Origin: Streptomyces sp. SM10
GTDB lineage: Bacteria > Actinomycetota > Actinomycetes > Streptomycetales > Streptomycetaceae
Assembly: GCF_002910915.1 (NCBI RefSeq)
Contig: NZ_NEUF01000048.1
Span: forward strand, 186,001-250,000
Direction: 5' to 3'
Length of the DNA: 64,000 nt
In this document: positions 1 to 64,000 of the stretch, in pieces
Numbering within the stretch: the stretch's first letter is position 1
Layout of the letters: each line of letters opens with the position of its first letter
The notes under the pieces: model-generated
Databases searched by the model: none
Told to the model about the DNA's origin: nothing
The model's input: only the letters and a program-made list of their open reading frames with translations
Made by a program: the position numbers and the translations under genes

Positions 1-917
1 TGACCGGGCCGCTCGGGACGCCGGTCACCGCGGCGTACGCGGTGCGCGACAGCACCGCCGTGGTCGAGATGGCCGAGGCCTCGGGGCTCCAACATCTTCC
101 CGCGGGGGAGTTCGCCCCGCTCACGGCGACCACGTACGGCTCCGGCGAGCTGCTGGCCGCCGCGCTCGACGCGGGCGCCCGGACCATCGTGTTCGGGGTC
201 GGCGGCAGTGCCACGACGGACGGCGGCGCGGGCATGCTCGCCGCCCTCGGGGCACGCTTCCTGGACCGGGACGGCAAGCCCGTCGGCCCGGGCGGCGGCG
301 CACTCGCCGGCCTCGCCGAGGCCGACCTGTCGGGGCTCGACCCCCGGCTCGCCGGCATCGACCTGATCCTGGCCAGCGACGTGGACAACCCGCTGACCGG
401 CCCGAAGGGCGCACCCGAGATCTACGGGCGGCAGAAGGGCGCCACCGAGGACGACATCGCGGTCCTCGACGCGGCGCTCGTCCACTACGCGTCCGTCCTG
501 GGACCCGAGACGGCCGGGCTGCCCGGAGCAGGCGCGGCCGGCGGCATCGGCTACGGGGCGCTCGTCGCCCTGGGCGCACGCTTCCGGCCGGGCATCGAGG
601 TCATGCTCGACGTCCTGGGCTTCGCCCCCGCACTGGCCCGCGCGACGCTCGTCGTCACCGGTGAGGGCTCGCTCGACGAGCAGACCCTCCACGGCAAGGC
701 CCCGGCCGGTGTCGCCGCCGCGGCGCGCGCCGCCGGTGTGGAGGCCGTCGCCGTGTGCGGCCGCCTCGCCCTCCCGGCGGACGCCCTGGAGAAGGCGGGC
801 ATCAGCCGGGCCTACGCCCTGTCGGAGCTGGAGCCCGACCCGGCCGTCAGCATGGCGCAGGCCGGCCCCCTGCTGGAACGCGCGGCCGAGGCGATCGCCC
901 GCGACTTCCTGTCCTGA
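1..917 (+). CDS. glxK: Glycerate kinase, 5' end outside the window
   Basis: Phosphorylates D-glycerate to phosphoglycerate, linking glyoxylate or sugar-acid breakdown to glycolysis in the cytoplasm. The reading frame is open from the first complete codon at position 3, so the true start lies upstream and at least the first part of the protein is missing. Visible family motifs are the glycine-rich GVGGSATTDGGAG segment, the ASDVDNPLTGP segment followed by YGRQKGA, and VVTGEGSLDEQTLHGKAP near the C-terminus, all typical of the GlxK/GckA glycerate kinase family. The gene is convergent with the PucR-type regulator and shares a long hairpin with it. Family assignment is firm; whether the product is 2- or 3-phosphoglycerate cannot be read here. 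Confidence 0.9.
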   Translation, partial: TGPLGTPVTAAYAVRDSTAVVEMAEASGLQHLPAGEFAPLTATTYGSGELLAAALDAGARTIVFGVGGSATTDGGAGMLAALGARFLDRDGKPVGPGGGALAGLAEADLSGLDPRLAGIDLILASDVDNPLTGPKGAPEIYGRQKGATEDDIAVLDAALVHYASVLGPETAGLPGAGAAGGIGYGALVALGARFRPGIEVMLDVLGFAPALARATLVVTGEGSLDEQTLHGKAPAGVAAAARAAGVEAVAVCGRLALPADALEKAGISRAYALSELEPDPAVSMAQAGPLLERAAEAIARDFLS

Positions 918-924
918 CACGGTC

Positions 925-960
925 CCGTGAGGGGGTGCCCGGCCGGGCACCCCCTCACGG
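925..960. terminator. Bidirectional hairpin between convergent genes
   Basis: A perfect 36-base palindrome, 18 bases per arm with no loop bases, lies between the glycerate kinase and the convergent regulator gene. The stop codon of the minus-strand gene (955-957) is inside the right arm. There is no T-run, which is usual for Streptomyces terminators. Confidence 0.8.
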
Positions 961-1734
961 CGTGCCCCCTCCGGTGAGGGGCCCTGACGGCTGCGGTGCC
1001 GTCAGCCTCAACGCGTCCAGCGCCAGCATCATCTCGACCAGCTCGCGCGGCCGCGACAGCGACCGCGAGGTCAGCCGCTCCAGCCGGCGCAGGCGGTTGA
1101 GCACCGTGTTGCGGTGGCAGTACAGCCGCCCCGCGGCCCGCCCCGCCGACCCCCCGCACTCCAGCCACGCCTCCAGCGTGCGCACCAGCAGCGTCCGGTC
1201 CGCCGGGTCCAGCGCCAGCAGCGGGCCGAGGACCTCCGCGACCAGCCGGGCCGACAGCTCCGGCTGGCTCGCCACGAGCGCCGTGGACAGCCGCTCCTCC
1301 AGCCGTACGATCTCCGTCGTGCCCGGCGGGCAGGTCAGCAGAGCCGTCTCCGCCAGTCGGTGCGCCGTCCCCAGGCCCGCCAGACCGTCCGCCACCGGGC
1401 CGATTCCGCCGGGGCCCGGACACCAGCGCACCAGCAGCCCCGAGAGCACCGAAGGATCCCGGTCCCCCAGGGCGACGACGACGACCTCGCGGTCCGCCCG
1501 CCTCCTGCGGAGGAAGCGCAGACCGTCCGCCTCCATGGCCACCCCCGCCTGCCCGCCCGGCCGCAGCACCGCCACCGCGTAACGGCCCCGCTCCGGCAGA
1601 CCCAGACAGTGTGCCGCGCGCGCCGCGAGGTCCGGCTCCGCCCGGTCCTCCAGCAGGGCGTCGAGCAGTGCCCGGCCCCGCTCGTCACCGCGCCGCCGCA
1701 TGTCCTCGCTCCGTTCCGCAGCCCAGCCGCTCAT
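955..1734 (-). CDS. PucR/CdaR-type transcriptional regulator
   Basis: About 259 residues. The C-terminal third has the PucR helix-turn-helix: a segment ending in AAGRLYCHRNTVLNRLRRLE followed by a predicted helix with SRPRELVEMMLALDALRL. The N-terminal part resembles the GGDEF-like middle domain of PucR proteins, and the long N-terminal PucR domain of bigger relatives is absent. I chose the ATG at 1734 because the frame upstream loses protein-like character and runs antisense to the ABC transporter. It is divergent from livF across 183 bases, so it is the natural candidate to regulate the amino-acid uptake operon and itself. PucR family members usually respond to nitrogen compounds; the ligand here is unknown. 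Confidence 0.75.
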   Translation of the reverse strand: MSGWAAERSEDMRRRGDERGRALLDALLEDRAEPDLAARAAHCLGLPERGRYAVAVLRPGGQAGVAMEADGLRFLRRRRADREVVVVALGDRDPSVLSGLLVRWCPGPGGIGPVADGLAGLGTAHRLAETALLTCPPGTTEIVRLEERLSTALVASQPELSARLVAEVLGPLLALDPADRTLLVRTLEAWLECGGSAGRAAGRLYCHRNTVLNRLRRLERLTSRSLSRPRELVEMMLALDALRLTAPQPSGPLTGGGTP

Positions 1735-1788
1735 GGCTGGTGAGGATGTCACCGGCCACGCCGGGGACGAGCGCGCATCACCTCCCTC

Positions 1789-1802
1789 TGTGCGCCCGCA
1801 CA
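1789..1802. promoter_or_regulatory. Candidate operator between pucR-type gene and livF
   Basis: TGTGCG-CC-CGCACA, a dyad with perfect 6-base arms, lies in the divergent intergenic region, 55 bases upstream of the regulator start and 115 bases upstream of livF. Position suggests a regulator site; binding is inferred, not known. Confidence 0.35.
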
Positions 1803-1917
1803 ACGGGGCCCGTCGAAGACTGGTCACCCGCAGCGATTGCGCCCCGGGCCGTGGACGCGCGCTCCGCCCGCTGCTGGTCTGTGGCACCACAACGACCAGT
1901 CGGAAGGAGGAGGACGC

Positions 1918-2715
1918 ATGGCAACGCTCGAGATCCGCGAACTGTCCGTGGGCTATGGCCCGGTACGGGCCCTGCGCGACGTCTCCGTCGACGTGCCGGC
2001 CGGCGCGATCACCGCTGTACTCGGTGGCAACGGCGCCGGCAAGACCACGCTGCTGCGGGCCGTGTCGCGGACCCTCGGCTTCCACCGCGGGACGGGCACG
2101 GGCACCATCCGCTTCGACGGCCGCCCCCTGGACGGGCTCCGCCCCGCCCAGGTGGTGGCGGCGGGAGTGATCCAGGTGCCGGAAGGGCGGCAGGTGTTCG
2201 CCCGGATGACGGTGGCGGACAATCTGCGGGCGGGTGCCCTCGGGGCACGCGGCGGGCGCAAGGCCGCTGCCGCCGCCCTCCAGCGCGTGAACGAACTCTT
2301 CCCGGTGCTCGCCCAGCGCACGCACCAGCGCGCCGGTCTGCTCTCCGGAGGCGAACAGCAGATGCTGGCGATGGGCCGCGCCCTGATGGCCGCGCCCCGC
2401 CTGCTCCTGCTCGACGAGCCGTCCCTCGGCCTCGCACCGCTCATGGCGGCGAAGATCGCCGAGACGATCCAGGAGATCAACGCGGGCGGTACCTCGGTCA
2501 TGCTCGTCGAGCAGAACGCGGCCATCGCGCTGCGGCTCGCCTCCACCGCGTACGTCCTGGACGTCGGCGAGGTCGCACTCGACGGGCCGGCCGACGAGCT
2601 GGCCGCATCCGACGAGGTACGCCGCCGCTATCTCGGCGTCGTCGACGAGGACGCCGCCGAGGACGCCGCACAGGCGGAAGGCGTCACCCGTGCCCTGAGC
2701 AGGTGGTCCGCGTGA
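1918..2715 (+). CDS. livF: Branched-chain amino-acid ABC transporter ATPase LivF
   Basis: A 265-residue ATPase that powers uptake of leucine, isoleucine, valine or related amino acids by the LivHM permease. It has Walker A GGNGAGKTT, signature LLSGGEQQ, and Walker B LLLLDEPSLGLAP, with the VPEGRQVF segment characteristic of LivF. A GGAGGAGG ribosome-binding site lies just before the ATG at 1918, which fixes the start against a longer in-frame option. It is the first gene of a five-gene unit in which every neighbour overlaps by 4 or 8 bases; its TGA overlaps the livG GTG. The short acidic and alanine-rich C-terminal tail (EDAAEDAAQ) is unremarkable. Confidence 0.93.
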   Translation: MATLEIRELSVGYGPVRALRDVSVDVPAGAITAVLGGNGAGKTTLLRAVSRTLGFHRGTGTGTIRFDGRPLDGLRPAQVVAAGVIQVPEGRQVFARMTVADNLRAGALGARGGRKAAAAALQRVNELFPVLAQRTHQRAGLLSGGEQQMLAMGRALMAAPRLLLLDEPSLGLAPLMAAKIAETIQEINAGGTSVMLVEQNAAIALRLASTAYVLDVGEVALDGPADELAASDEVRRRYLGVVDEDAAEDAAQAEGVTRALSRWSA

Positions 2716-3488
2716 CGACCGCCCCGGCCTCCCTCTCCGTGCGCGACGTGACCGTGCGCTTCGCCGGACTCACCGCCCTCGACGCGGTGTCCTTCACCGT
2801 CGAACCCGGCAGCGTGCACGCCGTCATCGGGCCCAACGGCGCGGGCAAGTCCACCACGTTCAACGTGCTCTCCGGGGTCTACCGCGCCACGTCCGGCAGC
2901 GTGCACCTGGGGTCCACCGAACTCACCGGGCTCTCCCCGCACCGGATCGCCGACCTCGGCGTGGCCCGCACCTTCCAGAACCTGGCCCTGCCGCCGCACG
3001 CAACCGTCGCCGAGAGCCTCATGCTCGGCCGCCACCGGCTCACCCGCGCCGGGTTCGTGGCCTCCGGGCTGCGCCTGCCCTCCGCGACCCGCGAGGCACA
3101 GCGCCATCTCGAACGCGTCCGGGAGATCGCCGAGTTCATCGGACTGGACAAGGAACTCGACTTCCCGGCAGCGGCCCTCCCGTACGGCAAGCAGAAGCTC
3201 GTCGAGCTGGGCCGCGCCCTGTGCATGGAGCCCGAGGTCCTGCTCCTGGACGAACCCATCGCGGGCATGACGGCCGACGAGCGCCGCCGCACCGCGGCCG
3301 TCGTCGCCGGCGTACGCGACAGCCTCGGCATCTCGATCGTCATGGTCGAACACGACATGGGGGTGGTGATGCGGCTCGCGGACGCGGTGACCGTACTCGA
3401 CTTCGGACGCAGGATCGCGGGTGGTACGCCCGCCGAGGTCCAGAACGACCCGGCCGTCGTGCAGGCCTACCTGGGGGCACAGGAATGA
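2712..3488 (+). CDS. livG: Branched-chain amino-acid ABC transporter ATPase LivG
   Basis: A 258-residue ABC ATPase partner of LivF. It has Walker A GPNGAGKST, the LivG-type signature LPYGKQKLVELGRAL in place of LSGGQ, Walker B LLLDEPIAGMTADE, and an H-loop in VMVEHDMGVVM. The GTG start at 2712 overlaps the livF stop in a GTGA arrangement, which implies translational coupling and rules out the much longer open frame upstream. It also ends in a 4-base ATGA overlap with livH. Substrate is inferred from family and operon; short-chain amides or urea are transported by close relatives. Confidence 0.93.
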   Translation: MTTAPASLSVRDVTVRFAGLTALDAVSFTVEPGSVHAVIGPNGAGKSTTFNVLSGVYRATSGSVHLGSTELTGLSPHRIADLGVARTFQNLALPPHATVAESLMLGRHRLTRAGFVASGLRLPSATREAQRHLERVREIAEFIGLDKELDFPAAALPYGKQKLVELGRALCMEPEVLLLDEPIAGMTADERRRTAAVVAGVRDSLGISIVMVEHDMGVVMRLADAVTVLDFGRRIAGGTPAEVQNDPAVVQAYLGAQE

Positions 3489-4375
3489 CCACCTTCATCG
3501 AACTCCTCCTCGGCGGCCTGTCCATCGGCTCGGTCTACGCACTGATCGCCCTGGGCTTCGTCGTCATCTTCAAGGCGACCGAGGTCGTCAACTTCGCCCA
3601 CGCCTCGCTGCTCCTGGCGGGCGGCTACGTCACCGCCGTCCTCCACGACGACATCGGCTTCTGGCCGGCCCTCGGCGTCGGGATCGCGGGGGCGGCGGTC
3701 GTCGGCTCCGCGGTCGAGTTCTTCGTGATGCGCCGCTACCGGGGCAGCGACCAGAGCGTGCTGGCCATCGTCACCATCGGCGTCGACATCCTCCTCACCA
3801 CCGAACTCGTCCGGCGCATGGGGACGGACGTCATGTCGCTCGGCGACCCGTGGGGCGACGACGTCGTCACCATCGGGGGCGTGACCCTCGCCGAGACCCG
3901 CATCGCGGCGTTCCTCGTCGCGGGGCTGCTCATCACCGTGTTCCTGCTCGCCTTCCGCTTCACCTCGTGGGGTGTCTCCATGCGGGCCGCGGCCGAGAAT
4001 CCGCAGACCGCGGCGCTGATGGGCATCCGGCTCGGCAGGGTATCCCTCTCCGCCTGGGCGGTCGCCGGGGCACTCGCCGCCGTCGCCGCGCTCTTCCTCA
4101 CGGTGTTCCCGACCCCCGGCCTGGAGCGGGCCACCTCACTCGCCGCGCTCAAGGCGTTCCCCGCCGCGATCCTCGGCGGCCTCGACTCCACGACCGGGGC
4201 GCTCGTCGGAGGGCTCCTCGTCGGAGTCACCGAATCACTCGCCACGGGCTACCAGAGCGACCTCTCCTTCCTCGGACGCGGCATCGGCGATCTCGCGCCC
4301 TACCTGGTGATGGTGGTCGTCCTGCTGGTCCGGCCGGCGGGACTCTTCGGTACGAAGGAGCTGTCCCGTGTCTGA
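3485..4375 (+). CDS. livH: Branched-chain amino-acid ABC transporter permease LivH
   Basis: A 296-residue integral membrane permease of the LivH/LivM class with about eight hydrophobic segments. The conserved loop FRFTSWGVSMRAAAENPQTA and the following GI-L segment are the permease signature that contacts the ATPase. The ATG overlaps the livG stop, and the end overlaps the livM GTG by 8 bases. It forms the membrane channel together with LivM. Confidence 0.93.
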   Translation: MTTFIELLLGGLSIGSVYALIALGFVVIFKATEVVNFAHASLLLAGGYVTAVLHDDIGFWPALGVGIAGAAVVGSAVEFFVMRRYRGSDQSVLAIVTIGVDILLTTELVRRMGTDVMSLGDPWGDDVVTIGGVTLAETRIAAFLVAGLLITVFLLAFRFTSWGVSMRAAAENPQTAALMGIRLGRVSLSAWAVAGALAAVAALFLTVFPTPGLERATSLAALKAFPAAILGGLDSTTGALVGGLLVGVTESLATGYQSDLSFLGRGIGDLAPYLVMVVVLLVRPAGLFGTKELSRV

Positions 4376-5495
4376 AGCCACCAAGGACGTCACCGCGCCC
4401 GCCCCCACCGCCGCCGCGCCCGCCACCGGGGCGCCGCTCACCGGCCGGCTGCGCCGCCCCGCTCCCTACCTCTGGCTGGCAGGATCGGTCCTGCTCCTGC
4501 TGTTCCCGTTCTACCTGGACCGGTTCTGGCTCCAGGCCGGACTGTTCGCGATGGCCGCCGCGATCGGGGCCATCGGGCTCAACCTCCTCACCGGCTCCAC
4601 CGGCCAGCTCTCCATGGGGCACGCCTTCTTCCTCGCGGTGGGCGCGTACGGCTACTGCATCCTGGCAGGGGAGAGCAGCACGGAGAACGGGCACAGCATC
4701 ACCGGCCTCGGCCTTCCCACCTGGCTCGCGGCCATCCTGGCCGTGCTCCTCGCAGGCGCGGCGGGAGGGCTCTTCAGCCCCATCGCGGGGCGGCTGAGCG
4801 GAGCGTACCTCGGGATCGCCACGCTCGCGCTGATCTTCATCGGCCAGCACGTGCTCTTCAACGCGGAGTCGCTCACGGGCGGCTTCAACGGCCGCCCGGT
4901 GCCGCCGCTCTCGCTCTTCGGATTCACCTTCGACGACGCCGAGGTGGTCGTCGCCGCAGTGCCCTTCCAGTCGTCCGAGAAGCTCTGGTACCTGGGCCTC
5001 GGAGCCCTTCTGGTCAGCGGGCTCTTCGCCCGCGGAGTGCTGCGCGGCCGGCCCGGCCGCGCGCTCAACGCCATCAGGGACCACCGGATCGCCGCCGGCG
5101 TGATGGGTGTGCCGGTGGCCCGCTACCGGGCCGGTGTCTTCGTCCTGTCCTCCATGTACGCGGGCCTCGCGGGCGTCCTGCTCGCGCTGGTCTTCCAGCG
5201 GACCGTGCCCGAGTACTTCGGCATGGTCCTGTCCCTCGAATACCTCGCCATGATCGTCATCGGCGGGCTGGGCAGCGTCGCGGGAGCCGTCATCGGCGCC
5301 GCGTTCGTGTCGCTGCTCCCTCAGGTGCTCACCCACTACAGCGACTCCCTCCCCCTGGTGTCCGCCCCCGGTACGGGCGGCATCGCACCCGGGGAGGCGT
5401 CCCGCTATCTGTACGGCGCCGCGGTCGTCGCGGTCGTCCTGTTCCTGCCCGGCGGCATTGCGCGTCTGAAGACTCCAGGGGAGAAGAAGAAATGA
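4368..5495 (+). CDS. livM: Branched-chain amino-acid ABC transporter permease LivM
   Basis: A 375-residue permease with an extended alanine/proline-rich N-terminus of about 25 residues before the first membrane segment. Typical LivM features are GLNLLTGSTGQLSMGHAFF near residue 70 and the cytoplasmic loop GRALNAIRDHRIAAGVMG. The GTG start at 4368 lies inside the end of livH, and the stop overlaps the ATG of the binding-protein gene, so the whole operon is translationally coupled. Confidence 0.93.
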   Translation: MSEATKDVTAPAPTAAAPATGAPLTGRLRRPAPYLWLAGSVLLLLFPFYLDRFWLQAGLFAMAAAIGAIGLNLLTGSTGQLSMGHAFFLAVGAYGYCILAGESSTENGHSITGLGLPTWLAAILAVLLAGAAGGLFSPIAGRLSGAYLGIATLALIFIGQHVLFNAESLTGGFNGRPVPPLSLFGFTFDDAEVVVAAVPFQSSEKLWYLGLGALLVSGLFARGVLRGRPGRALNAIRDHRIAAGVMGVPVARYRAGVFVLSSMYAGLAGVLLALVFQRTVPEYFGMVLSLEYLAMIVIGGLGSVAGAVIGAAFVSLLPQVLTHYSDSLPLVSAPGTGGIAPGEASRYLYGAAVVAVVLFLPGGIARLKTPGEKKK

Positions 5496-6745
5496 AGCTA
5501 CGTGTTGTCGGAGCCGTCGTAGCGGCTCTCACCCTCACCCTCGCGGGATGCAGCGAGAAGGCGAAGTCGTCGGACGACGGCGCCGCCGACAAGAACGGGG
5601 TGAAGGCCGGGGAGGGGGTCACCGACTCCAAGATCACCCTCGGGGCCCTCACCGACATGACCGGGGTCTACGCCTCGCTGGGCAAGAGCGTCACCCAGGC
5701 CCAGCAGCTCTGGGTGGAGGAGACCAACAAGGCCGGAGGCATCTGTGACCGGCAGATCGAACTGACCGTCCGCGACCACGCGTACGACCCGCAGAAGGCC
5801 ATCGGCGCCTACACCGAGCTGGAACCGAACGTCCTGGGCTTCACCCAGTTCATAGGCTCCCCGTTCGTCGCCGCGGTCGAGTCGCGCATCGACGGCCAGG
5901 ACAAGGGCATCGTCCTGCCGCAGGCCTGGTCGGCGAACCTCGTCGGGTCCAAGTACGTGCGCGTCATCGGCGCCACGTACGACGTCGAGACGATCAACCT
6001 GATCGACTTCCTCCTGGACGAGAAGCGCATCGCCAAGGGTGACAAGATCGGTCACGTCTACTTCGAGGGCGACTACGGCGAGAACGCCCTGGCCGGCTCG
6101 AAGCACGCGGCCGAGGAAGCGGGCCTGACCGTCGTCGAGCAGAAGATCAAGCCGACCGACAACGACATGACCGCCCAGGTCTCCGCGCTGAAGCAGGCCG
6201 GTGTGAAGGCGATCGTCATCAGCGCCGGACCGCGCCAGGCCGCCTCGCTGGTGGGCGTGGCCGCGGCCACGGGCTTCGACGTCCCGGTGGTCGGCAACAA
6301 CTCGGCGTACGCCCCGCAGCTCCTGGCCACCCAGGCGGGCGCGGCGCTGCAGAAGGACTACTACATCGGCTCCTCCACCCTGCCCATCGGTGACCCGGCC
6401 GAGGGCCCGGCGAAGCTCGCCAAGGCCTACGCGGCCAAGTACCCGAAGGACGGACTCGACAACGGCGTCATCGCCGGATACAACGCGGCGACGGTCTTCG
6501 GCGAGGCGCTGAAGGCGGCCTGCGAGTCGAAGGACCTCACCCGCGAGGGTGTCGACAAGGCCCTGCTCACCATCAAGGACTTCGGCGCGGACTTCGGGAT
6601 CTCGCACGACTTCACCGACCCGGCGGCGCCCTCCACCAAGGAGACCGTCATCATGAAGCCGGACGCCAAGGCCCCCGGCGGCCTCAAGGTGGTCCGCCCG
6701 GCCGAGGTGGCCCCGGCCGCCGAGTCCTTCTCGCTCAAGCCCTGA
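5492..6745 (+). CDS. livK: Branched-chain amino-acid binding lipoprotein
   Basis: A 417-residue extracellular substrate-binding protein of the type 1 periplasmic fold. The N-terminus is a lipoprotein signal with lipobox L-A-G-C, so Cys20 would be lipidated and anchor the protein outside the membrane. ALTDMTGVYASLGKS and the region following it match the ligand-binding core of LivJ/LivK proteins. It is the last gene of the liv operon, with its ATG overlapping the livM stop; the binding protein more often comes first in such operons. Ligand specificity is not readable. Confidence 0.9.
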   Translation: MKLRVVGAVVAALTLTLAGCSEKAKSSDDGAADKNGVKAGEGVTDSKITLGALTDMTGVYASLGKSVTQAQQLWVEETNKAGGICDRQIELTVRDHAYDPQKAIGAYTELEPNVLGFTQFIGSPFVAAVESRIDGQDKGIVLPQAWSANLVGSKYVRVIGATYDVETINLIDFLLDEKRIAKGDKIGHVYFEGDYGENALAGSKHAAEEAGLTVVEQKIKPTDNDMTAQVSALKQAGVKAIVISAGPRQAASLVGVAAATGFDVPVVGNNSAYAPQLLATQAGAALQKDYYIGSSTLPIGDPAEGPAKLAKAYAAKYPKDGLDNGVIAGYNAATVFGEALKAACESKDLTREGVDKALLTIKDFGADFGISHDFTDPAAPSTKETVIMKPDAKAPGGLKVVRPAEVAPAAESFSLKP

Positions 6746-6759
6746 TCCTCCCGCACGCT

Positions 6760-6790
6760 GACGGGTCCGGCCGTGATGGCCGGGCCCGTC
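6760..6790. terminator. Bidirectional terminator after the liv operon
   Basis: Thirteen-base arms (6760-6772 and 6778-6790) with a GTGAT loop and one T-G wobble pair sit between the convergent livK and GH87 genes. It lies 14 bases beyond the livK stop. Confidence 0.7.
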
Positions 6791-6805
6791 GTCGTGGGTG
6801 CGTGA

Positions 6806-9157
6806 TCAGCTGGTGTAGGCCTCCACCTCCGACAACTGGCCCGCGGGCCAGCCGGTGTTCGCGGTGAACGTCAGCCGAAGGTACCGGACGGGTGTCCCGC
6901 TGAGCGTCACCGTCGCGGTGTTGCCGCTCGACGGGTTGAAGGTGTATCCCGCCGGTGCCTTCATGGTGCCGTACGCGGAGTTGTCGGTGCTGCCCGTGAC
7001 ACCGACCGTCTGCGTGCGCGTCGCCCAGGCGGCTGCCGGAGGAAGCTTCAGCACCAGCCGCTTGACCGCCTTGGCGGCACCGAGGTCCACGGTGACGGAC
7101 TGCGGGAAGGCGTTGTTACGGCTCTCCCAGTAGCTGTTGGCGTTGCCGTCGACCGCGTTGCCCGCGCCGTACACGTCGGCGTGGCTCGTCCCGGTGATGG
7201 GGCGGCCCTGGGCGAGGTTGCCCGTCTCCTCGGGCGGGTCGGTCGGGTCCGGAGGATCGGTGGGCCCGCCGGACCCGCCGGGAACACCGCCGTTGGTCCA
7301 CACCGGGGCGGGCCACACCCCCGTGCAGGCGGGCGGGTTCGCGTACCAGCCCGAGTTGCCGGTGCCCTGGGTGATCTGGAAGCCGCTTCCGACACAGTTG
7401 TGGATCGGGTTGGACTGGGCGATGTGCGTGGCGACGACCTTGTTGAACGAGGCCGTGCCCGGTGCCTGGATCTGCAGGGCGTACGTGCCGGCACCGTCGA
7501 TCTTGATGTTGTCGAAGTGCAGCCCGTTGCTCGCGCCCTCGATCAGGTGGATCGCGGCGTAGGAACTGTCCAGGATCTCGCTGTCCGTGATGTTGATCGT
7601 GGCGTTGTCGATGGGTTCGTTGAGCCCGCTGAACCAGATCGCGCCGACGCCGAACTGCCAGTTGAAGTCGTTGTTCCCGGTCCGGATCAGAGTGTTGCGT
7701 GCCGCGGTGTGCGTACCCGAGACGGCCGTTCCCTGACCCGAGTTGACGCCCGGGTAGCGGTTGGCGATGTGGAGCCCGCCGCCGTTGGTGACGGTGTCCG
7801 ACATGACGTTGTCGGAGATGGTGATGTCCTTGCCGCCGTACGTGACGATGTTGTTCGCGAGGATCGGCAGGATCACCGTGTTGAACGTGAACTTGTTCTT
7901 CACGTTCGGGACGTTCTCCGCCCACATGGCCAGTCCGTCGTCACCGGTGTTGCGGACGAAGGTGTTGGTCACCGTGGAGTTGGTGACGCCGTAGTGGAAG
8001 TTCACGCCGTCGGCGGTCTGGTCCAGGATGCGGCTGTTCTTGATGGTGAGGTCGTCCATGGGGCCGTCCATCCAGGCGCCGCACTTGGTGTGCTGCATCC
8101 AGACGTTGTCGACGACCGAGTGGGACATGGCGCCGCCGATGGCGTTGACCTGGTCGTTGTCCACCCGCTCACGGATGTCGCCCATGATGGCGAAGTCTTT
8201 GAGCGTGACGTTGCTGCTGCCGCCCTGTGCCGCGTACTTCCCGTAGACGCCCACCGCCTTGCTGCGGTCGGTGGGGTGACGGCCGGTCAGCACGCTGTAC
8301 CAGGGGCCGGCGCCGCGCAGGGTCACCTTGTCGACGACGATGTGGTCCTGGACCTTGAAGGTGCCCTGCGGGATGTACACCTCCTTGCCCTGGGTGCGCC
8401 CGGCGTCGACCGCGGCCTGGATCTTCGCCGTGGAGTCGGCCCCGCCCGTCGGGTCGGCGCCGAAGTCGCTCACCACGTCCAGGGCGCCCGATGGCTTGCC
8501 GACCGGGGCGCCGACCTGCTCGAAGTCCGCCAGGTCGATGGTGAACGACGGTGAGGCGGCCGTCGAGGTCACCTGGAGCCGGATCTTCGTCCCGGCGGCC
8601 AGGGTGGACCCGAACATGGTCCGCGTCTCGTCGTAGAAGTGGTGCGGGTTGGTGTCGCCCGGGCTGTTGTTGAAGGGGTAACCCCCGTAGTACCAGCCGT
8701 ACTTCGACGTCACGGGCACGCTCTTGAGCGAGCTGCCGTTGACCCGGAGGTCGAGAGAGGCGTCCCGGCCCGTCCCGGCCGCGTTGTCCGGCAGCGAGTA
8801 GCGGAAGGTCATCGCGTTGGCGGGGGCGGTGAGCGTGAACTCGACGTACTCACCGGCGGCGTCGAGCGTGACGGCCTGCCTGCCCGACGCCTCGGACGGC
8901 AGGGTGCCGTAGAGGCGGTTCGGTCCGATCAGCGTGCCGTTGGTGGCGGCGTACTCGGCCTCCTGCTCCTTGAACGGGACAGTGGCCCCCCGCCCGGATA
9001 TCCCGACGGGCGAAGGGGCGGGGACCGCGGCGGCCTGCGCGGAGGGAGCGCCTGCCAGTACGAACGCCGCGGCGGTTCCGGCCGCGGTGAGTGCGAGGGA
9101 GAGGGACGCGGACAGGGAGCGTCCGAGGAGTCGTGGTCCAGGCGGTGGTGGGGTCAC
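6806..9157 (-). CDS. Secreted GH87 alpha-1,3-glucanase (mycodextranase type)
   Basis: About 783 residues. A Sec signal peptide (hydrophobic stretch ending in APSAQAA) is followed by a beta-sandwich carbohydrate-binding-like module (about residues 50-215), a right-handed beta-helix catalytic domain (about 225-620), a Pro/Asp/Thr linker and a C-terminal F5/8 type C (CBM32-like) module. GH87 enzymes use three aspartates. Here they fit D383 in TADGVNFH and D406/D407 in NTGDDGLAMW, and the 23 plus 1 residue spacing equals that of characterised bacterial alpha-1,3-glucanases as I recall them. The likely substrate is alpha-1,3-glucan of fungal walls or dental-type mutan. I prefer the GTG at 9157, after AAGGACG, over the in-frame GTG at 9202, because the signal peptide then has normal length. 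Confidence 0.8.
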   Translation of the reverse strand: MTPPPPGPRLLGRSLSASLSLALTAAGTAAAFVLAGAPSAQAAAVPAPSPVGISGRGATVPFKEQEAEYAATNGTLIGPNRLYGTLPSEASGRQAVTLDAAGEYVEFTLTAPANAMTFRYSLPDNAAGTGRDASLDLRVNGSSLKSVPVTSKYGWYYGGYPFNNSPGDTNPHHFYDETRTMFGSTLAAGTKIRLQVTSTAASPSFTIDLADFEQVGAPVGKPSGALDVVSDFGADPTGGADSTAKIQAAVDAGRTQGKEVYIPQGTFKVQDHIVVDKVTLRGAGPWYSVLTGRHPTDRSKAVGVYGKYAAQGGSSNVTLKDFAIMGDIRERVDNDQVNAIGGAMSHSVVDNVWMQHTKCGAWMDGPMDDLTIKNSRILDQTADGVNFHYGVTNSTVTNTFVRNTGDDGLAMWAENVPNVKNKFTFNTVILPILANNIVTYGGKDITISDNVMSDTVTNGGGLHIANRYPGVNSGQGTAVSGTHTAARNTLIRTGNNDFNWQFGVGAIWFSGLNEPIDNATINITDSEILDSSYAAIHLIEGASNGLHFDNIKIDGAGTYALQIQAPGTASFNKVVATHIAQSNPIHNCVGSGFQITQGTGNSGWYANPPACTGVWPAPVWTNGGVPGGSGGPTDPPDPTDPPEETGNLAQGRPITGTSHADVYGAGNAVDGNANSYWESRNNAFPQSVTVDLGAAKAVKRLVLKLPPAAAWATRTQTVGVTGSTDNSAYGTMKAPAGYTFNPSSGNTATVTLSGTPVRYLRLTFTANTGWPAGQLSEVEAYTS

Positions 9158-9440
9158 GTGTGGGTCGTCCTTGCGGCTCGATGGGCTCTGCGGACGCCCC
9201 ACAGGCTAGGAGCACGCCAATAAAGAAGTCCACGGTGCTGCGCAAAATTTCGTCTTCTTCACTCAAATAAATGACTCAAGTGCGGGAATAGCGAGCGGTC
9301 GCGGCGGGCATACGTCTTCAAGAAGTGAAGATTGTCATGTCCATTGACAGCCGTTCCGTGGTCCTGGCTTCATATGGGCAACGGTATGGGAGCGCTCCCA
9401 TCCAGGCTGACCGCCTCACCCCCATGAAAGGCGACAACGG
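9158..9440. other. Divergent promoter region between GH87 and GH5 genes
   Basis: This 283-base intergenic stretch is markedly AT-rich near 9220-9280, where ACTCAA occurs twice at 13-base spacing (9261 and 9274). A TTGACA hexamer at 9344-9349 is a good -35 for the plus-strand cellulase, with a loosely matching -10 around 9367-9374. The CebR palindrome lies just downstream of the expected start point. No gene is visible. Confidence 0.5.
9387..9400. promoter_or_regulatory. CebR operator (cellulose/cello-oligosaccharide control)
   Basis: TGGGAGCGCTCCCA is the exact 14-base palindrome bound by CebR, the LacI-family repressor released by cellobiose/cellotriose in Streptomyces. It lies 41 bases upstream of the GH5 start and about 230 bases from the divergent GH87 start. 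Its place near the expected +1 fits repression of the cellulase in the absence of cellulose products. Confidence 0.85.
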
Positions 9441-10814
9441 ATGAAGCCACGGACGAGAGAACGACTGGGCAGGGCGCTGGCCGCCGCCGTCACCGCTACC
9501 GCCCTGCTGATGACGGCGTCCGGGCCGGTCGCCGCGCAGCCGGCGCCGGACGGCCCCGCGTCCCGGCAGTCGGCTGTGACGCCCGCGGCGGGCGCCGGCA
9601 CCGACTGGCTGCACACCGAGGGCAACCGGATCGTCGACGAGCAGGGCAACCGGGTCTGGCTCACCGGCGTCAACTGGTTCGGCTTCAACGCGACCGAGAG
9701 GGTCTTCCACGGGCTCTGGTCGGCCAACCTGGACACGGTCACCCGTCAGATGGCGGAGCGCGGCATCAACATCGTCCGTGTGCCCATCTCCACCCAGCTC
9801 CTGCTGGAGTGGAAGAACGGCCAGGCCGCGACCTCCAGCGCCGTCAACACCTGGGCCAACCCCGAACTCGAGGGCAAGACGACCCTGGGCGTCTTCGACG
9901 CCTTCCTCGGCGTGGCCGAGAAGTACGGCATCAAGGTCATGCTGGACGTGCACAGCGCCGAGGCCGACAACTCGGGCCATGTCCACCCGGTCTGGTGGAA
10001 GGGCTCGATCACCCCGGAGCAGTTCTACACCGCCTGGGAGTGGGTGACCGCGCGCTACCGGAGCAACGACACGCTCGTGGCGATGGACGTCAAGAACGAG
10101 CCGCACGGCAAGCAGTCCGACAGTCCCCGCGCCAAGTGGGACGGCTCCACGGACCAGGACAACTTCAAGTACGCCTGCGAGACCGCGGGAAAGCGGATCC
10201 TCGCGGTCAACCCCCGTCTCCTCGTCCTGTGCGAAGGCATCGAGATCTACCCCAAGGACGGCACGAACTGGTCGTCCACCACGGCGACCGACTACCACGG
10301 CATGTGGTGGGGCGGGAATCTGCGCGGGGCCAAGGACCATCCGGTCGATCTCGGCTCCCAGCAGGACCAACTGGTCTACTCCCCGCACGACTACGGGCCG
10401 CTGGTCTACCAGCAGCCCTGGTTCCAGGGGGAGTGGGACCGTACGACACTGGAGCGCGACGTCTGGGACCCCAACTGGCTCTACCTGCACAAGGACGGCA
10501 CCGCGCCGCTGTTCATCGGTGAGTGGGGCGGCCACCTCGACAACGGCCCCAACCAGAAGTGGATGACCGCCCTGCGGGATCTGATCGTGGAGAACGGCAT
10601 CCACCAGACCTTCTGGTGCCTCAACCCCAACTCCGGTGACACCGGTGGTCTGCTGGGCTACGACTGGGCCACCTGGGACGAGGCGAAGTACGCGGTGCTC
10701 AAGCCCGCGCTCTGGCAGTCGGGCGGGAAGTTCGTCAGCCTCGACCACGAGGTCAGGCTGGGCGGCGCGGCCAGTACGACCGGCATCAGCCTGAGCGATC
10801 TCTACGGAGGCTGA
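9441..10814 (+). CDS. Secreted GH5 cellulase (endo-beta-1,4-glucanase)
   Basis: A 457-residue secreted enzyme. After a signal peptide of about 33 residues and a short Pro/Ala/Ser-rich stretch comes a single GH5 (beta/alpha)8 domain. The acid/base Glu is E220 in DVKNEPHG and the nucleophile is E361 in FIGEWGG. The DVHSAEAD and VYSPHDYGP segments carry further active-site residues. There is no cellulose-binding module, unlike many Streptomyces GH5 cellulases. The upstream CebR box indicates cellulose-dependent control and supports cellulase rather than mannanase activity. The gene ends before a hairpin shared with the convergent phosphatase gene. Confidence 0.88.
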   Translation: MKPRTRERLGRALAAAVTATALLMTASGPVAAQPAPDGPASRQSAVTPAAGAGTDWLHTEGNRIVDEQGNRVWLTGVNWFGFNATERVFHGLWSANLDTVTRQMAERGINIVRVPISTQLLLEWKNGQAATSSAVNTWANPELEGKTTLGVFDAFLGVAEKYGIKVMLDVHSAEADNSGHVHPVWWKGSITPEQFYTAWEWVTARYRSNDTLVAMDVKNEPHGKQSDSPRAKWDGSTDQDNFKYACETAGKRILAVNPRLLVLCEGIEIYPKDGTNWSSTTATDYHGMWWGGNLRGAKDHPVDLGSQQDQLVYSPHDYGPLVYQQPWFQGEWDRTTLERDVWDPNWLYLHKDGTAPLFIGEWGGHLDNGPNQKWMTALRDLIVENGIHQTFWCLNPNSGDTGGLLGYDWATWDEAKYAVLKPALWQSGGKFVSLDHEVRLGGAASTTGISLSDLYGG

Positions 10815-10850
10815 ACCCCGCGCAGACCCTTGCGCCACACCCCCGAACGT

Positions 10851-10890
10851 CCTGGGGTGCCGATGAGTCCCACCGCCTCGGCACCTCAGG
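10851..10890. terminator. Hairpin after the cellulase gene
   Basis: Arms 10851-10863 and 10878-10890 pair over 13 bases with one G-T wobble around a 14-base loop. It sits between the convergent cellulase and SpoIIE-phosphatase genes. Confidence 0.6.
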
Positions 10891-10921
10891 GCCCTCCACC
10901 TTCCGGAAGGCGGTACGACAG

Positions 10922-10963
10922 GCCGTCAGCCGTCAGCCGTCAGCCGTCAGCCGTCAGCCGTCG
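10922..10963. repeat. 7-bp tandem repeat across a stop codon
   Basis: Five perfect copies of GCCGTCA (10922-10956) plus a sixth copy with one change (10957-10963). On the minus strand the unit is TGACGGC, and the stop codon of the phosphatase gene (10956-10954) is the TGA of one copy. Because 7 is 1 modulo 3, any three consecutive copies put a TGA in all three frames. Confidence 0.95.
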
Positions 10964-13095
10964 GTCCGCAGGGCGTTGATCAGGAGCAGGGCGATGTCGT
11001 CGGTGCCGGGCGTGGCCCGTTTCGCGTATCGCACGAGTGTGTCGGCGACCGACTCCATGTCCTGGTCCAGGGCGAGGGCGAAGTGCGCGGCCAGCTCGGC
11101 GGTGGCGTCGTCGAAGGCCACCCCCGGAGCCTCCACCAGCCCGTCGGTGAACAGGGCGAGTGCCGAGCCGGGGAGGAGCGGGACGTCCGTCGTGGGGTAC
11201 CGCGACGCCGGATCGATGCCGAGGAGGAGGCCGGGCGGCAGATCGAGGACCTCGGTCTGCCCGTCCGGCTGCCGCAGCAGCGGCGGGGGATGCCCGGCCG
11301 TAGCCATGCGCGCGCTGTGTCCGGCGAGGTCGAAGTGGACGTAGAGGCAGCTGGTGAACAGGCCGGGGTCGAGGTCGGTGAGCAGACGGTTGCAGCGGGC
11401 CAGGACCTCGTCGGGCGGTGCGCCCGCGGAGGCGTGCACGGCGGTGCGGACCTGGCCCATGAGCGCGGCGGCGTTCTCGTTGTGGCCCTGTACGTCGCCG
11501 ATGGCCGCGGCGGCCGTGGTGTCGTCGAGCCGGATCAGGTCGTAGAAGTCCCCGCCGATGCCCATGCCCCGGGTCGACGGGATGTAGCGGGCCGCTACAT
11601 CCAGGCCGGCGATCGCGGGCAGCGTCTGCGGCAGGAGGTGGGCCTGCAGACTGTGCGCGAGACGGTCCTTGGCGTCGTAGAGGCGGGCGCGGTCCAGCGC
11701 CTGGGCGAGCAGCCCCGCGATCGAGGTCAGCAGGGCGCGTTCCTCGGGTTCGAAGGGATGCGGCCGGTCGTAGGCGAGGACCAGCGAGCCGACCGGGCGC
11801 CCGGAGACGATCAGCGGGAGGAAGGCGCAGGCGGCGACGGCGTTGCGGAGACCCGCCGAGGGATAGGCGCGCTCCAGCTCGGTGAAGGTGGGGTAGAACT
11901 CGGGGATGCCGGTGGTCAGCACGTGTGCGGCAGGGGTGGCCGAGCTCAGTGGGGCGCCGTCGAAACGGTCCATGAGCCCCGGGTGGCTCCCGCGTCGGCC
12001 GTCGACCCGCAGCCGTCCCTCCACCGACGTCATCACGACGAGCGTCTGGATACGGAACGCCGGCATCACCTGGTCGCCGGCCAGGTCGATCACGTCCTGG
12101 GTGCCCACCGCCTCGGTGAGCGTCGCCGCCAGATGCATCAGGTGGTAGAGCGCGGTGGCCCGGCTGGGCACGTCCGTGACCGGCGCCAGCCGGTCCGGCG
12201 GGGTCTCGGCGGGGCGGGGCCGCGTGGTGGGCAGGATGCGCACGCTGATCCCGGTGGCGTTCGGGAACAGGTGGAAGGCCAGCCACCGGTCAGGCGGCCG
12301 TGCCGCGGTGAACGACGTCTGCTGACGGCCGATGACGGCGGCCCGGTAGTGGTCCTCGACGGAAGGGTTGTTCAGCCAGGGGAGCGACGTCCAGGGCAGG
12401 GTGCCCAGTATCTCCTCGGCCGGGACCCCCAGGAGGTCCGCGGCGGCGTCGTTGAGGTAGGTGACCCTTCCGTCGAGTGCCAGCGCGCAGCTCCCGCCGG
12501 GCAGCCGCTGGAGGAATTCCGCCGCGGCAGCGGCCTCCGAGGGCTCCGGCCGGGGTGGCTCCGGGGGGAGCAGCACGCGAGGCTGGCTGCCCGGGCGGAC
12601 CGGGTAACCGCTGCTTTCGGCCTGCCGCAGCAGCATGCCGATGCCGTGGCATCCGCCGACCATGGCGGCGCGCTCCTCGGGCGACAGCTCCGAGGAGTGG
12701 GAGCCGGGCCACATCAGGACGAGCCCGCCCTGGGCGCCGGAGCCGGTGCCGGTCCGGATGGGGGCGGCGCCCAGCGCGAACTGGTACGGCAGGACGAGTG
12801 CGGGGCGGGGGTAGCGGCGGGCGAGTTCCTCCTGGCTGCCGAGCCAGATCAGGCACCCCAGGCGGACGGCGTCGGCCACCGGTATCGGGGCCGACAGCGG
12901 CACCCGGGTCCAGGGAGCCGCCAGCTGGCCGGGAACCCCGGCCAGCACGGCCAGGTGCAGCGCGGCGTCGTGTTCCGAGCGCAGGTACAGCATCGCCACG
13001 GACGCGCCGGTCACACGCACGACGTGGGCCACGGCGCTGTCCAGCAGCTCCGTGCCCGAACCCGTCGCGGCGACCGACGCTGCTTCGTCCTGCAC
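10954..13095 (-). CDS. PAS/GAF-domain SpoIIE-family Ser/Thr phosphatase
   Basis: About 713 residues, cytoplasmic. Order: an N-terminal GAF-like domain, a PAS domain (ALDGRVTYLNDAAADLLGVP, about residues 225-290), a second GAF domain (about 320-480), and a C-terminal PP2C/SpoIIE phosphatase with GGDFYD, IGDVQGH, TAGHPPPLL, FTDGLVEA and TDDIALLLI holding the metal-binding aspartates. Such proteins dephosphorylate anti-sigma-factor antagonists in partner-switching pathways and are abundant in Streptomyces. No kinase, STAS or sigma gene is adjacent, so it is an orphan. The start is uncertain: GTG 13095, with GGAG a few bases before, is preferred over the in-frame 13119 and 13173. The 3' end lies in a tandem repeat. 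Confidence 0.85.
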   Translation of the reverse strand: MQDEAASVAATGSGTELLDSAVAHVVRVTGASVAMLYLRSEHDAALHLAVLAGVPGQLAAPWTRVPLSAPIPVADAVRLGCLIWLGSQEELARRYPRPALVLPYQFALGAAPIRTGTGSGAQGGLVLMWPGSHSSELSPEERAAMVGGCHGIGMLLRQAESSGYPVRPGSQPRVLLPPEPPRPEPSEAAAAAEFLQRLPGGSCALALDGRVTYLNDAAADLLGVPAEEILGTLPWTSLPWLNNPSVEDHYRAAVIGRQQTSFTAARPPDRWLAFHLFPNATGISVRILPTTRPRPAETPPDRLAPVTDVPSRATALYHLMHLAATLTEAVGTQDVIDLAGDQVMPAFRIQTLVVMTSVEGRLRVDGRRGSHPGLMDRFDGAPLSSATPAAHVLTTGIPEFYPTFTELERAYPSAGLRNAVAACAFLPLIVSGRPVGSLVLAYDRPHPFEPEERALLTSIAGLLAQALDRARLYDAKDRLAHSLQAHLLPQTLPAIAGLDVAARYIPSTRGMGIGGDFYDLIRLDDTTAAAAIGDVQGHNENAAALMGQVRTAVHASAGAPPDEVLARCNRLLTDLDPGLFTSCLYVHFDLAGHSARMATAGHPPPLLRQPDGQTEVLDLPPGLLLGIDPASRYPTTDVPLLPGSALALFTDGLVEAPGVAFDDATAELAAHFALALDQDMESVADTLVRYAKRATPGTDDIALLLINALRTDG

Positions 13096-13121
13096 GCTCT
13101 CCAGCGTCCCTCGTGACACGT

Positions 13122-13171
13122 GGCCGCGCACCCGCACGGCCGCGCACCCCGCACGGCCGCGCACCCCGCAC
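13122..13171. repeat. Three 17-bp direct repeats upstream of the phosphatase gene
   Basis: The unit GGCCGCGCACCCCGCAC is present perfectly at 13138-13154 and 13155-13171, and with one base missing at 13122-13137. It lies in the leader of the minus-strand phosphatase gene. No function is evident. Confidence 0.85.
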
Positions 13172-13231
13172 ACGCACGGCCGACGCCGCCGGCGCGGACC
13201 GTGCGGGGTGCGCCCAGCCGGTCCGCCCCCG

Positions 13232-13279
13232 CACGTACGAGGGCCCGGATGCTGGGGAGCATCCGGGCCCTCGTACGTG
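13232..13279 (-). terminator. Strong terminator after pssA
   Basis: A perfect 22-base stem (13232-13253 with 13258-13279) closed by a GGGG loop, beginning 13 bases beyond the pssA stop. It separates the psd-pssA unit from the phosphatase gene on the same strand. It has no T-tract. Confidence 0.85.
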
Positions 13280-13291
13280 TGCGGTGCGGTG

Positions 13292-14146
13292 TTACGGGAG
13301 CTGAGCCGCCCGTGCCTCGCGCCGGTTGTCGCGGAAGGTGTTCACCCGCCGTGCCGTGGCGAAGAGCGGGATCACCGCCCCCAGGACGACCTGGAGCGCA
13401 CAGCCGGTCTGCAGGAGCAGCTGTCCGCCGGGGGCGTCGAACGCCCATGCGGCGAGGAGCCCCATCGCGGCCACGATCCAGCTGAGCATCGCCACCGCGA
13501 GGACACCCCGCGGCTTCGGGTACTCGACCCGGCTGACCATGAGCCACGCCACTCCGATGATCGCGAGCAGCGTCGGCACGAAGGGCAGCTCCAGGAGCAC
13601 GATCGAGACGACCGTGAGTGCTCCGAAGGGGCTCGGCATGCCCTGGAACATGCCGTCCTTCAAGGTCACGCACGAGAAGCGCGCAAGCCTGAGCACCACC
13701 GCCAGCAGCACCACGATCGCCGCGAGCGCCGACACCCGCTGGTGTGCGTCGTCCGCGACCATGCCGTAGACCAGCACGAAGTACGCCGGCGCCAGGCCGA
13801 AGCTGATGAGGTCGGAGAGGTTGTCCAGCTCCGCACCCATCGGCGAGGAACGCAGCTTGCGCGCCACGAGGCCGTCGAAGAGGTCGAACACCGCCGCCAT
13901 GAGCATGAGGATCACCGCGGTGGCAGCGGAGTGACGGGCCATGCCCGACTCGTCACTGCCGGTGAGGTGCGGAATGAGGATGCCCGTGGTGGTGAAGTAC
14001 ACGGCCATGAAACCGCACGTGGCGTTACCGAGGGTGAGGGTGTCCGCTATCGACAGCCGCATCGAGAGCGGCATGTCCTCGGCGTCGTCTTCCTCGTCGG
14101 CCTCCGGCACCCATCCGGCCTGCGTCTCAGGATCAACTACGGTCAA
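13292..14146 (-). CDS. pssA: CDP-diacylglycerol-serine O-phosphatidyltransferase
   Basis: Makes phosphatidylserine from CDP-diacylglycerol and serine in the membrane; the neighbouring psd product then decarboxylates it to phosphatidylethanolamine. The 284-residue protein has about eight membrane segments after an acidic N-terminal tail. It carries the CDP-alcohol phosphotransferase motif as DGLVARKLRSSPMGAELD followed by NLSD. The start is a TTG at 14146, overlapping the end of psd by 14 bases, preceded by GGGGGTGA at good spacing, so translation is probably coupled to psd. A GTG at codon 13 is the alternative start. Confidence 0.9.
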   Translation of the reverse strand: MTVVDPETQAGWVPEADEEDDAEDMPLSMRLSIADTLTLGNATCGFMAVYFTTTGILIPHLTGSDESGMARHSAATAVILMLMAAVFDLFDGLVARKLRSSPMGAELDNLSDLISFGLAPAYFVLVYGMVADDAHQRVSALAAIVVLLAVVLRLARFSCVTLKDGMFQGMPSPFGALTVVSIVLLELPFVPTLLAIIGVAWLMVSRVEYPKPRGVLAVAMLSWIVAAMGLLAAWAFDAPGGQLLLQTGCALQVVLGAVIPLFATARRVNTFRDNRREARAAQLP

Positions 14147-14780
14147 TTCGAGTCACCCCCGCGGTGGTGGCCTGGCCGACCTCGACCGCGACATCGACAC
14201 CTTCCGGAAGGTAGATGTCCACGCGCGAGCCGAAGCGGATCAGACCGATGCGTTCGCCCTGCTCCACCTTCGTGCCCTGCGGGATGTAGGGCACGATCCG
14301 ACGGGCGACCGCTCCCGCGATCTGCACCATCTCGATGTCGCCGAGCTCGGTGTCGAAGTGCCAGACAACGCGCTCGTTGTTCTCGCTCTCCTTGTTGAAC
14401 GCCGGGACGAACCCGCCCGCGATGTGCTCGACCGAGGTCACGGTGCCGGCCAGCGGGGCCCGGTTGACGTGAACATTCAGCGGGCTCATGAAGATCGCGA
14501 CACGGGTGCGCCCGTCCTTCCACGGCATGATGCTCTGCACCACGCCGTCGGCCGGCGAGATGACGCGACCCTGGGTGATCTCGCGCTCGGGGTCGCGGAA
14601 GAACCAGAGCATGCCCGCCGCGAGCGCGGTGGTGGGCACGGCCACGGCGGCCCAGCGTCCGGACCTACGGGCCCGGGCGAGGCTGAGTGCCGCGGTGGCG
14701 ACGGTCGGGAGGAGCCACGGCGATGCTCCACGGGCGAGGCGGACCCCGCCGCGCGTTGCAGGGATTTGGCTGTCGGGCAT
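14133..14780 (-). CDS. psd: Phosphatidylserine decarboxylase
   Basis: Decarboxylates phosphatidylserine to phosphatidylethanolamine. This is the short form of the family, about 215 residues. Visible signatures are SPADGVVQSI, FMSPLNVHVNRAP, HIAGGFVPAFNKESENNER and the C-terminal self-cleavage site RFGSRVD, where the serine becomes the pyruvoyl cofactor. A hydrophobic N-terminal stretch probably anchors it in the membrane. The ATG at 14780 follows GAAGG; an in-frame ATG 36 bases upstream is less well placed. It forms an overlapping pair with pssA. Confidence 0.92.
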   Translation of the reverse strand: MPDSQIPATRGGVRLARGASPWLLPTVATAALSLARARRSGRWAAVAVPTTALAAGMLWFFRDPEREITQGRVISPADGVVQSIMPWKDGRTRVAIFMSPLNVHVNRAPLAGTVTSVEHIAGGFVPAFNKESENNERVVWHFDTELGDIEMVQIAGAVARRIVPYIPQGTKVEQGERIGLIRFGSRVDIYLPEGVDVAVEVGQATTAGVTRIDRS

Positions 14781-14962
14781 GGATGACCTTCGTAGCGGAT
14801 GATGCCGCGCTGGCAACGGGGGGACGGCGGCTTTCCGGCGATGCTATCGGGTGCGAGCGGCAACTGGGCAAGCCAGCAGCCGAGTCGGACAGCTGAAAGG
14901 CTCCCGACGGAGATGACCGGGTGTGATGTTCTTCGCCACCAAATCACCTCGTAAGGGACATT

Positions 14963-16168
14963 TCAGCCCTGGAACCGGTACTCCTCGAGCAACCGGCGAC
15001 CGATGATCATTTTCTGGATCTCGGCGGTACCTTCACCGATCAGCAGCATCGGAGCCTCACGGTAGAGGCGCTCGATCTCGTACTCCTTGGAGAAGCCGTA
15101 GCCGCCGTGGATACGGAAGGCGTCCTCGACGACTTCCTTGCAGTACTCGGAGGCGAGGTACTTCGCCATCCCTGCCTCCAGGTCGTTCCGCTCCCCGGAG
15201 TCCTTTTTGCGCGCTGCGTTCACCATCATCGCATGCGCCGCTTCGACCTTGGTGGCCATTTCGGCCAGTTTGAACTGGATCGCCTGGTGCTGGGCGATCG
15301 GTTTGCCGAAGGTCTGGCGCTGCTGGGCGTACGAAACGCCCAGTTCGAACGCACGTTGTGCGACACCGCAGCCACGTGCGGCGACATTCACCCGCCCGAC
15401 CTCGACACCGTCCATCATTTGGTAAAAACCTCGGCCTGTCGTGCCGCCCAGCACACGATTGGCCGGAATGCGCAGTCCGTCCATGATGAGCTCGGTCGTG
15501 TCGACGCCCTTGTAGCCCATCTTGTCGATCTTCCCCGGGATCGTGAGACCGGGACGGACCTCGCCGAATCCCGCCTCCTTCTCCACGAGGAAAGTCGTCA
15601 TCGACTTGTGCGCGGCCGTTCCCTCGGGGTGTCCTTCGTCACTCCTGCAGAGAACGGCGACCAGGGTCGACGTGCCGCCGTTCGTCAGCCACATCTTCTG
15701 GCCGTTGAGGATGTACTCGTCACCCTCCCGTACGCCCTTGGACGTGATCGCGGAGACGTCGGAACCCAGCGCCGGCTCCGACATCGAGAACGCGCCCCGC
15801 ACCTCGCCCAGTGCCATCCGGGGCAGGAACGTGTCCTTCTGCTCCTGCGTGCCGTGCTGCTTGAGCATGTAGGCCACGATGAAGTGCGTGTTGATGATCC
15901 CCGACACGCTCATCCAGCCCCGGGCGATCTCCTCGACGCAGAGCGCGTAGGTGAGGAGCGACTCGCCCAGACCGCCGTACTCCTCCGGGATCATCAGCCC
16001 GAACAGGCCGAGCTCCTTGAGCCCTTCGACGATCTCCGTCGGATATTCGTCGCGGTGCTCCAGCTGGGTCGCGACAGGAATGATCTCCTTGTCGACGAAA
16101 TCCCGGACCGTGGAGAGAATTTCCTGCTGGACATCCGTCAGACCGGCGGTCTGCGCGAGTCGGCTCAT
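14963..16168 (-). CDS. Acyl-CoA dehydrogenase, probable methylsuccinyl-CoA dehydrogenase
   Basis: A 401-residue FAD-dependent acyl-CoA dehydrogenase with the family segments GAFSMSEPALGSDV and MWLTNGG (FAD/substrate region) and a C-terminal RIHGGYGFSKEYEIERLYRE. It ends the ccr gene series, two bases after the MaoC hydratase gene. From this context the likely reaction is (2S)-methylsuccinyl-CoA to mesaconyl-CoA in the ethylmalonyl-CoA pathway. That pathway converts acetyl-CoA to C4/C5 units and supplies ethylmalonyl-CoA for polyketides. Sequence alone gives the family; the substrate is inferred from position. Confidence 0.85.
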   Translation of the reverse strand: MSRLAQTAGLTDVQQEILSTVRDFVDKEIIPVATQLEHRDEYPTEIVEGLKELGLFGLMIPEEYGGLGESLLTYALCVEEIARGWMSVSGIINTHFIVAYMLKQHGTQEQKDTFLPRMALGEVRGAFSMSEPALGSDVSAITSKGVREGDEYILNGQKMWLTNGGTSTLVAVLCRSDEGHPEGTAAHKSMTTFLVEKEAGFGEVRPGLTIPGKIDKMGYKGVDTTELIMDGLRIPANRVLGGTTGRGFYQMMDGVEVGRVNVAARGCGVAQRAFELGVSYAQQRQTFGKPIAQHQAIQFKLAEMATKVEAAHAMMVNAARKKDSGERNDLEAGMAKYLASEYCKEVVEDAFRIHGGYGFSKEYEIERLYREAPMLLIGEGTAEIQKMIIGRRLLEEYRFQG

Positions 16169-16170
16169 GG

Positions 16171-16698
16171 CTACTTCTCCGCGTTCTTGCTCGACGGGGA
16201 CACGATCTCCGGGCGGCCGGGCTGCTCCCCGCCGCGCTCCTTGATGTACGTCTCTGTGGGCACCATCACCTTGCGGCGGAACACGCAGACGAGGGTGCCG
16301 TCCTGCTTGTAGCCCTTCGTCTCCACGTACACGATGCCGCGGTCGCTCTTCGACCTCGACGGCGTCTTGTCGAGCACGGTCGTCTCGCCGTAGATCGTGT
16401 CGCCGTGGAAGGTCGGCGCGACGTGCTTCAGCGACTCCACCTCCAGGTTGGCGATCGCCTTTCCGGAGACGTCCGGCACCGACATGCCGAGCAGCAGCGA
16501 GTAGATGTAGTTGCCCACGACGACGTTCTTCTTGAAGTCCGTCGTCTTCTCGGCGTAATTGCTGTCCATGTGCAGCGGGTGGTGATTCATGGTCAGCAGG
16601 CAGAAGAGGTGGTCGTCGTACTCGGTGACCGTCTTTCCGGGCCAGTGCTTGTAGACAGCACCGACCTCGAACTCCTCATAGGTGCGTCCGAACTGCAT
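16171..16698 (-). CDS. MaoC-family hydratase, probable mesaconyl-CoA hydratase
   Basis: A 175-residue single hot-dog-fold MaoC protein. The hydratase-2 type region is LTMNHHPLHMDSNYAEKT, with the Asp/His pair common to this fold. Well-known mesaconyl-CoA hydratases are about twice as long with two hot-dog domains; this gene encodes only one, so it would act as a dimer. It lies two bases from both neighbours, between the CoA-ester lyase and the acyl-CoA dehydrogenase, which is where mesaconyl-CoA hydration belongs. The function is inferred from operon order. Confidence 0.8.
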   Translation of the reverse strand: MQFGRTYEEFEVGAVYKHWPGKTVTEYDDHLFCLLTMNHHPLHMDSNYAEKTTDFKKNVVVGNYIYSLLLGMSVPDVSGKAIANLEVESLKHVAPTFHGDTIYGETTVLDKTPSRSKSDRGIVYVETKGYKQDGTLVCVFRRKVMVPTETYIKERGGEQPGRPEIVSPSSKNAEK

Positions 16699-16700
16699 GT

Positions 16701-17678
16701 CTAGGCCTCCGGGGCTTCGAACTTGGAGGTGCGCCGCATGCCGGCCGCGCGGCCCTTGCCCGCGATGACCAGGGCCATCTTGCGGCTGGCCTCGTCGATC
16801 ATCTCGTCGCCGAGCATCGCCGAGCCCTTCTTGCCGCCCTCCTCCGAGGTGCACCAGTCGTACGCGTCGAGGATGAGCTCGGCGTGGTCGTAGTCCTCCT
16901 GGGAGGGCGAGAAGACCTCGTTCGCGGCGTCGACCTGGCCGGGGTGCAGCACCCACTTGCCGTCGAAGCCCAGCGCCGCCGCACGCCCCGCGACCTCGCG
17001 GTAGGCGTCCACGTCACGGATCTGGAGGAACGGTCCGTCGATCGCCTGCAGGTCGTGCGTGCGGGCCGCCATGAGGATGCGCATCAGGATGTAGTGGTAC
17101 GCGTCCGCCGGGTAGCCGGGCGGCTGCTGGCCGACGACGAGGGTCTTCATGTTGATCGAGGCCATGAAGTCGGCCGGGCCGAAGATGAGGGTCTCCAGGC
17201 GGGGCGAGGCGGCGGCGATGTCGTCGATGTTCACCAGGCCCTTGGCGTTCTCGATCTGCGCCTCGATGCCGATCCTGCCGACCTCGAAGCCCATCGTCTT
17301 CTCGATCTGCGTCAGCAGCAGGTCCAGCGCGACGACCTGCTGCGCGTCCTGGACCTTCGGCAGCATGATGCAGTCGAGGTTCGGGCCGGCGCCCTCGACG
17401 ACCGTGATGACGTCGCGGTACGTCCAGTGCGTCGTCCAGTCGTTCACCCGCACGACCCGGGTCTTGCCCGTCCAGTCGCCGTTGTTGAGCGCGTCGACGA
17501 TGTGGTGCCGGGCTCCCTCCTTGGCGAGGGGCGCGCACGCGTCCTCCAGGTCCAGGAACACCTGGTCGGCCGGGAGGCCCTGGGCCTTCTCCAGGAACCG
17601 CGGGTTCGATCCGGGTACGGCCAGGCACGAGCGCCGCGGGCGCAGACGGTTCACGGGTGACGGGCTGGGCGTGGTCAT
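16701..17678 (-). CDS. HpcH/CitE-family CoA-ester lyase (malyl/methylmalyl-CoA lyase)
   Basis: A 325-residue lyase of the CitE/Mcl family. Features are the N-terminal RRSCLAVPGSNPRFLEKA, the metal-binding FLDLEDACAP, the IEAQIENAKGLVNI segment with the catalytic acidic residues, and the C-terminal GKWVLHPGQVDAANEVFSP. In the ethylmalonyl-CoA pathway this class splits beta-methylmalyl-CoA into glyoxylate and propionyl-CoA and can also split malyl-CoA. The stop is two bases before the MaoC start region and the ATG overlaps the mutase stop. The position in the ccr cluster supports this over citrate lyase. Confidence 0.85.
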   Translation of the reverse strand: MTTPSPSPVNRLRPRRSCLAVPGSNPRFLEKAQGLPADQVFLDLEDACAPLAKEGARHHIVDALNNGDWTGKTRVVRVNDWTTHWTYRDVITVVEGAGPNLDCIMLPKVQDAQQVVALDLLLTQIEKTMGFEVGRIGIEAQIENAKGLVNIDDIAAASPRLETLIFGPADFMASINMKTLVVGQQPPGYPADAYHYILMRILMAARTHDLQAIDGPFLQIRDVDAYREVAGRAAALGFDGKWVLHPGQVDAANEVFSPSQEDYDHAELILDAYDWCTSEEGGKKGSAMLGDEMIDEASRKMALVIAGKGRAAGMRRTSKFEAPEA

Positions 17679-19687
17679 GCGGGGACCTCCAGAGGGTCGA
17701 GCTTGTTCGCTTTCCGGATCTCGTCGACGATACGGCCGATGATCTCGGTGATGCCGAAGTCCTTCGGGGTGAAGACGGCGGCGACGCCGGCTTCGATGAG
17801 GGCGCGCGCGTCGGCCCCCGGGATGATGCCGCCGGCGATCACCGGGATGTCCGGCGCACCGGCCTCGCGCAGCCGGTTCAGCACGTCGGGCACCAGTTCG
17901 GCGTGCGAACCGGAGAGGATGGACAGGCCGACGCAGTGCACGTCCTCGGCCAGCGCCGCGTCCGTGATCTGCTCGGGCGTCAGCCTGATGCCCTGGTAGA
18001 CCACCTCGAAACCGGCGTCCCTGGCGCGTACGGCGATCTGTTCCGCCCCGTTGGAGTGCCCGTCCAGGCCGGGCTTGCCGACCAGCAGCCTCAGCCGTCC
18101 CACCCCCAGGTCCTGGGCGGTGCGGGAGACCTTCTCACGGACCGCGGCGAGAGGGGTGCCGGGCTCGGCGGTGACCGCCACCGGTGCGGACGAGACGCCC
18201 GTCGGCGCCCGGAACTCACCGAAGACGTCGCGCAGGGCCCAGGCCCACTCGCCGGTGGTGACGCCCGCCCGGGCGCACTCGACGGTCACCTCCATCATGT
18301 TCGCGGTGCCCGCCGCGGCCTTCTTCAGCGCCGTCAGTGCCTCGGTGGCACGGGCCTCGTCACGGTTGTCGCGCCACTCGTGCAGCGCGGTGACGACCCG
18401 GGCCTCGTTCTCGGGGTCCACCGTCATGATCGCCGCGTCCAGATCGGCGGTCAGCGGGTTGGGCTCCGTCGTCCCGTAGATGTTGACACCGACGATCTTC
18501 TCCTCGCCGGCCTCGATCCGGGCCCGCCGCGCGGCGTGCGAGGAGACGAGCTCCGACTTGAGGTAGCCCGACTCGACGGCGGCCATCGCGCCGCCCATCT
18601 GCTGGATGCGGTCGATCTCGGCCAGTGAGTCGGTGACCAGCTCCTCGACCTTGGCCTCGATGACGTGCGAACCGGCGAAGATGTCCTCGTACTCCAGCAG
18701 GTCGCTCTCGTGTGCCAGCACCTGCTGGATGCGGAGCGACCACTGCTGGTCCCACGGACGCGGCAGCCCCAGCGCCTCGTTCCAGGCGGGCAGTTGCACG
18801 GCACGGGCGCGCGCGTCCTTGGAGAGCGTGACGGCAAGCATCTCCAGCACGATGCGCTGGACGTTGTTCTCCGGCTGCGCCTCGGTGAGCCCCAGCGAGT
18901 TGACCTGCACGCCGTAGCGGAAGCGGCGCTGCTTGGGGTTCGCGATGCCGTACCGCTCGCGCGTCACCTGGTCCCAGATGCGGCCGAAGGCGCGCATCTT
19001 GCACATCTCCTCGATGAAGCGGACCCCCGCGTTCACGAAGAAGGAGATGCGGGCGACGACGTCACCGAACCGCTCCTCGGGCACCTGACCCGAGTCACGC
19101 ACGGCGTCGAGCACCGCGATGGCCGTCGACATGGCGTACGCGATCTCCTGGACCGGAGTGGCCCCCGCCTCCTGCAGGTGGTAGCTGCAGATGTTGATCG
19201 GGTTCCACTTCGGGATGCGGTTGACCGTGTAGGTGATCATGTCGGTCGTCAGCCGCAGCGAAGGGCCGGGCGGGAAGACGTGCGTCCCCCGCGACAGGTA
19301 CTCCTTCACGATGTCGTTCTGCGTCGTGCCCTGGAGCCTGTCGGGATCCGCCCCCTGCTCCTCGGCGACCACCTGGTAGAGCGCCAGCAGCCACATCGCG
19401 GTGGCGTTGATCGTCATCGAGGTGTTCATCTGCTCCAGGGGGATGTCCTGGAACAGACGCCGCATGTCACCGAGGTGCGAGACGGGCACGCCGACCCGGC
19501 CCACCTCGCCGCGGGCGAGGACGTGGTCCGGGTCGTAGCCGGTCTGCGTGGGCAGATCGAAGGCGACCGAGAGACCTGTCTGGCCCTTGGCGAGGTTGCG
19601 CCGGTACAGCTCGTTGGACGCCTCGGCCGTCGAGTGACCGGCGTACGTCCGCATGAGCCACGGACGGTCCTTCTGACGTTCGGTCAT
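17675..19687 (-). CDS. meaA: B12-dependent ethylmalonyl-CoA mutase (MeaA/Ecm)
   Basis: A 670-residue single-chain mutase: an N-terminal TIM-barrel substrate domain (SVAFDLPTQTGYDPDH; TINATAMWLLALY; GTTQNDIVKEY) and a C-terminal cobalamin domain with the DxHxxG motif as LDGHSNG, His544 being the cobalt ligand. It isomerises (2R)-ethylmalonyl-CoA to methylsuccinyl-CoA. It lies directly behind ccr (8-base gap), which makes ethylmalonyl-CoA, and before the lyase. Methylmalonyl-CoA or isobutyryl-CoA mutase are the alternatives, but adjacency to ccr and the pathway set argue for Ecm. The ATG at 19687 follows a GAGG; longer upstream frames overlap ccr and are rejected. Confidence 0.88.
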   Translation of the reverse strand: MTERQKDRPWLMRTYAGHSTAEASNELYRRNLAKGQTGLSVAFDLPTQTGYDPDHVLARGEVGRVGVPVSHLGDMRRLFQDIPLEQMNTSMTINATAMWLLALYQVVAEEQGADPDRLQGTTQNDIVKEYLSRGTHVFPPGPSLRLTTDMITYTVNRIPKWNPINICSYHLQEAGATPVQEIAYAMSTAIAVLDAVRDSGQVPEERFGDVVARISFFVNAGVRFIEEMCKMRAFGRIWDQVTRERYGIANPKQRRFRYGVQVNSLGLTEAQPENNVQRIVLEMLAVTLSKDARARAVQLPAWNEALGLPRPWDQQWSLRIQQVLAHESDLLEYEDIFAGSHVIEAKVEELVTDSLAEIDRIQQMGGAMAAVESGYLKSELVSSHAARRARIEAGEEKIVGVNIYGTTEPNPLTADLDAAIMTVDPENEARVVTALHEWRDNRDEARATEALTALKKAAAGTANMMEVTVECARAGVTTGEWAWALRDVFGEFRAPTGVSSAPVAVTAEPGTPLAAVREKVSRTAQDLGVGRLRLLVGKPGLDGHSNGAEQIAVRARDAGFEVVYQGIRLTPEQITDAALAEDVHCVGLSILSGSHAELVPDVLNRLREAGAPDIPVIAGGIIPGADARALIEAGVAAVFTPKDFGITEIIGRIVDEIRKANKLDPLEVPA

Positions 19688-19695
19688 GGTGGACC

Positions 19696-21033
19696 TCAGA
19701 CGTTGCGGAAGCGGTTGATGGCGTCGATGTGCTGCTCGCGAAGCTCCGTGTCCCGCACGCCCAGGCCCTCGCGGGGCGCCAGCGCGAGCACGCCGACCTT
19801 GCCCTGGTGGAGGTTGCGGTGCACGTCGTAGGCGGCCTGGCCGGTGTCCTCCAGGGAGTAGACCTTGGAGAGCGTCGGGTGGATCTTGCCCTTGGCGATC
19901 AGGCGGTTGGCCTCCCAGGCCTCGCGGTAGTTGGCGAAGTGGGAGCCGATGATCCGCTTGAGCGACATCCACAGGTAGCGGTTGTCGTACTCGTGGTTGT
20001 AGCCCGAGGTCGAGGCGCAGGTGACGATGGTGCCGCCCTTGCGGGTGACGTACACGCTCGCGCCGAAGGTCTCGCGGCCCGGGTGCTCGAAGACGATGTC
20101 GACGTCCTCGCCGCCGGTGAGCTCACGGATGCGCTTGCCGAAGCGCTTCCACTCGCGCGGGTCCTGGTTGTGCTCGTCCTTCCAGAACCTGAAGCCCTCG
20201 GCGTTGCGGTCGATGATCGCGTTCGCGCCCATCTTCCGGCAGATCTCCGCCTTCTGGTCGCTGGAGACGACACAGATGGGGTTGGCACCGCCGGCCAGTG
20301 CGAACTGCGTGGCGTAGGAGCCGAGTCCGCCGCTCGCGCCCCAGATCAGCACGTTGTCGCCCTGCTTCATGCCGGCGCCGTTGCGCGAGACGAGCTGGCG
20401 GTACGCCGTGGAGTTGACCAGGCCCGGGGACGCGGCCTCCTCCCAGCTGAGGTGCTTCGGCTTCGGCATCAGCTGGTTGGACTTGACGAGCGCGACCTCT
20501 GCCAGGCCGCCGAAGTTGGTCTCGAAGCCCCAGATGCGCTGCTCGGGGTCGAGCATCGTGTCGTTGTGGCCGTCGGAGGACTCCAGCTCGACCGAGAGGC
20601 AGTGCGCGACGACCTCGTCGCCCGGGTTCCAGGCGTTGACGCCCGGTCCGGTGCGCAGGACGACACCCGCCAGGTCGGATCCGATGACGTGGTACGGCAG
20701 GTCGTGGCGCTTGCTGAGATCGCTGAGCTTCCCGTAGCGCTCCAGGAAGCCGAAGGTCGAGACCGGCTCGAAGATCGAGGTCCAGACGGAGTTGTAGTTC
20801 ACCGAGCTGGCCATGACCGCGACCAGGGCCTCGCCCGGACCGAGCTCGGGAACCGGCACGTCCTCCACGTGGAGGGACTTGCGCGGGTCCTTGTCGCGGC
20901 TGGCGACCCCGGCGAACATCTCCGCCTCGTCCTTGTGCACGGTCACCGCGCGGTACGACTCGGGGATGGACAGCGCCGCGAAGTCCGCGGCCGTGCTGTC
21001 CTGCGATTGGATCGCGTCCAGGATTTCCTTCAC
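19696..21033 (-). CDS. ccr: Crotonyl-CoA carboxylase/reductase
   Basis: A 445-residue zinc-less MDR-family enzyme that reductively carboxylates crotonyl-CoA with NADPH and CO2 to ethylmalonyl-CoA. It is the entry enzyme of the pathway and the supplier of ethylmalonyl and butyryl extender units. The length matches the known Streptomyces Ccr of about 447 residues. Visible are the NADPH site NVLIWGASGGLGSYATQFAL and the conserved IFEHPGR-type segment (IVFEHPGRETFGASVY). The GTG at 21033 has GGAGG seven bases upstream, which fixes the start although the frame stays open to 21282. It is the first gene of the minus-strand cluster. Confidence 0.95.
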   Translation of the reverse strand: MKEILDAIQSQDSTAADFAALSIPESYRAVTVHKDEAEMFAGVASRDKDPRKSLHVEDVPVPELGPGEALVAVMASSVNYNSVWTSIFEPVSTFGFLERYGKLSDLSKRHDLPYHVIGSDLAGVVLRTGPGVNAWNPGDEVVAHCLSVELESSDGHNDTMLDPEQRIWGFETNFGGLAEVALVKSNQLMPKPKHLSWEEAASPGLVNSTAYRQLVSRNGAGMKQGDNVLIWGASGGLGSYATQFALAGGANPICVVSSDQKAEICRKMGANAIIDRNAEGFRFWKDEHNQDPREWKRFGKRIRELTGGEDVDIVFEHPGRETFGASVYVTRKGGTIVTCASTSGYNHEYDNRYLWMSLKRIIGSHFANYREAWEANRLIAKGKIHPTLSKVYSLEDTGQAAYDVHRNLHQGKVGVLALAPREGLGVRDTELREQHIDAINRFRNV

Positions 21034-21270
21034 GGTGATGCCTCCGGCAGATCGGTTTTCCGGCGTCGAGGGAACGTCGGAGGTCCCCTGTGGGCAGGGG
21101 GGTGGTGCGGTGTGGAGGTGTGCCGTCGGTTCGGCGGGTGGTGCTCTGTGCCTGCTCGGTGGAGCAGAAGGGTTTGCCTGTGACGCAGGCGCCCGGGCGC
21201 GCTGACACGTGGTCTGCGGGGACAGCCGGCGTAGATGAGATCTCTGCACGCCGGCCGCCCGGACGCCTTC

Positions 21271-21299
21271 AACGTATGGCACTGCGTGACAGGTGGCAA
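21271..21299 (-). promoter_or_regulatory. Candidate ccr promoter
   Basis: Reading the minus strand, TTGCCA (21299-21294) is followed after exactly 17 bases by TACGTT (21276-21271), a fair match to the principal sigma consensus. It would start transcription about 230 bases before the ccr GTG. Confidence 0.45.
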
Positions 21300-21312
21300 G
21301 GCACCCAGTGCC
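21300..21312. promoter_or_regulatory. Dyad abutting the ccr -35 box
   Basis: GGCAC-CCA-GTGCC, a perfect 5-base dyad with a 3-base spacer, lies immediately upstream of the candidate -35. Activator or repressor binding is a guess from position. Confidence 0.35.
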
Positions 21313-21397
21313 AACAATTTCTCTCAGTTGTCATCTCGTAGGCACGCATGAGCAACATCATGGGCCGTATGTCGCGTTGGTCCCTCTTTTGTGGCGG

Positions 21398-22183
21398 CTA
21401 CGGCGCGGTGCGGTACACGTACGGCGTCGTCGTGCTCAGCGCCGTGAAGCCGAGCCGCCGCAGGATCGGGGCCGACTGATCCGTCGCGTCGACCTGGAGG
21501 AAGCGGTAGCCGCGCTCGGCGGCGACGCGGGCGCGGTGGGCGATCAGGGCCCGGTAGATGCCCCTGCCGCGCCACCCGGGCGCCGTACCGCCGCCCCAGA
21601 GGCCTGCGAAGTCGGTGCCGGGGTGGAGCACCATCCGGGCCGAGCTCACGGGCTCGCCGTCCGCGAGGACCACGACCGCGAGGAAGGTGTCGTCGGTCAG
21701 GCGGGCCAGGGTCTGATGGCGCAGCCGTGAACCGTCGGTGCCGAAGGCCAGCTCGTGGGCCCGGACCATCAGCTCCACCCCCGCCGCGTCGGACACCGTA
21801 TGCGCTTCCGTGTCGGCCGGGAGTCCCGCTGTGGTCGGCAGCCCGGCGACCGGGGCGACGAACAGGGTCTCCGGTTCCTCCGCCGCGAAACCGGCGGCCA
21901 GGAGCCTCCTTCCCAGATCGGCGGGCCGGTCATGGGAGTACAGCTTCCACTCGAACTCCGCGTGCCCGAGGGAGGTGTAGTGCTCCACCTGCGCGGCGAT
22001 CGCCGCTTCGGCCCGCGCGGGACCGAGGTCCGGAGCCGTCCAGACGACCCCGTTCCAGTCGTCGGTGGAGCCGACCTGGCGGACGACGTCGAAATTGCGC
22101 TCGACCCGTACGCCGGGACCTTCGGGGCGGGCGTGTTCGCGCATCTCGTGGTCGAAGAGGGCCAGCATCTCGTCAGAGTCCAT
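21398..22183 (-). CDS. GNAT-family N-acetyltransferase
   Basis: A 261-residue protein with two GNAT-like halves. The C-terminal half carries the acetyl-CoA loop as TAPGWRGRGIYRALI and the following strand RFLQVDATDQSAPILRRLGF. The N-terminal half (about residues 1-120) contains YTSLGHAEFEWKLYSHDRP and resembles degenerate GNAT folds. The substrate is unknown. It lies upstream of ccr on the same strand but is separated by 364 bases that contain a promoter, so it is probably a separate unit. Confidence 0.8.
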   Translation of the reverse strand: MDSDEMLALFDHEMREHARPEGPGVRVERNFDVVRQVGSTDDWNGVVWTAPDLGPARAEAAIAAQVEHYTSLGHAEFEWKLYSHDRPADLGRRLLAAGFAAEEPETLFVAPVAGLPTTAGLPADTEAHTVSDAAGVELMVRAHELAFGTDGSRLRHQTLARLTDDTFLAVVVLADGEPVSSARMVLHPGTDFAGLWGGGTAPGWRGRGIYRALIAHRARVAAERGYRFLQVDATDQSAPILRRLGFTALSTTTPYVYRTAP

Positions 22184-22310
22184 GCGCGCATCCGAGCACG
22201 GACGCCACCGCCCCGACCACCGGGTTTCCCGCCGCCGGTGCGTCGACCCGGCCGTACGGGGCAGACGGAAGTGATCTTGGTGTGGTCAGAGGAACAGGGG
22301 TGGGTACGCG

Positions 22311-23063
22311 ATGGGCATACGGACGCGCAGAGGCGCCAGGAAGGGCCGTCGGGCCGTGTTCGACGTGCGGCGGACGGCGTTCGGTTTCGCGCTCCTCGCC
22401 GTGCTCGTCTGCGGCGTGGGGCTCGCGGTGCGCATGGCGCTGGAGAGCGCGGGACGGCATCCGGTGGTCGCCGCCCTCTCGGCCGCGGGGCTGGTTCTCG
22501 CCGTCGCGGTGCTCCTGCGTGAGCGCCGCAGCCGCAGGGCGGCGGGCCGGGCGGCCGAGGCGGCCGTCGAGACCGCGTACGAGGTCGTGGAGGCGACCCT
22601 GGAGGAGCTGCCGGCGCCCGACGGCCTCCCGGACCCCGAGCCGTCGCGGCCCGTCGACTACGCGGCCATGGATCCGTACGACTTCGAGGAGGCCGTGGCC
22701 GGGCTCTGCCGGCGCGACGGCTGTGCGGACGCCGAGGTCGTCGGGGGCGCCGGCGACCTCGGCGCGGACGTGGTGGCCACCACCCCGGACGGGCACCGTC
22801 TGATCGTGCAGTGCAAGAGGTACACGAGCGACAACAAGGTCGGCTCCCAGGACCTCCAGCGCTTCGGCGGCACCTGCTACGCCGTCCACGGGGCCGAGGT
22901 GGCCCTCGTCGTCACCACCGGGGAGTTCACCGAACCGGCCCTCGAGTACGCCGAACAGTGCGGCATCCTCTGCGTCGGTCTCGACGAGCTCACGGCGTGG
23001 AGCGAGGGCTCCGTGCCACCGCCCTGGTACGCGGGTGCGGACGTGCGGCCCGCCGAGGGCTGA
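22311..23063 (+). CDS. Membrane-anchored Mrr-like restriction endonuclease-fold protein
   Basis: A 250-residue protein. Two membrane segments (about residues 24-44 and 51-67) lead into a basic/alanine-rich linker and then a PD-(D/E)xK nuclease domain of the Mrr/type IV kind (about residues 120-225). Active-site candidates are the Glu in DFEEAVAGL, Asp in GAGDLGADVV and the Gln-x-Lys in LIVQCKRY. This resembles the widespread two-TM 'restriction endonuclease' proteins of actinomycetes, whose targets are unknown. No methylase is adjacent. It is divergent from the GNAT gene and convergent with the TetR gene. Confidence 0.75.
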   Translation: MGIRTRRGARKGRRAVFDVRRTAFGFALLAVLVCGVGLAVRMALESAGRHPVVAALSAAGLVLAVAVLLRERRSRRAAGRAAEAAVETAYEVVEATLEELPAPDGLPDPEPSRPVDYAAMDPYDFEEAVAGLCRRDGCADAEVVGGAGDLGADVVATTPDGHRLIVQCKRYTSDNKVGSQDLQRFGGTCYAVHGAEVALVVTTGEFTEPALEYAEQCGILCVGLDELTAWSEGSVPPPWYAGADVRPAEG

Positions 23064-23082
23064 GAGGGGTCCCTGGCCGGGC

Positions 23083-23898
23083 TCAGGTCTCCTTCAGGGC
23101 CTGCTGGATCGTCCGCATGACCTCGTCGAGCGGCGCGTCCGTACGGGCCACGGCGACCAGCACCTCGCCCTCCCTGGACACCGACGCCGCGGGCGCCCTC
23201 CCGGTGTCACCGCCCACGGTCCGCCCCGCTCCGATGCCCGTGCCGAAGGTCTCCCGCACGATCGCGAAGGCGTGGTCGAGCTGTGTCTCCACGTCGCCCT
23301 GGCCGTCCGCCCGCAGCCATCGCCGCAGCACGTGGTTGTGGGCGGTCACCACGGCGGACGCGGCCACCTCGGCCAGGAGTGGATCGTCGTTGCCGACGTG
23401 ATGGTCGCGCTCGTCGAAATGGCCCAGCAGGTAGCGCGTGAACAGCCGCTCGTAACGGGCCACCGAGGCGATCTCGGCCTCGCGGAGCGTGGGCACCTCA
23501 CGGGTGAGCTTGTAGCGGGCCACGGAGACCGCGGGCTTCGCCGCGTACATCTTCATGACCTCCTTGATGCCGCGGCACACCGTGTCGAGCGGGTGCTCGT
23601 GCGCGGGAGCGGCGTTCAGGACGGCCTCGGCCCTGACGAGGGTGTCGTCGTGGTCCGGGAAGATGGCCTCTTCCTTGGAGCGGAAGTGGCGGAAGAACGT
23701 GCGCCGGGCGACCCCGGCGGCACCGGCGATCTCGTCGACCGTCGTCGCCTCGTACCCCTTCGTGGCGAAGAGTTCCATCGCCGCCGCGGCCAGCTCGCGG
23801 CGCATCTTGAGCCGTTGGGCGGCGGCCCGGGTGCTCGCGGCACTCTCCGGGGCGTCCGTCGCGGCGGAGGAACGAGGGGACTTGGCGGGTTGGGACAT
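23083..23898 (-). CDS. TetR-family transcriptional regulator
   Basis: A 271-residue regulator with an N-terminal DNA-binding domain (AMELFATKGYEATTVDEIAG, then VARRTFFRHFRSKEEAIF) after a 30-residue Ser/Ala-rich leader, and a larger ligand domain. The start is taken at the ATG 23898; a second ATG at 23916 is possible and neither has a strong ribosome-binding site. A 9-base-arm palindrome lies just upstream. The neighbouring 3-hydroxyacyl-CoA dehydrogenase gene, transcribed toward it from the right, suggests a fatty-acid or CoA-ester role, which is only inference. Confidence 0.85.
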   Translation of the reverse strand: MSQPAKSPRSSAATDAPESAASTRAAAQRLKMRRELAAAAMELFATKGYEATTVDEIAGAAGVARRTFFRHFRSKEEAIFPDHDDTLVRAEAVLNAAPAHEHPLDTVCRGIKEVMKMYAAKPAVSVARYKLTREVPTLREAEIASVARYERLFTRYLLGHFDERDHHVGNDDPLLAEVAASAVVTAHNHVLRRWLRADGQGDVETQLDHAFAIVRETFGTGIGAGRTVGGDTGRAPAASVSREGEVLVAVARTDAPLDEVMRTIQQALKET

Positions 23899-23918
23899 GA
23901 GGTGAACGTAACCCATCG

Positions 23919-23940
23919 CCGCAGGGGAGTGCCCCTGCGG
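23919..23940. promoter_or_regulatory. Palindrome upstream of the TetR gene
   Basis: CCGCAGGGG-AGTG-CCCCTGCGG: perfect 9-base arms, 21 bases upstream of the TetR-family start. It is a plausible autoregulatory operator, or part of the leader. Confidence 0.4.
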
Positions 23941-23973
23941 GGGCGGATCACCCGAGGGGCCGAGCAGCCCGCC

Positions 23974-24005
23974 CCACCGGGCCCCCCGCCCGGGGGGCCC
24001 GGTGG
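23974..24005 (-). terminator. Terminator of the hydroxyacyl-CoA dehydrogenase gene
   Basis: A perfect 14-base stem (23974-23987 with 23992-24005) with a GCCC loop, starting 32 bases beyond the stop of the minus-strand dehydrogenase gene. Confidence 0.8.
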
Positions 24006-24037
24006 CGGGCGACGAGGCGCCGCCTGCCACCGGCACC

Positions 24038-25819
24038 TCAGCGGCGGGCATATTCGCGGAAGCCGCGTCCTGTCTTGCGGCCGAGGCAGCCCGCGGCCAC
24101 CAGGTGCTCGAGCAGCGGCGCCGGGGCGAGACCCGGGTCGCGGAACTCGCTGTGCAGGACCTTCTCGATGGCGAGCGAGACGTCCAGACCGACGACGTCC
24201 AGGAGTTCGAACGGCCCCATGGGGTAGCCGCCGCCGAGCTTCATCGCCGCGTCGATGTCGTCGAGCGTCGCGTAGTGCTCCTCGACCATCTTGATCGCGT
24301 TGTTGAGGTAGGGGAACAGCAGCGCGTTCACGATGAAGCCGGCCCGGTCGCCGCAGTCCACGGGGTGCTTGCGCACCTTGACGCAGACCTCGCGGACGGT
24401 GGCGTGCACGTCGTCGGCGGTCAGCACCGTGCGGACCACCTCGACCAGCTTCATCGCGGGCGCCGGGTTGAAGAAGTGCATCCCGATGACGTCCTCGGGG
24501 CGCGAGGTCACCCGTGCGACCGCCACGACCGGCAGCGACGACGTCGTGGTCGCGAGCACCGCACCCGGCTTGCAGACCTTGTCCAGGGTCGCGAAGAGCT
24601 CCCGCTTGACCTCCAGGTCCTCTGCGACCGCCTCGACCGCGAGATCGACGTCGGCGAAGGAGTCCAGCGTGCCCGCGGACGTGATCCGGGCGAGCGTCTC
24701 GTCCCGGGCCTCCTCCGTCAGCCGCCCCTTGGAGACCGAACGGCCCAGCGACTTGGCGATGCGGGCCTTGGCCGTGTCCGCCTTCTCCTGGCTGCGCGCG
24801 GCGAGGACCACGGAGTACCCGGCCTTCGCGAAGACCTCGGCGATGCCCGACGCCATCGTGCCCGAACCGGCCACGCCGACCGAGGAGACCGTGCGCCCGG
24901 CCACCGCGCCCGCGCTCGACGCGGGAGTCAGGGCGTCCGGCACCACGTCCTGGCCGCCGGGGGCGTCGTAGGTGTAGAAGCCGCGGCCGGCCTTGCGGCC
25001 GGTCAGCCCCGCCTCGCTCAACTGCCCGAGCACCGGGGCCGGGGCGTGCAGCCGGTCGTGGGACGCCGTGTACATGGCCTCCAGGACCGTGCGGGCGGTG
25101 TCGATGCCGATCAGGTCGAGCAGTGCCAGGGGACCCATCGGGAGCCCGCAGCCCAGCTTCATGGCGGCGTCGATGTCCTCACGGGAGGCGTAGTTCGCCT
25201 CGTACATCGCCGCGGCCTGGTTGAGGTAGCCGAACAGCAGGCCGTCCGCGACGAACCCCGGACGGTCGCCGACCGCGACCGGCTCCTTGCCGAGCTCGCG
25301 GGCGAGCCGGGTCACGCTCTCCACGGCCGGCGGGGCGGTGAGGACGGAGGAGACCACCTCGACGAGCTTCATCGCGGGGGCCGGGTTGAAGAAGTGCAGG
25401 CCGAGCACCCGCTCGGGGTGCCGCGACTCGGCGGCCAGCCGGGTCACCGACAGGGCGTTCGTGCCCGTCGCGAGGATCGCGGTGGGGGAGACCACCGCGT
25501 CCAGCTCGCGGAAGACCTGCTGCTTGACCTCGTACGTCTCGGGCACGACCTCGATGACCAGCTCCGCGTCGGCGGCGGCCTGCAGGTCGGAGAAGGTGCG
25601 GAACCGGGCGAGGACGTCGCGCCGCTCCTGCTCCGTGATGCGCTCACGGAGCACGGCACGTGCGGTGGAGGCCTCCAGGGAGGCGACGGCCTGACGGGCG
25701 GCGGCCTCGCTGACGTCGATGCCGATGACCTCGCGGCCGGCCCGGGCCAGGACCTCGGCGATGCCGGTTCCCATGGTGCCGAGGCCGACGACGGCAATGG
25801 TGGTGAGCGGGGTGTCCAT
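24038..25819 (-). CDS. Tandem-duplicated 3-hydroxyacyl-CoA dehydrogenase
   Basis: A 593-residue protein made of two complete 3-hydroxybutyryl-CoA dehydrogenase copies of about 290 residues each, where the ordinary enzyme has one. Both copies have the NAD-binding glycine loop (VVGLGTMGTGIAEV and VAGSGTMASGIAEV), the conserved LHFFNPAPAMKLVEVV or MHFFNPAPAMKLVEVV, and the C-terminal GLPMGPLALLD or GYPMGPFELLD segment. The first copy has GTNALSVTRLA and the second TTSSLPVVAVA at the Ser/Thr-rich substrate loop. It oxidises 3-hydroxyacyl-CoA in beta-oxidation or reduces acetoacetyl-CoA toward crotonyl-CoA, which would feed ccr. The ATG at 25819 follows GGAG. Confidence 0.88.
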   Translation of the reverse strand: MDTPLTTIAVVGLGTMGTGIAEVLARAGREVIGIDVSEAAARQAVASLEASTARAVLRERITEQERRDVLARFRTFSDLQAAADAELVIEVVPETYEVKQQVFRELDAVVSPTAILATGTNALSVTRLAAESRHPERVLGLHFFNPAPAMKLVEVVSSVLTAPPAVESVTRLARELGKEPVAVGDRPGFVADGLLFGYLNQAAAMYEANYASREDIDAAMKLGCGLPMGPLALLDLIGIDTARTVLEAMYTASHDRLHAPAPVLGQLSEAGLTGRKAGRGFYTYDAPGGQDVVPDALTPASSAGAVAGRTVSSVGVAGSGTMASGIAEVFAKAGYSVVLAARSQEKADTAKARIAKSLGRSVSKGRLTEEARDETLARITSAGTLDSFADVDLAVEAVAEDLEVKRELFATLDKVCKPGAVLATTTSSLPVVAVARVTSRPEDVIGMHFFNPAPAMKLVEVVRTVLTADDVHATVREVCVKVRKHPVDCGDRAGFIVNALLFPYLNNAIKMVEEHYATLDDIDAAMKLGGGYPMGPFELLDVVGLDVSLAIEKVLHSEFRDPGLAPAPLLEHLVAAGCLGRKTGRGFREYARR

Positions 25820-26167
25820 CACGGGACTCCAGGGTGAGTGACGACTGAAGAGGAGCACGGCGGCGCGCGGGGCCGAAATCACAACCGGCGCTCTGTGCGC
25901 GGACATTGCACGTCGTGGTGCACGGTCCCGGGTGCACGGGGCACACCGGGGAAAGAGGTGACGGGCTCTGTCCCGAGCCGCGTCTCACGAACTGCCGAAC
26001 CGACAAGCACTCCGGGTGGCTGCGTCACCAGGCCACCTGAGCCGGCGGGTGTGTGTCCCGCTCACCTGAGCTTAACCGGCGAGTAACGAGCGCGCCAGCC
26101 CTGGCCGACTGTGCGCTGGCACACAGTTCCGCGAACACGGTACGTGCGCGCGGATAAACTCACCGTC
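25820..26167. other. Divergent intergenic region
   Basis: About 350 bases between the dehydrogenase (minus) and HEAT-repeat (plus) genes. TGCAC-GTCGTG-GTGCA near 25913 is a small dyad, and GTGCACGG recurs. TAAACT at 26155-26160 is a good -10 only seven bases before the HEAT gene ATG. No coding signal. Confidence 0.4.
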
Positions 26168-26740
26168 ATGGATGAGGAGTTCCGCTCGCTGACGGACCGG
26201 CTCGGTGAAGAGGCGGGTGAGCCGGAGGCCTTCTCCCGGCTGCTCGTCACCGAGGACGACGAGGAACTGGCCGGGGTGCTCGTCGAGCGCGAACGCCCGC
26301 TGTGGGCCCGCGAGATCGCGGCGTTCCGGCTCGGCTGCCGGGGGGACCGCAGGGCCTTCGAGGCGCTGGTGCTCCTCCTCAACCACCGCGATCCCGAGCG
26401 CTGCGTCTCGGCCGCGCACGCCTTGAGGCTGCTGAACGACCCCCGCACCCCCCGGGCCGCGGCGGCGCTCGCCACCAACAGCCTGCGGACGGCCTACGCC
26501 CTGCACCCGGTACGCCTGCTCACGGCCCTGCGCGCGCCGGAGTCCGTACCCGCCCTGGTCAGCACCCTGCACCGGCTGCTGGTCCCCGGCGAGCCGCACT
26601 GGCGCGTCGCGCTGGCCTGCGTCGAGGGGCTGGGCAGCCTGGGCGACGGCAGGGCCAGGCCGGTCCTGGAGGCCGCGCTGCCCCACCCCCGACTCGGGCA
26701 GGCGGCGGCGGTGGCCCTCAGGCGGCTGCCGGCGGGGTGA
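26168..26740 (+). CDS. HEAT/PBS-lyase-repeat protein
   Basis: A 190-residue alpha-helical repeat protein. Successive helical pairs such as WAREIAAFRLGCRGDRRAFE, VSAAHALRLLNDPRT and WRVALACVEGLGSLGDGRAR match PBS-lyase HEAT-like repeats, which serve as protein-interaction scaffolds. The ATG at 26168 has no Shine-Dalgarno sequence, and a TAAACT -10 box ends seven bases upstream, so the message is probably leaderless. A longer frame from 26111 would start upstream of that -10. The partner is unknown. Confidence 0.75.
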   Translation: MDEEFRSLTDRLGEEAGEPEAFSRLLVTEDDEELAGVLVERERPLWAREIAAFRLGCRGDRRAFEALVLLLNHRDPERCVSAAHALRLLNDPRTPRAAAALATNSLRTAYALHPVRLLTALRAPESVPALVSTLHRLLVPGEPHWRVALACVEGLGSLGDGRARPVLEAALPHPRLGQAAAVALRRLPAG

Positions 26741-26941
26741 GGGAGGCTGAAGACCGCATCGCGTCCGCAGCAACGGTGCACGCGGCTCTGTCGTCCTACC
26801 CACCTCTCCCGGGCTCCGCGATGACCGCGCGCCGCACACCGGCGGAGCACCCGCAACGCCCGTTTCCCGTCCCGCAGGCAGACCGCAGCGGTCGGCGACC
26901 CATCACCGTCCGGCGGCCACCAGCGGCGCCAGGAAGGGGCT

Positions 26942-27884
<943 letters not shown>

Positions 27885-28040
27885 ACTGCCTATGTGGAGG
27901 CGCATAGGGACAGCCGTCTCTACACCGACCGGAGCTCGGTCCGCGAGCTCGAAGGGAGGCCTTATGGGCTCTTGCGAGCTCAGGCGCTGACTCCGCGTGA
28001 GTCGCTGGATTTTGTCGCGACGTTGCCTGGAGAGCAGAGA
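27885..28040 (+). pseudogene. C-terminal scrap of an XRE/DUF5753 regulator
   Basis: Translated in frame, this gives AYVEAHRDSRLYTDRSSVRE and then LLRAQALTPRESLDFVATL, which resembles the tail of the DUF5753 domain found behind the helix-turn-helix of Streptomyces XRE regulators. The DNA-binding part is gone. The join to the WD40 fragment is immediate, so a deletion probably fused the two. DUF5753 regulators usually precede a DUF397 gene, and one follows here. Confidence 0.6.
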
Positions 28041-28041
28041 A

Positions 28042-28293
28042 ATGACCACGATCGGAGTCGCGCACCGCTGGTTCAGGAACGGCTGTAGCAGTGAGGAAGG
28101 TGGGGAGTGCGCTGAAGTGACTCCGGCCTGGTACAAGTCCAGCTACAGCAGCGGTGAGGGTGGGGAGTGCGTTGAGGTAGCAGCCTGCCCCAGCACCATC
28201 CATGTCCGCGACTCGAAGGACGTGGCGCGTCCTCCCCTGGCCCTCGCTCCGACGGCCTGGACCGCGTTCGTCGGATTCGCCCGCGAGGTGTGA
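28042..28293 (+). CDS. DUF397 small protein with a duplicated N-terminal half
   Basis: An 83-residue protein. The canonical DUF397 core is WYKSSYSSGEGGECVEVAAC, then IHVRDSKD and a terminal WTAFVGFAREV. Before it stands a second diverged copy of the first half, WFRNGCSSEEGGECAEVTP. GGAGAG seven bases before the ATG at 28042 gives a good start. DUF397 proteins are small partners of XRE/DUF5753 regulators in Streptomyces development and antibiotic control. Here the cognate regulator survives only as a fragment directly upstream, so this copy is orphaned and may be decaying or still act with another regulator. Confidence 0.7.
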   Translation: MTTIGVAHRWFRNGCSSEEGGECAEVTPAWYKSSYSSGEGGECVEVAACPSTIHVRDSKDVARPPLALAPTAWTAFVGFAREV

Positions 28294-28328
28294 GACGGTC
28301 TGGGCGGCGCGTCGGCCTGCCCGGCCCC

Positions 28329-28979
28329 TCAGCCCCACGTGGTCAGCTCGGCCACGAAGTCGTCGTACGAGCGGTTCTTGCCCTGAGGCTTCGCGAGCAG
28401 CCCTCGCTCGTACGCGGTCTTCGCGATCAGCGCACCGTCGCTCTCGCGGAAGGTGGGCGAGCCGAGCTTGCTCTTCAGGGTCTCCTTGGGGTCCTTGAGC
28501 ATCCCCGTGTCGTTCCCGCGTAGTTGGGCCGGCACCTTCCAGCGCGGGCGGACGTGCGGAAACGCGCCAGGGAAGAGGAGTAACCATGCCTCCGACTCCC
28601 AGGCCGCCAAAGCGAGGGCCGCATCGCAGGGGCTCTGGCGCGCGAGCTCTTCGGACAGAGTCCTGCGTACGGTGCGGTAGCGGTGGTCCGTGAAGCCGTC
28701 CAGGTCTTCGTGGACGGCCAGGCCGACCAGCGGGCCGCGCTGCTGGAGCGCCTTACCCTTGGCCTTGCCGACCAGTGTGCCCACCGCTGTGGCGAGTTCG
28801 CGTCCGGTCTTCTTCTTCAGGCGCACCGGGTCGTTGATGCGCACGATCTTCGCCGAGCCCAGGTTCGGGTGGTGCTGGCGGATGATGGACGCCAGGATGT
28901 CGCAGTCGTTGGCGTCCTCACCCGCGAGCACGATGACGCCTCGGCCCTGGCGGGGGATGAGCGGTGCCCTGCGGCTCAC
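28329..28979 (-). CDS. TOPRIM-like DUF4276 protein, partner of AAA ATPase
   Basis: A 216-residue protein with a TOPRIM-like pattern: Glu21 in VLAGEDANDCD, then after a helical stretch Asp92 and Asp94 in HEDLDG, and the AWESEAWLL segment that I associate with DUF4276. TOPRIM folds cut or act on nucleic acid with metal held by these acids. The GTG start overlaps the upstream ATPase stop in GTGA, so the two are co-translated. This ATPase plus TOPRIM arrangement recalls OLD-type and PARIS-type defence pairs. A nuclease role in phage defence is inference. A basic region (RLKKKTGRE, GKAKGKALQQR) could bind nucleic acid. Confidence 0.7.
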   Translation of the reverse strand: MSRRAPLIPRQGRGVIVLAGEDANDCDILASIIRQHHPNLGSAKIVRINDPVRLKKKTGRELATAVGTLVGKAKGKALQQRGPLVGLAVHEDLDGFTDHRYRTVRRTLSEELARQSPCDAALALAAWESEAWLLLFPGAFPHVRPRWKVPAQLRGNDTGMLKDPKETLKSKLGSPTFRESDGALIAKTAYERGLLAKPQGKNRSYDDFVAELTTWG

Positions 28980-30199
28980 AGTTCACCGCCGGTGAGGTCG
29001 CCTCCGAGCACGCCGGAGAACCACAGCTCGCCGAGTGGTTGGTCGCCGGACTCCTCGACGATGTCGTGCACCTCGTCCGTGGTGAGTGCCGGGATGATCG
29101 AGGCCCCGTCCTCGTCACGGTCGCAGACGATGAACTCCTCGGGCTCCAACCGGTCCACCAGGGCGGGGGAGTGGGTGGCGACGAGGAACTGGCTGCGTGT
29201 GGAGGCCTCGCGTAGCCGTTCCACGATCAGTTCCAGGGCCTGGGGGTGCAGGCCGTGGTCGATTTCCTCGACGCAGGTGAGGGCCGGCGGGTCCGGGTCG
29301 TAGAGCATGGCGAGGAGGCCGAGCAGGCGGACGGTTCCGTACGAGGCGTCGGCGAGCGGGGTGGGCCGGCGCAGGCCTCGTTCGCGGAGGATGACGGTCA
29401 CCTGGTCGGCGGAGCCGCCGAGCCGCGCGAACTCGATGTCGTCGAGCTGGGGCAGCACGGTCCGGGCGTCAGTTACCAGGTCCTGCCAGGTCTCCTCGGC
29501 GGAGCTGAGGTAGTAGAGGAACTCCGCGAGGTTGTCGGCGTCGGGCGAGAGATCGTAGAAGCGGCTGCGGCGGAGGCGGGCAGGGAGCCGTGCGGCGGGT
29601 ACGTCGACGTCGAACACGCGGAACGTGGAAAGCTGCTGGGCGACCTTGGAGACCTCTTCGCCGCCGTCCGAACTGGCTAGGCGGGGAAGAGTGGAGAGAC
29701 CACTGCTCAGCCGCTGGATGCCGAAGCTTCCGCTGTCGGACTCCTTACCGGCCCGCTTGTCGACGACCTTGGCTTCCTCGCCGGAGACGGTGATACGACG
29801 ACCGCGTCCTTGGGTGCGCTTGAACTGGAAGCTTTCGATGCGGGACAGGCTGTATGCGTCATCGCTGCTGCGGAGCTTGCGGCGGCGGACGGTGAGGTCG
29901 TACTCGTCGGGCGCGTTCACGCTCGCGTGCGTCGTCCAGGTTGCCTTGAGACGGATCGTCATGGAGGTGGGTGGCTTGGGACCACCCCAGAACGCGACCT
30001 CGTCGAAGCCGCCGCGCGCGTCCAGGGCGGGCTGGAGGTCGGTCCGGATGATGTCCGAGAGCAGGTCGAAGACCTTCAGCAGGTTGGACTTGCCGACCCC
30101 GTTCGGCCCCACCAGGACGGTGAGGGGGCCGAGGGGGACGGTGACGTCGCGGAGACTGCGGAAGTTCTCCACATGGAGTTCGAGCAGACGGCCGGGCAT
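28976..30199 (-). CDS. AAA15/SMC-like ATPase, putative defence ATPase
   Basis: A 407-residue ABC/SMC-type ATPase of the AAA_15/AAA_21 class without membrane segments. It starts with LELHVENFRSLRDVTVPLGP and Walker A GPNGVGKS (residues 31-38). A signature-like segment DASYGTVRLLGLLAML replaces LSGGQ. Walker B is VEEIDHGLHP (E311, E312, D314), followed by the H-loop in LVATHSPALVDRL. This is the layout of RecF/OLD-like and defence ATPases such as AriA. The middle (about 90-230) is variable, as expected for a coiled-coil or sensor insert. Its stop overlaps the start of the TOPRIM-like gene. The pair is intact while everything around it is broken. Confidence 0.8.
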   Translation of the reverse strand: MPGRLLELHVENFRSLRDVTVPLGPLTVLVGPNGVGKSNLLKVFDLLSDIIRTDLQPALDARGGFDEVAFWGGPKPPTSMTIRLKATWTTHASVNAPDEYDLTVRRRKLRSSDDAYSLSRIESFQFKRTQGRGRRITVSGEEAKVVDKRAGKESDSGSFGIQRLSSGLSTLPRLASSDGGEEVSKVAQQLSTFRVFDVDVPAARLPARLRRSRFYDLSPDADNLAEFLYYLSSAEETWQDLVTDARTVLPQLDDIEFARLGGSADQVTVILRERGLRRPTPLADASYGTVRLLGLLAMLYDPDPPALTCVEEIDHGLHPQALELIVERLREASTRSQFLVATHSPALVDRLEPEEFIVCDRDEDGASIIPALTTDEVHDIVEESGDQPLGELWFSGVLGGDLTGGEL

Positions 30200-30502
30200 G
30201 GTCGCGAACCTATCGGGTGAGTGGGGCGGCGGTCATGTCGTTCGGGGACGGGCGCGCTTTCCTGGGTGAGGGCCGGCCCGGGTGGGGACCAGCGACCTGC
30301 GGCGATCTCGGCGTCCAGTCGGGCCTGAACGTGGGCGTGGGCGGCGCGCATCTCGGTTTCGCGGTCTGCCTTGTAGAAGAGTAGGCGGCCAGTGCCTCGA
30401 TGACGCCCTGCTCGCTGACGAGGACCGGGTATAGAAGAGGGGCCCGTGCGGCTCCGCCCGTTGAACCCGTCAGGGACTGCCGGCTTGCAAGCGAGTCCTC
30501 GT
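30200..30502 (-). pseudogene. Frameshifted remnant upstream of the ATPase gene
   Basis: No intact gene. On the minus strand one frame reads VLVSEQGVIEALAAY and, after a one-base shift near 30380, another reads ADRETEMRAAHAHVQARLDA continuing EIAAGRW. Together these look like one helical protein segment broken by a frameshift. I cannot name the family. The stretch also contains the promoter area of the ATPase gene. Confidence 0.35.
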
Positions 30503-30760
30503 TCACACGCACCACACGATCACGGTGTGGTCGAATGTCCCATGACCCTTCATGTTTGATGCCGGGTGCTGCCCCTTGGCCGTCGTGAAGCAGTGAATCA
30601 GGAAGGACCTCGGCAACCGCTCACCGACAACCTTGAGCAGGGCTTCGAGCGGACCGCGTACCGATGCCTCAGGGCTGCCCCCACCGGACAGCTTGACCTT
30701 GGACGCCCTGCCGAATTCAGCGACAGCAGTGACAAGCCATCCGTACAGCCCCTCTGACAT
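30503..30760 (-). pseudogene. Possible N-terminal remnant of a DNA methylase/restriction gene
   Basis: From an ATG at 30760 (GGGGGGC just upstream) the frame reads MSEGLYGWLVTAVAEFGRAS, then SPEASVRGPLEALLKVVGER. This resembles the first 50 residues of Eco57I/type ISP-like N-6 DNA methylases. After that the sequence (FTTAKGQHPASNMKG...) loses similarity and the frame closes at 85 residues, where the intact proteins are over 1000 residues. I rate it a truncated remnant; a short functional protein is possible but less likely. Confidence 0.4.
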
Positions 30761-30842
30761 GTGCCCCCCCACGTGTCGAGTCAGCTGCGGTGATCCCCCG
30801 CTACGCATGGTTCGCTGCAGGTGACAGGCTGTCAATGGTGCG

Positions 30843-31430
30843 TTACGAATTGCTGCCAGGCCACGTTGCCGGCGAGCTGAGAGGGCGTACGTACCGGACC
30901 TCGGGCACCCTGGTTCCACCGGCTTCGAACGCCTCCTCCGCACCGTCGGGCCGGAAGCCCGCCCGCTCGTAGAAGCGCCGGGCCCGCACGTTCTCCTTCA
31001 GCACCCAGAGCGCCATCTCGCCGAAGCCCTCGGCCGAGGCCCGGGAGTTCACCTCCGTGAGTAGCGCGCGCCCCGTCCCCGTGCCGGTCCGCGCCGGGTG
31101 GACGTAGAGCGCGTACAGCTCCCCGCTCCCGGGGCGCGCGCCCTCGTCGCGGCAGGGGCCGTAGCAGGCCCAGCCGGTCACCGCGGCGTCCGGCGTCTCC
31201 GCCACCAGGTTCAGCGGCCCGCCGCCCGCCGTGAGGTACGCGCGCCGGCGCTCGGTGTCCTCGTCGATGTCCATCGCGTCCAGATACCCCTGCGGGATCA
31301 CCCCGGCGTACGCCGCCCGCCAGCCGCGCACCCGGAGGTCCGCCACGGCGGCGCAGTCGTCGAGTGTCATGGCGCGTATACGCAGGCCGGGGGCGTACGC
31401 GAGGGTGGGGCGTGTCGTCACGCGGTCCAT
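30843..31430 (-). CDS. GNAT-family N-acetyltransferase
   Basis: A 195-residue GNAT protein. The acetyl-CoA binding segment is ELYALYVHPARTGTGTGRAL, followed by ALWVLKENVRARRFYERAGF, the typical motif B. The N-terminus (LRIRAMTLDDCAAVADLRVR) is the family's first strand and helix. The ATG at 31430 is the start. Substrates of this RimI-like branch range from protein N-termini to small amines; none can be chosen here. It is the first intact conserved gene after the decayed interval. Confidence 0.8.
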   Translation of the reverse strand: MDRVTTRPTLAYAPGLRIRAMTLDDCAAVADLRVRGWRAAYAGVIPQGYLDAMDIDEDTERRRAYLTAGGGPLNLVAETPDAAVTGWACYGPCRDEGARPGSGELYALYVHPARTGTGTGRALLTEVNSRASAEGFGEMALWVLKENVRARRFYERAGFRPDGAEEAFEAGGTRVPEVRYVRPLSSPATWPGSNS

Positions 31431-31467
31431 CCTGGCGTACGCCCCCGACGTGGGGCATCGTGATTTC

Positions 31468-33042
31468 TCAGCCGCGGAAGCCGAGCAGTCCGTGCAGCGT
31501 CTTGCCCTTCGTGCTCGCGCCCGCCTCGGTGGCCGCGGTCGCCTTCGGCTCCGGCAGGGCCGCGCAGACCGCGTCCGGCCCGCTGCCCGCGTCGGCGGGG
31601 AGCGTGCCGTCCGTCAGGTAGCGCACCAGGTGCTTGTCCAGGCAGTTGTTGCCGCTCAGCGTGATGCCGTGGTTCCCGCCGCCCTGCTCGACGACGAGGC
31701 CCGAGCCCTTGAGCTCGCGGCTCATGGTGACGCCGCCCTCGTACGGGGTGGCCGCGTCGTCGGTCGCCTGGAAGACCAGCGCGGGGCCGATCTCGTCGTT
31801 GGTGACCCGCAGGGGCTCCAGCGGCTCCACCGGCCAGGTGGCACAGGGGGCGTTGTACCAGGTGTTGTTCCATGCCATGAAGGGCGCCTTGGCGTGCGCC
31901 TCCCAGGTGTCGTTGCGCCAGGTGCTCCAGGTCCGGGGCCAGCCGGCGTCACGGCACTGCACGGCCGCGTAGACGGAGTACCCGTTGTCCCCGCTCTTGT
32001 CGACGGCGGCGAAGTCCTTGTACGCGGTGGCGAGCGCGTCCTCGTCCTCGTCGTTCACGTACGCCGCGAACGCCTCGGCCAGGCGGGGCCAGTAGCCGTC
32101 GTAGTAGCCGCCCGGCATGAAGGTGTCCTCGAGCTCGCCCGGCCCGACCTTGCCCCCCGCGGGGTGCTTCTTCACCGCGTCGCGCATCCCGTACCACGCG
32201 GCCTCCACCCCCGCGGGGTCGCTGCCCAGCTTGTAGGTGGCGTCGTTCTTCGCGACCCAGGCCATGAAGGCCTTGTGGCGGGCGTCGAAGGCGTGGTCCT
32301 GGGCGAGGTTGTCCTCGTACCAGACGCCGTCCGGGTCGACGACCGAGTCGAGCACCAGACGGCGTACGTGCTCGGGGAACAACTTGGCGTAGACCGCGCC
32401 GAGGTAGGTGCCGTAGGAGTAGCCGAAGTAGTTGATCTGCCGCGCCCCGAGGGCCTTCCGGATGACGTCGAGGTCCTTGGCGGCGCTGACGGTGTCCATG
32501 TACGGCAGCAGGTCGCCGTGCTTCTCGCCGCACGCGGCGGCGAAGGAGGCGGCGCGGTCGCGCGCGGTCCTCTCCGCCTCGTAGGAGTCCGGCACGGTGT
32601 CGGGGCGCACGGGCGCGAAGTACTTCGGCACGCAGTCCAGCGCGGGGCGGCTCTTCCCGACGCCGCGCGGGTCGAACCCGATCACGTCGTACTGGGCGGC
32701 GAGCTTCTTCGGCAGCGAGCCTGCCACGAACCCGGCCATGGAGAGCCCGCTGCCGCCGGGGCCACCGGGGTTGACCAGCAGCGGCCCCTGCGACGTCTTC
32801 GCCGTGTGCGGGATCCGGGAGAGGGCGAGGGTGACCGGCCTGCCCGACGGGTTGTCATGGTCGAGCGGTGCGGTGACCGTCGAGCACTGGAGCGTCGGGT
32901 ACGCCTTCGTCCCGCAGCCGGTCCACGTGAGCGGCGCGGCGGCGGGGGCGGTGGAGGGTGCGGACGCGGTGGAGGGCGCGGCGGTCACCAGACCCGCGAC
33001 CGTGGCGCCGACGGCAACCAGAATTCCTGCACGTTTCGTCAT
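31468..33042 (-). CDS. Secreted S33 alpha/beta-hydrolase peptidase (tripeptidyl aminopeptidase type)
   Basis: A 524-residue exported hydrolase related to Streptomyces Tap/SlpD/SlpE proteases, which release short peptides from protein N-termini outside the cell. It has a signal peptide without an obvious lipobox, then the oxyanion segment LLVNPGGPGGSG, the nucleophile elbow GYSYG with Ser209, and the C-terminal Asp and His of the triad in FQATDDAATPY and GGGNHGIT. The ATG at 33042 has GGGAGG just upstream; an in-frame ATG further up would spoil the signal peptide. Close paralogues act as esterases, so peptidase activity is likely but not certain. Confidence 0.85.
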   Translation of the reverse strand: MTKRAGILVAVGATVAGLVTAAPSTASAPSTAPAAAPLTWTGCGTKAYPTLQCSTVTAPLDHDNPSGRPVTLALSRIPHTAKTSQGPLLVNPGGPGGSGLSMAGFVAGSLPKKLAAQYDVIGFDPRGVGKSRPALDCVPKYFAPVRPDTVPDSYEAERTARDRAASFAAACGEKHGDLLPYMDTVSAAKDLDVIRKALGARQINYFGYSYGTYLGAVYAKLFPEHVRRLVLDSVVDPDGVWYEDNLAQDHAFDARHKAFMAWVAKNDATYKLGSDPAGVEAAWYGMRDAVKKHPAGGKVGPGELEDTFMPGGYYDGYWPRLAEAFAAYVNDEDEDALATAYKDFAAVDKSGDNGYSVYAAVQCRDAGWPRTWSTWRNDTWEAHAKAPFMAWNNTWYNAPCATWPVEPLEPLRVTNDEIGPALVFQATDDAATPYEGGVTMSRELKGSGLVVEQGGGNHGITLSGNNCLDKHLVRYLTDGTLPADAGSGPDAVCAALPEPKATAATEAGASTKGKTLHGLLGFRG

Positions 33043-33169
33043 GGGGCCTCCCGTGATGGGGCAACGCGGCTGTGGGTGGCACAGCTCCCGCGGCATGCTT
33101 CCCGGATCCGGGAGCCGGAGGACACGTGAGGCCGAGAGTTGACCCGTTCGGGCCGGGAGACGGATGCGG

Positions 33170-34201
33170 TCAGAGCAAGCTCAGCTGGGTGGGGCCCGGG
33201 GCGGGAGCCGTCGGCGTCTCGCGCGTGGTGCGGCGGGAGCCGCCCCGGTCGGCCGGGCCGATGCCGAACTCCGCGGCCAGTTCGTGCACCCGGCGGGTGA
33301 TGGACCGCTGGTACCAGGTCGGCGCGTACGCCCCGTCGGCGTACATCCGCTCGTACCGGTGCACCAGGTCGGGATGGTGCCGCGCGAGCCACTGCGTGAA
33401 CCACTCGCGGGCGCCGGGCCGCAGGTGCAGGACGAGCGGGGTCACCGACGTCGCCCCGGCGGCGGCGATGGCGCGGACCGTGGCGCGGAGCTGGTCGGGG
33501 TGGTCGCCGAGGAAGGGGATGACCGGGGCCATCAGCACTCCGCAGCCGATCCCGTTGTCCGCCATGGCCCGCACGACGTCGAGGCGGCGTTCGGGGGAGG
33601 GGGTGCCCGGTTCGACCGTTCGCCACAGCTCGGGGTCGGTGAAGCCGACGGAGACGCTGACGCCGACCTCGGTGACCTCGGCGGCCTGCCGCAGCAGGTC
33701 GAGGTCGCGGAGGATCAGGGTGCCCTTCGTGAGGATGGAGAACGGGTTCGCGTGGTCGCGCAGGGCGGCGATGATGCCGGGCATCAGCCGGTAGCGGCCC
33801 TCGGCGCGCTGGTAGCAGTCGACGTTCGTCCCCATCGCGATGTGCTGGCCCTGCCACTGGCGGGAGGCCAGATGGCGGCCCAGCAGTTCGGGGGCGTTGA
33901 CCTTGACGACGATCTGGGAGTCGAATCCCAGCCCGGTGTCCAGGTCCAGATAGCTGTGGGTCCTGCGCGCGAAGCAGTACACGCAGGCATGGCTGCATCC
34001 CCGGTACGGGTTCACGGTCCATTCGAACGGCATGCGGGAGGCCCCGGGCACCCGGTTCACGATCGAGCGGGCCCGGATCTCGTGGAAGGTGATCCCCCTG
34101 AATTCCGGCGTGTCGAAGGTGCGCGTGGTCACCGCGTCCGCGGCGAAGAGCGCGCCGTCACCCGTCTTCGTGGTGTTCTCTGCCAGATTGTCCCAGCGCA
34201 T
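33170..34201 (-). CDS. Rv2578c-type radical SAM protein
   Basis: A 343-residue radical SAM enzyme of the SPL-like family typified by mycobacterial Rv2578c. The iron-sulfur motif is CSHACVYC (Cys69, Cys73, Cys76) in NPYRGCSHACVYCFARRTH. Later strands include ILTKGTLILRDLDLL and VSVGFTDPELWRTVEPGTPS. The reaction is unknown; a DNA-repair-like role has been proposed for relatives because of similarity to spore photoproduct lyase. The ATG at 34201 follows GAGGAGG at good spacing, so the 13 residues before it are not used. Confidence 0.85.
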   Translation of the reverse strand: MRWDNLAENTTKTGDGALFAADAVTTRTFDTPEFRGITFHEIRARSIVNRVPGASRMPFEWTVNPYRGCSHACVYCFARRTHSYLDLDTGLGFDSQIVVKVNAPELLGRHLASRQWQGQHIAMGTNVDCYQRAEGRYRLMPGIIAALRDHANPFSILTKGTLILRDLDLLRQAAEVTEVGVSVSVGFTDPELWRTVEPGTPSPERRLDVVRAMADNGIGCGVLMAPVIPFLGDHPDQLRATVRAIAAAGATSVTPLVLHLRPGAREWFTQWLARHHPDLVHRYERMYADGAYAPTWYQRSITRRVHELAAEFGIGPADRGGSRRTTRETPTAPAPGPTQLSLL

Positions 34202-34349
34202 GAACGCCTCCTCGGTAGCACTCCGCAGAGAATAGAACATACGTTCCCTTGATCGTGCCCGGTGGGAAGCCGGACCCGATTTTGAGGGGCCGTGCCCGAG
34301 GTGGTTGGCTCAGCAGCACCCCGAACAACCGAGTGCTGGAGGAGCAGGC

Positions 34350-34793
34350 ATGGCGCAGGTCGAGGCCACGACGGAGCGGATCATCGCGGCAGACGCAGAG
34401 ACGGTGTTCGATGCGCTGGCCGACTACAAGGAGGTCCGGGGCAAGGTGCTGACCGGGCACTTCAGCGAGTACGAGGTGCGCGAGGGCGGGGACGGCGAAG
34501 GCACGCTCGTCCACTGGAAGCTCCAGGCCACGAGCAAGAGGGTCCGAGACTGCCTGCTCGAGGTCACCGAGCCCACCGACGGGCAGCTGGTCGAGAAGGA
34601 CCGCAACTCCACGATGGTCACCACCTGGACGGTCACCCCGGCGGGCGAGGGCAGCTCCAAGGCCGTCGTCACCACCGTCTGGAAGGGTGCGGGAGGCGTC
34701 GGCGGGTTCTTCGAGAAGACCTTCGCGCCCAAGGGTCTCGGGCGGATCTACGACGAACTGCTGCAGAACCTCGCCACCGAGGTCGAGAAGTAG
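34350..34793 (+). CDS. SRPBCC-fold small protein
   Basis: A 147-residue single-domain protein of the START/Bet v1-like SRPBCC superfamily (TTERIIAADAETVFDALADY at the N-terminus; FEKTFAPKGLGRIYDELLQN in the C-terminal helix). These proteins form a deep hydrophobic pocket for lipids or polyketide intermediates. GGAGGA before the ATG gives a good start. It is divergent from the radical SAM gene and separated from the MFS gene by a hairpin. Ligand unknown. Confidence 0.75.
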   Translation: MAQVEATTERIIAADAETVFDALADYKEVRGKVLTGHFSEYEVREGGDGEGTLVHWKLQATSKRVRDCLLEVTEPTDGQLVEKDRNSTMVTTWTVTPAGEGSSKAVVTTVWKGAGGVGGFFEKTFAPKGLGRIYDELLQNLATEVEK

Positions 34794-34822
34794 CCCTGCT
34801 CCTGCTGCTGTTGGCGTCACGG

Positions 34823-34861
34823 CCGGCCTCACCGGAACGGGTGGTTTTCCGGAGTGGCCGG
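34823..34861 (+). terminator. Hairpin after the SRPBCC gene
   Basis: Arms 34823-34836 and 34848-34861 pair at 12 of 14 positions around an 11-base loop, 30 bases after the SRPBCC stop. Confidence 0.45.
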
Positions 34862-34993
34862 TTGTGCGCCGTAGTGCCTCCCACCGGCGCATAAGCCCTC
34901 TGCGCGCGCCGTGCGTGCGCCTGGTCGCGTTTGCCCCGCCTTACCGCCTGATGCGAGAAATGGGCGGCGCAGCTGCGACGAGGGGAGCGTCAC

Positions 34994-37471
34994 GTGGTGG
35001 GTGGGATCACTCTGGTGAAGGACGAGCCGGAGGGCACAAAGTGCGGGCCGCCCGGGGTCTGGCCGTTGGCCGACGCCGGGGAGGCGCCCGCGACCGGTGC
35101 CGAGCCCGGGCCGCCCCCGCCACCGGGCACCGCGGGGGCCGCGGAGGAGATCAGCCCCCGCAGGGTCCGCCTGGTCTTCCTCGGCCTGATGCTCACCCTG
35201 CTGCTCGCGGCGCTGGACCAGATGATCGTGGCCACCGCGCTGCCGAAGATCGTCGGTGAGCTGCACGGCCTGGACAAGATGTCCTGGGCGGTCACCGCCT
35301 ACCTCCTCGCCTCCACGATCGGTCTGCCGATCTACGGCAAGCTCGGCGACCTCTTCGGCCGCAAGGGCGTCTTCCAGTTCGCGATCGTCGTCTTCGTCAT
35401 CGGCTCCGCCCTCGCCGGCTGGTCGCGCACCATGGACGAACTCATCGCCTTCCGGGCCGTCCAGGGCATCGGTGGCGGCGGCCTCATGATCGGCGTCCAG
35501 GCCATCATCGCCGACGTCGTCCCCTCCAGGGAGCGGGGCCGCTACATGGGCCTCATCGGGGCGGTCTTCGGCCTCGCCTCCGTCGCCGGGCCCCTCCTCG
35601 GCGGCTTCTTCACCGACCACGCCTCCTGGCGCTGGTGCTTCTACATCAACGTGCCGTTCGGCATCGTCACCCTCGCCGTCATCGCGCTCGTGCTCAAACT
35701 GCCCAAACCGTCCGTCCGCCCCCGCCTCGACGTACTGGGGGCGCTGCTGCTCGCCGCGGCGTCGACCTGCCTGGTCCTCCTCACCAGTTGGGGCGGTACG
35801 GAGTACGCCTGGGGGTCGCGCACGATCGTGGGGCTCGCCGCCGGTGCCGCCGCAACGGCCCTGCTCTTCCTCGTCGTCGAGCACCGGGCGGCCGAACCCA
35901 TCATCCCGCTGCGGCTGTTCCGGGACTCGGTCTTCAACGTCACCTCGCTGGTGGGCGCGGTCGTCGGGGTCGCGCTCTTCGGGGCCGCCAGCTACCTGCC
36001 GACCTACCTCCAGATGGTCGAGGGGGTGTCGGCCACCGAGTCCGGGCTGCTGATGCTGCCCATGATGGGCGGCATCGTCGTCGCCTCCGTCGTCTCCGGC
36101 CAACTCGTCTCGCGCACCGGCCGCTACCGCGTCTACCCGATCGTCGGCGGGGCCGTCTCGGCCGTCGGCATGTGGCTGCTCTCCCACCTGGACACCGGCA
36201 CCTCCGCGCTGGAGTACGGCCTCTGGCAGGCCGTACTGGGCATCGGGATCGGTCTGGTCATGTCCATCCTGGTGCTGGCCGTGCAGAACTCCGTCCGCCC
36301 CTCCGACCTCGGCACCGCCACCAGCGCACACAACTACTTCCGGCAGATCGGCGGCAGCGTGGGCGCCGCCGTTTTCGGCACGCTCTTCGCGGGCCGGCTC
36401 GCCGACGCGCTCGGGGTGCGGCTCCCCTCCGGCGCCGACCTGCCCGACGCGGAGTCGATCACCCCGCAGCTGGTCCACACCATGGAGCCCGCGCTGCGCG
36501 ACGCGTACATCCAGGCGTACGCCGACGCGATGCCGCGGATCTTCCTCTACCTCGTGCCGGTGCTTCTGCTCGGCCTGTTCCTCGCTTTCTTCCTCAAGGA
36601 GAAACCCCTGGTGTCCCACCCCACCTCCCCCACGGCTGCCGACCCGTCCGCGACGCAGTCCACGATCCCGACGGCCCGCATCGACACCGGTCCGCCGCAG
36701 CCCGGCCCGCTCTCCGGAGTGCTCGTGCGCGGATGCGTCCAGCACCCCGACGGCACGAAGGTGGCCAGAGCCGCCCTCACCCTCATCGACGGCCAGGGGC
36801 GGCAGGTGGGGCGGGGCGCGAGCGGTGACGACGGGGGTTACGCGCTCAGCGCGCCGGCCGCCGGCGCCTATGTGCTGATCGCCGCCGCGGGCGGGCACCA
36901 GCCGCAGGCCGTCAGCGTCACGGTCGGCGAGCGGCCGGTGGAGCTCGACGTGGTCCTGGGCGGCGCGGGACGGCTCGCGGGAGCGGTCCTCACACCCGAC
37001 GGTGCCCCCGTCCGCGACGCGGCGGTCACCCTCACCGACGTACGGGGCGAAGTCGTCGCGACGACCCGGACCGGGCGCGAGGGCGCCTACGTCATCAGTG
37101 AGCTGGTCGCCGGGGAGTACACCCTGGCGGCCAGCGCCCACGCCTTCCGGCCGGCCGCTCTCCCCGTCAGTGTGCAGGCCGCCCGGGAGACCAGGCAGGA
37201 CATCGAGCTGGCCGGCGGAGCGGTGCTGCGCGGCATCGTCCGCGCCCCCGGCGGCAGGGCCGTCGAGGACGCCAGGGTCACGCTCCTGGACGCGGCGGGC
37301 AACGTGGTCGACACGCTCACCACCGGCTCCGACGGGGCCTTCCGGTTCGTGGACCTCTCGACCGGCGAGTACACCGTCATCGCCGCCGGCTACCCGCCGG
37401 TCGCCACCGTGCTCCAGCTCCCCGGAGGGGGCAGGACCGAACGCGACCTCCAGCTGGGGCACGAGGACTGA
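34994..37471 (+). CDS. DHA2-type MFS exporter fused to three beta-sandwich repeats
   Basis: An 825-residue protein. Residues 1-60 are a soluble Pro/Gly-rich lead. About 60-545 form a 14-helix drug:H+ antiporter of the EmrB/QacA class, with the motif [11 protein letters not shown] after helix 2 and the DHA2 motif C region [16 protein letters not shown]-like. Residues about 573-825 are three consecutive carboxypeptidase-regulatory-like (transthyretin-like) repeats, for example [40 protein letters not shown] and the ends GEYTLAA and GEYTVIA. The antiporter normally ends near residue 550, so the tail is an extra module. Substrate unknown. GTG 34994 follows GAGGGGAGC. Confidence 0.85.
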
Positions 37472-37486
37472 GGGCGAAGCAGGGCG

Positions 37487-37517
37487 GCGGGGTGCGTGCG
37501 GGGCGCCCGCACCCCGC
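37487..37517. terminator. Hairpin between MFS gene and acyltransferase remnant
   Basis: Ten-base perfect arms (37487-37496 and 37508-37517) around an 11-base GC loop, between convergent reading frames. Confidence 0.6.
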
Positions 37518-37519
37518 TC

Positions 37520-37945
37520 TCACGGGAGCAGGCGGGGTCTCCGCCTCGCCGCTACGTCCTCGACACAGCCGAAGCACGCCACGGCGACCGCGATCAGTGC
37601 CCAGGCGACCCCGAACTGCCACCACAGGCTCTCCACCGGCAGATGCCGCTCCAGCGCCGGCACCTCCCACATCAGGTCGATCACCGGCACCGAGGCCATC
37701 AGCGCCACCTCGTGCCAGAGGTAGACCGTGACCGCACGGGCGTTGAACACCGTCACGGTCCGGTCGGCCACCGGATGGCGCACGAGCTCGTCGAAGCGCG
37801 GCCGGAAGCGCAGCAGGAGCGGCACGAACCCCGCCGACCACAGCGCCTGGGCGAGCGGGATGCCGTCCAGGTCGAACGTCCCGCCCACCGGGTGCCCGGA
37901 CGCCCACCAGGCGCCGGCGGCCATCAGCGGCACCGAGGCGGCCAC
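37520..37945 (-). pseudogene. C-terminal fragment of an acyltransferase-3 family membrane protein
   Basis: The 141-residue frame has about three or four membrane segments and the RAVTVYLWHEVALM segment typical of the last helices of acyltransferase family 3 (sugar or antibiotic O-acyl transfer). Family members are about 350-400 residues with ten or more helices and a catalytic His near the N-terminus; all that is missing. The fragment begins with a GTG only 10 bases from the stop of the LysR gene, so the 5' part was probably lost when that gene pair arrived or by deletion. Confidence 0.6.
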
Positions 37946-37954
37946 CGCTCCCGG

Positions 37955-38848
37955 TCAGCGCAGCGGGGCTTCCCGGACCAGCGTCATCAGTGCCTTGGCC
38001 CCCGGGCTCATGGCCCGTGCGGGAGGAAGTACGACGACGCTCTCGTAGACCGGCCGGTCCGCCCCTCCGAGCTCCAGGGCTACCAGTCCGAGCGCCTCGG
38101 GCTTGCGGGAGAAGTGGTGCGGGACGACGGCGATGCCGAGGCCCTCGTGGACCAGCTCCAGCAGGCTGTGCACGTCGTTGACCTCCAGCGCCACGGTGCG
38201 GCGTGCCCCGGCCCCGGCGAACGCCTCGTCCGCGGCGCGCCTGGGTCCCCAGTCCGGGTGGAAGTCGATGAACGACTCGCCGTGCAGCTCGCTCCACTCC
38301 ACGGCCGCGCCCTCGCGGGCGAGCCGGTGCCCGGGGGCGCACAGGACGACCATCGGCTCCCGTGCCAGTGGCACGAGCTCGCCCCGCCACTCCGGCGGGC
38401 TCACGGTAGCGGCGAAGGCGAGGTCCAGCCGTCCTCCGGCCACCCCTTCCAGCAGGCTGGACGTGCCCTCCTGCCGGAGTCTGATCTCCATGTGCGGGTG
38501 CTCCCGGTGGAAGGCCGCGAGCAGGCGTGCCGTGCTGACCCCGGCCACGCACTGCTCCACCCCCAGCGTCAGCGTGCCGCGCAGCAGTCCCCGTACGGCG
38601 TCGACGGCGTCCCGCGCGGCCCTGGCCCCGGCCAGCGTGCGCTCCGCCTCCACCAGCAGGGCGGCTCCGGCCTCGGTGAGCCGGACCGTGCGCGTCGTAC
38701 GGCTGAACAACGGTGTCCTCAGCTCGTGCTCCAGGGCGCGCACCGACGCGGACAGCCCGGACTGGGAGACGGCCAGACGTTCGGCCGCCCGGGTGAAGTG
38801 CTGCTCCTCCGCCACGGCGACGAAGTGCTCCAGCTGACGCAGTTCCAT
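37955..38848 (-). CDS. LysR-family transcriptional regulator
   Basis: A 297-residue LysR regulator. The N-terminal winged helix reads MELRQLEHFVAVAEEQHFTR with AAERLAVSQSGLSASVRALE, followed by a substrate-binding domain (for instance VVLCAPGHRLAREG and LVHEGLGIAVVPHH). It is divergent from the aldo-keto reductase gene across 124 bases and is its likely regulator. The ATG at 38848 is the family start. Inducer unknown. Confidence 0.9.
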   Translation of the reverse strand: MELRQLEHFVAVAEEQHFTRAAERLAVSQSGLSASVRALEHELRTPLFSRTTRTVRLTEAGAALLVEAERTLAGARAARDAVDAVRGLLRGTLTLGVEQCVAGVSTARLLAAFHREHPHMEIRLRQEGTSSLLEGVAGGRLDLAFAATVSPPEWRGELVPLAREPMVVLCAPGHRLAREGAAVEWSELHGESFIDFHPDWGPRRAADEAFAGAGARRTVALEVNDVHSLLELVHEGLGIAVVPHHFSRKPEALGLVALELGGADRPVYESVVVLPPARAMSPGAKALMTLVREAPLR

Positions 38849-38972
38849 GATTGAGCAATTTATCCGATGAATCCCAGCGGAATCTCCTGTTGGACCGCTG
38901 GATCCATCTCCGCCAGTCTGGGGAGCGCGCACCAGACCTGGCGCGCTACGCCGTGTCCCGTGGAGTGCCCGC
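38849..38972. promoter_or_regulatory. LysR/aldo-keto reductase divergent control region
   Basis: The stretch contains an AT-rich TTGAGCAATTTAT segment next to the LysR start, and a dyad CCAGCGG (38874-38880) / CCGCTGG (38895-38901). It is the expected site of LysR binding, though no exact T-N11-A box is certain. Confidence 0.4.
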
Positions 38973-39974
<1,002 letters not shown>

Positions 39975-40004
39975 CCCACGAGCGGTCCGCCGCCGCCGGC
40001 CCCG

Positions 40005-40039
40005 GCCGTCCGCCGCCCGGCCCCCCGGCGGCGGACGGC
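40005..40039 (+). terminator. Terminator after the aldo/keto reductase
   Basis: Thirteen-base perfect arms (40005-40017 and 40027-40039) with a 9-base loop, 31 bases beyond the stop. Confidence 0.75.
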
Positions 40040-40175
40040 GTCACCGGACTGGACCAGTGACAGATCACGGAGGCTCTGGTCCGGCGCTGTCCCGGCGCGT
40101 ACCGTGATCCGGCACGAAGATCCTCTTCCCGGCGACGGGTGGAGGAGCGACCGACCAGGGACAGGACCGCGCACC

Positions 40176-41009
40176 GTGAAGATCCTCGTCAGCGCCGACA
40201 TGGAGGGCGCCACCGGAGTGACCTGGCCCGCCGATGTGCTGCCCGGCACCCCGCAGTGGGAGCGGTGCCGCTCCCTGTTCACCTCCGACGTGAACGCCGC
40301 GGCGCTCGGCTTCTACGACGGGGGCGCGGACGAGGTGCTGGTCAACGAAGCGCACTGGAGCATGCGCAACCTGTTCCTGGAGCGGCTCGACGAGCGGGTC
40401 CAGATGCTGACCGGCAAGCACAAGTCGCTCTCCATGGTCGAGGGCATCCAGCACGGCGACGTCGACGCCGTGGCGTTCGTCGGCTACCACACGGGTGCCG
40501 GCACGGAGGGCGTGCTCGCCCACACCTACCTCGCCAACTCGATCACCGGGGTCTGGCTGAACGGCGTCCGTGCCAGTGAGGGCCTGCTCAACGCCCATGT
40601 CGCGGCGGAGTACGGCGTGCCGGTCATCCTGGTCACCGGCGACGACCTGACCTGCGTGGACGCCGCCGGCTACGCGCCCGAGGCACGCACGGTCGCGGTC
40701 AAGGACCACGTGTCGCGCTACGCCGCCGTGTGCCGCACCCCCGCCCGTACGGCCGCCGACATCAGGGCCGCCGCCGCCGAGGCGACCGCGCTCGCCGTAC
40801 GCCACGCACCCGTGACGAGCGGCTCCTACACGGTGGAGCTGGAGTTCGACGCCGAGCACCTGGCGGCCGCCGCGACCGTGGTCCCCGGCGTGGCGCCCAG
40901 CGGAGAGAGGCGCGTCGCCTACACGAGCGGGACGATGTACGAAGGTATTCGCATGTTCAAGGCGGTGACGACGATCGTGTCGGCCGCCGTGGAGGAGCAG
41001 TATGGCTGA
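40176..41009 (+). CDS. dppA: M55 D-aminopeptidase (DppA type)
   Basis: A 277-residue zinc peptidase of family M55, which in Bacillus subtilis DppA hydrolyses D-Ala-D-Ala and D-Ala-Gly-Gly. The metal ligands sit in SADMEGATGV (Asp and Glu), in FVGYHTGAGTEG and in LVNEAHWSMRN. The long frame continues upstream, but the GTG at 40176 starts directly with MKILVSADMEG, the conserved family N-terminus. It is the first gene of a peptidase operon and overlaps the M20 gene by 8 bases. Its substrates are likely peptidoglycan stem-peptide pieces. Confidence 0.88.
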   Translation: MKILVSADMEGATGVTWPADVLPGTPQWERCRSLFTSDVNAAALGFYDGGADEVLVNEAHWSMRNLFLERLDERVQMLTGKHKSLSMVEGIQHGDVDAVAFVGYHTGAGTEGVLAHTYLANSITGVWLNGVRASEGLLNAHVAAEYGVPVILVTGDDLTCVDAAGYAPEARTVAVKDHVSRYAAVCRTPARTAADIRAAAAEATALAVRHAPVTSGSYTVELEFDAEHLAAAATVVPGVAPSGERRVAYTSGTMYEGIRMFKAVTTIVSAAVEEQYG

Positions 41010-42345
41010 GGCGGACCACCCCATCGGACCGGTGGACGAGCGTGCGCTCGACGAGTCGGTGACGTTCACCTCCGAGCTGATCCGGATCGACACGACCAAC
41101 CGCGGCGACGGCAGCTGCCGGGAGCGCCCGGCCGCCGAGTACGCCGCCGAGCGCCTGGCCGGTGCCGGCCTGGAGCCCGTGCTCCTGGAGCGCACGCCGG
41201 GACGGACGAACGTCGTCGCCCGGATCGAGGGCACCGACCCGTCCGCCGACGCCCTCCTCGTCCACGGTCACCTCGACGTGGTGCCCGCCATGGCCGACGA
41301 CTGGACGGTGCACCCGTTCTCCGGCGAGGTGCGCGACGGTGTCGTATGGGGGCGCGGGGCCATCGACATGAAGAACATGGACGCGATGATCCTCGCGGTC
41401 GTCCGGGCCTGGGCGCGTGCGGGTGTGCGCCCGCGCCGCGACATCGTCATCGCCTACACGGCGGACGAGGAGGCGAGCGCGAACGACGGCGCGGGCTTCC
41501 TCGCCGACCGGCACCCGGAGCTCTTCGAGGGCTGCACCGAGGGCATCAGCGAGTCGGGGGCCTTCACCTTCCACGCCGGACCCGGCATGTCGCTCTACCC
41601 CGTCGCGGCTGGGGAGCGCGGGACGGGCTGGCTGAAGCTGACCGCCGAGGGCAAGGCCGGCCACGGCTCCAAGGTCAACCGTGCCAACGCCGTCACCAGG
41701 CTGGCCGCCGCCGTCGCCCGCATCGGTGCGCACGAGTGGCCGGTACGGCTGACCCCGACCGTACGGGCGGCACTCACCGAGATCGCCGCACTCCACCACA
41801 TCCGCGTCGACCCCGACGCCCCCGGATTCGACGTGGACGAGATCCTCGGCAAGCTCGGACCTGCCGCCGCACTGATCGAGCCGACCGTCCGCAACAGCAC
41901 CAACCCGACGATTCTGGAAGCCGGTTACAAGGTCAACGTGATCCCGGGTCACGCCTCCGCCCAGATCGACGGGCGCATGGTGCCCGGCGGCGAGGACGAG
42001 TTCCGCGAGACGCTGGACCGGCTGACCGGCCCCGGTGTCACCTGGGAGTTCGAGCACCGTGAGGTCGCCCTCGAAGCCCCGGTCGACTCGCCGACGTTCC
42101 GGAAGATGCGCACGGCCATCGAGCTGTTCGACCCGGGGGCGCACGTCGTCCCCTACTGCATGTCGGGCGGCACGGACGCCAAGCAGTTCTCCCGCCTCGG
42201 CATCACCGGCTACGGCTACTCCCCGCTCAAGCTGCCGGTCGGCTTCGACTACCAGGCGCTCTTCCACGGCGTCGACGAGCGGGTCCCCGTCGAGGCCCTG
42301 CACTTCGGTGTGCGGGTCCTGGACCAGTTCCTGCGCACCGCCTGA
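41002..42345 (+). CDS. M20-family metallopeptidase
   Basis: A 447-residue M20/M25/M40 zinc peptidase. Metal-site motifs are LLVHGHLDVVPA and WGRGAIDMKN; the catalytic Glu is in YTADEEASANDGA. The dimerisation domain (GKAGHGSKVNRANAV) is inserted as usual. Relatives are dipeptidases, acetylornithine deacetylases or carboxypeptidases. Co-translation with DppA (ATGGCTGA overlap) and the S66 enzyme downstream suggests a dipeptidase acting on muropeptide-derived or D-residue peptides; this is inference. No signal peptide is visible, so it acts in the cytoplasm. Confidence 0.88.
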   Translation: MAEADHPIGPVDERALDESVTFTSELIRIDTTNRGDGSCRERPAAEYAAERLAGAGLEPVLLERTPGRTNVVARIEGTDPSADALLVHGHLDVVPAMADDWTVHPFSGEVRDGVVWGRGAIDMKNMDAMILAVVRAWARAGVRPRRDIVIAYTADEEASANDGAGFLADRHPELFEGCTEGISESGAFTFHAGPGMSLYPVAAGERGTGWLKLTAEGKAGHGSKVNRANAVTRLAAAVARIGAHEWPVRLTPTVRAALTEIAALHHIRVDPDAPGFDVDEILGKLGPAAALIEPTVRNSTNPTILEAGYKVNVIPGHASAQIDGRMVPGGEDEFRETLDRLTGPGVTWEFEHREVALEAPVDSPTFRKMRTAIELFDPGAHVVPYCMSGGTDAKQFSRLGITGYGYSPLKLPVGFDYQALFHGVDERVPVEALHFGVRVLDQFLRTA

Positions 42346-42423
42346 CGACCCGCACCACGCATCACACCGACCGACCCGACCGTCCGGGGAACCGGACCGC
42401 CTGACGAAATGGGGGAACCGACC

Positions 42424-44424
42424 ATGGTGGCCACAGCGGCGTACGGCACATGGCCGTCACCGATCGACGCGGAGCTCGCCGCCTCGCACGACGGCAGGCC
42501 GGAGTTCGTCGGCACCGTCGGCGACGAGGTGTGGTGGACGGAACCGCGCCCTGCCGAGGGAGGCCGGCGCGCGCTCGTACGCCGCAGGGCCGACGGCGGC
42601 ACGCGGTCGGTGCTCCCCGAACCGTGGAACCCGCGCAGCCGGGTCATCGAGTACGGCGGATTGCCCTGGGCGGGCGGGGCGCGCGAGGAGGGCGGGCCGC
42701 TGGTCGTCTTCGTCCACTTCCCCGACCAGCGGCTCTACGCCTACGCACCGGACGGCCCCGACGCGCCGTGGCCGCTCACCCCGGTCTCCGGCATCGGCGG
42801 CGGACTGCGCTGGGTGGACCCTCAGTTGCACCTCGGGCGAGGTGAAGTGTGGTGTGTCCTGGAGGAGTTCACCGGGGAGTCCCCCACCGACGTGCGACGG
42901 TTGATCGCCGCCGTACCCCTGGACGGATCGGCCGCGGACGACCGCGGCGCCGTACGCGAACTCACGGACTGCGGCAACCGGTTCGTCACCGGACCCAAGC
43001 TGTCGCCCGACGGCGGCAGGGCCGCCTGGATCGCATGGGACCATCCGCGGATGCCGTGGGACGGCACCGTCGTGAAGATGGCCGAGGTCACGGCGGAGGG
43101 GGACTTCACCGGTGTCCGGCCCCTGGCCGGCGACCTCGACGAGTCGGTCGTGCAGGTGGAGTGGGACCGGGACGGCTCGCTGCTCTTCGTGTCGGACGTC
43201 GGCGGCTGGTGGGAACTCCAGCGGCTCAGGCCCGACGCCGTCGCGGGCGCGGTCGTTCCCGCGAGCCGGCTCTGCACCGGCCGGAGCGAGGAGTTCGGCG
43301 GGCCGATGTGGAAGATCGGCCTGCGCTGGTTCCACCTCCTGGACAACGGGCTGATCGCCGTCATCCACGGCCGGGGCACCACCCGGCTCGGCGTGCTCGA
43401 CCCGGAGACGGGCGAACTGGTCGACGCCGTGGGCCCCTGGACCGCGTGGGCGGAGACGCTCGCCGTGCAGGACACCAGGGTCATCGGCATCGCCGCCAGC
43501 CCCCACACGTCGTACGAGGTGGTGGAGCTGGACACCGCCACCGGCCACACCCGGACGATCGGCGTGCCCCACGAGGACGCGGTCGACCCCGCCTACTGCC
43601 CCGAGCCGCAGATCCGCACCTTCGCCGGGCCCGCCGGCCGCGAGATCCACGCCCATGTGTACCCGCCGCGCCACCCCGACCGCACCGGGCCCGACGGTGA
43701 GCTGCCGCCGTACGTCATCTGGGCGCACGGCGGGCCCACCGGCCGCGACCCGCTCGTGCTCGATCTGGAGATCGCCTACTTCACCTCCCGGGGCATCGGC
43801 GTCGCCGAGGTCAACTACGGCGGCTCGACCGGCTACGGCCGGGCCTACCGCGAACGGCTCCGCGGACAGTGGGGCGTGGTCGACGTGGAGGACTGCGCGG
43901 CCGTCGCCCTGGGGCTCGCCGAGGAGGGCTCGGCGGACCGCGACCGGCTGGCGATCCGGGGCGGCAGCGCCGGCGGGTGGACCACGGCCGCCTCCCTCAC
44001 ACAGACGGACGTGTACGCCTGCGGAGCCATCAGCTACCCGATCCTCGACCTGGAGGGCTGGGCCACCGGCGAGACGCATGACTTCGAGTCCCAGTACCTG
44101 GAATCGCTCGTGGGCCCGTACGCCGAGGTGCCCGAGCGGTACCGGGAGCGCTCGCCCGTCCACCGCACGGACGAGCTCACCACGCCGTTCGTGCTGCTCC
44201 AGGGGCTCGACGACCCGATCTGCCCGCCCGTCCAGTGCGAGCGCTTCCTCGCGGCGATCGAGGGCCGCGGAATCCCGCACGCCTACCTCTCCTTCGAGGG
44301 GGAGGGCCACGGCTTCCGCCGTGCCGACACCGTGAAGCGGGCCCTGGAGGCGGAACTCTCCCTGTACGCGCAGACGTTCGGCATCGAACGCACCGACGTA
44401 CCCCGGCTGGAGCTGAAGAAGTGA
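42424..44424 (+). CDS. S9-family prolyl-oligopeptidase-like peptidase
   Basis: About 666 residues: an N-terminal beta-propeller (about residues 40-400) and a C-terminal alpha/beta-hydrolase. The catalytic Ser is S515 in IRGGSAGGWTT, the Asp is in LLQGLDDPICPP and the His in EGEGHGFRRAD. YVIWAHGGPTGRDPL is the oxyanion region. It resembles dipeptidyl-aminopeptidase/acylaminoacyl-peptidase proteins and is cytoplasmic. Either ATG 42409 or 42424 may start translation; I favour 42424, preceded by GGGGGA at seven bases. It sits in the muropeptide-type peptidase operon and overlaps the next gene. Confidence 0.85.
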   Translation: MVATAAYGTWPSPIDAELAASHDGRPEFVGTVGDEVWWTEPRPAEGGRRALVRRRADGGTRSVLPEPWNPRSRVIEYGGLPWAGGAREEGGPLVVFVHFPDQRLYAYAPDGPDAPWPLTPVSGIGGGLRWVDPQLHLGRGEVWCVLEEFTGESPTDVRRLIAAVPLDGSAADDRGAVRELTDCGNRFVTGPKLSPDGGRAAWIAWDHPRMPWDGTVVKMAEVTAEGDFTGVRPLAGDLDESVVQVEWDRDGSLLFVSDVGGWWELQRLRPDAVAGAVVPASRLCTGRSEEFGGPMWKIGLRWFHLLDNGLIAVIHGRGTTRLGVLDPETGELVDAVGPWTAWAETLAVQDTRVIGIAASPHTSYEVVELDTATGHTRTIGVPHEDAVDPAYCPEPQIRTFAGPAGREIHAHVYPPRHPDRTGPDGELPPYVIWAHGGPTGRDPLVLDLEIAYFTSRGIGVAEVNYGGSTGYGRAYRERLRGQWGVVDVEDCAAVALGLAEEGSADRDRLAIRGGSAGGWTTAASLTQTDVYACGAISYPILDLEGWATGETHDFESQYLESLVGPYAEVPERYRERSPVHRTDELTTPFVLLQGLDDPICPPVQCERFLAAIEGRGIPHAYLSFEGEGHGFRRADTVKRALEAELSLYAQTFGIERTDVPRLELKK

Positions 44425-45365
44425 CCCTGGAGCCCCTCGCCCGCCCGGCCCGGCTGCGCCCCGGCGCCCGGGTCGCGGTCGTCGCCCCCAGCGGTCCCGT
44501 GCCCGCCGAACGGATGGAGCGCGGCCTCGATCTGCTGCGCGGCTGGGACCTCGACCCCGTCGTGGCCCCCCACGCCCTCGACGTCCACCCGGAGCTCGAC
44601 CACCTCGCCGGTACGGACGAGCACCGTGCCCGGGACCTCCAGGACGCCTGGTGCGACCCGTCCGTGGACGCCGTGTTCTGCGCCCGCGGGGGATACGGCG
44701 CCCACCGCATGGTCGACCTCCTGGACTGGTCCGCGATGCGGGCGGCCGGGCCCAAGGTGTTCGTCGGATACAGCGACATCACCGTGCTGCACGAGGCGTT
44801 CGCCCTGCGGGCCGGATTCTCGACCCTGCACGGCCCGATGATCGGCACCGAGCTGCTCCTCAAGGACACCGCCGCCCAGGAGGCCCTGCACTCCACCCTG
44901 TTCGCGCCCGAGTCGGTGCGGACCCTGGGACTGGACGGGGCGGCCGCGCTGGTCCCCGGCACGGCGCGGGGGATCACCTTCGGCGGCTGCGCCACCCTGC
45001 TCGCCGCCGACGCCGGCACTCCGGGTGCCCGCACCACCGCCCGGGGCGGACTCCTGGTGCTCGAGGACACGGGGGAGGAGCCGTACCGGCTGGACGGCAT
45101 CCTCACCCGGCTGCTGCGCATCGGCGCCCTCGACGGGATATCCGGGGTGGTGTGCGGCTCCTGGGAGGCCTGCGGACCCTACGAGGGGGTGCGGGCCGTG
45201 CTCGCCGACCGGCTCGGCGGCCTCGGGATCCCGGTCGTCGAGGAGCTGGGCTTCGGCCACGGCCCCACGGCGCTGACCGTCCCGCTCGGCGTGCCCGCGG
45301 TGCTGGACGCGCCGGCCGACGGCGGCCGGTGCACGCTCACCTCCCAGGTGCCCGCGCTGGTCTGA
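44421..45365 (+). CDS. S66 LD-carboxypeptidase (LdcA/YkfA type)
   Basis: A 314-residue serine peptidase of family S66, which removes the terminal D-Ala from muropeptide tetrapeptides or cleaves related L,D bonds. Markers are VAVVAPSGPVP, CARGGYGAHRMVDLL, the nucleophile S118 in FVGYSDITVLH, TLHGPM and GGLLVLEDTGEEPYRLDGIL, with the Glu and His of the triad further on. The GTG overlaps the S9 stop in GTGA. Operon context with DppA matches the B. subtilis dppA...ykfA grouping for recycling wall peptides. Confidence 0.88.
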   Translation: MTLEPLARPARLRPGARVAVVAPSGPVPAERMERGLDLLRGWDLDPVVAPHALDVHPELDHLAGTDEHRARDLQDAWCDPSVDAVFCARGGYGAHRMVDLLDWSAMRAAGPKVFVGYSDITVLHEAFALRAGFSTLHGPMIGTELLLKDTAAQEALHSTLFAPESVRTLGLDGAAALVPGTARGITFGGCATLLAADAGTPGARTTARGGLLVLEDTGEEPYRLDGILTRLLRIGALDGISGVVCGSWEACGPYEGVRAVLADRLGGLGIPVVEELGFGHGPTALTVPLGVPAVLDAPADGGRCTLTSQVPALV

Positions 45366-45412
45366 CGACCTGTCGGCGGGCGGATCATCTCGGGAAACTC
45401 GGCTCCTGCGCG

Positions 45413-45418
45413 TTGACA
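45413..45418 (+). promoter_or_regulatory. Candidate -35 box for the acyl esterase gene
   Basis: TTGACA lies about 80 bases upstream of the coding start, with a poor -10 (CAGCAT) 18 bases downstream. The TetR-type dyad follows near the expected start point. Confidence 0.35.
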
Positions 45419-45458
45419 GCGGTATGAGGTGTGTCACAGCATGGGCCGGGCCCGGTAC

Positions 45459-45472
45459 TTACCGGTCGGTAA
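45459..45472. promoter_or_regulatory. TetR-type operator TTACCG-GT-CGGTAA
   Basis: A dyad with perfect 6-base arms and a 2-base centre, ending 24 bases before the GTG start of the secreted esterase. The form TTACC-N-GGTAA is typical of TetR-family operators in actinomycetes. No TetR gene is adjacent, so the regulator would act in trans. Confidence 0.5.
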
Positions 45473-45496
45473 TGTGTCCTCGGTGTGGAGGCCCAT

Positions 45497-47272
45497 GTGT
45501 CGCGTGCTGTGTCCAGGTTCCGCCGTCCCCTCACCCTGCTCGCCGGGGCCGCGCTTCTCGCCCCGCTCGCCCTGACGGCCCCTCCGTCCGCGTCGGCGGC
45601 GGACCGGTACACCGTCACCCCGCTGGAGTTCACCGTGCGGGCCGGCGAGCGGTCCTGCACCGTCGACGCCGACCTCTACCGTCCGGCCGGAGCCGACGCG
45701 CAGCACCCCGCCCCGGCCGTCCTCGCCACCAACGGTTTCGGCGGCAGCAAGGACGACGGCTCCACCGACGTCATCGGCAGGTCCTTCGCCGAGCGCGGAT
45801 ACGTCTCGCTCGTCTACTCGGGCCTGGGCTTCGGCGAGTCCGGCTGCCTCATCACGCTCGACGACCCGGCGATCGACGGCAAGGCGGCCTCGGGACTCGT
45901 CGACTTCCTCGCCGGCACGCGGGCCGCCGACGACGGGACCAAGGCCGACTACGTCACCTCCGACGCACCGGGCGACCCCGTGGTCGGCATGATCGGCGGC
46001 TCGTACGGCGGCGCCATCCAGATGGCGACCGCCTCCGCCGACCACCGGGTCGACGCGCTCGTCCCCCTGATCACCTGGAACGACCTGGCGTACTCGCTCG
46101 CCCCCAACAGCACCGGGGCGGCCCGAGGGGTCTCCTCCGGCACGCCCGGCGTCTTCAAGTGGCAGTGGACCAACGGCTTCTACCTGATGGGCGAGGCGCA
46201 GCCGCTTCTGGTCCCTGGCCTGGACCCCTCGCGCTTCGGCAGTCTGCGCTGCCTGCACTTCGCCGCGAAGGCCTGCGACACCATCCGCCTCCTGAACTCC
46301 GGCCGCTACCCCGCCGCCGCGACGCAGGAGATGCTGACGTACGCGCGGAGCGTCTCACCGGCCTCCTACCTGTCCGGAGTCACCGCGCCGACCCTGCTGG
46401 TCCAGGGGCAGGCCGACAGTCTGTTCAACCTCAACGAGGCCACCGCCACCTACCGGGCACTGGAGGCCCAGGGCACCACGACGAAGATGATCTGGCAGGC
46501 CTGGGGCCACAGCGGCGGGCAGGTCCCCGGCGAACTCGACCTCGGCCAGGGGAACCTGGGGACGAGTTACGTCGGACAGCGGATCCTCGCCTGGTTCGAC
46601 CGCTACCTCCACCATGACGAGGACACCGTCACCGGGCCCGAGTTCGCCTACTACCGCGACTGGGAGAGCGGCTACGGCACGGCGGACGCCGTACCCGCCC
46701 CGTCCCGCACGATGTACCTCTCCGGCGACGGCGCCCTCGTGGACAGCCGCGCGAAGGTCACCCGCGGCAGCCGCCAGTACACCAACTGGCCCCTGCCGAC
46801 CAGCCACTCCGAGAGCTCCCTCGCCGGGATCATCGGACTCCCCGACCCGGCGCCGTACGACACCAAGGGCACGCACCTCGCCTGGACCAGCGCCCCGCTG
46901 ACCGCCCCGGTCGACGTCGTCGGCGCACCGAAGGCGACCCTGAAGGTCGTCTCCCGGAAGACGGAACGAGTCCAGAACAGCGGCGACGCCGCGGACAAGC
47001 TCGTCCTGTTCGCGAAGGTCTACGACGTGGCGCCCGACGGGACCCAGAAACTGGTGAACCGCCTGGTCGCCCCGGTGCGCGTCCCCGACGTGACCCGCCC
47101 CTTCACCGTCGAGCTGCCCGGTATCGTGCACCGCTACGAGGCCGGACACCGGCTGCGCTTCGTGATCGCCGGGAGCGACACGGCGTACTTCGGCAACCGG
47201 GGCGTCAAACCGGTCACCGTCGTCAGCGCTCCCCAGGACACCGGAGTGCTGGAGCTCCCCGTGGTCGGCTGA
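45497..47272 (+). CDS. Secreted CocE/NonD-type acyl esterase or X-Pro dipeptidyl peptidase
   Basis: About 591 residues. A Sec signal (LTLLAGAALLAPLALTA, cleavage after ASA) is followed by an alpha/beta-hydrolase with Ser169 in MIGGSYGGAIQ, TLLVQGQADSLFN (Asp) and AWGHSGG (His). A C-terminal jelly-roll domain (about residues 400-591, ending LRFVIAGSDTAYF) follows. This is the S15/CocE architecture. The preferred GTG at 45497 has GGAGG five bases upstream; the frame is open to 45485. It lies behind a TetR-like operator. Whether it is an esterase or a dipeptidyl peptidase cannot be told. Confidence 0.85.
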   Translation: MSRAVSRFRRPLTLLAGAALLAPLALTAPPSASAADRYTVTPLEFTVRAGERSCTVDADLYRPAGADAQHPAPAVLATNGFGGSKDDGSTDVIGRSFAERGYVSLVYSGLGFGESGCLITLDDPAIDGKAASGLVDFLAGTRAADDGTKADYVTSDAPGDPVVGMIGGSYGGAIQMATASADHRVDALVPLITWNDLAYSLAPNSTGAARGVSSGTPGVFKWQWTNGFYLMGEAQPLLVPGLDPSRFGSLRCLHFAAKACDTIRLLNSGRYPAAATQEMLTYARSVSPASYLSGVTAPTLLVQGQADSLFNLNEATATYRALEAQGTTTKMIWQAWGHSGGQVPGELDLGQGNLGTSYVGQRILAWFDRYLHHDEDTVTGPEFAYYRDWESGYGTADAVPAPSRTMYLSGDGALVDSRAKVTRGSRQYTNWPLPTSHSESSLAGIIGLPDPAPYDTKGTHLAWTSAPLTAPVDVVGAPKATLKVVSRKTERVQNSGDAADKLVLFAKVYDVAPDGTQKLVNRLVAPVRVPDVTRPFTVELPGIVHRYEAGHRLRFVIAGSDTAYFGNRGVKPVTVVSAPQDTGVLELPVVG

Positions 47273-47301
47273 CCGTCACCCGAACGGCCCTGCTCCACAG
47301 C

Positions 47302-47340
47302 TCCCCGGACCCGGGACGGAGTCATCCTGAGGTCCGGGGA
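47302..47340 (+). terminator. Possible terminator after the esterase
   Basis: Perfect 10-base arms TCCCCGGACC (47302-47311) and GGTCCGGGGA (47331-47340), with a 19-base loop. Confidence 0.45.
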
Positions 47341-47386
47341 CCCGCCGTTCCCCGGCCCCGGCACCAGGACCCAGGGAGGGCGGCTC

Positions 47387-47620
47387 ATGAGCCCCAAGGA
47401 CGTATCCAGCGGTAACTCGAGCGCCTTCACCCCGGCCAGGATCGCCGTGACGGTGCTGGCGGTGCTGACGATCGTCTTCATCTGCGTGAACACGGGGGAC
47501 GTCACCATCCGCGTCATCATCCCCAAGGTCACGATGCCGCTCTGGGCGGCGCTGCTGGGGGTCTTCGTGGCCGGCGGGCTCTGCGGGGCCTATCTCTTCC
47601 GCAGGCGCGCCGCACGGTAG
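47387..47620 (+). CDS. LapA-like (DUF1049) small membrane protein
   Basis: A 77-residue protein with two membrane helices (about residues 17-35 and 49-68) and a basic C-terminus FRRRAAR. The segment VNTGDVTIRVIIPKVTMPLW between the helices is typical of LapA-domain (DUF1049) proteins, which in Streptomyces are small membrane proteins of unclear function. GGGAGGG precedes the ATG. It is followed by a double hairpin. Confidence 0.7.
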   Translation: MSPKDVSSGNSSAFTPARIAVTVLAVLTIVFICVNTGDVTIRVIIPKVTMPLWAALLGVFVAGGLCGAYLFRRRAAR

Positions 47621-47622
47621 CG

Positions 47623-47681
47623 CGCCCCCGGCCGGCCGGGGGCGAGGAGCGCGCCGGGTGACACTCCGGCGCGCTCCTCGC
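47623..47681 (+). terminator. Double hairpin after the LapA-like gene
   Basis: A perfect 22-base palindrome (47623-47644) overlaps a second hairpin with 16-base perfect arms (47642-47657 and 47666-47681) and an 8-base loop. The two stems share three bases and so are mutually exclusive at the junction. Confidence 0.8.
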
Positions 47682-47819
47682 CGCCCCGCAGCCCGGTGGT
47701 GCACCGTCTTCCGCCGGGTGGGTGTGCGCCCGGCCTGAAAGGTGCCGCCGGGGGTACGCGCGTGTTCATCACCCGCTCCGGAGTACCGGACGGCGGCGGG
47801 CGGCGGAGAGGACACGGAC

Positions 47820-48908
47820 GTGCGTACTGTCGGAGTCGAGGAAGAGCTCCTGCTCGTCGACGCGGAGAGCGGTGACCCCCGGACCGTGTCGACAGCGGTA
47901 CTGGCCCTGGCGGAGCGCCGTGCCGGGGGTGGCTCCGCGTTCGAGTCGGAACTGCACGACCAGCAACTGGAGTTCGGCACCGAGCCGCGTGAGGCGATGA
48001 GCGATCTCGCCGAGGAGATCCGTCGCCGGCGGGCGGAGGCCGCCCGCAGCGCGGCCGAGGCGGGCGCGACGGTGGCGGCCCTCGCGACGTCTCCGGTTCC
48101 GGCCGGCCCCGCCATCGGGGAGGACGAACGGTACCGGTGGCTGGCTCAGCGGTTCGGACTGACCGCACAGGAGCAGCTGACCTGCGGCTGCCATGTCCAT
48201 GTGTCCGTGGAGTCGGACGAGGAGGGCGTCGCCGTGCTCGACCGGGTGCGCCCCTGGCTGCCGGTCCTGCTGGCGCTGAGCGCGAACTCCCCCTTCTGGC
48301 AGGGGCAGGACACCGCGTACGGCAGCTACCGCAACAGGGTCTGGGGCCGGTGGCCGTCGGCAGGACCGGTGGAGGTGTTCGGATCCGCGTACCGCTACCA
48401 CCAGCAGGTCAGGACCCTGGTCGACACCACGGTCCTGCGCGACAGGGGAATGATCTACTTCGACGCGCGCCTCTCGCACCGCTATCCCACCGTGGAGATC
48501 AGGGTGGCGGACGTATGCCTGGATCCGGCCGTCACCGTGCTGCTCGCCACGCTGGTCCGCGGCCTGGTCGAGACGGCCGCACGCGCCTGGCGGACCGGTG
48601 ACCCGCCGGACCCGGTCGCGGTGAGCCTCCTGCGCGTCGCTTCCTGGCAGGCCGCGCGATCGGGGCTGGAAGGAAGCCTGCTCCATCCCCTCACCATGAG
48701 CCCCGAGCCCGCCGCCGACGTCGCACGGGCGCTGCTGGCCCATGTGGGCGACGCCCTGGAGGACAGCGGGGACCTCGCGCCGGCGGAGAGGGCGCTGCGG
48801 AGCGTGCTGGACCTGGGCACCGGTGCCCAGGTCCAGCGGGAGCTGTTCCGGGGCTCGGGCAGTCTCCGGACCGTCGTCACCGAGTGCGCCGCCAGGACGC
48901 TCGGCTGA
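47820..48908 (+). CDS. ybdK: Glutamate-cysteine ligase 2 family (YbdK-type) protein
   Basis: A 362-residue ATP-grasp-like carboxylate-amine ligase of the GCS2/YbdK family. Marks are RTVGVEEELLLVD at the N-terminus, LTCGCHVHVSV with the active-site His residues, LALSANSPFWQGQDTAYGSY and the C-terminal VEIRVADVC. Enzymes of this family make weak gamma-glutamylcysteine or other gamma-glutamyl amides; actinomycetes use mycothiol, and one paralogue (EgtA) makes gamma-Glu-Cys for ergothioneine. No egt genes are nearby, so the product is open. The GTG at 47820 has GGAGAGGA upstream, which fixes the start. Confidence 0.85.
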   Translation: MRTVGVEEELLLVDAESGDPRTVSTAVLALAERRAGGGSAFESELHDQQLEFGTEPREAMSDLAEEIRRRRAEAARSAAEAGATVAALATSPVPAGPAIGEDERYRWLAQRFGLTAQEQLTCGCHVHVSVESDEEGVAVLDRVRPWLPVLLALSANSPFWQGQDTAYGSYRNRVWGRWPSAGPVEVFGSAYRYHQQVRTLVDTTVLRDRGMIYFDARLSHRYPTVEIRVADVCLDPAVTVLLATLVRGLVETAARAWRTGDPPDPVAVSLLRVASWQAARSGLEGSLLHPLTMSPEPAADVARALLAHVGDALEDSGDLAPAERALRSVLDLGTGAQVQRELFRGSGSLRTVVTECAARTLG

Positions 48909-49343
48909 CCGTGCGTCCGCAGCAGGGCGTGGACGGAGCCGCCGTCGGGCAGGCGAGGTGTCTCCACGGGCGTTCGGCGGCCGCGGGAGCGTCGCACGGA
49001 CGAGGCCGACGCGGTCCGTGCGACCTCGACGGCGCCCTGATCCCCGGGCGCCACGGCCGACTGCAACCCGCCGGTGACCGTCGCCGCCGTGGCGGACCGT
49101 GCCAGGGACGCCGTCGCCGCGCAGGACTCCGGCACGGTCGTCCGAGCGGGTGCGGACCGGCCGGAAAGGTGCGGGGGCAACCGCTGAAAGCCGGGACGAC
49201 CCCGGTCCTGGGCGGCGAGGATGCCGAGCCGGAACCGCCGGCCCGGTGACCGACCGGGGGTCCCGGCGGTGGCCGAGGCCCCCGCCGGCCGGACCCCTCG
49301 TCCAGGCCCACGGACGAGCCGTCTCAGCCGCGGCCGGCCGCGC
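48909..49343. other. 435-base stretch without a recognisable gene
   Basis: All six frames give Arg/Pro/Ala-rich sequence without family motifs and without good ribosome-binding sites. It lies between convergent genes. Unusual length for a convergent gap here suggests a lost gene, but nothing can be identified. Confidence 0.4.
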
Positions 49344-49697
49344 TCATGCGGACACGTTGCGGTCGACGTACTCGAAGACCGAGCCGTCCGGGTGGAGAGC
49401 GATCAGGTTGCGGCCCACCGGGGTGGGTACCGGGCCCGCGATGACCTTCGCACCCACCCTGGTCAGTGCCGCGTTGGCCTCGTCGACGTCCTTCACCGCG
49501 ATCGTCGCCGACACCTTGCGCAACACCTCCAGCTCCGCCTCGGGACCGCTCATCAGCAGAAAGCAGCCGATGGCGGCCACCGAGACCCCGCCGCGCTCGA
49601 AGCGCAGGGCCGGAGTGCTGGTCAGCCCCTCGTAGAAGGCCACCGAGGCCTCCAGGTCGTCGACGCAGATACGCAGCGTGGTTCCCAGGATCTCCAT
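49344..49697 (-). CDS. VOC/glyoxalase-fold small protein
   Basis: A 117-residue single VOC (glyoxalase/bleomycin-resistance fold) domain: TLRICVDDLEASVAFYEGLT at the N-terminus and GRNLIALHPDGSVFEYVD at the C-terminus. The His and Glu metal positions of active dioxygenases are not clearly conserved at the first site, so it may be a binding protein. The ATG at 49697 or GTG at 49703 could start it. Substrate unknown. Confidence 0.75.
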   Translation of the reverse strand: MEILGTTLRICVDDLEASVAFYEGLTSTPALRFERGGVSVAAIGCFLLMSGPEAELEVLRKVSATIAVKDVDEANAALTRVGAKVIAGPVPTPVGRNLIALHPDGSVFEYVDRNVSA

Positions 49698-49757
49698 GCC
49701 CACGAGGGTAGTTGCCGACCCGGCGCGATGTGATCGGTTCCCGCTCCCACCGCCGGA

Positions 49758-50567
49758 TCAGACCCGGCAGAGCAACTCGCCGTGCGGCACCATGAACCAT
49801 CCGTCGGGTTCCTCGCCCCAGGCGCGCCAGGCCTCCGCGATCTCCGTCAGCTGGTCCGGGCTCGCGTGCCCGCCGTCCACCGCCAGCTTCGCGTACACAG
49901 ACGCGGTCGTGCGGTCCGCCCACAGTCCGCTCCACCAGGCGCGGTTCTCGGGGGTGGCGAAGCACCAGGCCGCCGCCGTCGGGGTGATGTCGGTGAAGCC
50001 GGCCCGCCGGGCCCAGGACAGGAGCCGGCGGCCCGCGTCGGGCTCGCCGCCGTTGGCGCGGGCCACCCGGTCGTACAGCTCCTGCCACTCCCGCATCCCG
50101 GCTACTTCCGGATACCAGGTCATCGCCGCGTAGTCGCTGTCGCGGACCGCGACGACGCCGCCGGGCCGGGCCACGCGCCGCATCTCGCGCAGTGCCTGCA
50201 CCGGATCGCCCACGTGCTGGAGCACCTGATGGGCGTGGACGACGTCGAAGGAGTCGTCGGGGAAGTCCAGTGAGTGGACGTCCGCAATGGCGAACTCCAC
50301 GTTGTCCAGACCGCGTTCGGAGGCCGCAGCCGCCGCGCGGTCCAGGATGCCGCGGCTGGTGTCGACAGCGGTCACCCGGCCGGGCTCCACCAGCGCGGCG
50401 ATGTCCGCGGTGATGGTGCCCGGCCCGCAGCCGACGTCCAGAACCGCCTGGCCGGGGCGGAGTTCGGCGATGAGGTAGGCGGCCGAGTTGGTGGCGGTGC
50501 GCCACTGGTGCGAGCGCAGCACCGACTCGTGGTGGCCGTGGGTGTAGACGGCGGATTCCTTCGGCAT
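49758..50567 (-). CDS. SAM-dependent methyltransferase
   Basis: A 269-residue class I methyltransferase. SAM-binding motif I is AVLDVGCGPGTITADIA, with the acidic end of motif II in VTAVDTSRGIL and post-motif III in MRRVARPGGVVAV. It resembles the UbiE/COQ5-like group methylating small molecules. Start at the ATG 50567 after GAGGA. It stands alone between the VOC and PAP2 genes on the minus strand. Substrate unknown. Confidence 0.85.
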   Translation of the reverse strand: MPKESAVYTHGHHESVLRSHQWRTATNSAAYLIAELRPGQAVLDVGCGPGTITADIAALVEPGRVTAVDTSRGILDRAAAAASERGLDNVEFAIADVHSLDFPDDSFDVVHAHQVLQHVGDPVQALREMRRVARPGGVVAVRDSDYAAMTWYPEVAGMREWQELYDRVARANGGEPDAGRRLLSWARRAGFTDITPTAAAWCFATPENRAWWSGLWADRTTASVYAKLAVDGGHASPDQLTEIAEAWRAWGEEPDGWFMVPHGELLCRV

Positions 50568-50663
50568 GGCCGTACGTCCTCTCTCGGACCTCAGTCGCAG
50601 GCGATGGACCAAAGGTACGCCGCGGTGTCGTATCCTGAGATGGGTGTCTTGAGATGTGGACAG

Positions 50664-52160
50664 CTACACCGGCATCGGGCAGTACACCGTCAGCGCCTCC
50701 GGCAGTTTGTCGATCAGCAACTCCTCTCCGGAGTGCGCGACTTCACCGTCGTAGGCGTACGGGGTGCCCGGGGTGAGGCCGGCCAGTTTCACCCTGCGGC
50801 GCCGTACGGCCGCATGGACGGGTGACCGCGTCAGGGGGCCGGCGATCGCCGCGGCGAGCAGCCGGAGTCCGGGGGTCCGGCCGCCGTGGACCACGCGTAC
50901 GTCCAGCAGTCCGTCCGCCAGGTTGTGCCGGCGGCCCGGAGCGGGGCCCACCCGCTGGAACAGTCCGTTGCCCACGAAGAGCAGCCACAACGGCCTGCGC
51001 CTTCCCTGTAGTTCGGCGGTCAGCGGGCGGGCGCCGCGGAGCGCCTCGAAGGCCGCGAGCACACCCGCTGGCCAGCCCCCGATCCTGGGCGCCCAGTGCT
51101 CGCGCGTCCGCACCAGCTCCGGGTAGACGCCCAGGCTGAAGGCGTTGAGGAAGTAGCCGTGCGCCCCGCCCGGCCCCTGCGGGCCCGGCCGGAACCGGCC
51201 CAGATCGACCCGGACCGCGTCGCCCGCGGTGAGTGCCGTCGCCGTCTCGTGCACGGTCTCGATGCCGAGGTCGTAGGCGAAGTGGTTGAGGGTCCCGCCG
51301 GGGAACACGGCGAGCGGCACGCCATGGGTCGCCGCGACGGCCGCCGCCATGTTGACGGTTCCGTCGCCGCCGCACACGCCCAGAGCCCTGCCCTCCCGTG
51401 CCGCCTTCTCCAGGCACGCGGACAGGTCGGCGGGGGCGCACTCCACCGTCTCCGCGAGCGGCAGCGCGTCGCGGATCACGGCCGCCGCCGCGGTCGCGGA
51501 CCCGGACTCCCGGTTGACGACCACGACCAGTTCCCGGCCGTCCGGCAGGGCCGGGGCCTCGGCCGGCGGCCGACCCGGGGCGGGCAGCTGTCCACGGGTC
51601 GGTACGACGCCCCGCAGGGCGAACGCCGCCCCTACGCCGAGCGCCGCACCGGCGACGACATCGCTCGGATAGTGGACGCCGGTGTAGACGCGTGACGCGG
51701 CCACCGCCAGCGCCACCGGGGCGACGACCGCGCCCCATCCCTTGGACTCCAGGGCGACGCCCGTCGCGAAGGCCGCGGCGGACGCCGCGTGCCCCGAAGG
51801 GAAGGACGTGGTGAACGGCTGGCGCTTCAGCTGCCTTATGACCGGGACCAGGTCCACTATCGGGCGCTCTCGGCGGATCGCGCCCTTGCCCACGGTGTTG
51901 ATCGCGGCAGAGGCCACGGCCAGCGAGGCCACTCCGCGCAGCGCCGCCCTGCGGGACCTCGCGCTGGAGCCCAGCGCGGCCATCCCCGCGGCGGCCCCGA
52001 ACCACAGCAGGCCGTGGTTGGCGCTGCGGCTCAGCCGTGGCAGGACCGGCTCGGCGCCGGGCCAGTGTCTTTCGGCCACGCGCTGGAACACGGCAAGGTC
52101 GCGCTGGTGGAACCAGGCCCGCATGCGGCCGGGAGGAGGGAGACTGCTCGTTGTCGACAT
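50664..52160 (-). CDS. Fused PAP2 phosphatase-diacylglycerol kinase
   Basis: A 498-residue bifunctional lipid enzyme. The N-terminal half is a PAP2 membrane phosphatase with its three motifs: KGAIRRERP, SFPSGHAAS and ASRVYTGVHYPSD. The C-terminal half (from about residue 205) is a diacylglycerol/sphingosine-kinase-like domain with CGGDGTVNMAA and FPGGTLNHFAYD. Such fusions can dephosphorylate phosphatidate-type lipids and rephosphorylate diacylglycerol-type lipids. The fused form is known in actinomycetes. ATG at 52160. The long antisense-compatible frame above 52160 is rejected because the PAP2 N-terminus starts here. Confidence 0.88.
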   Translation of the reverse strand: MSTTSSLPPPGRMRAWFHQRDLAVFQRVAERHWPGAEPVLPRLSRSANHGLLWFGAAAGMAALGSSARSRRAALRGVASLAVASAAINTVGKGAIRRERPIVDLVPVIRQLKRQPFTTSFPSGHAASAAAFATGVALESKGWGAVVAPVALAVAASRVYTGVHYPSDVVAGAALGVGAAFALRGVVPTRGQLPAPGRPPAEAPALPDGRELVVVVNRESGSATAAAAVIRDALPLAETVECAPADLSACLEKAAREGRALGVCGGDGTVNMAAAVAATHGVPLAVFPGGTLNHFAYDLGIETVHETATALTAGDAVRVDLGRFRPGPQGPGGAHGYFLNAFSLGVYPELVRTREHWAPRIGGWPAGVLAAFEALRGARPLTAELQGRRRPLWLLFVGNGLFQRVGPAPGRRHNLADGLLDVRVVHGGRTPGLRLLAAAIAGPLTRSPVHAAVRRRRVKLAGLTPGTPYAYDGEVAHSGEELLIDKLPEALTVYCPMPV

Positions 52161-52397
52161 GGGACAGCGAATACCCTGCGACCGGGTGGTGAACCAGGAG
52201 GCGCGCGCAGGCCGCCCGATCGGCTCCTGGTCGAATCCCGCCGGACTCCCGGGTGAAACATGCGAAGTGCGGTGGTTTGCCCCTCTCCGGCCCGCTCCGT
52301 CGTACCGCGGGCGTTGCCCGGACAAGTTCCCTGCCGTTAGCCTGCGTTCGTGATTCCGGCCATTGGCCGGAGTGTCGAACGAGATTGGCGGGCGATC

Positions 52398-53171
52398 ATG
52401 GGGCGACTCGTCCCTGCGGTGACCAGGGCGCTGGATGTTCTCGAACTCTTCCTCCAGGGCGAGGGAACCCTGTCCGCTCCCGAGGTCACGCGCAAGCTCC
52501 AACTGCCGCGGACCACCGTCCACGAACTGCTCACCACGCTCGCCGCACGGTCCTACCTGGTCACGGTCCCGGAGCAACCCGGCCGCTACCGGCTGGGCGT
52601 GCGTACCTACCAGCTCGGCAGCCGCTACGCCGAGCAGCTCGACCTCGCGGCCGAGGGCCAGCAGGTCGCCCGCGAGGTCGCCGAGACCTGTGGCGAGACC
52701 GTCCACGTGGCGATCCTGGAGGACACCGAGGTGATCTACATCGCCAAGGTGGACTCCACCCACGCCGTCCGCATGGTCTCGGCCGCCGGCCGCAAGCTCC
52801 CCGCCCACTGCACCTCCGTCGGCAAGCTGCTGCTCGCCGCGCTGCCGGAGCCGGAGCTCGACGTCCGACTCGACGGACGCGAGCTCATCGCCATGACCGA
52901 CAACAGCCTCACCGAACCCGGCGAGCTGAGGGCCGCGCTCGCTGTTGTCCGCAAGCGGGGCATAGCGGTCGAGCACCGGGAGTCGAACCCCGACGTCAGC
53001 TGTGTGGCCGCGCCTGTCAGGGACCGGTCCGGGCGGGTCGTCGCCGCGCTCTCCATCTCCGTACCGATGATCCGCTGGAGCGAGGAGCGCGAGGCGGAAC
53101 TCGCGCAGCTCGCGGCGGGCGGCGCCGACGCGCTGTCCGGTCGGCTGGGACACCACCGGAGCCAGATGTGA
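52398..53171 (+). CDS. IclR-family transcriptional regulator
   Basis: A 257-residue IclR regulator: an N-terminal winged helix (AVTRALDVLELFLQ and LPRTTVHELLTTLAA) and a C-terminal effector domain with AVRMVSAAGRKLPAHCTSVG and RGIAVEHRESNPDVSCVAAP. It overlaps the SMP-30 gene in GTGA, so they form one unit. The pairing implies control of sugar-acid lactone use. The ATG at 52398 matches the usual start of this family; a GTG at 52350 is possible. Confidence 0.88.
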   Translation: MGRLVPAVTRALDVLELFLQGEGTLSAPEVTRKLQLPRTTVHELLTTLAARSYLVTVPEQPGRYRLGVRTYQLGSRYAEQLDLAAEGQQVAREVAETCGETVHVAILEDTEVIYIAKVDSTHAVRMVSAAGRKLPAHCTSVGKLLLAALPEPELDVRLDGRELIAMTDNSLTEPGELRAALAVVRKRGIAVEHRESNPDVSCVAAPVRDRSGRVVAALSISVPMIRWSEEREAELAQLAAGGADALSGRLGHHRSQM

Positions 53172-54022
53172 GCAGGTCTCCCGAGGTGGCCGTCGCCGTG
53201 CGGGAGCAGGCGGAGCTGGGCGAAGGCCCCACCTGGGACCAGGCCGCAGGGCGCCTGATCTGGGTCGACATCCTCTCCGCCCGCGTCCACACCTACGAGC
53301 CGTCGACCGGTCGCCGTACGGTCATGGCCACGGGGCAGCACGTGGGAGCGGCGAAGCCGCGGTCCGGCGGCGGCCTGGTGGTCGTCCTGCGGGACGGCGC
53401 GGGACTGTACGACGCCGACGGCTCCTTCGCGTGGCTGGTCCACGACCCCGTCCCGGGGCGGCGGGGCAACGACGCGGCGGTGGCTCCGGACGGCGCTCTC
53501 TGGGCGGGCACCATGCGCTACGACGAGGCGGAAGGGGGCGGCAGCCTGTCCCGGATCGCCCCGGACGGCGCGGTGAGCCGCGTCCAGGACGCGGTGACGG
53601 TCAGCAACGGCACCGGATGGAGCCCGGACGGCCGGCTGATGTACTACGTCGACACCCCCACGCGGCGTGTCGACGTCTTCGACGTGGACGGAGAGCGCGT
53701 CCTGAACCGGCGCCCCTTCGCCGACGTCGGACAGGGGGCCGGGTGGCCCGACGGGCTGACCGTGGACGCCGAGGGCTGTGTGTGGGTCGCCTTCTGGGAC
53801 GGTGCGGCACTACGGCGCTACACCCCCGACGGCCGGCTGGACCGGGTCGTGGAGCTGCCGGTCCGGCGCCCCACGGCGTGCGCGTTCGGCGGGCCCGGTC
53901 TCCGCGACCTGTACGTGTCCACCGCCCGGACGGGCCTGGACGCCCCCCACCCGCTGTCGGGCTCCCTGCTCGTCCTGCCGGACGCGGGGCAGGGTCTGCC
54001 GGGGACGCCGTTCGCCGGATGA
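53168..54022 (+). CDS. SMP-30/gluconolactonase-family lactonase
   Basis: A 284-residue six-bladed beta-propeller of the SMP-30/gluconolactonase/LRE family, hydrolysing aldonolactones to aldonic acids. Metal-site residues are in ELGEGPTWD (Glu), RGNDAAVAPDG (Asn, Asp), SNGTGWSPDG and WPDGLTVDAEG (Asp), which corresponds to the usual E-N-N-D calcium/zinc set. GTG start overlaps the IclR stop. No transporter or dehydrogenase is next to it, so the sugar is unknown. Confidence 0.88.
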   Translation: MSRSPEVAVAVREQAELGEGPTWDQAAGRLIWVDILSARVHTYEPSTGRRTVMATGQHVGAAKPRSGGGLVVVLRDGAGLYDADGSFAWLVHDPVPGRRGNDAAVAPDGALWAGTMRYDEAEGGGSLSRIAPDGAVSRVQDAVTVSNGTGWSPDGRLMYYVDTPTRRVDVFDVDGERVLNRRPFADVGQGAGWPDGLTVDAEGCVWVAFWDGAALRRYTPDGRLDRVVELPVRRPTACAFGGPGLRDLYVSTARTGLDAPHPLSGSLLVLPDAGQGLPGTPFAG

Positions 54023-54140
54023 GCGCCCGGTGGCCGGGATGCGTATTTCTGCCGCTTTCCGCAGCCGGTGCGCGGGCGGACGCCGGGGAACCTCCGTATA
54101 AAGGGGCCTGAGGGCTACGCAGGCGGAGGGAGGCCCCGGG

Positions 54141-55379
54141 ATGCACGGGAGCGAGCGGACGCGGCCCCACCCCCTCGGGGAGGACCACGGCCCGGTCCGG
54201 TACGGGCCGCCCGCCCCCGATCCCGGTCTCCCGGTGCTGCCCGAGCTCGTCGGCGTGTTGGCCGCTTCCGCCGCGCGTACCCGTCCCGAGCCGCCGGGTG
54301 GCGGAACGATCCTGCGGGAGGCGGCCTGTGGCTACTGGGGCCGCCGGGGCCTGCACGGCGGCCCCGACGGCATCGCGGCGGCCCCGGGCGCCCAGCCCCT
54401 GCTCCTCGCGCTGATCGCCGCCCACGGCGGCGATGTGCTCATGCCCCGGCCCTGCCCCGCCACGTGGACGCCGCAGGCCCGGCTGCTGGGCCGGCCCGCC
54501 TACCACGTGCCGACGCCCGCCGAGTGCGGCGGCATCCCGGACCCGTACGCCCTGCTGGAGACCGTGCGCCGGGTGCGCGCCGAGGGCGGCCGGCCCCGAC
54601 TGCTCCTGCTCTCCGTGGCCGACGACCCGACCGCGACCCTCGCCCCGCCGGAGCTCGTGCGCGAGGCGTGCGAGGCCGCGGTCTCCGAGGGGCTGCACAT
54701 CGTCAGCGACGAGACCTGGCGCGACACCCTGCACCGGCCGCACGACACCGTCCTGCTCAGCCCCGCCGAGATGTGCCCCGACGACGTCACCGTCCTGTCC
54801 GACCTGGCCGGAGCGCTCACCCCGTCCGCCTGGCCGGTCGCCGTCGCACGCTTCCCGGCCACCGCGCGCGCCGCCGCGCGCCGTGCCCGGGTGCTCGACA
54901 TCCTCACCGCGCTCGGCGCCCTGGTCGCCGAACCGGTCGCCAGGGCCGCCGCCCACGCGCTGGGCGAACCCGAGGCCGTCACGGCCCGGATCCGGCAGGC
55001 GGCCCGCCTCCAGGCCCAGGTGGCCTCCGCCGCACACCGGGCGGTGCTCACCGTCGGCGCACTGGCCAGACCGCCGCAGGCCGGCCGTCATCTCTACGCC
55101 GACCTCGGCCCGCTGCGCACCCGGCTGGCCGCCCGGGGCGTCACGGACTCGATGGAGCTGGAGGAGTACCTGACGGAACGGCTCGGCGCCCCCGCTCCCG
55201 GCGGACACCGCTTCGGCGACGAACTGGGCGCACTGCGGGTGCGGCTGAGCACCGGACCGCTGCTCGGCTCAACCCCGGAGCAGCAGACGGAGTCCCTCAC
55301 TGCGGTGGAGCCCTTGAAATTGCCCCATGTCGCCAGAGCACTGAGCATTTTCGCAGCAGCCCTCGATGAACTCCGATGA
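54141..55379 (+). CDS. Aminotransferase class I/II fold protein lacking the PLP lysine
   Basis: A 412-residue protein with the fold I layout: a substrate-proximal domain, the GGPDGIAAAPGAQPLLLALIA phosphate-loop-like helix start, LLLLSVADDPTATLAPPELV (where NPxNPTG usually stands) and LHIVSDETWRDTLHRP (the DE-Y-like segment with Asp for the pyridine nitrogen). At the position of the Schiff-base lysine the sequence is LSDLAGALTPSAWPVAVARF, with no lysine. The only lysine I see in the whole protein is in PLKLPH near the C-terminus. So catalysis by PLP is not expected; it may be a pseudoenzyme or a regulator. ATG after GGAGGGAGG. Confidence 0.75.
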   Translation: MHGSERTRPHPLGEDHGPVRYGPPAPDPGLPVLPELVGVLAASAARTRPEPPGGGTILREAACGYWGRRGLHGGPDGIAAAPGAQPLLLALIAAHGGDVLMPRPCPATWTPQARLLGRPAYHVPTPAECGGIPDPYALLETVRRVRAEGGRPRLLLLSVADDPTATLAPPELVREACEAAVSEGLHIVSDETWRDTLHRPHDTVLLSPAEMCPDDVTVLSDLAGALTPSAWPVAVARFPATARAAARRARVLDILTALGALVAEPVARAAAHALGEPEAVTARIRQAARLQAQVASAAHRAVLTVGALARPPQAGRHLYADLGPLRTRLAARGVTDSMELEEYLTERLGAPAPGGHRFGDELGALRVRLSTGPLLGSTPEQQTESLTAVEPLKLPHVARALSIFAAALDELR

Positions 55380-55392
55380 CAGGAGCCTCTCG

Positions 55393-56418
55393 ATGACGGA
55401 ACAGACCGAGCGTCCGTTCGCCGGAGCCGGCCACGCGCCCCCGGGGCGTCCCGCCGCCGCTCCGCGCCGTCTCGGCGAGCTCCGGACCTGGCCCCGCACC
55501 TTCGCCGACCGGCTCACGGCCCCGCTCCCGGGTGTCAGGGGCATGACCCGTCTGGCCAGGGAGCGCGCCCTCCGGCCCAACGCCGAGGGGCTCCGCGGGA
55601 TCCACCGGCTGCCCTACGCCCCCCAGCCGCTGCCCGCCGTGGACAGTGACACACTGGCCGTCACCTGGGCCGGACACGCCAGCTGGATCGTGCGCATCGG
55701 CGGACTCACCGTCCTCACGGACCCGGTCTGGTCGCGGCGGATCCTCGGCACCCCCGCCAGGATCACCCCCGTCGGTGTCCCCTGGGAGGAACTGCCGCAC
55801 ATCGACGCGGTGCTGATCAGCCATAACCACTACGACCACCTCGACGCCCCCACGCTCCGCAGGCTCCCGAGGGACACCCCCCTCTTCGTCCCCGCGGGCC
55901 TCGGCCGCTGGTGCCGGCGCCGCCGCTTCACCTGCGTCACCGAGCTCGACTGGTGGGAGTCGGCGGAACTGGGCGGGGTCCGCTTCGACTTCGTGCCCTC
56001 CCACCACTGGTCCAAGCGCACCCTCCTGGACACCTGCCGGTCCCTCTGGGGCGGCTGGGTGATCGGCGACGCGCGGGGGCGGCGCCTCTACTTCGCGGGG
56101 GACACCGGCTACGGCCACTGGTTCGAGGAGATCGGCCGCCGCTATCCCGGCCTCGACCTGGCCATCCTGCCGATCGGGGCGTACGAACCGCGCTGGTGGC
56201 TCTCGGACGTGCACACCGACCCCGAAGAGGCCGTACAGGCCTTCGAGGACCTGGGGGCCCGCGCCATGGCCCCGATGCACTGGGCGACGTTCGTGCTCTC
56301 CGCCGAACCGGTGCTCGAACCGCTGACCCGGCTCCGCACCGCCTGGCAGCGCGCCGGACACCCCCGCACCGACCTCTGGGACCTGCCGGTCGGCGGCTCA
56401 CGTGTCCTGGACGCCTGA
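55393..56418 (+). CDS. NAPE-PLD-like MBL-fold metallohydrolase
   Basis: About 341 residues of the metallo-beta-lactamase fold, resembling the N-acylphosphatidylethanolamine phospholipase D/UlaG branch. The zinc ligands are in ISHNHYDHLD (HxHxDH), in FVPSHHWSKR, FAGDTGYGHW (Asp) and MHWATF (last His). The ATG at 55393 has AGGAG seven bases upstream; the in-frame ATG at 55366 lies inside the upstream gene. It follows the lysine-less aminotransferase-fold gene by 13 bases, so the two are probably co-transcribed. The physiological substrate is unknown; a phosphodiester lipid is plausible from the family. Confidence 0.85.
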   Translation: MTEQTERPFAGAGHAPPGRPAAAPRRLGELRTWPRTFADRLTAPLPGVRGMTRLARERALRPNAEGLRGIHRLPYAPQPLPAVDSDTLAVTWAGHASWIVRIGGLTVLTDPVWSRRILGTPARITPVGVPWEELPHIDAVLISHNHYDHLDAPTLRRLPRDTPLFVPAGLGRWCRRRRFTCVTELDWWESAELGGVRFDFVPSHHWSKRTLLDTCRSLWGGWVIGDARGRRLYFAGDTGYGHWFEEIGRRYPGLDLAILPIGAYEPRWWLSDVHTDPEEAVQAFEDLGARAMAPMHWATFVLSAEPVLEPLTRLRTAWQRAGHPRTDLWDLPVGGSRVLDA

Positions 56419-56461
56419 CCGCTCCGGAAGCCCGGCCGTGTCCGGCCCGCGCTCCCGCCGC

Positions 56462-57082
56462 TCAGCCGGCCATGCGCGCCCGCAGCCGCCGCCAGAGCGC
56501 CGGCGTCCCGCTGATCAGCACCGTCAGCACGACCGCGGCCAGAGCGCCCTCCCACGGCTCGGCGAACAGCGAGCCGCCCAGGATCCCGATCAGCTGATAC
56601 GTCGCCGCCCAGGCCAGACAGGCGGGCACGTCCCCGCGGGCGAACTGCTTCAGCGGCATCCGGCCGAGGAGACAGGCCAGCATCACCGGGATGCGCCCGG
56701 CCGGCACCAGCCGGGACAGCACGAGCACCATCGTGTCGTGTTCGTCCAGCTTCCTCTGCGCCTGCGCGAGCCGCTCGGGGGCGGCCCGGCGGGTGATCGC
56801 CTCCAGCCACTTCGAACCGTTCCTGGACCGCACCCCGCGTTGCCCCAGCCAGTAGAGGCAGATGTCCCCGAGGAACGCCGCCCCGGAGGCCACGGCGAAG
56901 ACCACGAGCAGGGCGAACGGTGACGTCTGGTGCAACGTCACCACGGCCGCCGTACTCACCAGGGCCCCCGTCGGTACCACCGGCACCAGCGACCCCACCG
57001 CCACGAGCAGGAACAACGTCGGATAGCCGACGACCTGCTGCGTCGACTCCGTCGGCAGCTGCCGCAGCACTTCCTCTATCAC
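56462..57082 (-). CDS. DedA/VTT-domain membrane protein
   Basis: A 206-residue DedA-family (SNARE-associated/VTT) membrane protein with about five hydrophobic segments. The conserved part is LGDICLYWLGQRGVRS near residue 75 and RLVPAGRIPVMLACLLGRMP with the key Arg. DedA proteins act as lipid flippases or scramblases and influence envelope stability and proton balance. The GTG overlaps the stop of the MBL hydrolase gene (GTGA). The second gene of a two-gene unit. Confidence 0.85.
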   Translation of the reverse strand: MIEEVLRQLPTESTQQVVGYPTLFLLVAVGSLVPVVPTGALVSTAAVVTLHQTSPFALLVVFAVASGAAFLGDICLYWLGQRGVRSRNGSKWLEAITRRAAPERLAQAQRKLDEHDTMVLVLSRLVPAGRIPVMLACLLGRMPLKQFARGDVPACLAWAATYQLIGILGGSLFAEPWEGALAAVVLTVLISGTPALWRRLRARMAG

Positions 57083-57855
57083 CTACGGGCCACCGGCCTC
57101 ACATGCTCGCCGTGCCCCAGCCGGTGCACCGCCACGTCCGGTGCCACCCGCGCCGCCTGCCGCACGAACTCGTCCCCCGGCGAGTGGAACTCGTGCGGCC
57201 GGACCCCGTCCATCCCGATCGGCCAGTACGTGCCGTAGTGCACCGGCACCGCCGACCGCGGCTCCAGCATCGTCAGCACCTGTGCCGCGCGCGTCGCGTC
57301 CAGGTGGTGGTGGCCCAGGTTGGGCCCCCAGCCGCCGACCGGCAGCAGCGCGACGTCCACCGGTCCCACCGCCTCGGCCATGTCGCCGAACAGCCCGGTG
57401 TCCCCGGCGAAGTAGGTGCGGGCCTCGCCCTCGACGACGTACCCGAGAGCGGGTACCCGGTGCGGGCCGAGCGGCAGGCGGCGTCCGTCGTGCAGGGCCG
57501 GGACCGCGCGGACCAGGATCTCGCCGACCCGCACCACGTCCCCCGGCCCGACCTCGGTGACACGCAGCCCGCGGAGCCGGCGCAGCAGCCGCAGGCCCGG
57601 GACGGCCCCGACGGCACCCCGGGGCACGATCAGCCGGCTGCCGGGGGCGAGACGGGCCAGGGAGGGGAGATGCAGATGGTCGGAGTGGAGGTGGGAGATC
57701 AGCACCGCGTCGGCGACCGCGGCCTCGGGCGGCGGGAGCTCGCCCCGGCGGCGGCGCAGGTGCGCGAAGCGCCGCGCGAACAGAGGGTCGGTCAGTACCC
57801 GGACCCCGGTGTCCTCGATGGTGCAGGTGGCATGACCCCACCAGGTGACCTCCAC
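57079..57855 (-). CDS. UlaG-like MBL-fold metallohydrolase
   Basis: A 258-residue metallo-beta-lactamase-fold hydrolase of the UlaG-like family. Ligands: ISHLHSDHLH (HxHxDH), ALHDGRR (His), FAGDTGLFGD (Asp) and VHYGTYWP (last His). It has GGAGGAGG upstream of the GTG at 57855 and overlaps the DedA gene. It is the second MBL enzyme within 1.5 kb, of a different subgroup from the NAPE-PLD-like one, on the opposite strand. Substrate unknown; pairing with a DedA lipid protein suggests a membrane-lipid link, only as inference. Confidence 0.8.
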   Translation of the reverse strand: MEVTWWGHATCTIEDTGVRVLTDPLFARRFAHLRRRRGELPPPEAAVADAVLISHLHSDHLHLPSLARLAPGSRLIVPRGAVGAVPGLRLLRRLRGLRVTEVGPGDVVRVGEILVRAVPALHDGRRLPLGPHRVPALGYVVEGEARTYFAGDTGLFGDMAEAVGPVDVALLPVGGWGPNLGHHHLDATRAAQVLTMLEPRSAVPVHYGTYWPIGMDGVRPHEFHSPGDEFVRQAARVAPDVAVHRLGHGEHVRPVARR

Positions 57856-58028
57856 CGCCCCGCCTCCTCCTCCACGCCGTTCCCGTACGCGTACGAGGGT
57901 AGGCGCTCTGCGCCCTTCCCACGCCTGAGCGCCCCTTCACACCGGTCCTGGTCCGGCTGTCGACGGTTACGGAGTGCTACGGCGGGGGTAGGGTCGGGGT
58001 CAGTATCCGAGTGCGGGGGGATCCGTTC

Positions 58029-58430
58029 ATGGACGACGTCGTCGCAGACGTACGGGTGGCGGCCATCGCCAGCCTCACACCGCTGGAGGAGCTCGACGGC
58101 GACCCCTTCCTCGTCGACCCCCTGTGCGCCCGCTGGGCCGCGGACCGGGGGTACGTCGTCACCCGCCAGCTCCGCGTCCACGGGCTGCGCCCCGACCACC
58201 GCGCGCCGTGGCAGGGCTCGGGGGACGGGCAGGTCGAGGTCTTCGTGGCAGCCAACGACCGGGTGCTCGCGCGGGCGCCCGCCTCGGCCGGGGGCTTCGC
58301 CGCGGAGTGCGAGGACCAGGGCGTCCGTCTGGAATTCGCCGACCTGGAGGAGCCCGTGTACACGGCGCGCACGAAGGCCGGCGTCCACCGCGGACTCTCC
58401 ATGCCGACCGCGGGGTACGACGGCTGCTGA
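58029..58430 (+). CDS. Conserved hypothetical protein, 133 residues
   Basis: I do not recognise the family. The protein is acidic at both ends, has PLEELDGDPFLVDPLCARWA near residue 25, a central RQLRVHGLRPDHR, and YTARTKAGVHRGLSMPTAGY at the C-terminus, with one Cys at the very end. There is no signal peptide or membrane segment. The ATG at 58029 follows GGGGGA, which is a normal start, and codon use is like the neighbours, so it is probably a real, conserved cytoplasmic protein. Confidence 0.6.
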   Translation: MDDVVADVRVAAIASLTPLEELDGDPFLVDPLCARWAADRGYVVTRQLRVHGLRPDHRAPWQGSGDGQVEVFVAANDRVLARAPASAGGFAAECEDQGVRLEFADLEEPVYTARTKAGVHRGLSMPTAGYDGC

Positions 58431-58450
58431 ATCCCCCGGAGGGGGGCCGG

Positions 58451-58470
58451 GGTCCCGAAAGGTCCCGAAA
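58451..58470. repeat. Tandem GGTCCCGAAA pair
   Basis: Two adjacent copies of the 10-base unit GGTCCCGAAA in the gap between the hypothetical gene and the phosphatase-fold gene. Possibly a direct-repeat operator; function unknown. Confidence 0.6.
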
Positions 58471-58535
58471 AGGGCTGTGACAGGCTTGATGCGGGCCCAT
58501 GACGAGCACCGGGCCCGGACGTGAGGTGGAACGGC

Positions 58536-60845
58536 GTGAGTGACGGGCGATGGCGTGAGGCGGGGGGAGCCCTCATACGCGTGATCTCGGTGTGGGCCGT
58601 CTCCACCCTCACCCTGCTCGCACTCGCGGGAATCCTGCCCGACTTCCAGCTCCAGGCGGACGACGGCGACACCATCACGAGGACCGCCTTCACCGCGGCC
58701 TGGGGCGCCGGAGCCTTCGGTCTGCTCTCCGCCCTGGTGTGGCCCGTGCTCGTCCGGGCCCTGCTCGTCGTGCCCGCCCTGGTGCTGGGCGCCCTGGTCT
58801 TCTTCCTCAACGGCTCCCTGCTGCTGATCGCCCTTCGGCTCATCCCGGACGGGCGCGGCGACGCCGCCCCGGAGACCGCCGTCGTCGTGGCCGCCGTCAT
58901 GTCCGCCGTGGCCTCCGCGGTCTCCACCGCCCTCGCGGTGCGCGACGACGACGCCTACCGGCGCAGACTCTCCCGGCTCGCCGACCGGCGCCGCAGACGC
59001 AGCGGGGTGCCGAGCAGCCCGGACGGAGGGCGCGCCGGCCCGCCCGGGATCGTGTTCGTCCAGCTCGACGGGGTGGGGCACGACGTCCTGGAACAGGCCG
59101 CGGCCGACGGCCTCATGCCGACCGTGGCCGGCCTGCTCGCCGACGAGGCGGGCCACCGGCTCACCCCCTGGACGACCGACTGGTCCAGCCAGACCGGTGC
59201 CAGCCAGCTCGGCATCCTGCACGGCAGCAACTTCGATGTGCCGGCCTTCCGCTGGTTCGAGAAGGAGAGCGGCACCGTCATGGTCTCCAGCAGACCGGCG
59301 AGCGCCCTCGAACTGCAGCGCAGGGCCATCGCCCGCACCCATGACGGCGGCCTGCTCACCGTCGACGGCGCGAGCCGGGGCAACCTCTTCAGCGGCGGCG
59401 CCGACCAGCTCGCCCTGGTCCTGTCGATGGCCGCCCGGCTGGGCAAGGGGCGTCGCTCGCGGGCCGGCTACTTCGCCTACTTCTCCGACCCGGCCAACGC
59501 CGTCCGCACCGCGCTGTCCTTCGTCGCCGAGGTGGGTCGTGAGGTCGGCCAGTCGGTCCGCGCACGGGTGCGCAAGGAGTCCCCCCGGGTGAAGCGCGGC
59601 GGGCTCTACCCCTTCATCAGGGCCTTCGCGACCGTCGTGGAACGCGATGTCGTGGTCGCGGCGGTGATCGGCGACATGTTCGCGGGGCGCACCGCCGTCT
59701 ACGCCGACCTGGTCGCCTACGACGAGGTGGCCCACCACTCCGGGCCGCACAGCAGGGACGCCGAGAAGGTCCTCTCCCGCCTGGACCGTTCGCTCGGCCT
59801 CATCATGAAGATCGCCGACCACACCCCGCGCGGCTACCGGATCGTGCTGCTGTCCGACCACGGCCAGAGTCCCGGGGAGACCTTCGCCGGACGGTACGGC
59901 CTCACCCTCAAGGACCTGGTGCGGGCCGGCTGCGGACTGCCCGTACCCCGCAGGGCGCAGCGCACCCGCAGCGCCTCAGAGGCTCGTGACGCCGTGCGCA
60001 CCGCGCTGCACAGGCCGGTCGTGGGGGAGAAGGACGCGGAACAGCCCAAGTCCTTCGACCCCGTCGTGCTCGCCTCGGGCAATCTGGGACTGTTGTCGTT
60101 CCCGGACATAGAGGGGCGCGCCTCGCGCGAGCAGCTCGACCGCCGATACCCCGCCCTGCTCGGCACGCTGGCCGCCCATCCGGGGATCGGCTTCCTGCTC
60201 GTACGGAGCGAGAAGCACGGTTCGGTGGTGCTCGGACGCGACGGTGCGCAGGTCCCGGTGGCCGAGCTGACGGACGGAGAGGGCCCGATCGCCGTCTTCG
60301 GGGCCGGCGCGGCCGACGCGGTGCGGCGGACGGACGGCTTCCCGCACGTCGCGGACGTCATGGTCAACTCGATGTACGACCCCGGAACCGGCCGCGTGCA
60401 CGCCTTCGAGGAGCAGATCGGCTCGCACGGCGGGCTCGGCGGCGAACAGTCCCGGCCGTTCCTGCTGTGGCCCCGGACGCTGACGGATCCGCTCGACGCC
60501 GTGGCGGCGGAGACCCCGCGGGGGACCTCCCCGGACGGCCCGCCGGGGGTGCCCCCGGCCGGACCGGTGGGCGCGGAGGCCGTGCACCGGGTGCTCGCGC
60601 GCTGGCTGCGGGAGCTCTCCGGGCCGCAGGTGCCGCTCCGGCAGGAAGGGTTCGCAGGAGCGGTGCGGGCGGACGAGCCCTACATCGACGGGTCCTCCCC
60701 GATCGAGGGCGCCGCAGCGGAGGCAGCCGATCACCCGGCCTCCTCCGAGGGGCCGGTCGCCCGCTCCGAGGGGTCGCTCCGCGAGGTCGAACCGCTCGAA
60801 GCCCTTCCCGACCCCGGCGACGCCGTACCGGGCACACGCGGGTGA
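58536..60845 (+). CDS. Holin-like membrane domain fused to an alkaline-phosphatase-fold hydrolase
   Basis: About 769 residues. The first 145 residues hold four membrane helices resembling Phage_holin_4_2/DUF membrane proteins. After a basic linker (RRRRSG) comes an alkaline-phosphatase/phosphodiesterase-like domain (about residues 165-590). Its metal sites fit the Asp in VFVQLDGVGHD, the Ser/Thr pair in SSQTGASQLG (nucleophile), the Asp/His in VAYDEVAHHSGPHS, the Asp-His in LLSDHGQSPG and the His in GSHGGLGGEQ. The C-terminal 100 residues are Pro/Gly/Glu-rich. GTG 58536 follows GAGGTGGA. A membrane phosphodiester or lipid-headgroup function is likely. Confidence 0.75.
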   Translation: MSDGRWREAGGALIRVISVWAVSTLTLLALAGILPDFQLQADDGDTITRTAFTAAWGAGAFGLLSALVWPVLVRALLVVPALVLGALVFFLNGSLLLIALRLIPDGRGDAAPETAVVVAAVMSAVASAVSTALAVRDDDAYRRRLSRLADRRRRRSGVPSSPDGGRAGPPGIVFVQLDGVGHDVLEQAAADGLMPTVAGLLADEAGHRLTPWTTDWSSQTGASQLGILHGSNFDVPAFRWFEKESGTVMVSSRPASALELQRRAIARTHDGGLLTVDGASRGNLFSGGADQLALVLSMAARLGKGRRSRAGYFAYFSDPANAVRTALSFVAEVGREVGQSVRARVRKESPRVKRGGLYPFIRAFATVVERDVVVAAVIGDMFAGRTAVYADLVAYDEVAHHSGPHSRDAEKVLSRLDRSLGLIMKIADHTPRGYRIVLLSDHGQSPGETFAGRYGLTLKDLVRAGCGLPVPRRAQRTRSASEARDAVRTALHRPVVGEKDAEQPKSFDPVVLASGNLGLLSFPDIEGRASREQLDRRYPALLGTLAAHPGIGFLLVRSEKHGSVVLGRDGAQVPVAELTDGEGPIAVFGAGAADAVRRTDGFPHVADVMVNSMYDPGTGRVHAFEEQIGSHGGLGGEQSRPFLLWPRTLTDPLDAVAAETPRGTSPDGPPGVPPAGPVGAEAVHRVLARWLRELSGPQVPLRQEGFAGAVRADEPYIDGSSPIEGAAAEAADHPASSEGPVARSEGSLREVEPLEALPDPGDAVPGTRG

Positions 60846-60858
60846 GGAGCGGCGGGCG

Positions 60859-61914
60859 TCAGGCGGACGCGCGCCGCACCAGCGTCGGATGGAAGACCAC
60901 GGACGGTGCGGGACCGTCGCCGGGCTTGCCGATCTGCTTCAGGAGGAGCCGGGCCATCTCGGACGCCATCTCCTCCACCGGCTGACGGACGGTCGTCAGC
61001 GGCGGATCGCACGCCACCGCCGCGTTGCTGTCGTCGAAGCCCACCACGGCCACGTCGCCGGGCACCTCCCTGCCCGCACGCAGCAGGACCGGCAGAGCGC
61101 CCAGCGCCATCAGGTCGGAGGCGATGAACACCCCGTCCAGATCCGGCCGTTCACGCAGGAGCTGCCGCATCGCCGAGGCCCCGCCCGCGTGGGTGAAGCC
61201 GCCCTCGGCCGTCACCACGTCCCTGATGCCGTGCTGCTCGAGAGCGTCCAGGAAGCCGGTCAGGCGGACCTGCCCCGCCGGCATGTCCTGCGGGCCCGCC
61301 ACCGTCCCGATACGCCGCCTGCCCAGGGACGCCAGATGCTCGGCGGCCATCTGGGCCCCCGCCCGCTGGTCCGCCTCGACGTAGGTGAGGGGAGTGTGCC
61401 GGCGGGGGCGGCCCGCCAGCACGGCGGGCAGCCGGGTGCCGTGGAGCAGGCCGGGCAGCGGGTCGTCGGCGTGCGAGGAGATCAGCACGACCCCGTCGAC
61501 GTGCCCCTGGCGCAGATACGACAGCAGCTGTCTGCGGGAGGCCTCGTCGTCGGCCAGCATCAGCACCATCTGGATGCCGGCGGGCCGCAGTACGTCCACC
61601 AGCCCGGCGACCACACGCCCGAAGTGGGGGTCGGAGAACATCCGGCCGATGAAGGGCTCGGACACGGAGCGCCGTTCGCGCTCGGACACCACCAGGGCGA
61701 TCGAATCGGTCCGCCGGGTCACCAGTGAACGCGCCGCACGGTTGGGGACGTAGCCGGTGGTGGCCACCGCCTCCTCCACCACGCGCCGCAGGGCCGGGTC
61801 CACCGTGGTCGCACCGTTGATCACACGGGACACGGTGGCCCGGGAGACGCCCGCCACCGCGGCCACGTCCTCCAAGGTGGCGGGGCGCACGGGCGGTGAG
61901 ACGTCGGCAGTCAT
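60859..61914 (-). CDS. LacI-family transcriptional regulator
   Basis: A 351-residue LacI/GalR regulator. The N-terminal helix-turn-helix is ATLEDVAAVAGVSRATVSRV with the hinge region RAARSLVTRRT, followed by a sugar-binding domain (for example DGVVLISSHADDPLPGL and the C-terminal VVGFDDSNAAVACDPPLTTV). Regulators of this kind control sugar uptake or hydrolase genes. The nearest sugar genes in the window are far away. GAGAGCGCTCTC 186 bases upstream resembles a LacI-type operator and could be its own site. ATG at 61914. Confidence 0.9.
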   Translation of the reverse strand: MTADVSPPVRPATLEDVAAVAGVSRATVSRVINGATTVDPALRRVVEEAVATTGYVPNRAARSLVTRRTDSIALVVSERERRSVSEPFIGRMFSDPHFGRVVAGLVDVLRPAGIQMVLMLADDEASRRQLLSYLRQGHVDGVVLISSHADDPLPGLLHGTRLPAVLAGRPRRHTPLTYVEADQRAGAQMAAEHLASLGRRRIGTVAGPQDMPAGQVRLTGFLDALEQHGIRDVVTAEGGFTHAGGASAMRQLLRERPDLDGVFIASDLMALGALPVLLRAGREVPGDVAVVGFDDSNAAVACDPPLTTVRQPVEEMASEMARLLLKQIGKPGDGPAPSVVFHPTLVRRASA

Positions 61915-62283
61915 GCAGTCTTTATACCGGGTGATCCGACGGGCAGGCGAAGGGTTCCGGCACGTCAGCGGCCTTGCCCGCGCACAGCGCCCTCAGCGCG
62001 GCCAGTTGCTTCCCTTCGGTCGTGTGTCTCTTGAGGAAGAGCACGGCCCTCCTGTTCCGAGGAAGTGGGGTTCCTCTGACCGGTTGTCCGACCAGGATGG
62101 AGAGCGCTCTCTCAGTGAACGCAGAAGCATGACTTAGGCATGTCAATACTTTGGGGGCGGTCCTCAATTACCTTCCGCTTGTGAGGAGTTGGCTGGTTGT
62201 GATCATGGGGGAGCGTTCTCTCCCGAGGTGGTCCGGGCGGAGGGTGTGGGGCGTTGTCAGTGGTGGGCGGCAGGATGGTGGTC
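61915..62283. other. LacI/ligase divergent intergenic region
   Basis: A 369-base stretch, less GC-rich around 62110-62210. It contains the GAGAGCGCTCTC dyad but no gene with family similarity. Confidence 0.5.
62100..62111. promoter_or_regulatory. LacI-type operator GAGAGCGCTCTC
   Basis: A perfect 12-base palindrome centred on AGCGCT, the core shared by CebR- and BglR-like LacI operators. It lies between the LacI gene and the ligase gene, about 186 bases upstream of the former and 172 bases upstream of the latter. Confidence 0.55.
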
Positions 62284-64000
62284 ATGACGACGAACTCAGC
62301 TGGTGCGCTCGCCGATACCGCCTCCTACGCCGCCGCGGTGGAGGAGGTCAAGCGCGCCGCCGCCGCGTACTACACCGCAGGTGAGAGCAGGCTCGACGAC
62401 GACGCGTACGACCGGCTGGTGCGCGGGGTCGCGGCCTACGAGGAGGAGCACCCGCAGGAGGTGCTGGACGCCTCGCCGACCGGGAAGGTCGCGGGGGGCG
62501 CGATGTCGGGGGACGTGCCGCACACCGTCCCGATGCTCTCCCTGGACAACGTCTTCTCCGCCGAGCAGTTCGTCACGTGGACCGCGTCCGTGGAGCGGCG
62601 GATAGGCAGACCCGTCGCCGCGTGGAGTGTGGAGCCCAAGCTCGACGGCCTCGCTGTCGCCGCGCGTTACCAGGAGGGCCGCCTCGACCGGTTGATCACC
62701 CGCGGGGACGGGACGGCCGGGGAGGACGTCTCGCACGCGATCGGCACGGTGCTCGGCCTGCCCGAGCGGCTCGGAGAGTCCGTCACCCTTGAGGTGCGTG
62801 GCGAGATCCTCATGACCCAGGAGCAGTTCGAGCAGGCCAACACGGTGCGTACGGAACACGGTGCGGCGCCCTTCGCCAATCCGCGCAACGGCGCCGCCGG
62901 CACGCTGCGGGCCAAGGACCGGCCGTACCGGGTGGAGATGACCTTCTTCGCGTACGGAGCGCTCGCGCTCCCGGATTCGGGTGAGCTGACGGCCGCGCTG
63001 GCCGCCCTGCCGCACGGCGAGGTCCTGGAGTACGTCGCGGGGCTCGGCGTGCACACGGCGGCGGAGACCGCGGTCGCCCCGCGCACCGTCACCACGGTCG
63101 CTGAGGTGCAGGCCGGGGTCGAGGGCATCGCCGCTCTGCGCGCCTCGCTGCCGTTCGGGATCGACGGGATCGTGATCAAGGCCGATCTGGCGGCGGACCA
63201 GCGCGACGCGGGCTCCGGGACGCGGGCGCCGCGCTGGGCCATCGCCTACAAGCTGCCGGCCGTGGAGAAGGTCACCAGGCTGCTGGGCGTGGAGTGGAAT
63301 GTCGGCAGGACCGGGATCATCGCACCGCGCGCCGTGCTGGAGCCCGTGGAGATCGACGGATCCACCGTCGGCTACGCCACGCTGCACAATCCGGCCGACA
63401 TCACCCGCCGCGATCTGCGTCTGGGTGACCAGGTGATGGTCTACAAGGCGGGCGACATCATCCCCCGTATCGAGGCGCCCGTCGCCCATCTGCGCACCGG
63501 TGACGAGAAGCCGATCGAATTCCCCGAGGCCTGCCCCCGGTGCGGCTCGGAGATCGACGCGAGCGAGCAGCGCTGGCGCTGTACCCGGGGCCGCAACTGC
63601 CGTCTGGTGGCCTCCATCTCGTACGCGGCCGGGCGCGATCAGCTCGACATCGAAGGTCTCGGTGCCACCCGGGTCGTCCAGCTCGTCGACGCGGGCCTCG
63701 TCCAGGACTTCGCCGACCTCTTCACGCTGGAGCGCGATCAGCTGCTCGCCCTGGAGCGGATGGGAGAGACGTCCACCGACAATCTGCTGGCGGCCTTCGA
63801 GACGGCCAGGACCCGCCCGCTGTCCCGCGTCTTCTGCGCGCTGGGTGTGCGGGGCACGGGCCGCTCCATGTCCCGCAGGATCGCTCGGTACTTCGCGTCG
63901 ATGGACCGGATCGCCGCCGCCGACGCGGAGGAGTTGCAGCGGGTAGACGGCATCGGCAAGGAGAAGGCGGCGGCGGTCGTCAGTGAGCTGGAGGAGCTGG
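62284..64000 (+). CDS. ligA: NAD-dependent DNA ligase, 3' end outside the window
   Basis: The frame is open from the ATG 62284 to the window end (572 residues of a usual 650-730). Domain Ia (NMN site) is [20 protein letters not shown]. The adenylation motif I is EPKLDG with Lys119; [23 protein letters not shown] and [11 protein letters not shown] are the further nucleotidyltransferase motifs. The OB fold has [22 protein letters not shown]4 zinc finger follows (CPRCGS ... CTRGRNC), where the usual last pair is Cys-x4-Cys followed by PAQ; here the spacing is five and PAQ is absent. Then helix-hairpin-helix repeats ([30 protein letters not shown]). BRCT would lie beyond the end. It may be the main ligase or a second paralogue. 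Confidence 0.9.

Follow-up and report, generated by a model that had tools for sequence, protein, structure and literature searches.

An OLD-type ATPase and TOPRIM-like gene pair, a candidate defence module, in the remnant of a 33-kb Streptomyces island

When two intact, overlapping genes lie among the stubs of other genes, the question arises what the pair is, where it came from and how it may act now that its surroundings are gone. Such a pair, here called A and B, occupies positions 28329-30199 of the minus strand of the window, that is, the whole stretch of 64,000 nucleotides from Streptomyces sp. SM10 that was analysed. The earlier note on this DNA had given the position, the strand, a GTGA overlap and the intactness of both genes, all of which were found as it described them, and it had read the pair as an ATPase with a TOPRIM-like partner that it could not match to a named system.

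The two genes and their pairing

Judged by its sequence, gene A (28976-30199, minus strand, 407 aa) is an OLD/AAA_21-type ABC ATPase. It matches the Pfam family AAA_21 (E 1.7e-39) and, over profile positions 1-402 of 402, the PADLOC model HEC-01A (PDLC04183, E 1.4e-208). The motifs on which the ATPase reading had been built are both in place, Walker A (GPNGVGKS) at residues 31-38 and Walker B (CVEEIDHGLHP, of which VEEIDHGLHP had been reported) from residue 309, and a VATHSP motif begins at residue 340. Matches of A to SMC_N, RecN and RecF are weaker. A is also similar to MAD3 of the MADS system (NCBIfam model NF047739, E 3.2e-35), but at 122.1 bits this match is below the curated cut-off of 420. 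The predicted structure of A was poor (pLDDT 57.6), too low for use.

Gene B (28329-28979, minus strand, 216 aa) codes for a TOPRIM-like protein and putative two-metal nuclease. It matches the PADLOC model HEC-01B (PDLC04207, E 3.1e-89) over profile positions 1-200 of 203, and in a PADLOC scan at E<=1 all of its matches were to two HEC-01B models and one PDC-M25B model. The PADLOC library includes AriB models, and none of them matched B at E<=1, in which B differs from the nuclease of PARIS. Since the adjacent A and B match the HEC-01A and HEC-01B models end to end, the pair belongs to a named candidate, HEC-01 ('Hma-embedded candidate' 01 of PADLOC), and the statement that it matches no named system did not hold; the family is defined here by these profiles and not by the context that gave it its name. 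Among the matches listed by a full-text literature search there was no relevant paper naming HEC-01.

The predicted structure of B, modelled from 38 sequences, was confident (pLDDT 89.7, pTM 0.86). In VIA-align ranks 1-4 (Z 6.8-7.6) were all C-terminal TOPRIM regions of OLD proteins, the best being 6nk8 (Z 7.6, rmsd 4.4, 162 aligned), followed by 6njx (Z 6.9), 6njv (6.8) and 6njw (6.8), and lower rows included GajA (8j4t, Z 6.2) and the T. scotoductus OLD protein (6p74, Z 5.8). Unrelated folds scored close to the OLD rows, namely the AGO2 MID domain (Z 6.8), designed cages (6.6) and lumazine synthase (6.5), and therefore the fold match alone is not decisive. Foldseek found nothing for the model in the PDB at E<=0.001, a search by sequence among the solved structures of the PDB gave no match to B, and comparison of the model with a viral fold library gave nothing at E<=0.001; third-ranked in that library was a RloB-like phage protein (TM 0.43), which is a lead only. 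The TOPRIM-like reading of B is thus favoured by the confident model, the four top rows and the invariant acidic residues described below, and weakened by the unrelated folds and the empty Foldseek result; on the model, a TOPRIM fold is supported, not proven.

Identical in all 42 aligned B proteins, which are those of the window and its relatives with four remote ones among them, were E21, D25, H90, D92, D94, E128, E130, W132, K165, E179 and D181; E21, D92 and D94, which had been singled out before, are thus both present and invariant. The metal and catalytic residues of the B. pseudomallei OLD protein are E400, E404, D455, D457, T506, E508 and K562 (PMC6755086), and the chain order of E21, D25, D92, D94, E128/E130 and K165 of B agrees with this two-metal set, with two positions differing in kind and with the equivalences D25-E404, E128/E130-T506/E508 and K165-K562 resting on order along the chain. 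As for the DUF4276 label that B had been given, it stood in profile comparison and not in Pfam. No Pfam family matched B at E<=0.1, PF14103 (DUF4276) included, and PF14103 had no match in genome G000 at 0.001 either. The B profile matched an alignment of ten Pfam DUF4276 proteins (14 matches found, ten aligned) with a probability of 95.1 and E 3.4e-8 over 176 columns, the ExExW of B being aligned to theirs, and 27 unrelated alignments gave at most a probability of 11 and E 0.0028. By profile, then, B is a remote relative of the DUF4276 proteins, below Pfam detection. A full-text literature search for the word DUF4276 returned no paper.

Of 42 loci, those of the window and of 41 relatives, 38 carry both genes intact and side by side, always as separate genes; the exceptions are L040, L058, L059 and L060. 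The stop of A and the start of B overlap by four bases in 35 of these 38 loci, as in the GTGA of the window (28976-28979, minus strand), and by one base in the other three; the start codon of B was taken as the one nearest to the stop of A, so that this count favours overlaps. The 41 relatives were all found by a single pattern-based scan of named genomes and all belong to Streptomyces, so that they are not independent. Pairwise distances of A and of B were correlated (r 0.838; 0 of 2000 permutations as high), which together with the 38 loci strongly supports that the two genes occur together. When the window was compared with S. silvae, dN/dS was 0.030 for A (5 nonsynonymous and 52 synonymous changes) and 0.147 for B (17 and 34), values that also span the time before the deletions described below; both genes have been under purifying selection. 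The conserved coupling of A and B is strongly supported, and the full-length PADLOC matches, the number of intact adjacent pairs and the dN/dS values show that the pairing is not a product of chance. Of 199 Streptomyces genomes 17 had a B match, and so did 10 of 394 across the class, of which four belong to another family, the genome of the window and several fragments being counted in both figures; the match in G559 has one in-frame TGA. No relative of B was found in the viral, plasmid and phage collections.

The chromosomal site and its history

The origin of the locus can be followed by comparing the same chromosomal site in relatives. In at least five of them (L077, L080, L081, L088 and L086) a HEAT-repeat gene is followed by a GNAT gene within 24-203 bases, and there is no insert. 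In the window the HEAT-repeat gene runs to about 26743 and the GNAT gene starts at 30890, and the whole 4.1-kb insert between them (26744-30889) is what these relatives do not have. NCBIfam calls the HEAT-repeat protein (26111-26740) adenylosuccinate lyase (E 9.9e-97), apparently because the model bears a wrong name. Both flanks of the site in the window (13051-26740 at 91.4% and 30617-37967 at 88.7%) are colinear with S. silvae (G597, contig 192), where they enclose an island of about 33 kb that contains an ISP-type restriction-modification gene, a kinase, SNF2, a methylase, A, B, an HTH gene, cargo, a DruE-like helicase and UvrD.

Both ends of this island are still recognisable in the window. 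One of them is represented by 48 codons from the start of the ISP-type restriction-modification gene (30617-30760, minus strand; PADLOC REase_MTase_IIG; 89.6% to G597 8551-11859), and this stub is the source of what had earlier been noticed as a possible restriction-methylase remnant; the other is represented by the final 18 codons of the UvrD helicase (26906-26959, minus strand; 88.9% to residues 737-754 of G597 39067-41331; by blastn 26880-26960 at 86.7%). Upstream of A there are the final 46 codons of the giant N6-methylase that is linked to SNF2 (30241-30378, minus strand; 93.5% by tblastn to residues 1662-1707 of the L022 methylase) and an internal piece, about residues 1236-1313, of a related giant methylase (30381-30614, minus strand; 65.6% to L024, 69.2% to L025 and 42.4% to L022), and on the other side lie the C-terminal 50 codons of an HTH/DUF5753 regulator (27882-28034, plus strand; 64.7% to G597 24076-24897; named from the Pfam match of its homologue). 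The DUF397 gene that adjoins B, as it does in L022, is nearly complete (28069-28290, plus strand; PF04149 E 4.5e-20; 73% to L022); it aligns to residues 9-82 of the 82 of its S. silvae counterpart and, to go by this alignment, may be whole. The description of everything around the pair as broken therefore fits the stubs of the UvrD, HTH, methylase and ISP-type genes and may not fit DUF397. A truncated Ser/Thr kinase fragment (26951-27748, plus strand) has 35% identity to the kinase of the S. silvae island, does not clearly belong to that island and is apparently of other origin; a WD40-like tail, read by eye, lies behind it in another frame (27748-27990).

The A-B block (27880-30379, 2.5 kb) has 90.2% identity to S. 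silvae, as the flanks do, and so the pair was probably inherited together with the chromosomal site; in the A tree, the window and S. silvae are grouped (100/99), and L023-L025 adjoin (97/90). What the window holds at this site is a deletion remnant: stubs of both island ends are left, and A-B is intact between them. The operon part upstream of A-B is deleted, no sigma-70-like promoter was found in 30150-30960, and the window's own genome gave no methylase match at E 1e-20 and no DruE-like helicase match at E 1e-50. There was no tRNA within the window, and no direct repeat that could be read as an attachment site was found at the insert flanks. A different remnant is present at the same site in G052 (L144 4054-9973), where A is gone, B is broken, the HTH regulator is intact and some cargo is left, which means that the pair can be lost. 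The site history, as far as island material is concerned, is a comparison of three strains, those of the window, S. silvae and G052.

Neighbours of the pair in other genomes

An SNF2 helicase and a giant methylase lie directly upstream of A-B in L022, L024-L030 and L056, and a few kb upstream in L035. In PADLOC, the representative methylase matches REase_MTase_IIG (E 3.7e-296) and DrmMI (3.8e-47), and the representative SNF2 protein matches DrmD (E 4.7e-79); the methylase of this backbone matches N6-methylase families. Downstream there is a helicase of 2305 aa (DruE3, E 4.5e-89, with a weaker DrmA match), and then a UvrD helicase. The backbone, which is conserved in Streptomyces, consists of an SNF2 helicase, an N6-methylase of about 1750 aa, a DruE/DrmA-like helicase of about 2300 aa and UvrD, with no DUF499, and it is possibly an undescribed DISARM/Druantia-like system. 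Examples are L030:426-8738, L164:11135-20000, L166:2175-11332 and L031:11986-18903. A second ATPase family was seen in the cargo downstream of A-B (L056:16644-17783 and L026:17516-18643), the L056 protein having DUF3696 and a PADLOC match to NsnB (E 1.9e-116).

At least one of SNF2, methylase, DruE-like helicase and UvrD was found in 19 of the 41 loci and in none of 19 control stretches (Fisher 1.2e-4), the positions of the control stretches being round numbers chosen by hand; this value and a second Fisher value of 3.4e-10 ignore shared ancestry. Among the 19 positive loci, L023 and L039 have UvrD only and L037 has a methylase piece only. Restriction-type neighbours were absent in the other 22 loci, which speaks for a pair that can at least persist alone; enrichment near defence genes is supported by the 19 loci, with the 22 speaking against it. 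Neighbours of the backbone-less loci were scanned with PADLOC for 54 of 150 candidate genes, picked by hand for being nearest or larger and spread over 21 of the 22 loci; the control scan took 54 of 113 genes and covered 18 of the 19 stretches. The first set matched 86 families and the second 34. The 25 control matches listed out of the 34 were to kinase-type models, and the 25 listed out of the 86 comprised kinase-type models, two matches each to mad2 and mad3, and one each to HEC-01A, RecD-like, LeoA and PDC-S68.

Methylase and DruE-like helicase matches fell in the same 8 of 61 genomes (G000-G060) when the methylase query was run at 1e-20 and the DruE-like query, with its first 838 aa only, at 1e-50, on the assumption that the methylase search sample of 150 included all of G000-G060. 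The two genes adjoin in six of the eight (G018, G033, G040, G055, G057 and G058), and none of these six had a B match in a single-sequence search, which could miss remote pairs. Therefore, to judge from this arrangement, the methylase and the DruE-like helicase seem to have been separated by insertion of A-B and other cargo. G017 has the two on separate contigs, B sharing that of the helicase; in G030 they are about 20 kb apart, and remains of a decayed A-B are located about 1.6 kb away from the methylase. The G030 locus (L145 9290-19349) mirrors the window in that SNF2 and the methylase are nearly full length and A-B is decayed. The slot between the methylase and the DruE-like helicase is occupied in G559 (L155 241-19900) by a much more remote pair, with 45% identity for A and about 40% for B, which suggests that different HEC-01 lineages reuse it. 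When loci were labelled 'MTaseLinked', this label had to change 6 times on the A tree and 7 times on the B tree, so that the methylase link has been gained or lost several times.

Whether this backbone is the Hma system to which the name HEC-01 refers could be judged from DUF499, which had no match in 15 of 15 genomes examined. A Hma/DUF499 system was rejected as the parent on this ground; the backbone is not the DUF499 system that is equated with Hma in PMC12839542. Moreover, in the 2021 paper naming Hma the methylase is m5C (PMC8565338), whereas the backbone methylase here is of the N6 type. Several Hma-embedded candidates, HEC-06 included, are reported to have antiviral activity (PMC12988326); the genes that are embedded in clusters of Hma, which stands for helicase, methylase and ATPase, have been attributed to Payne and colleagues (PMC11411939), whose 2024 preprint is cited for guilt-by-embedding (PMC12255303).

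How the pair may act

A sensor-type ATPase, a TOPRIM-like protein coupled to it and an embedding among a methylase and helicases make up an anatomy that fits a PARIS-like scheme. PARIS also consists of two genes, for an ABC ATPase and a TOPRIM nuclease; AriA senses and sequesters AriB, which phage proteins such as Ocr release, leading to tRNA cleavage (PMC12409363). AriB has a two-metal site (PMC12409363), and PARIS has been discussed as a possible further OLD class (PMC10568477). OLD-ABC and TOPRIM modules adjoin BREX-type loci, and the back-up effectors of BREX and of DUF499 BREX-related systems are the same kind of module beside an SNF2 helicase and an N6-methylase (PMC12839542), but the backbone here has a DruE/DrmA-like helicase and UvrD and has no DUF499.

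From this anatomy we think it somewhat probable that A-B is a two-gene phage-defence module of an OLD-type ATPase and a TOPRIM nuclease, that it serves as a PARIS-like back-up in a restriction-type system, and that it has been orphaned in this genome. By analogy, A would sense infection through ATP-dependent assembly and would hold B in check, and the trigger would most plausibly be phage interference with the adjacent restriction-type system. Once triggered, A would free or activate B, and B, as a putative two-metal TOPRIM nuclease, would cut nucleic acid, either tRNA or DNA, and abort the infection in the way described for AriA/AriB. Within the parent island, where the pair is between the giant N6-methylase and the DruE-like helicase, it would serve as a back-up; here its former island neighbours have been deleted, and A-B, left alone, would continue to be expressed. 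A more specific version, according to which the backbone without DUF499 is an undescribed Streptomyces restriction-type system and A-B is its dedicated guard, firing when the system is blocked or lost and kept here as a working module, we consider quite doubtful.

The same pair could also be a split OLD-like DNA nuclease, that is, A and B in a single constitutive complex which would itself cut phage DNA in the manner of Gabija or OLD, whatever its neighbours. This is possible, though we think it unlikely. The residue order of B, which is that of the Class 2 OLD two-metal set, and the best structural rows are those of DNA-cutting OLD proteins, and the 22 loci without restriction-type neighbours agree with a pair that works or persists alone. 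However, some of the loci have the pair embedded between the methylase and the DruE-like helicase, and PARIS, the closest described two-gene split system, cuts tRNA (PMC12409363). In OLD and GajA, ATPase and TOPRIM are parts of one polypeptide and here they are separate genes; in the window, the gene after B is DUF397 on the other strand and not a GajB-type helicase as in Gabija. That A-B is a housekeeping DNA-repair factor, a RecF/SMC-like ATPase with a TOPRIM partner, is highly improbable: the weaker SMC_N, RecN and RecF matches of A point that way, but the HEC-01 profile matches are far stronger, the pair is present in few and scattered genomes, and there are sites without the insert as well as broken copies.

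A different matter, compatible with either mechanism, is whether this particular copy works at all, and it may be an unexpressed and functionless bystander of a dying island that has not yet decayed, although we would not call this probable. Apart from the nearly complete DUF397 gene, nothing but stubs was found here of the other island genes, the promoter search upstream of the pair, where the operon is deleted, was negative, and at the same site in G052 A has been lost and B is broken. Against this, both reading frames are fully open, the dN/dS values to S. silvae are low even though pre-deletion time is included in them, and the conserved acidic and lysine residues of B are intact. We therefore retain, at the strength given above, the reading of A-B as a PARIS-like back-up module orphaned in this genome.

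The pair belongs to a candidate, HEC-01, that already had a name; what is new is the history of the site and the exact embedding of the pair. HEC-01, which the literature and profile searches found only in a profile database, is now anchored in a natural experiment at one chromosomal site that is present in four states: empty in at least five relatives, with the 33-kb island in S. silvae, with A-B among stubs in the window, and in G052 with A lost and only a broken B. The pair, lodged between genes that adjoin each other in six other genomes, presents the very pattern behind guilt-by-embedding, and the states of the site make it testable whether an ATPase-TOPRIM pair works without its restriction-type host system and whether the pair guards that host.
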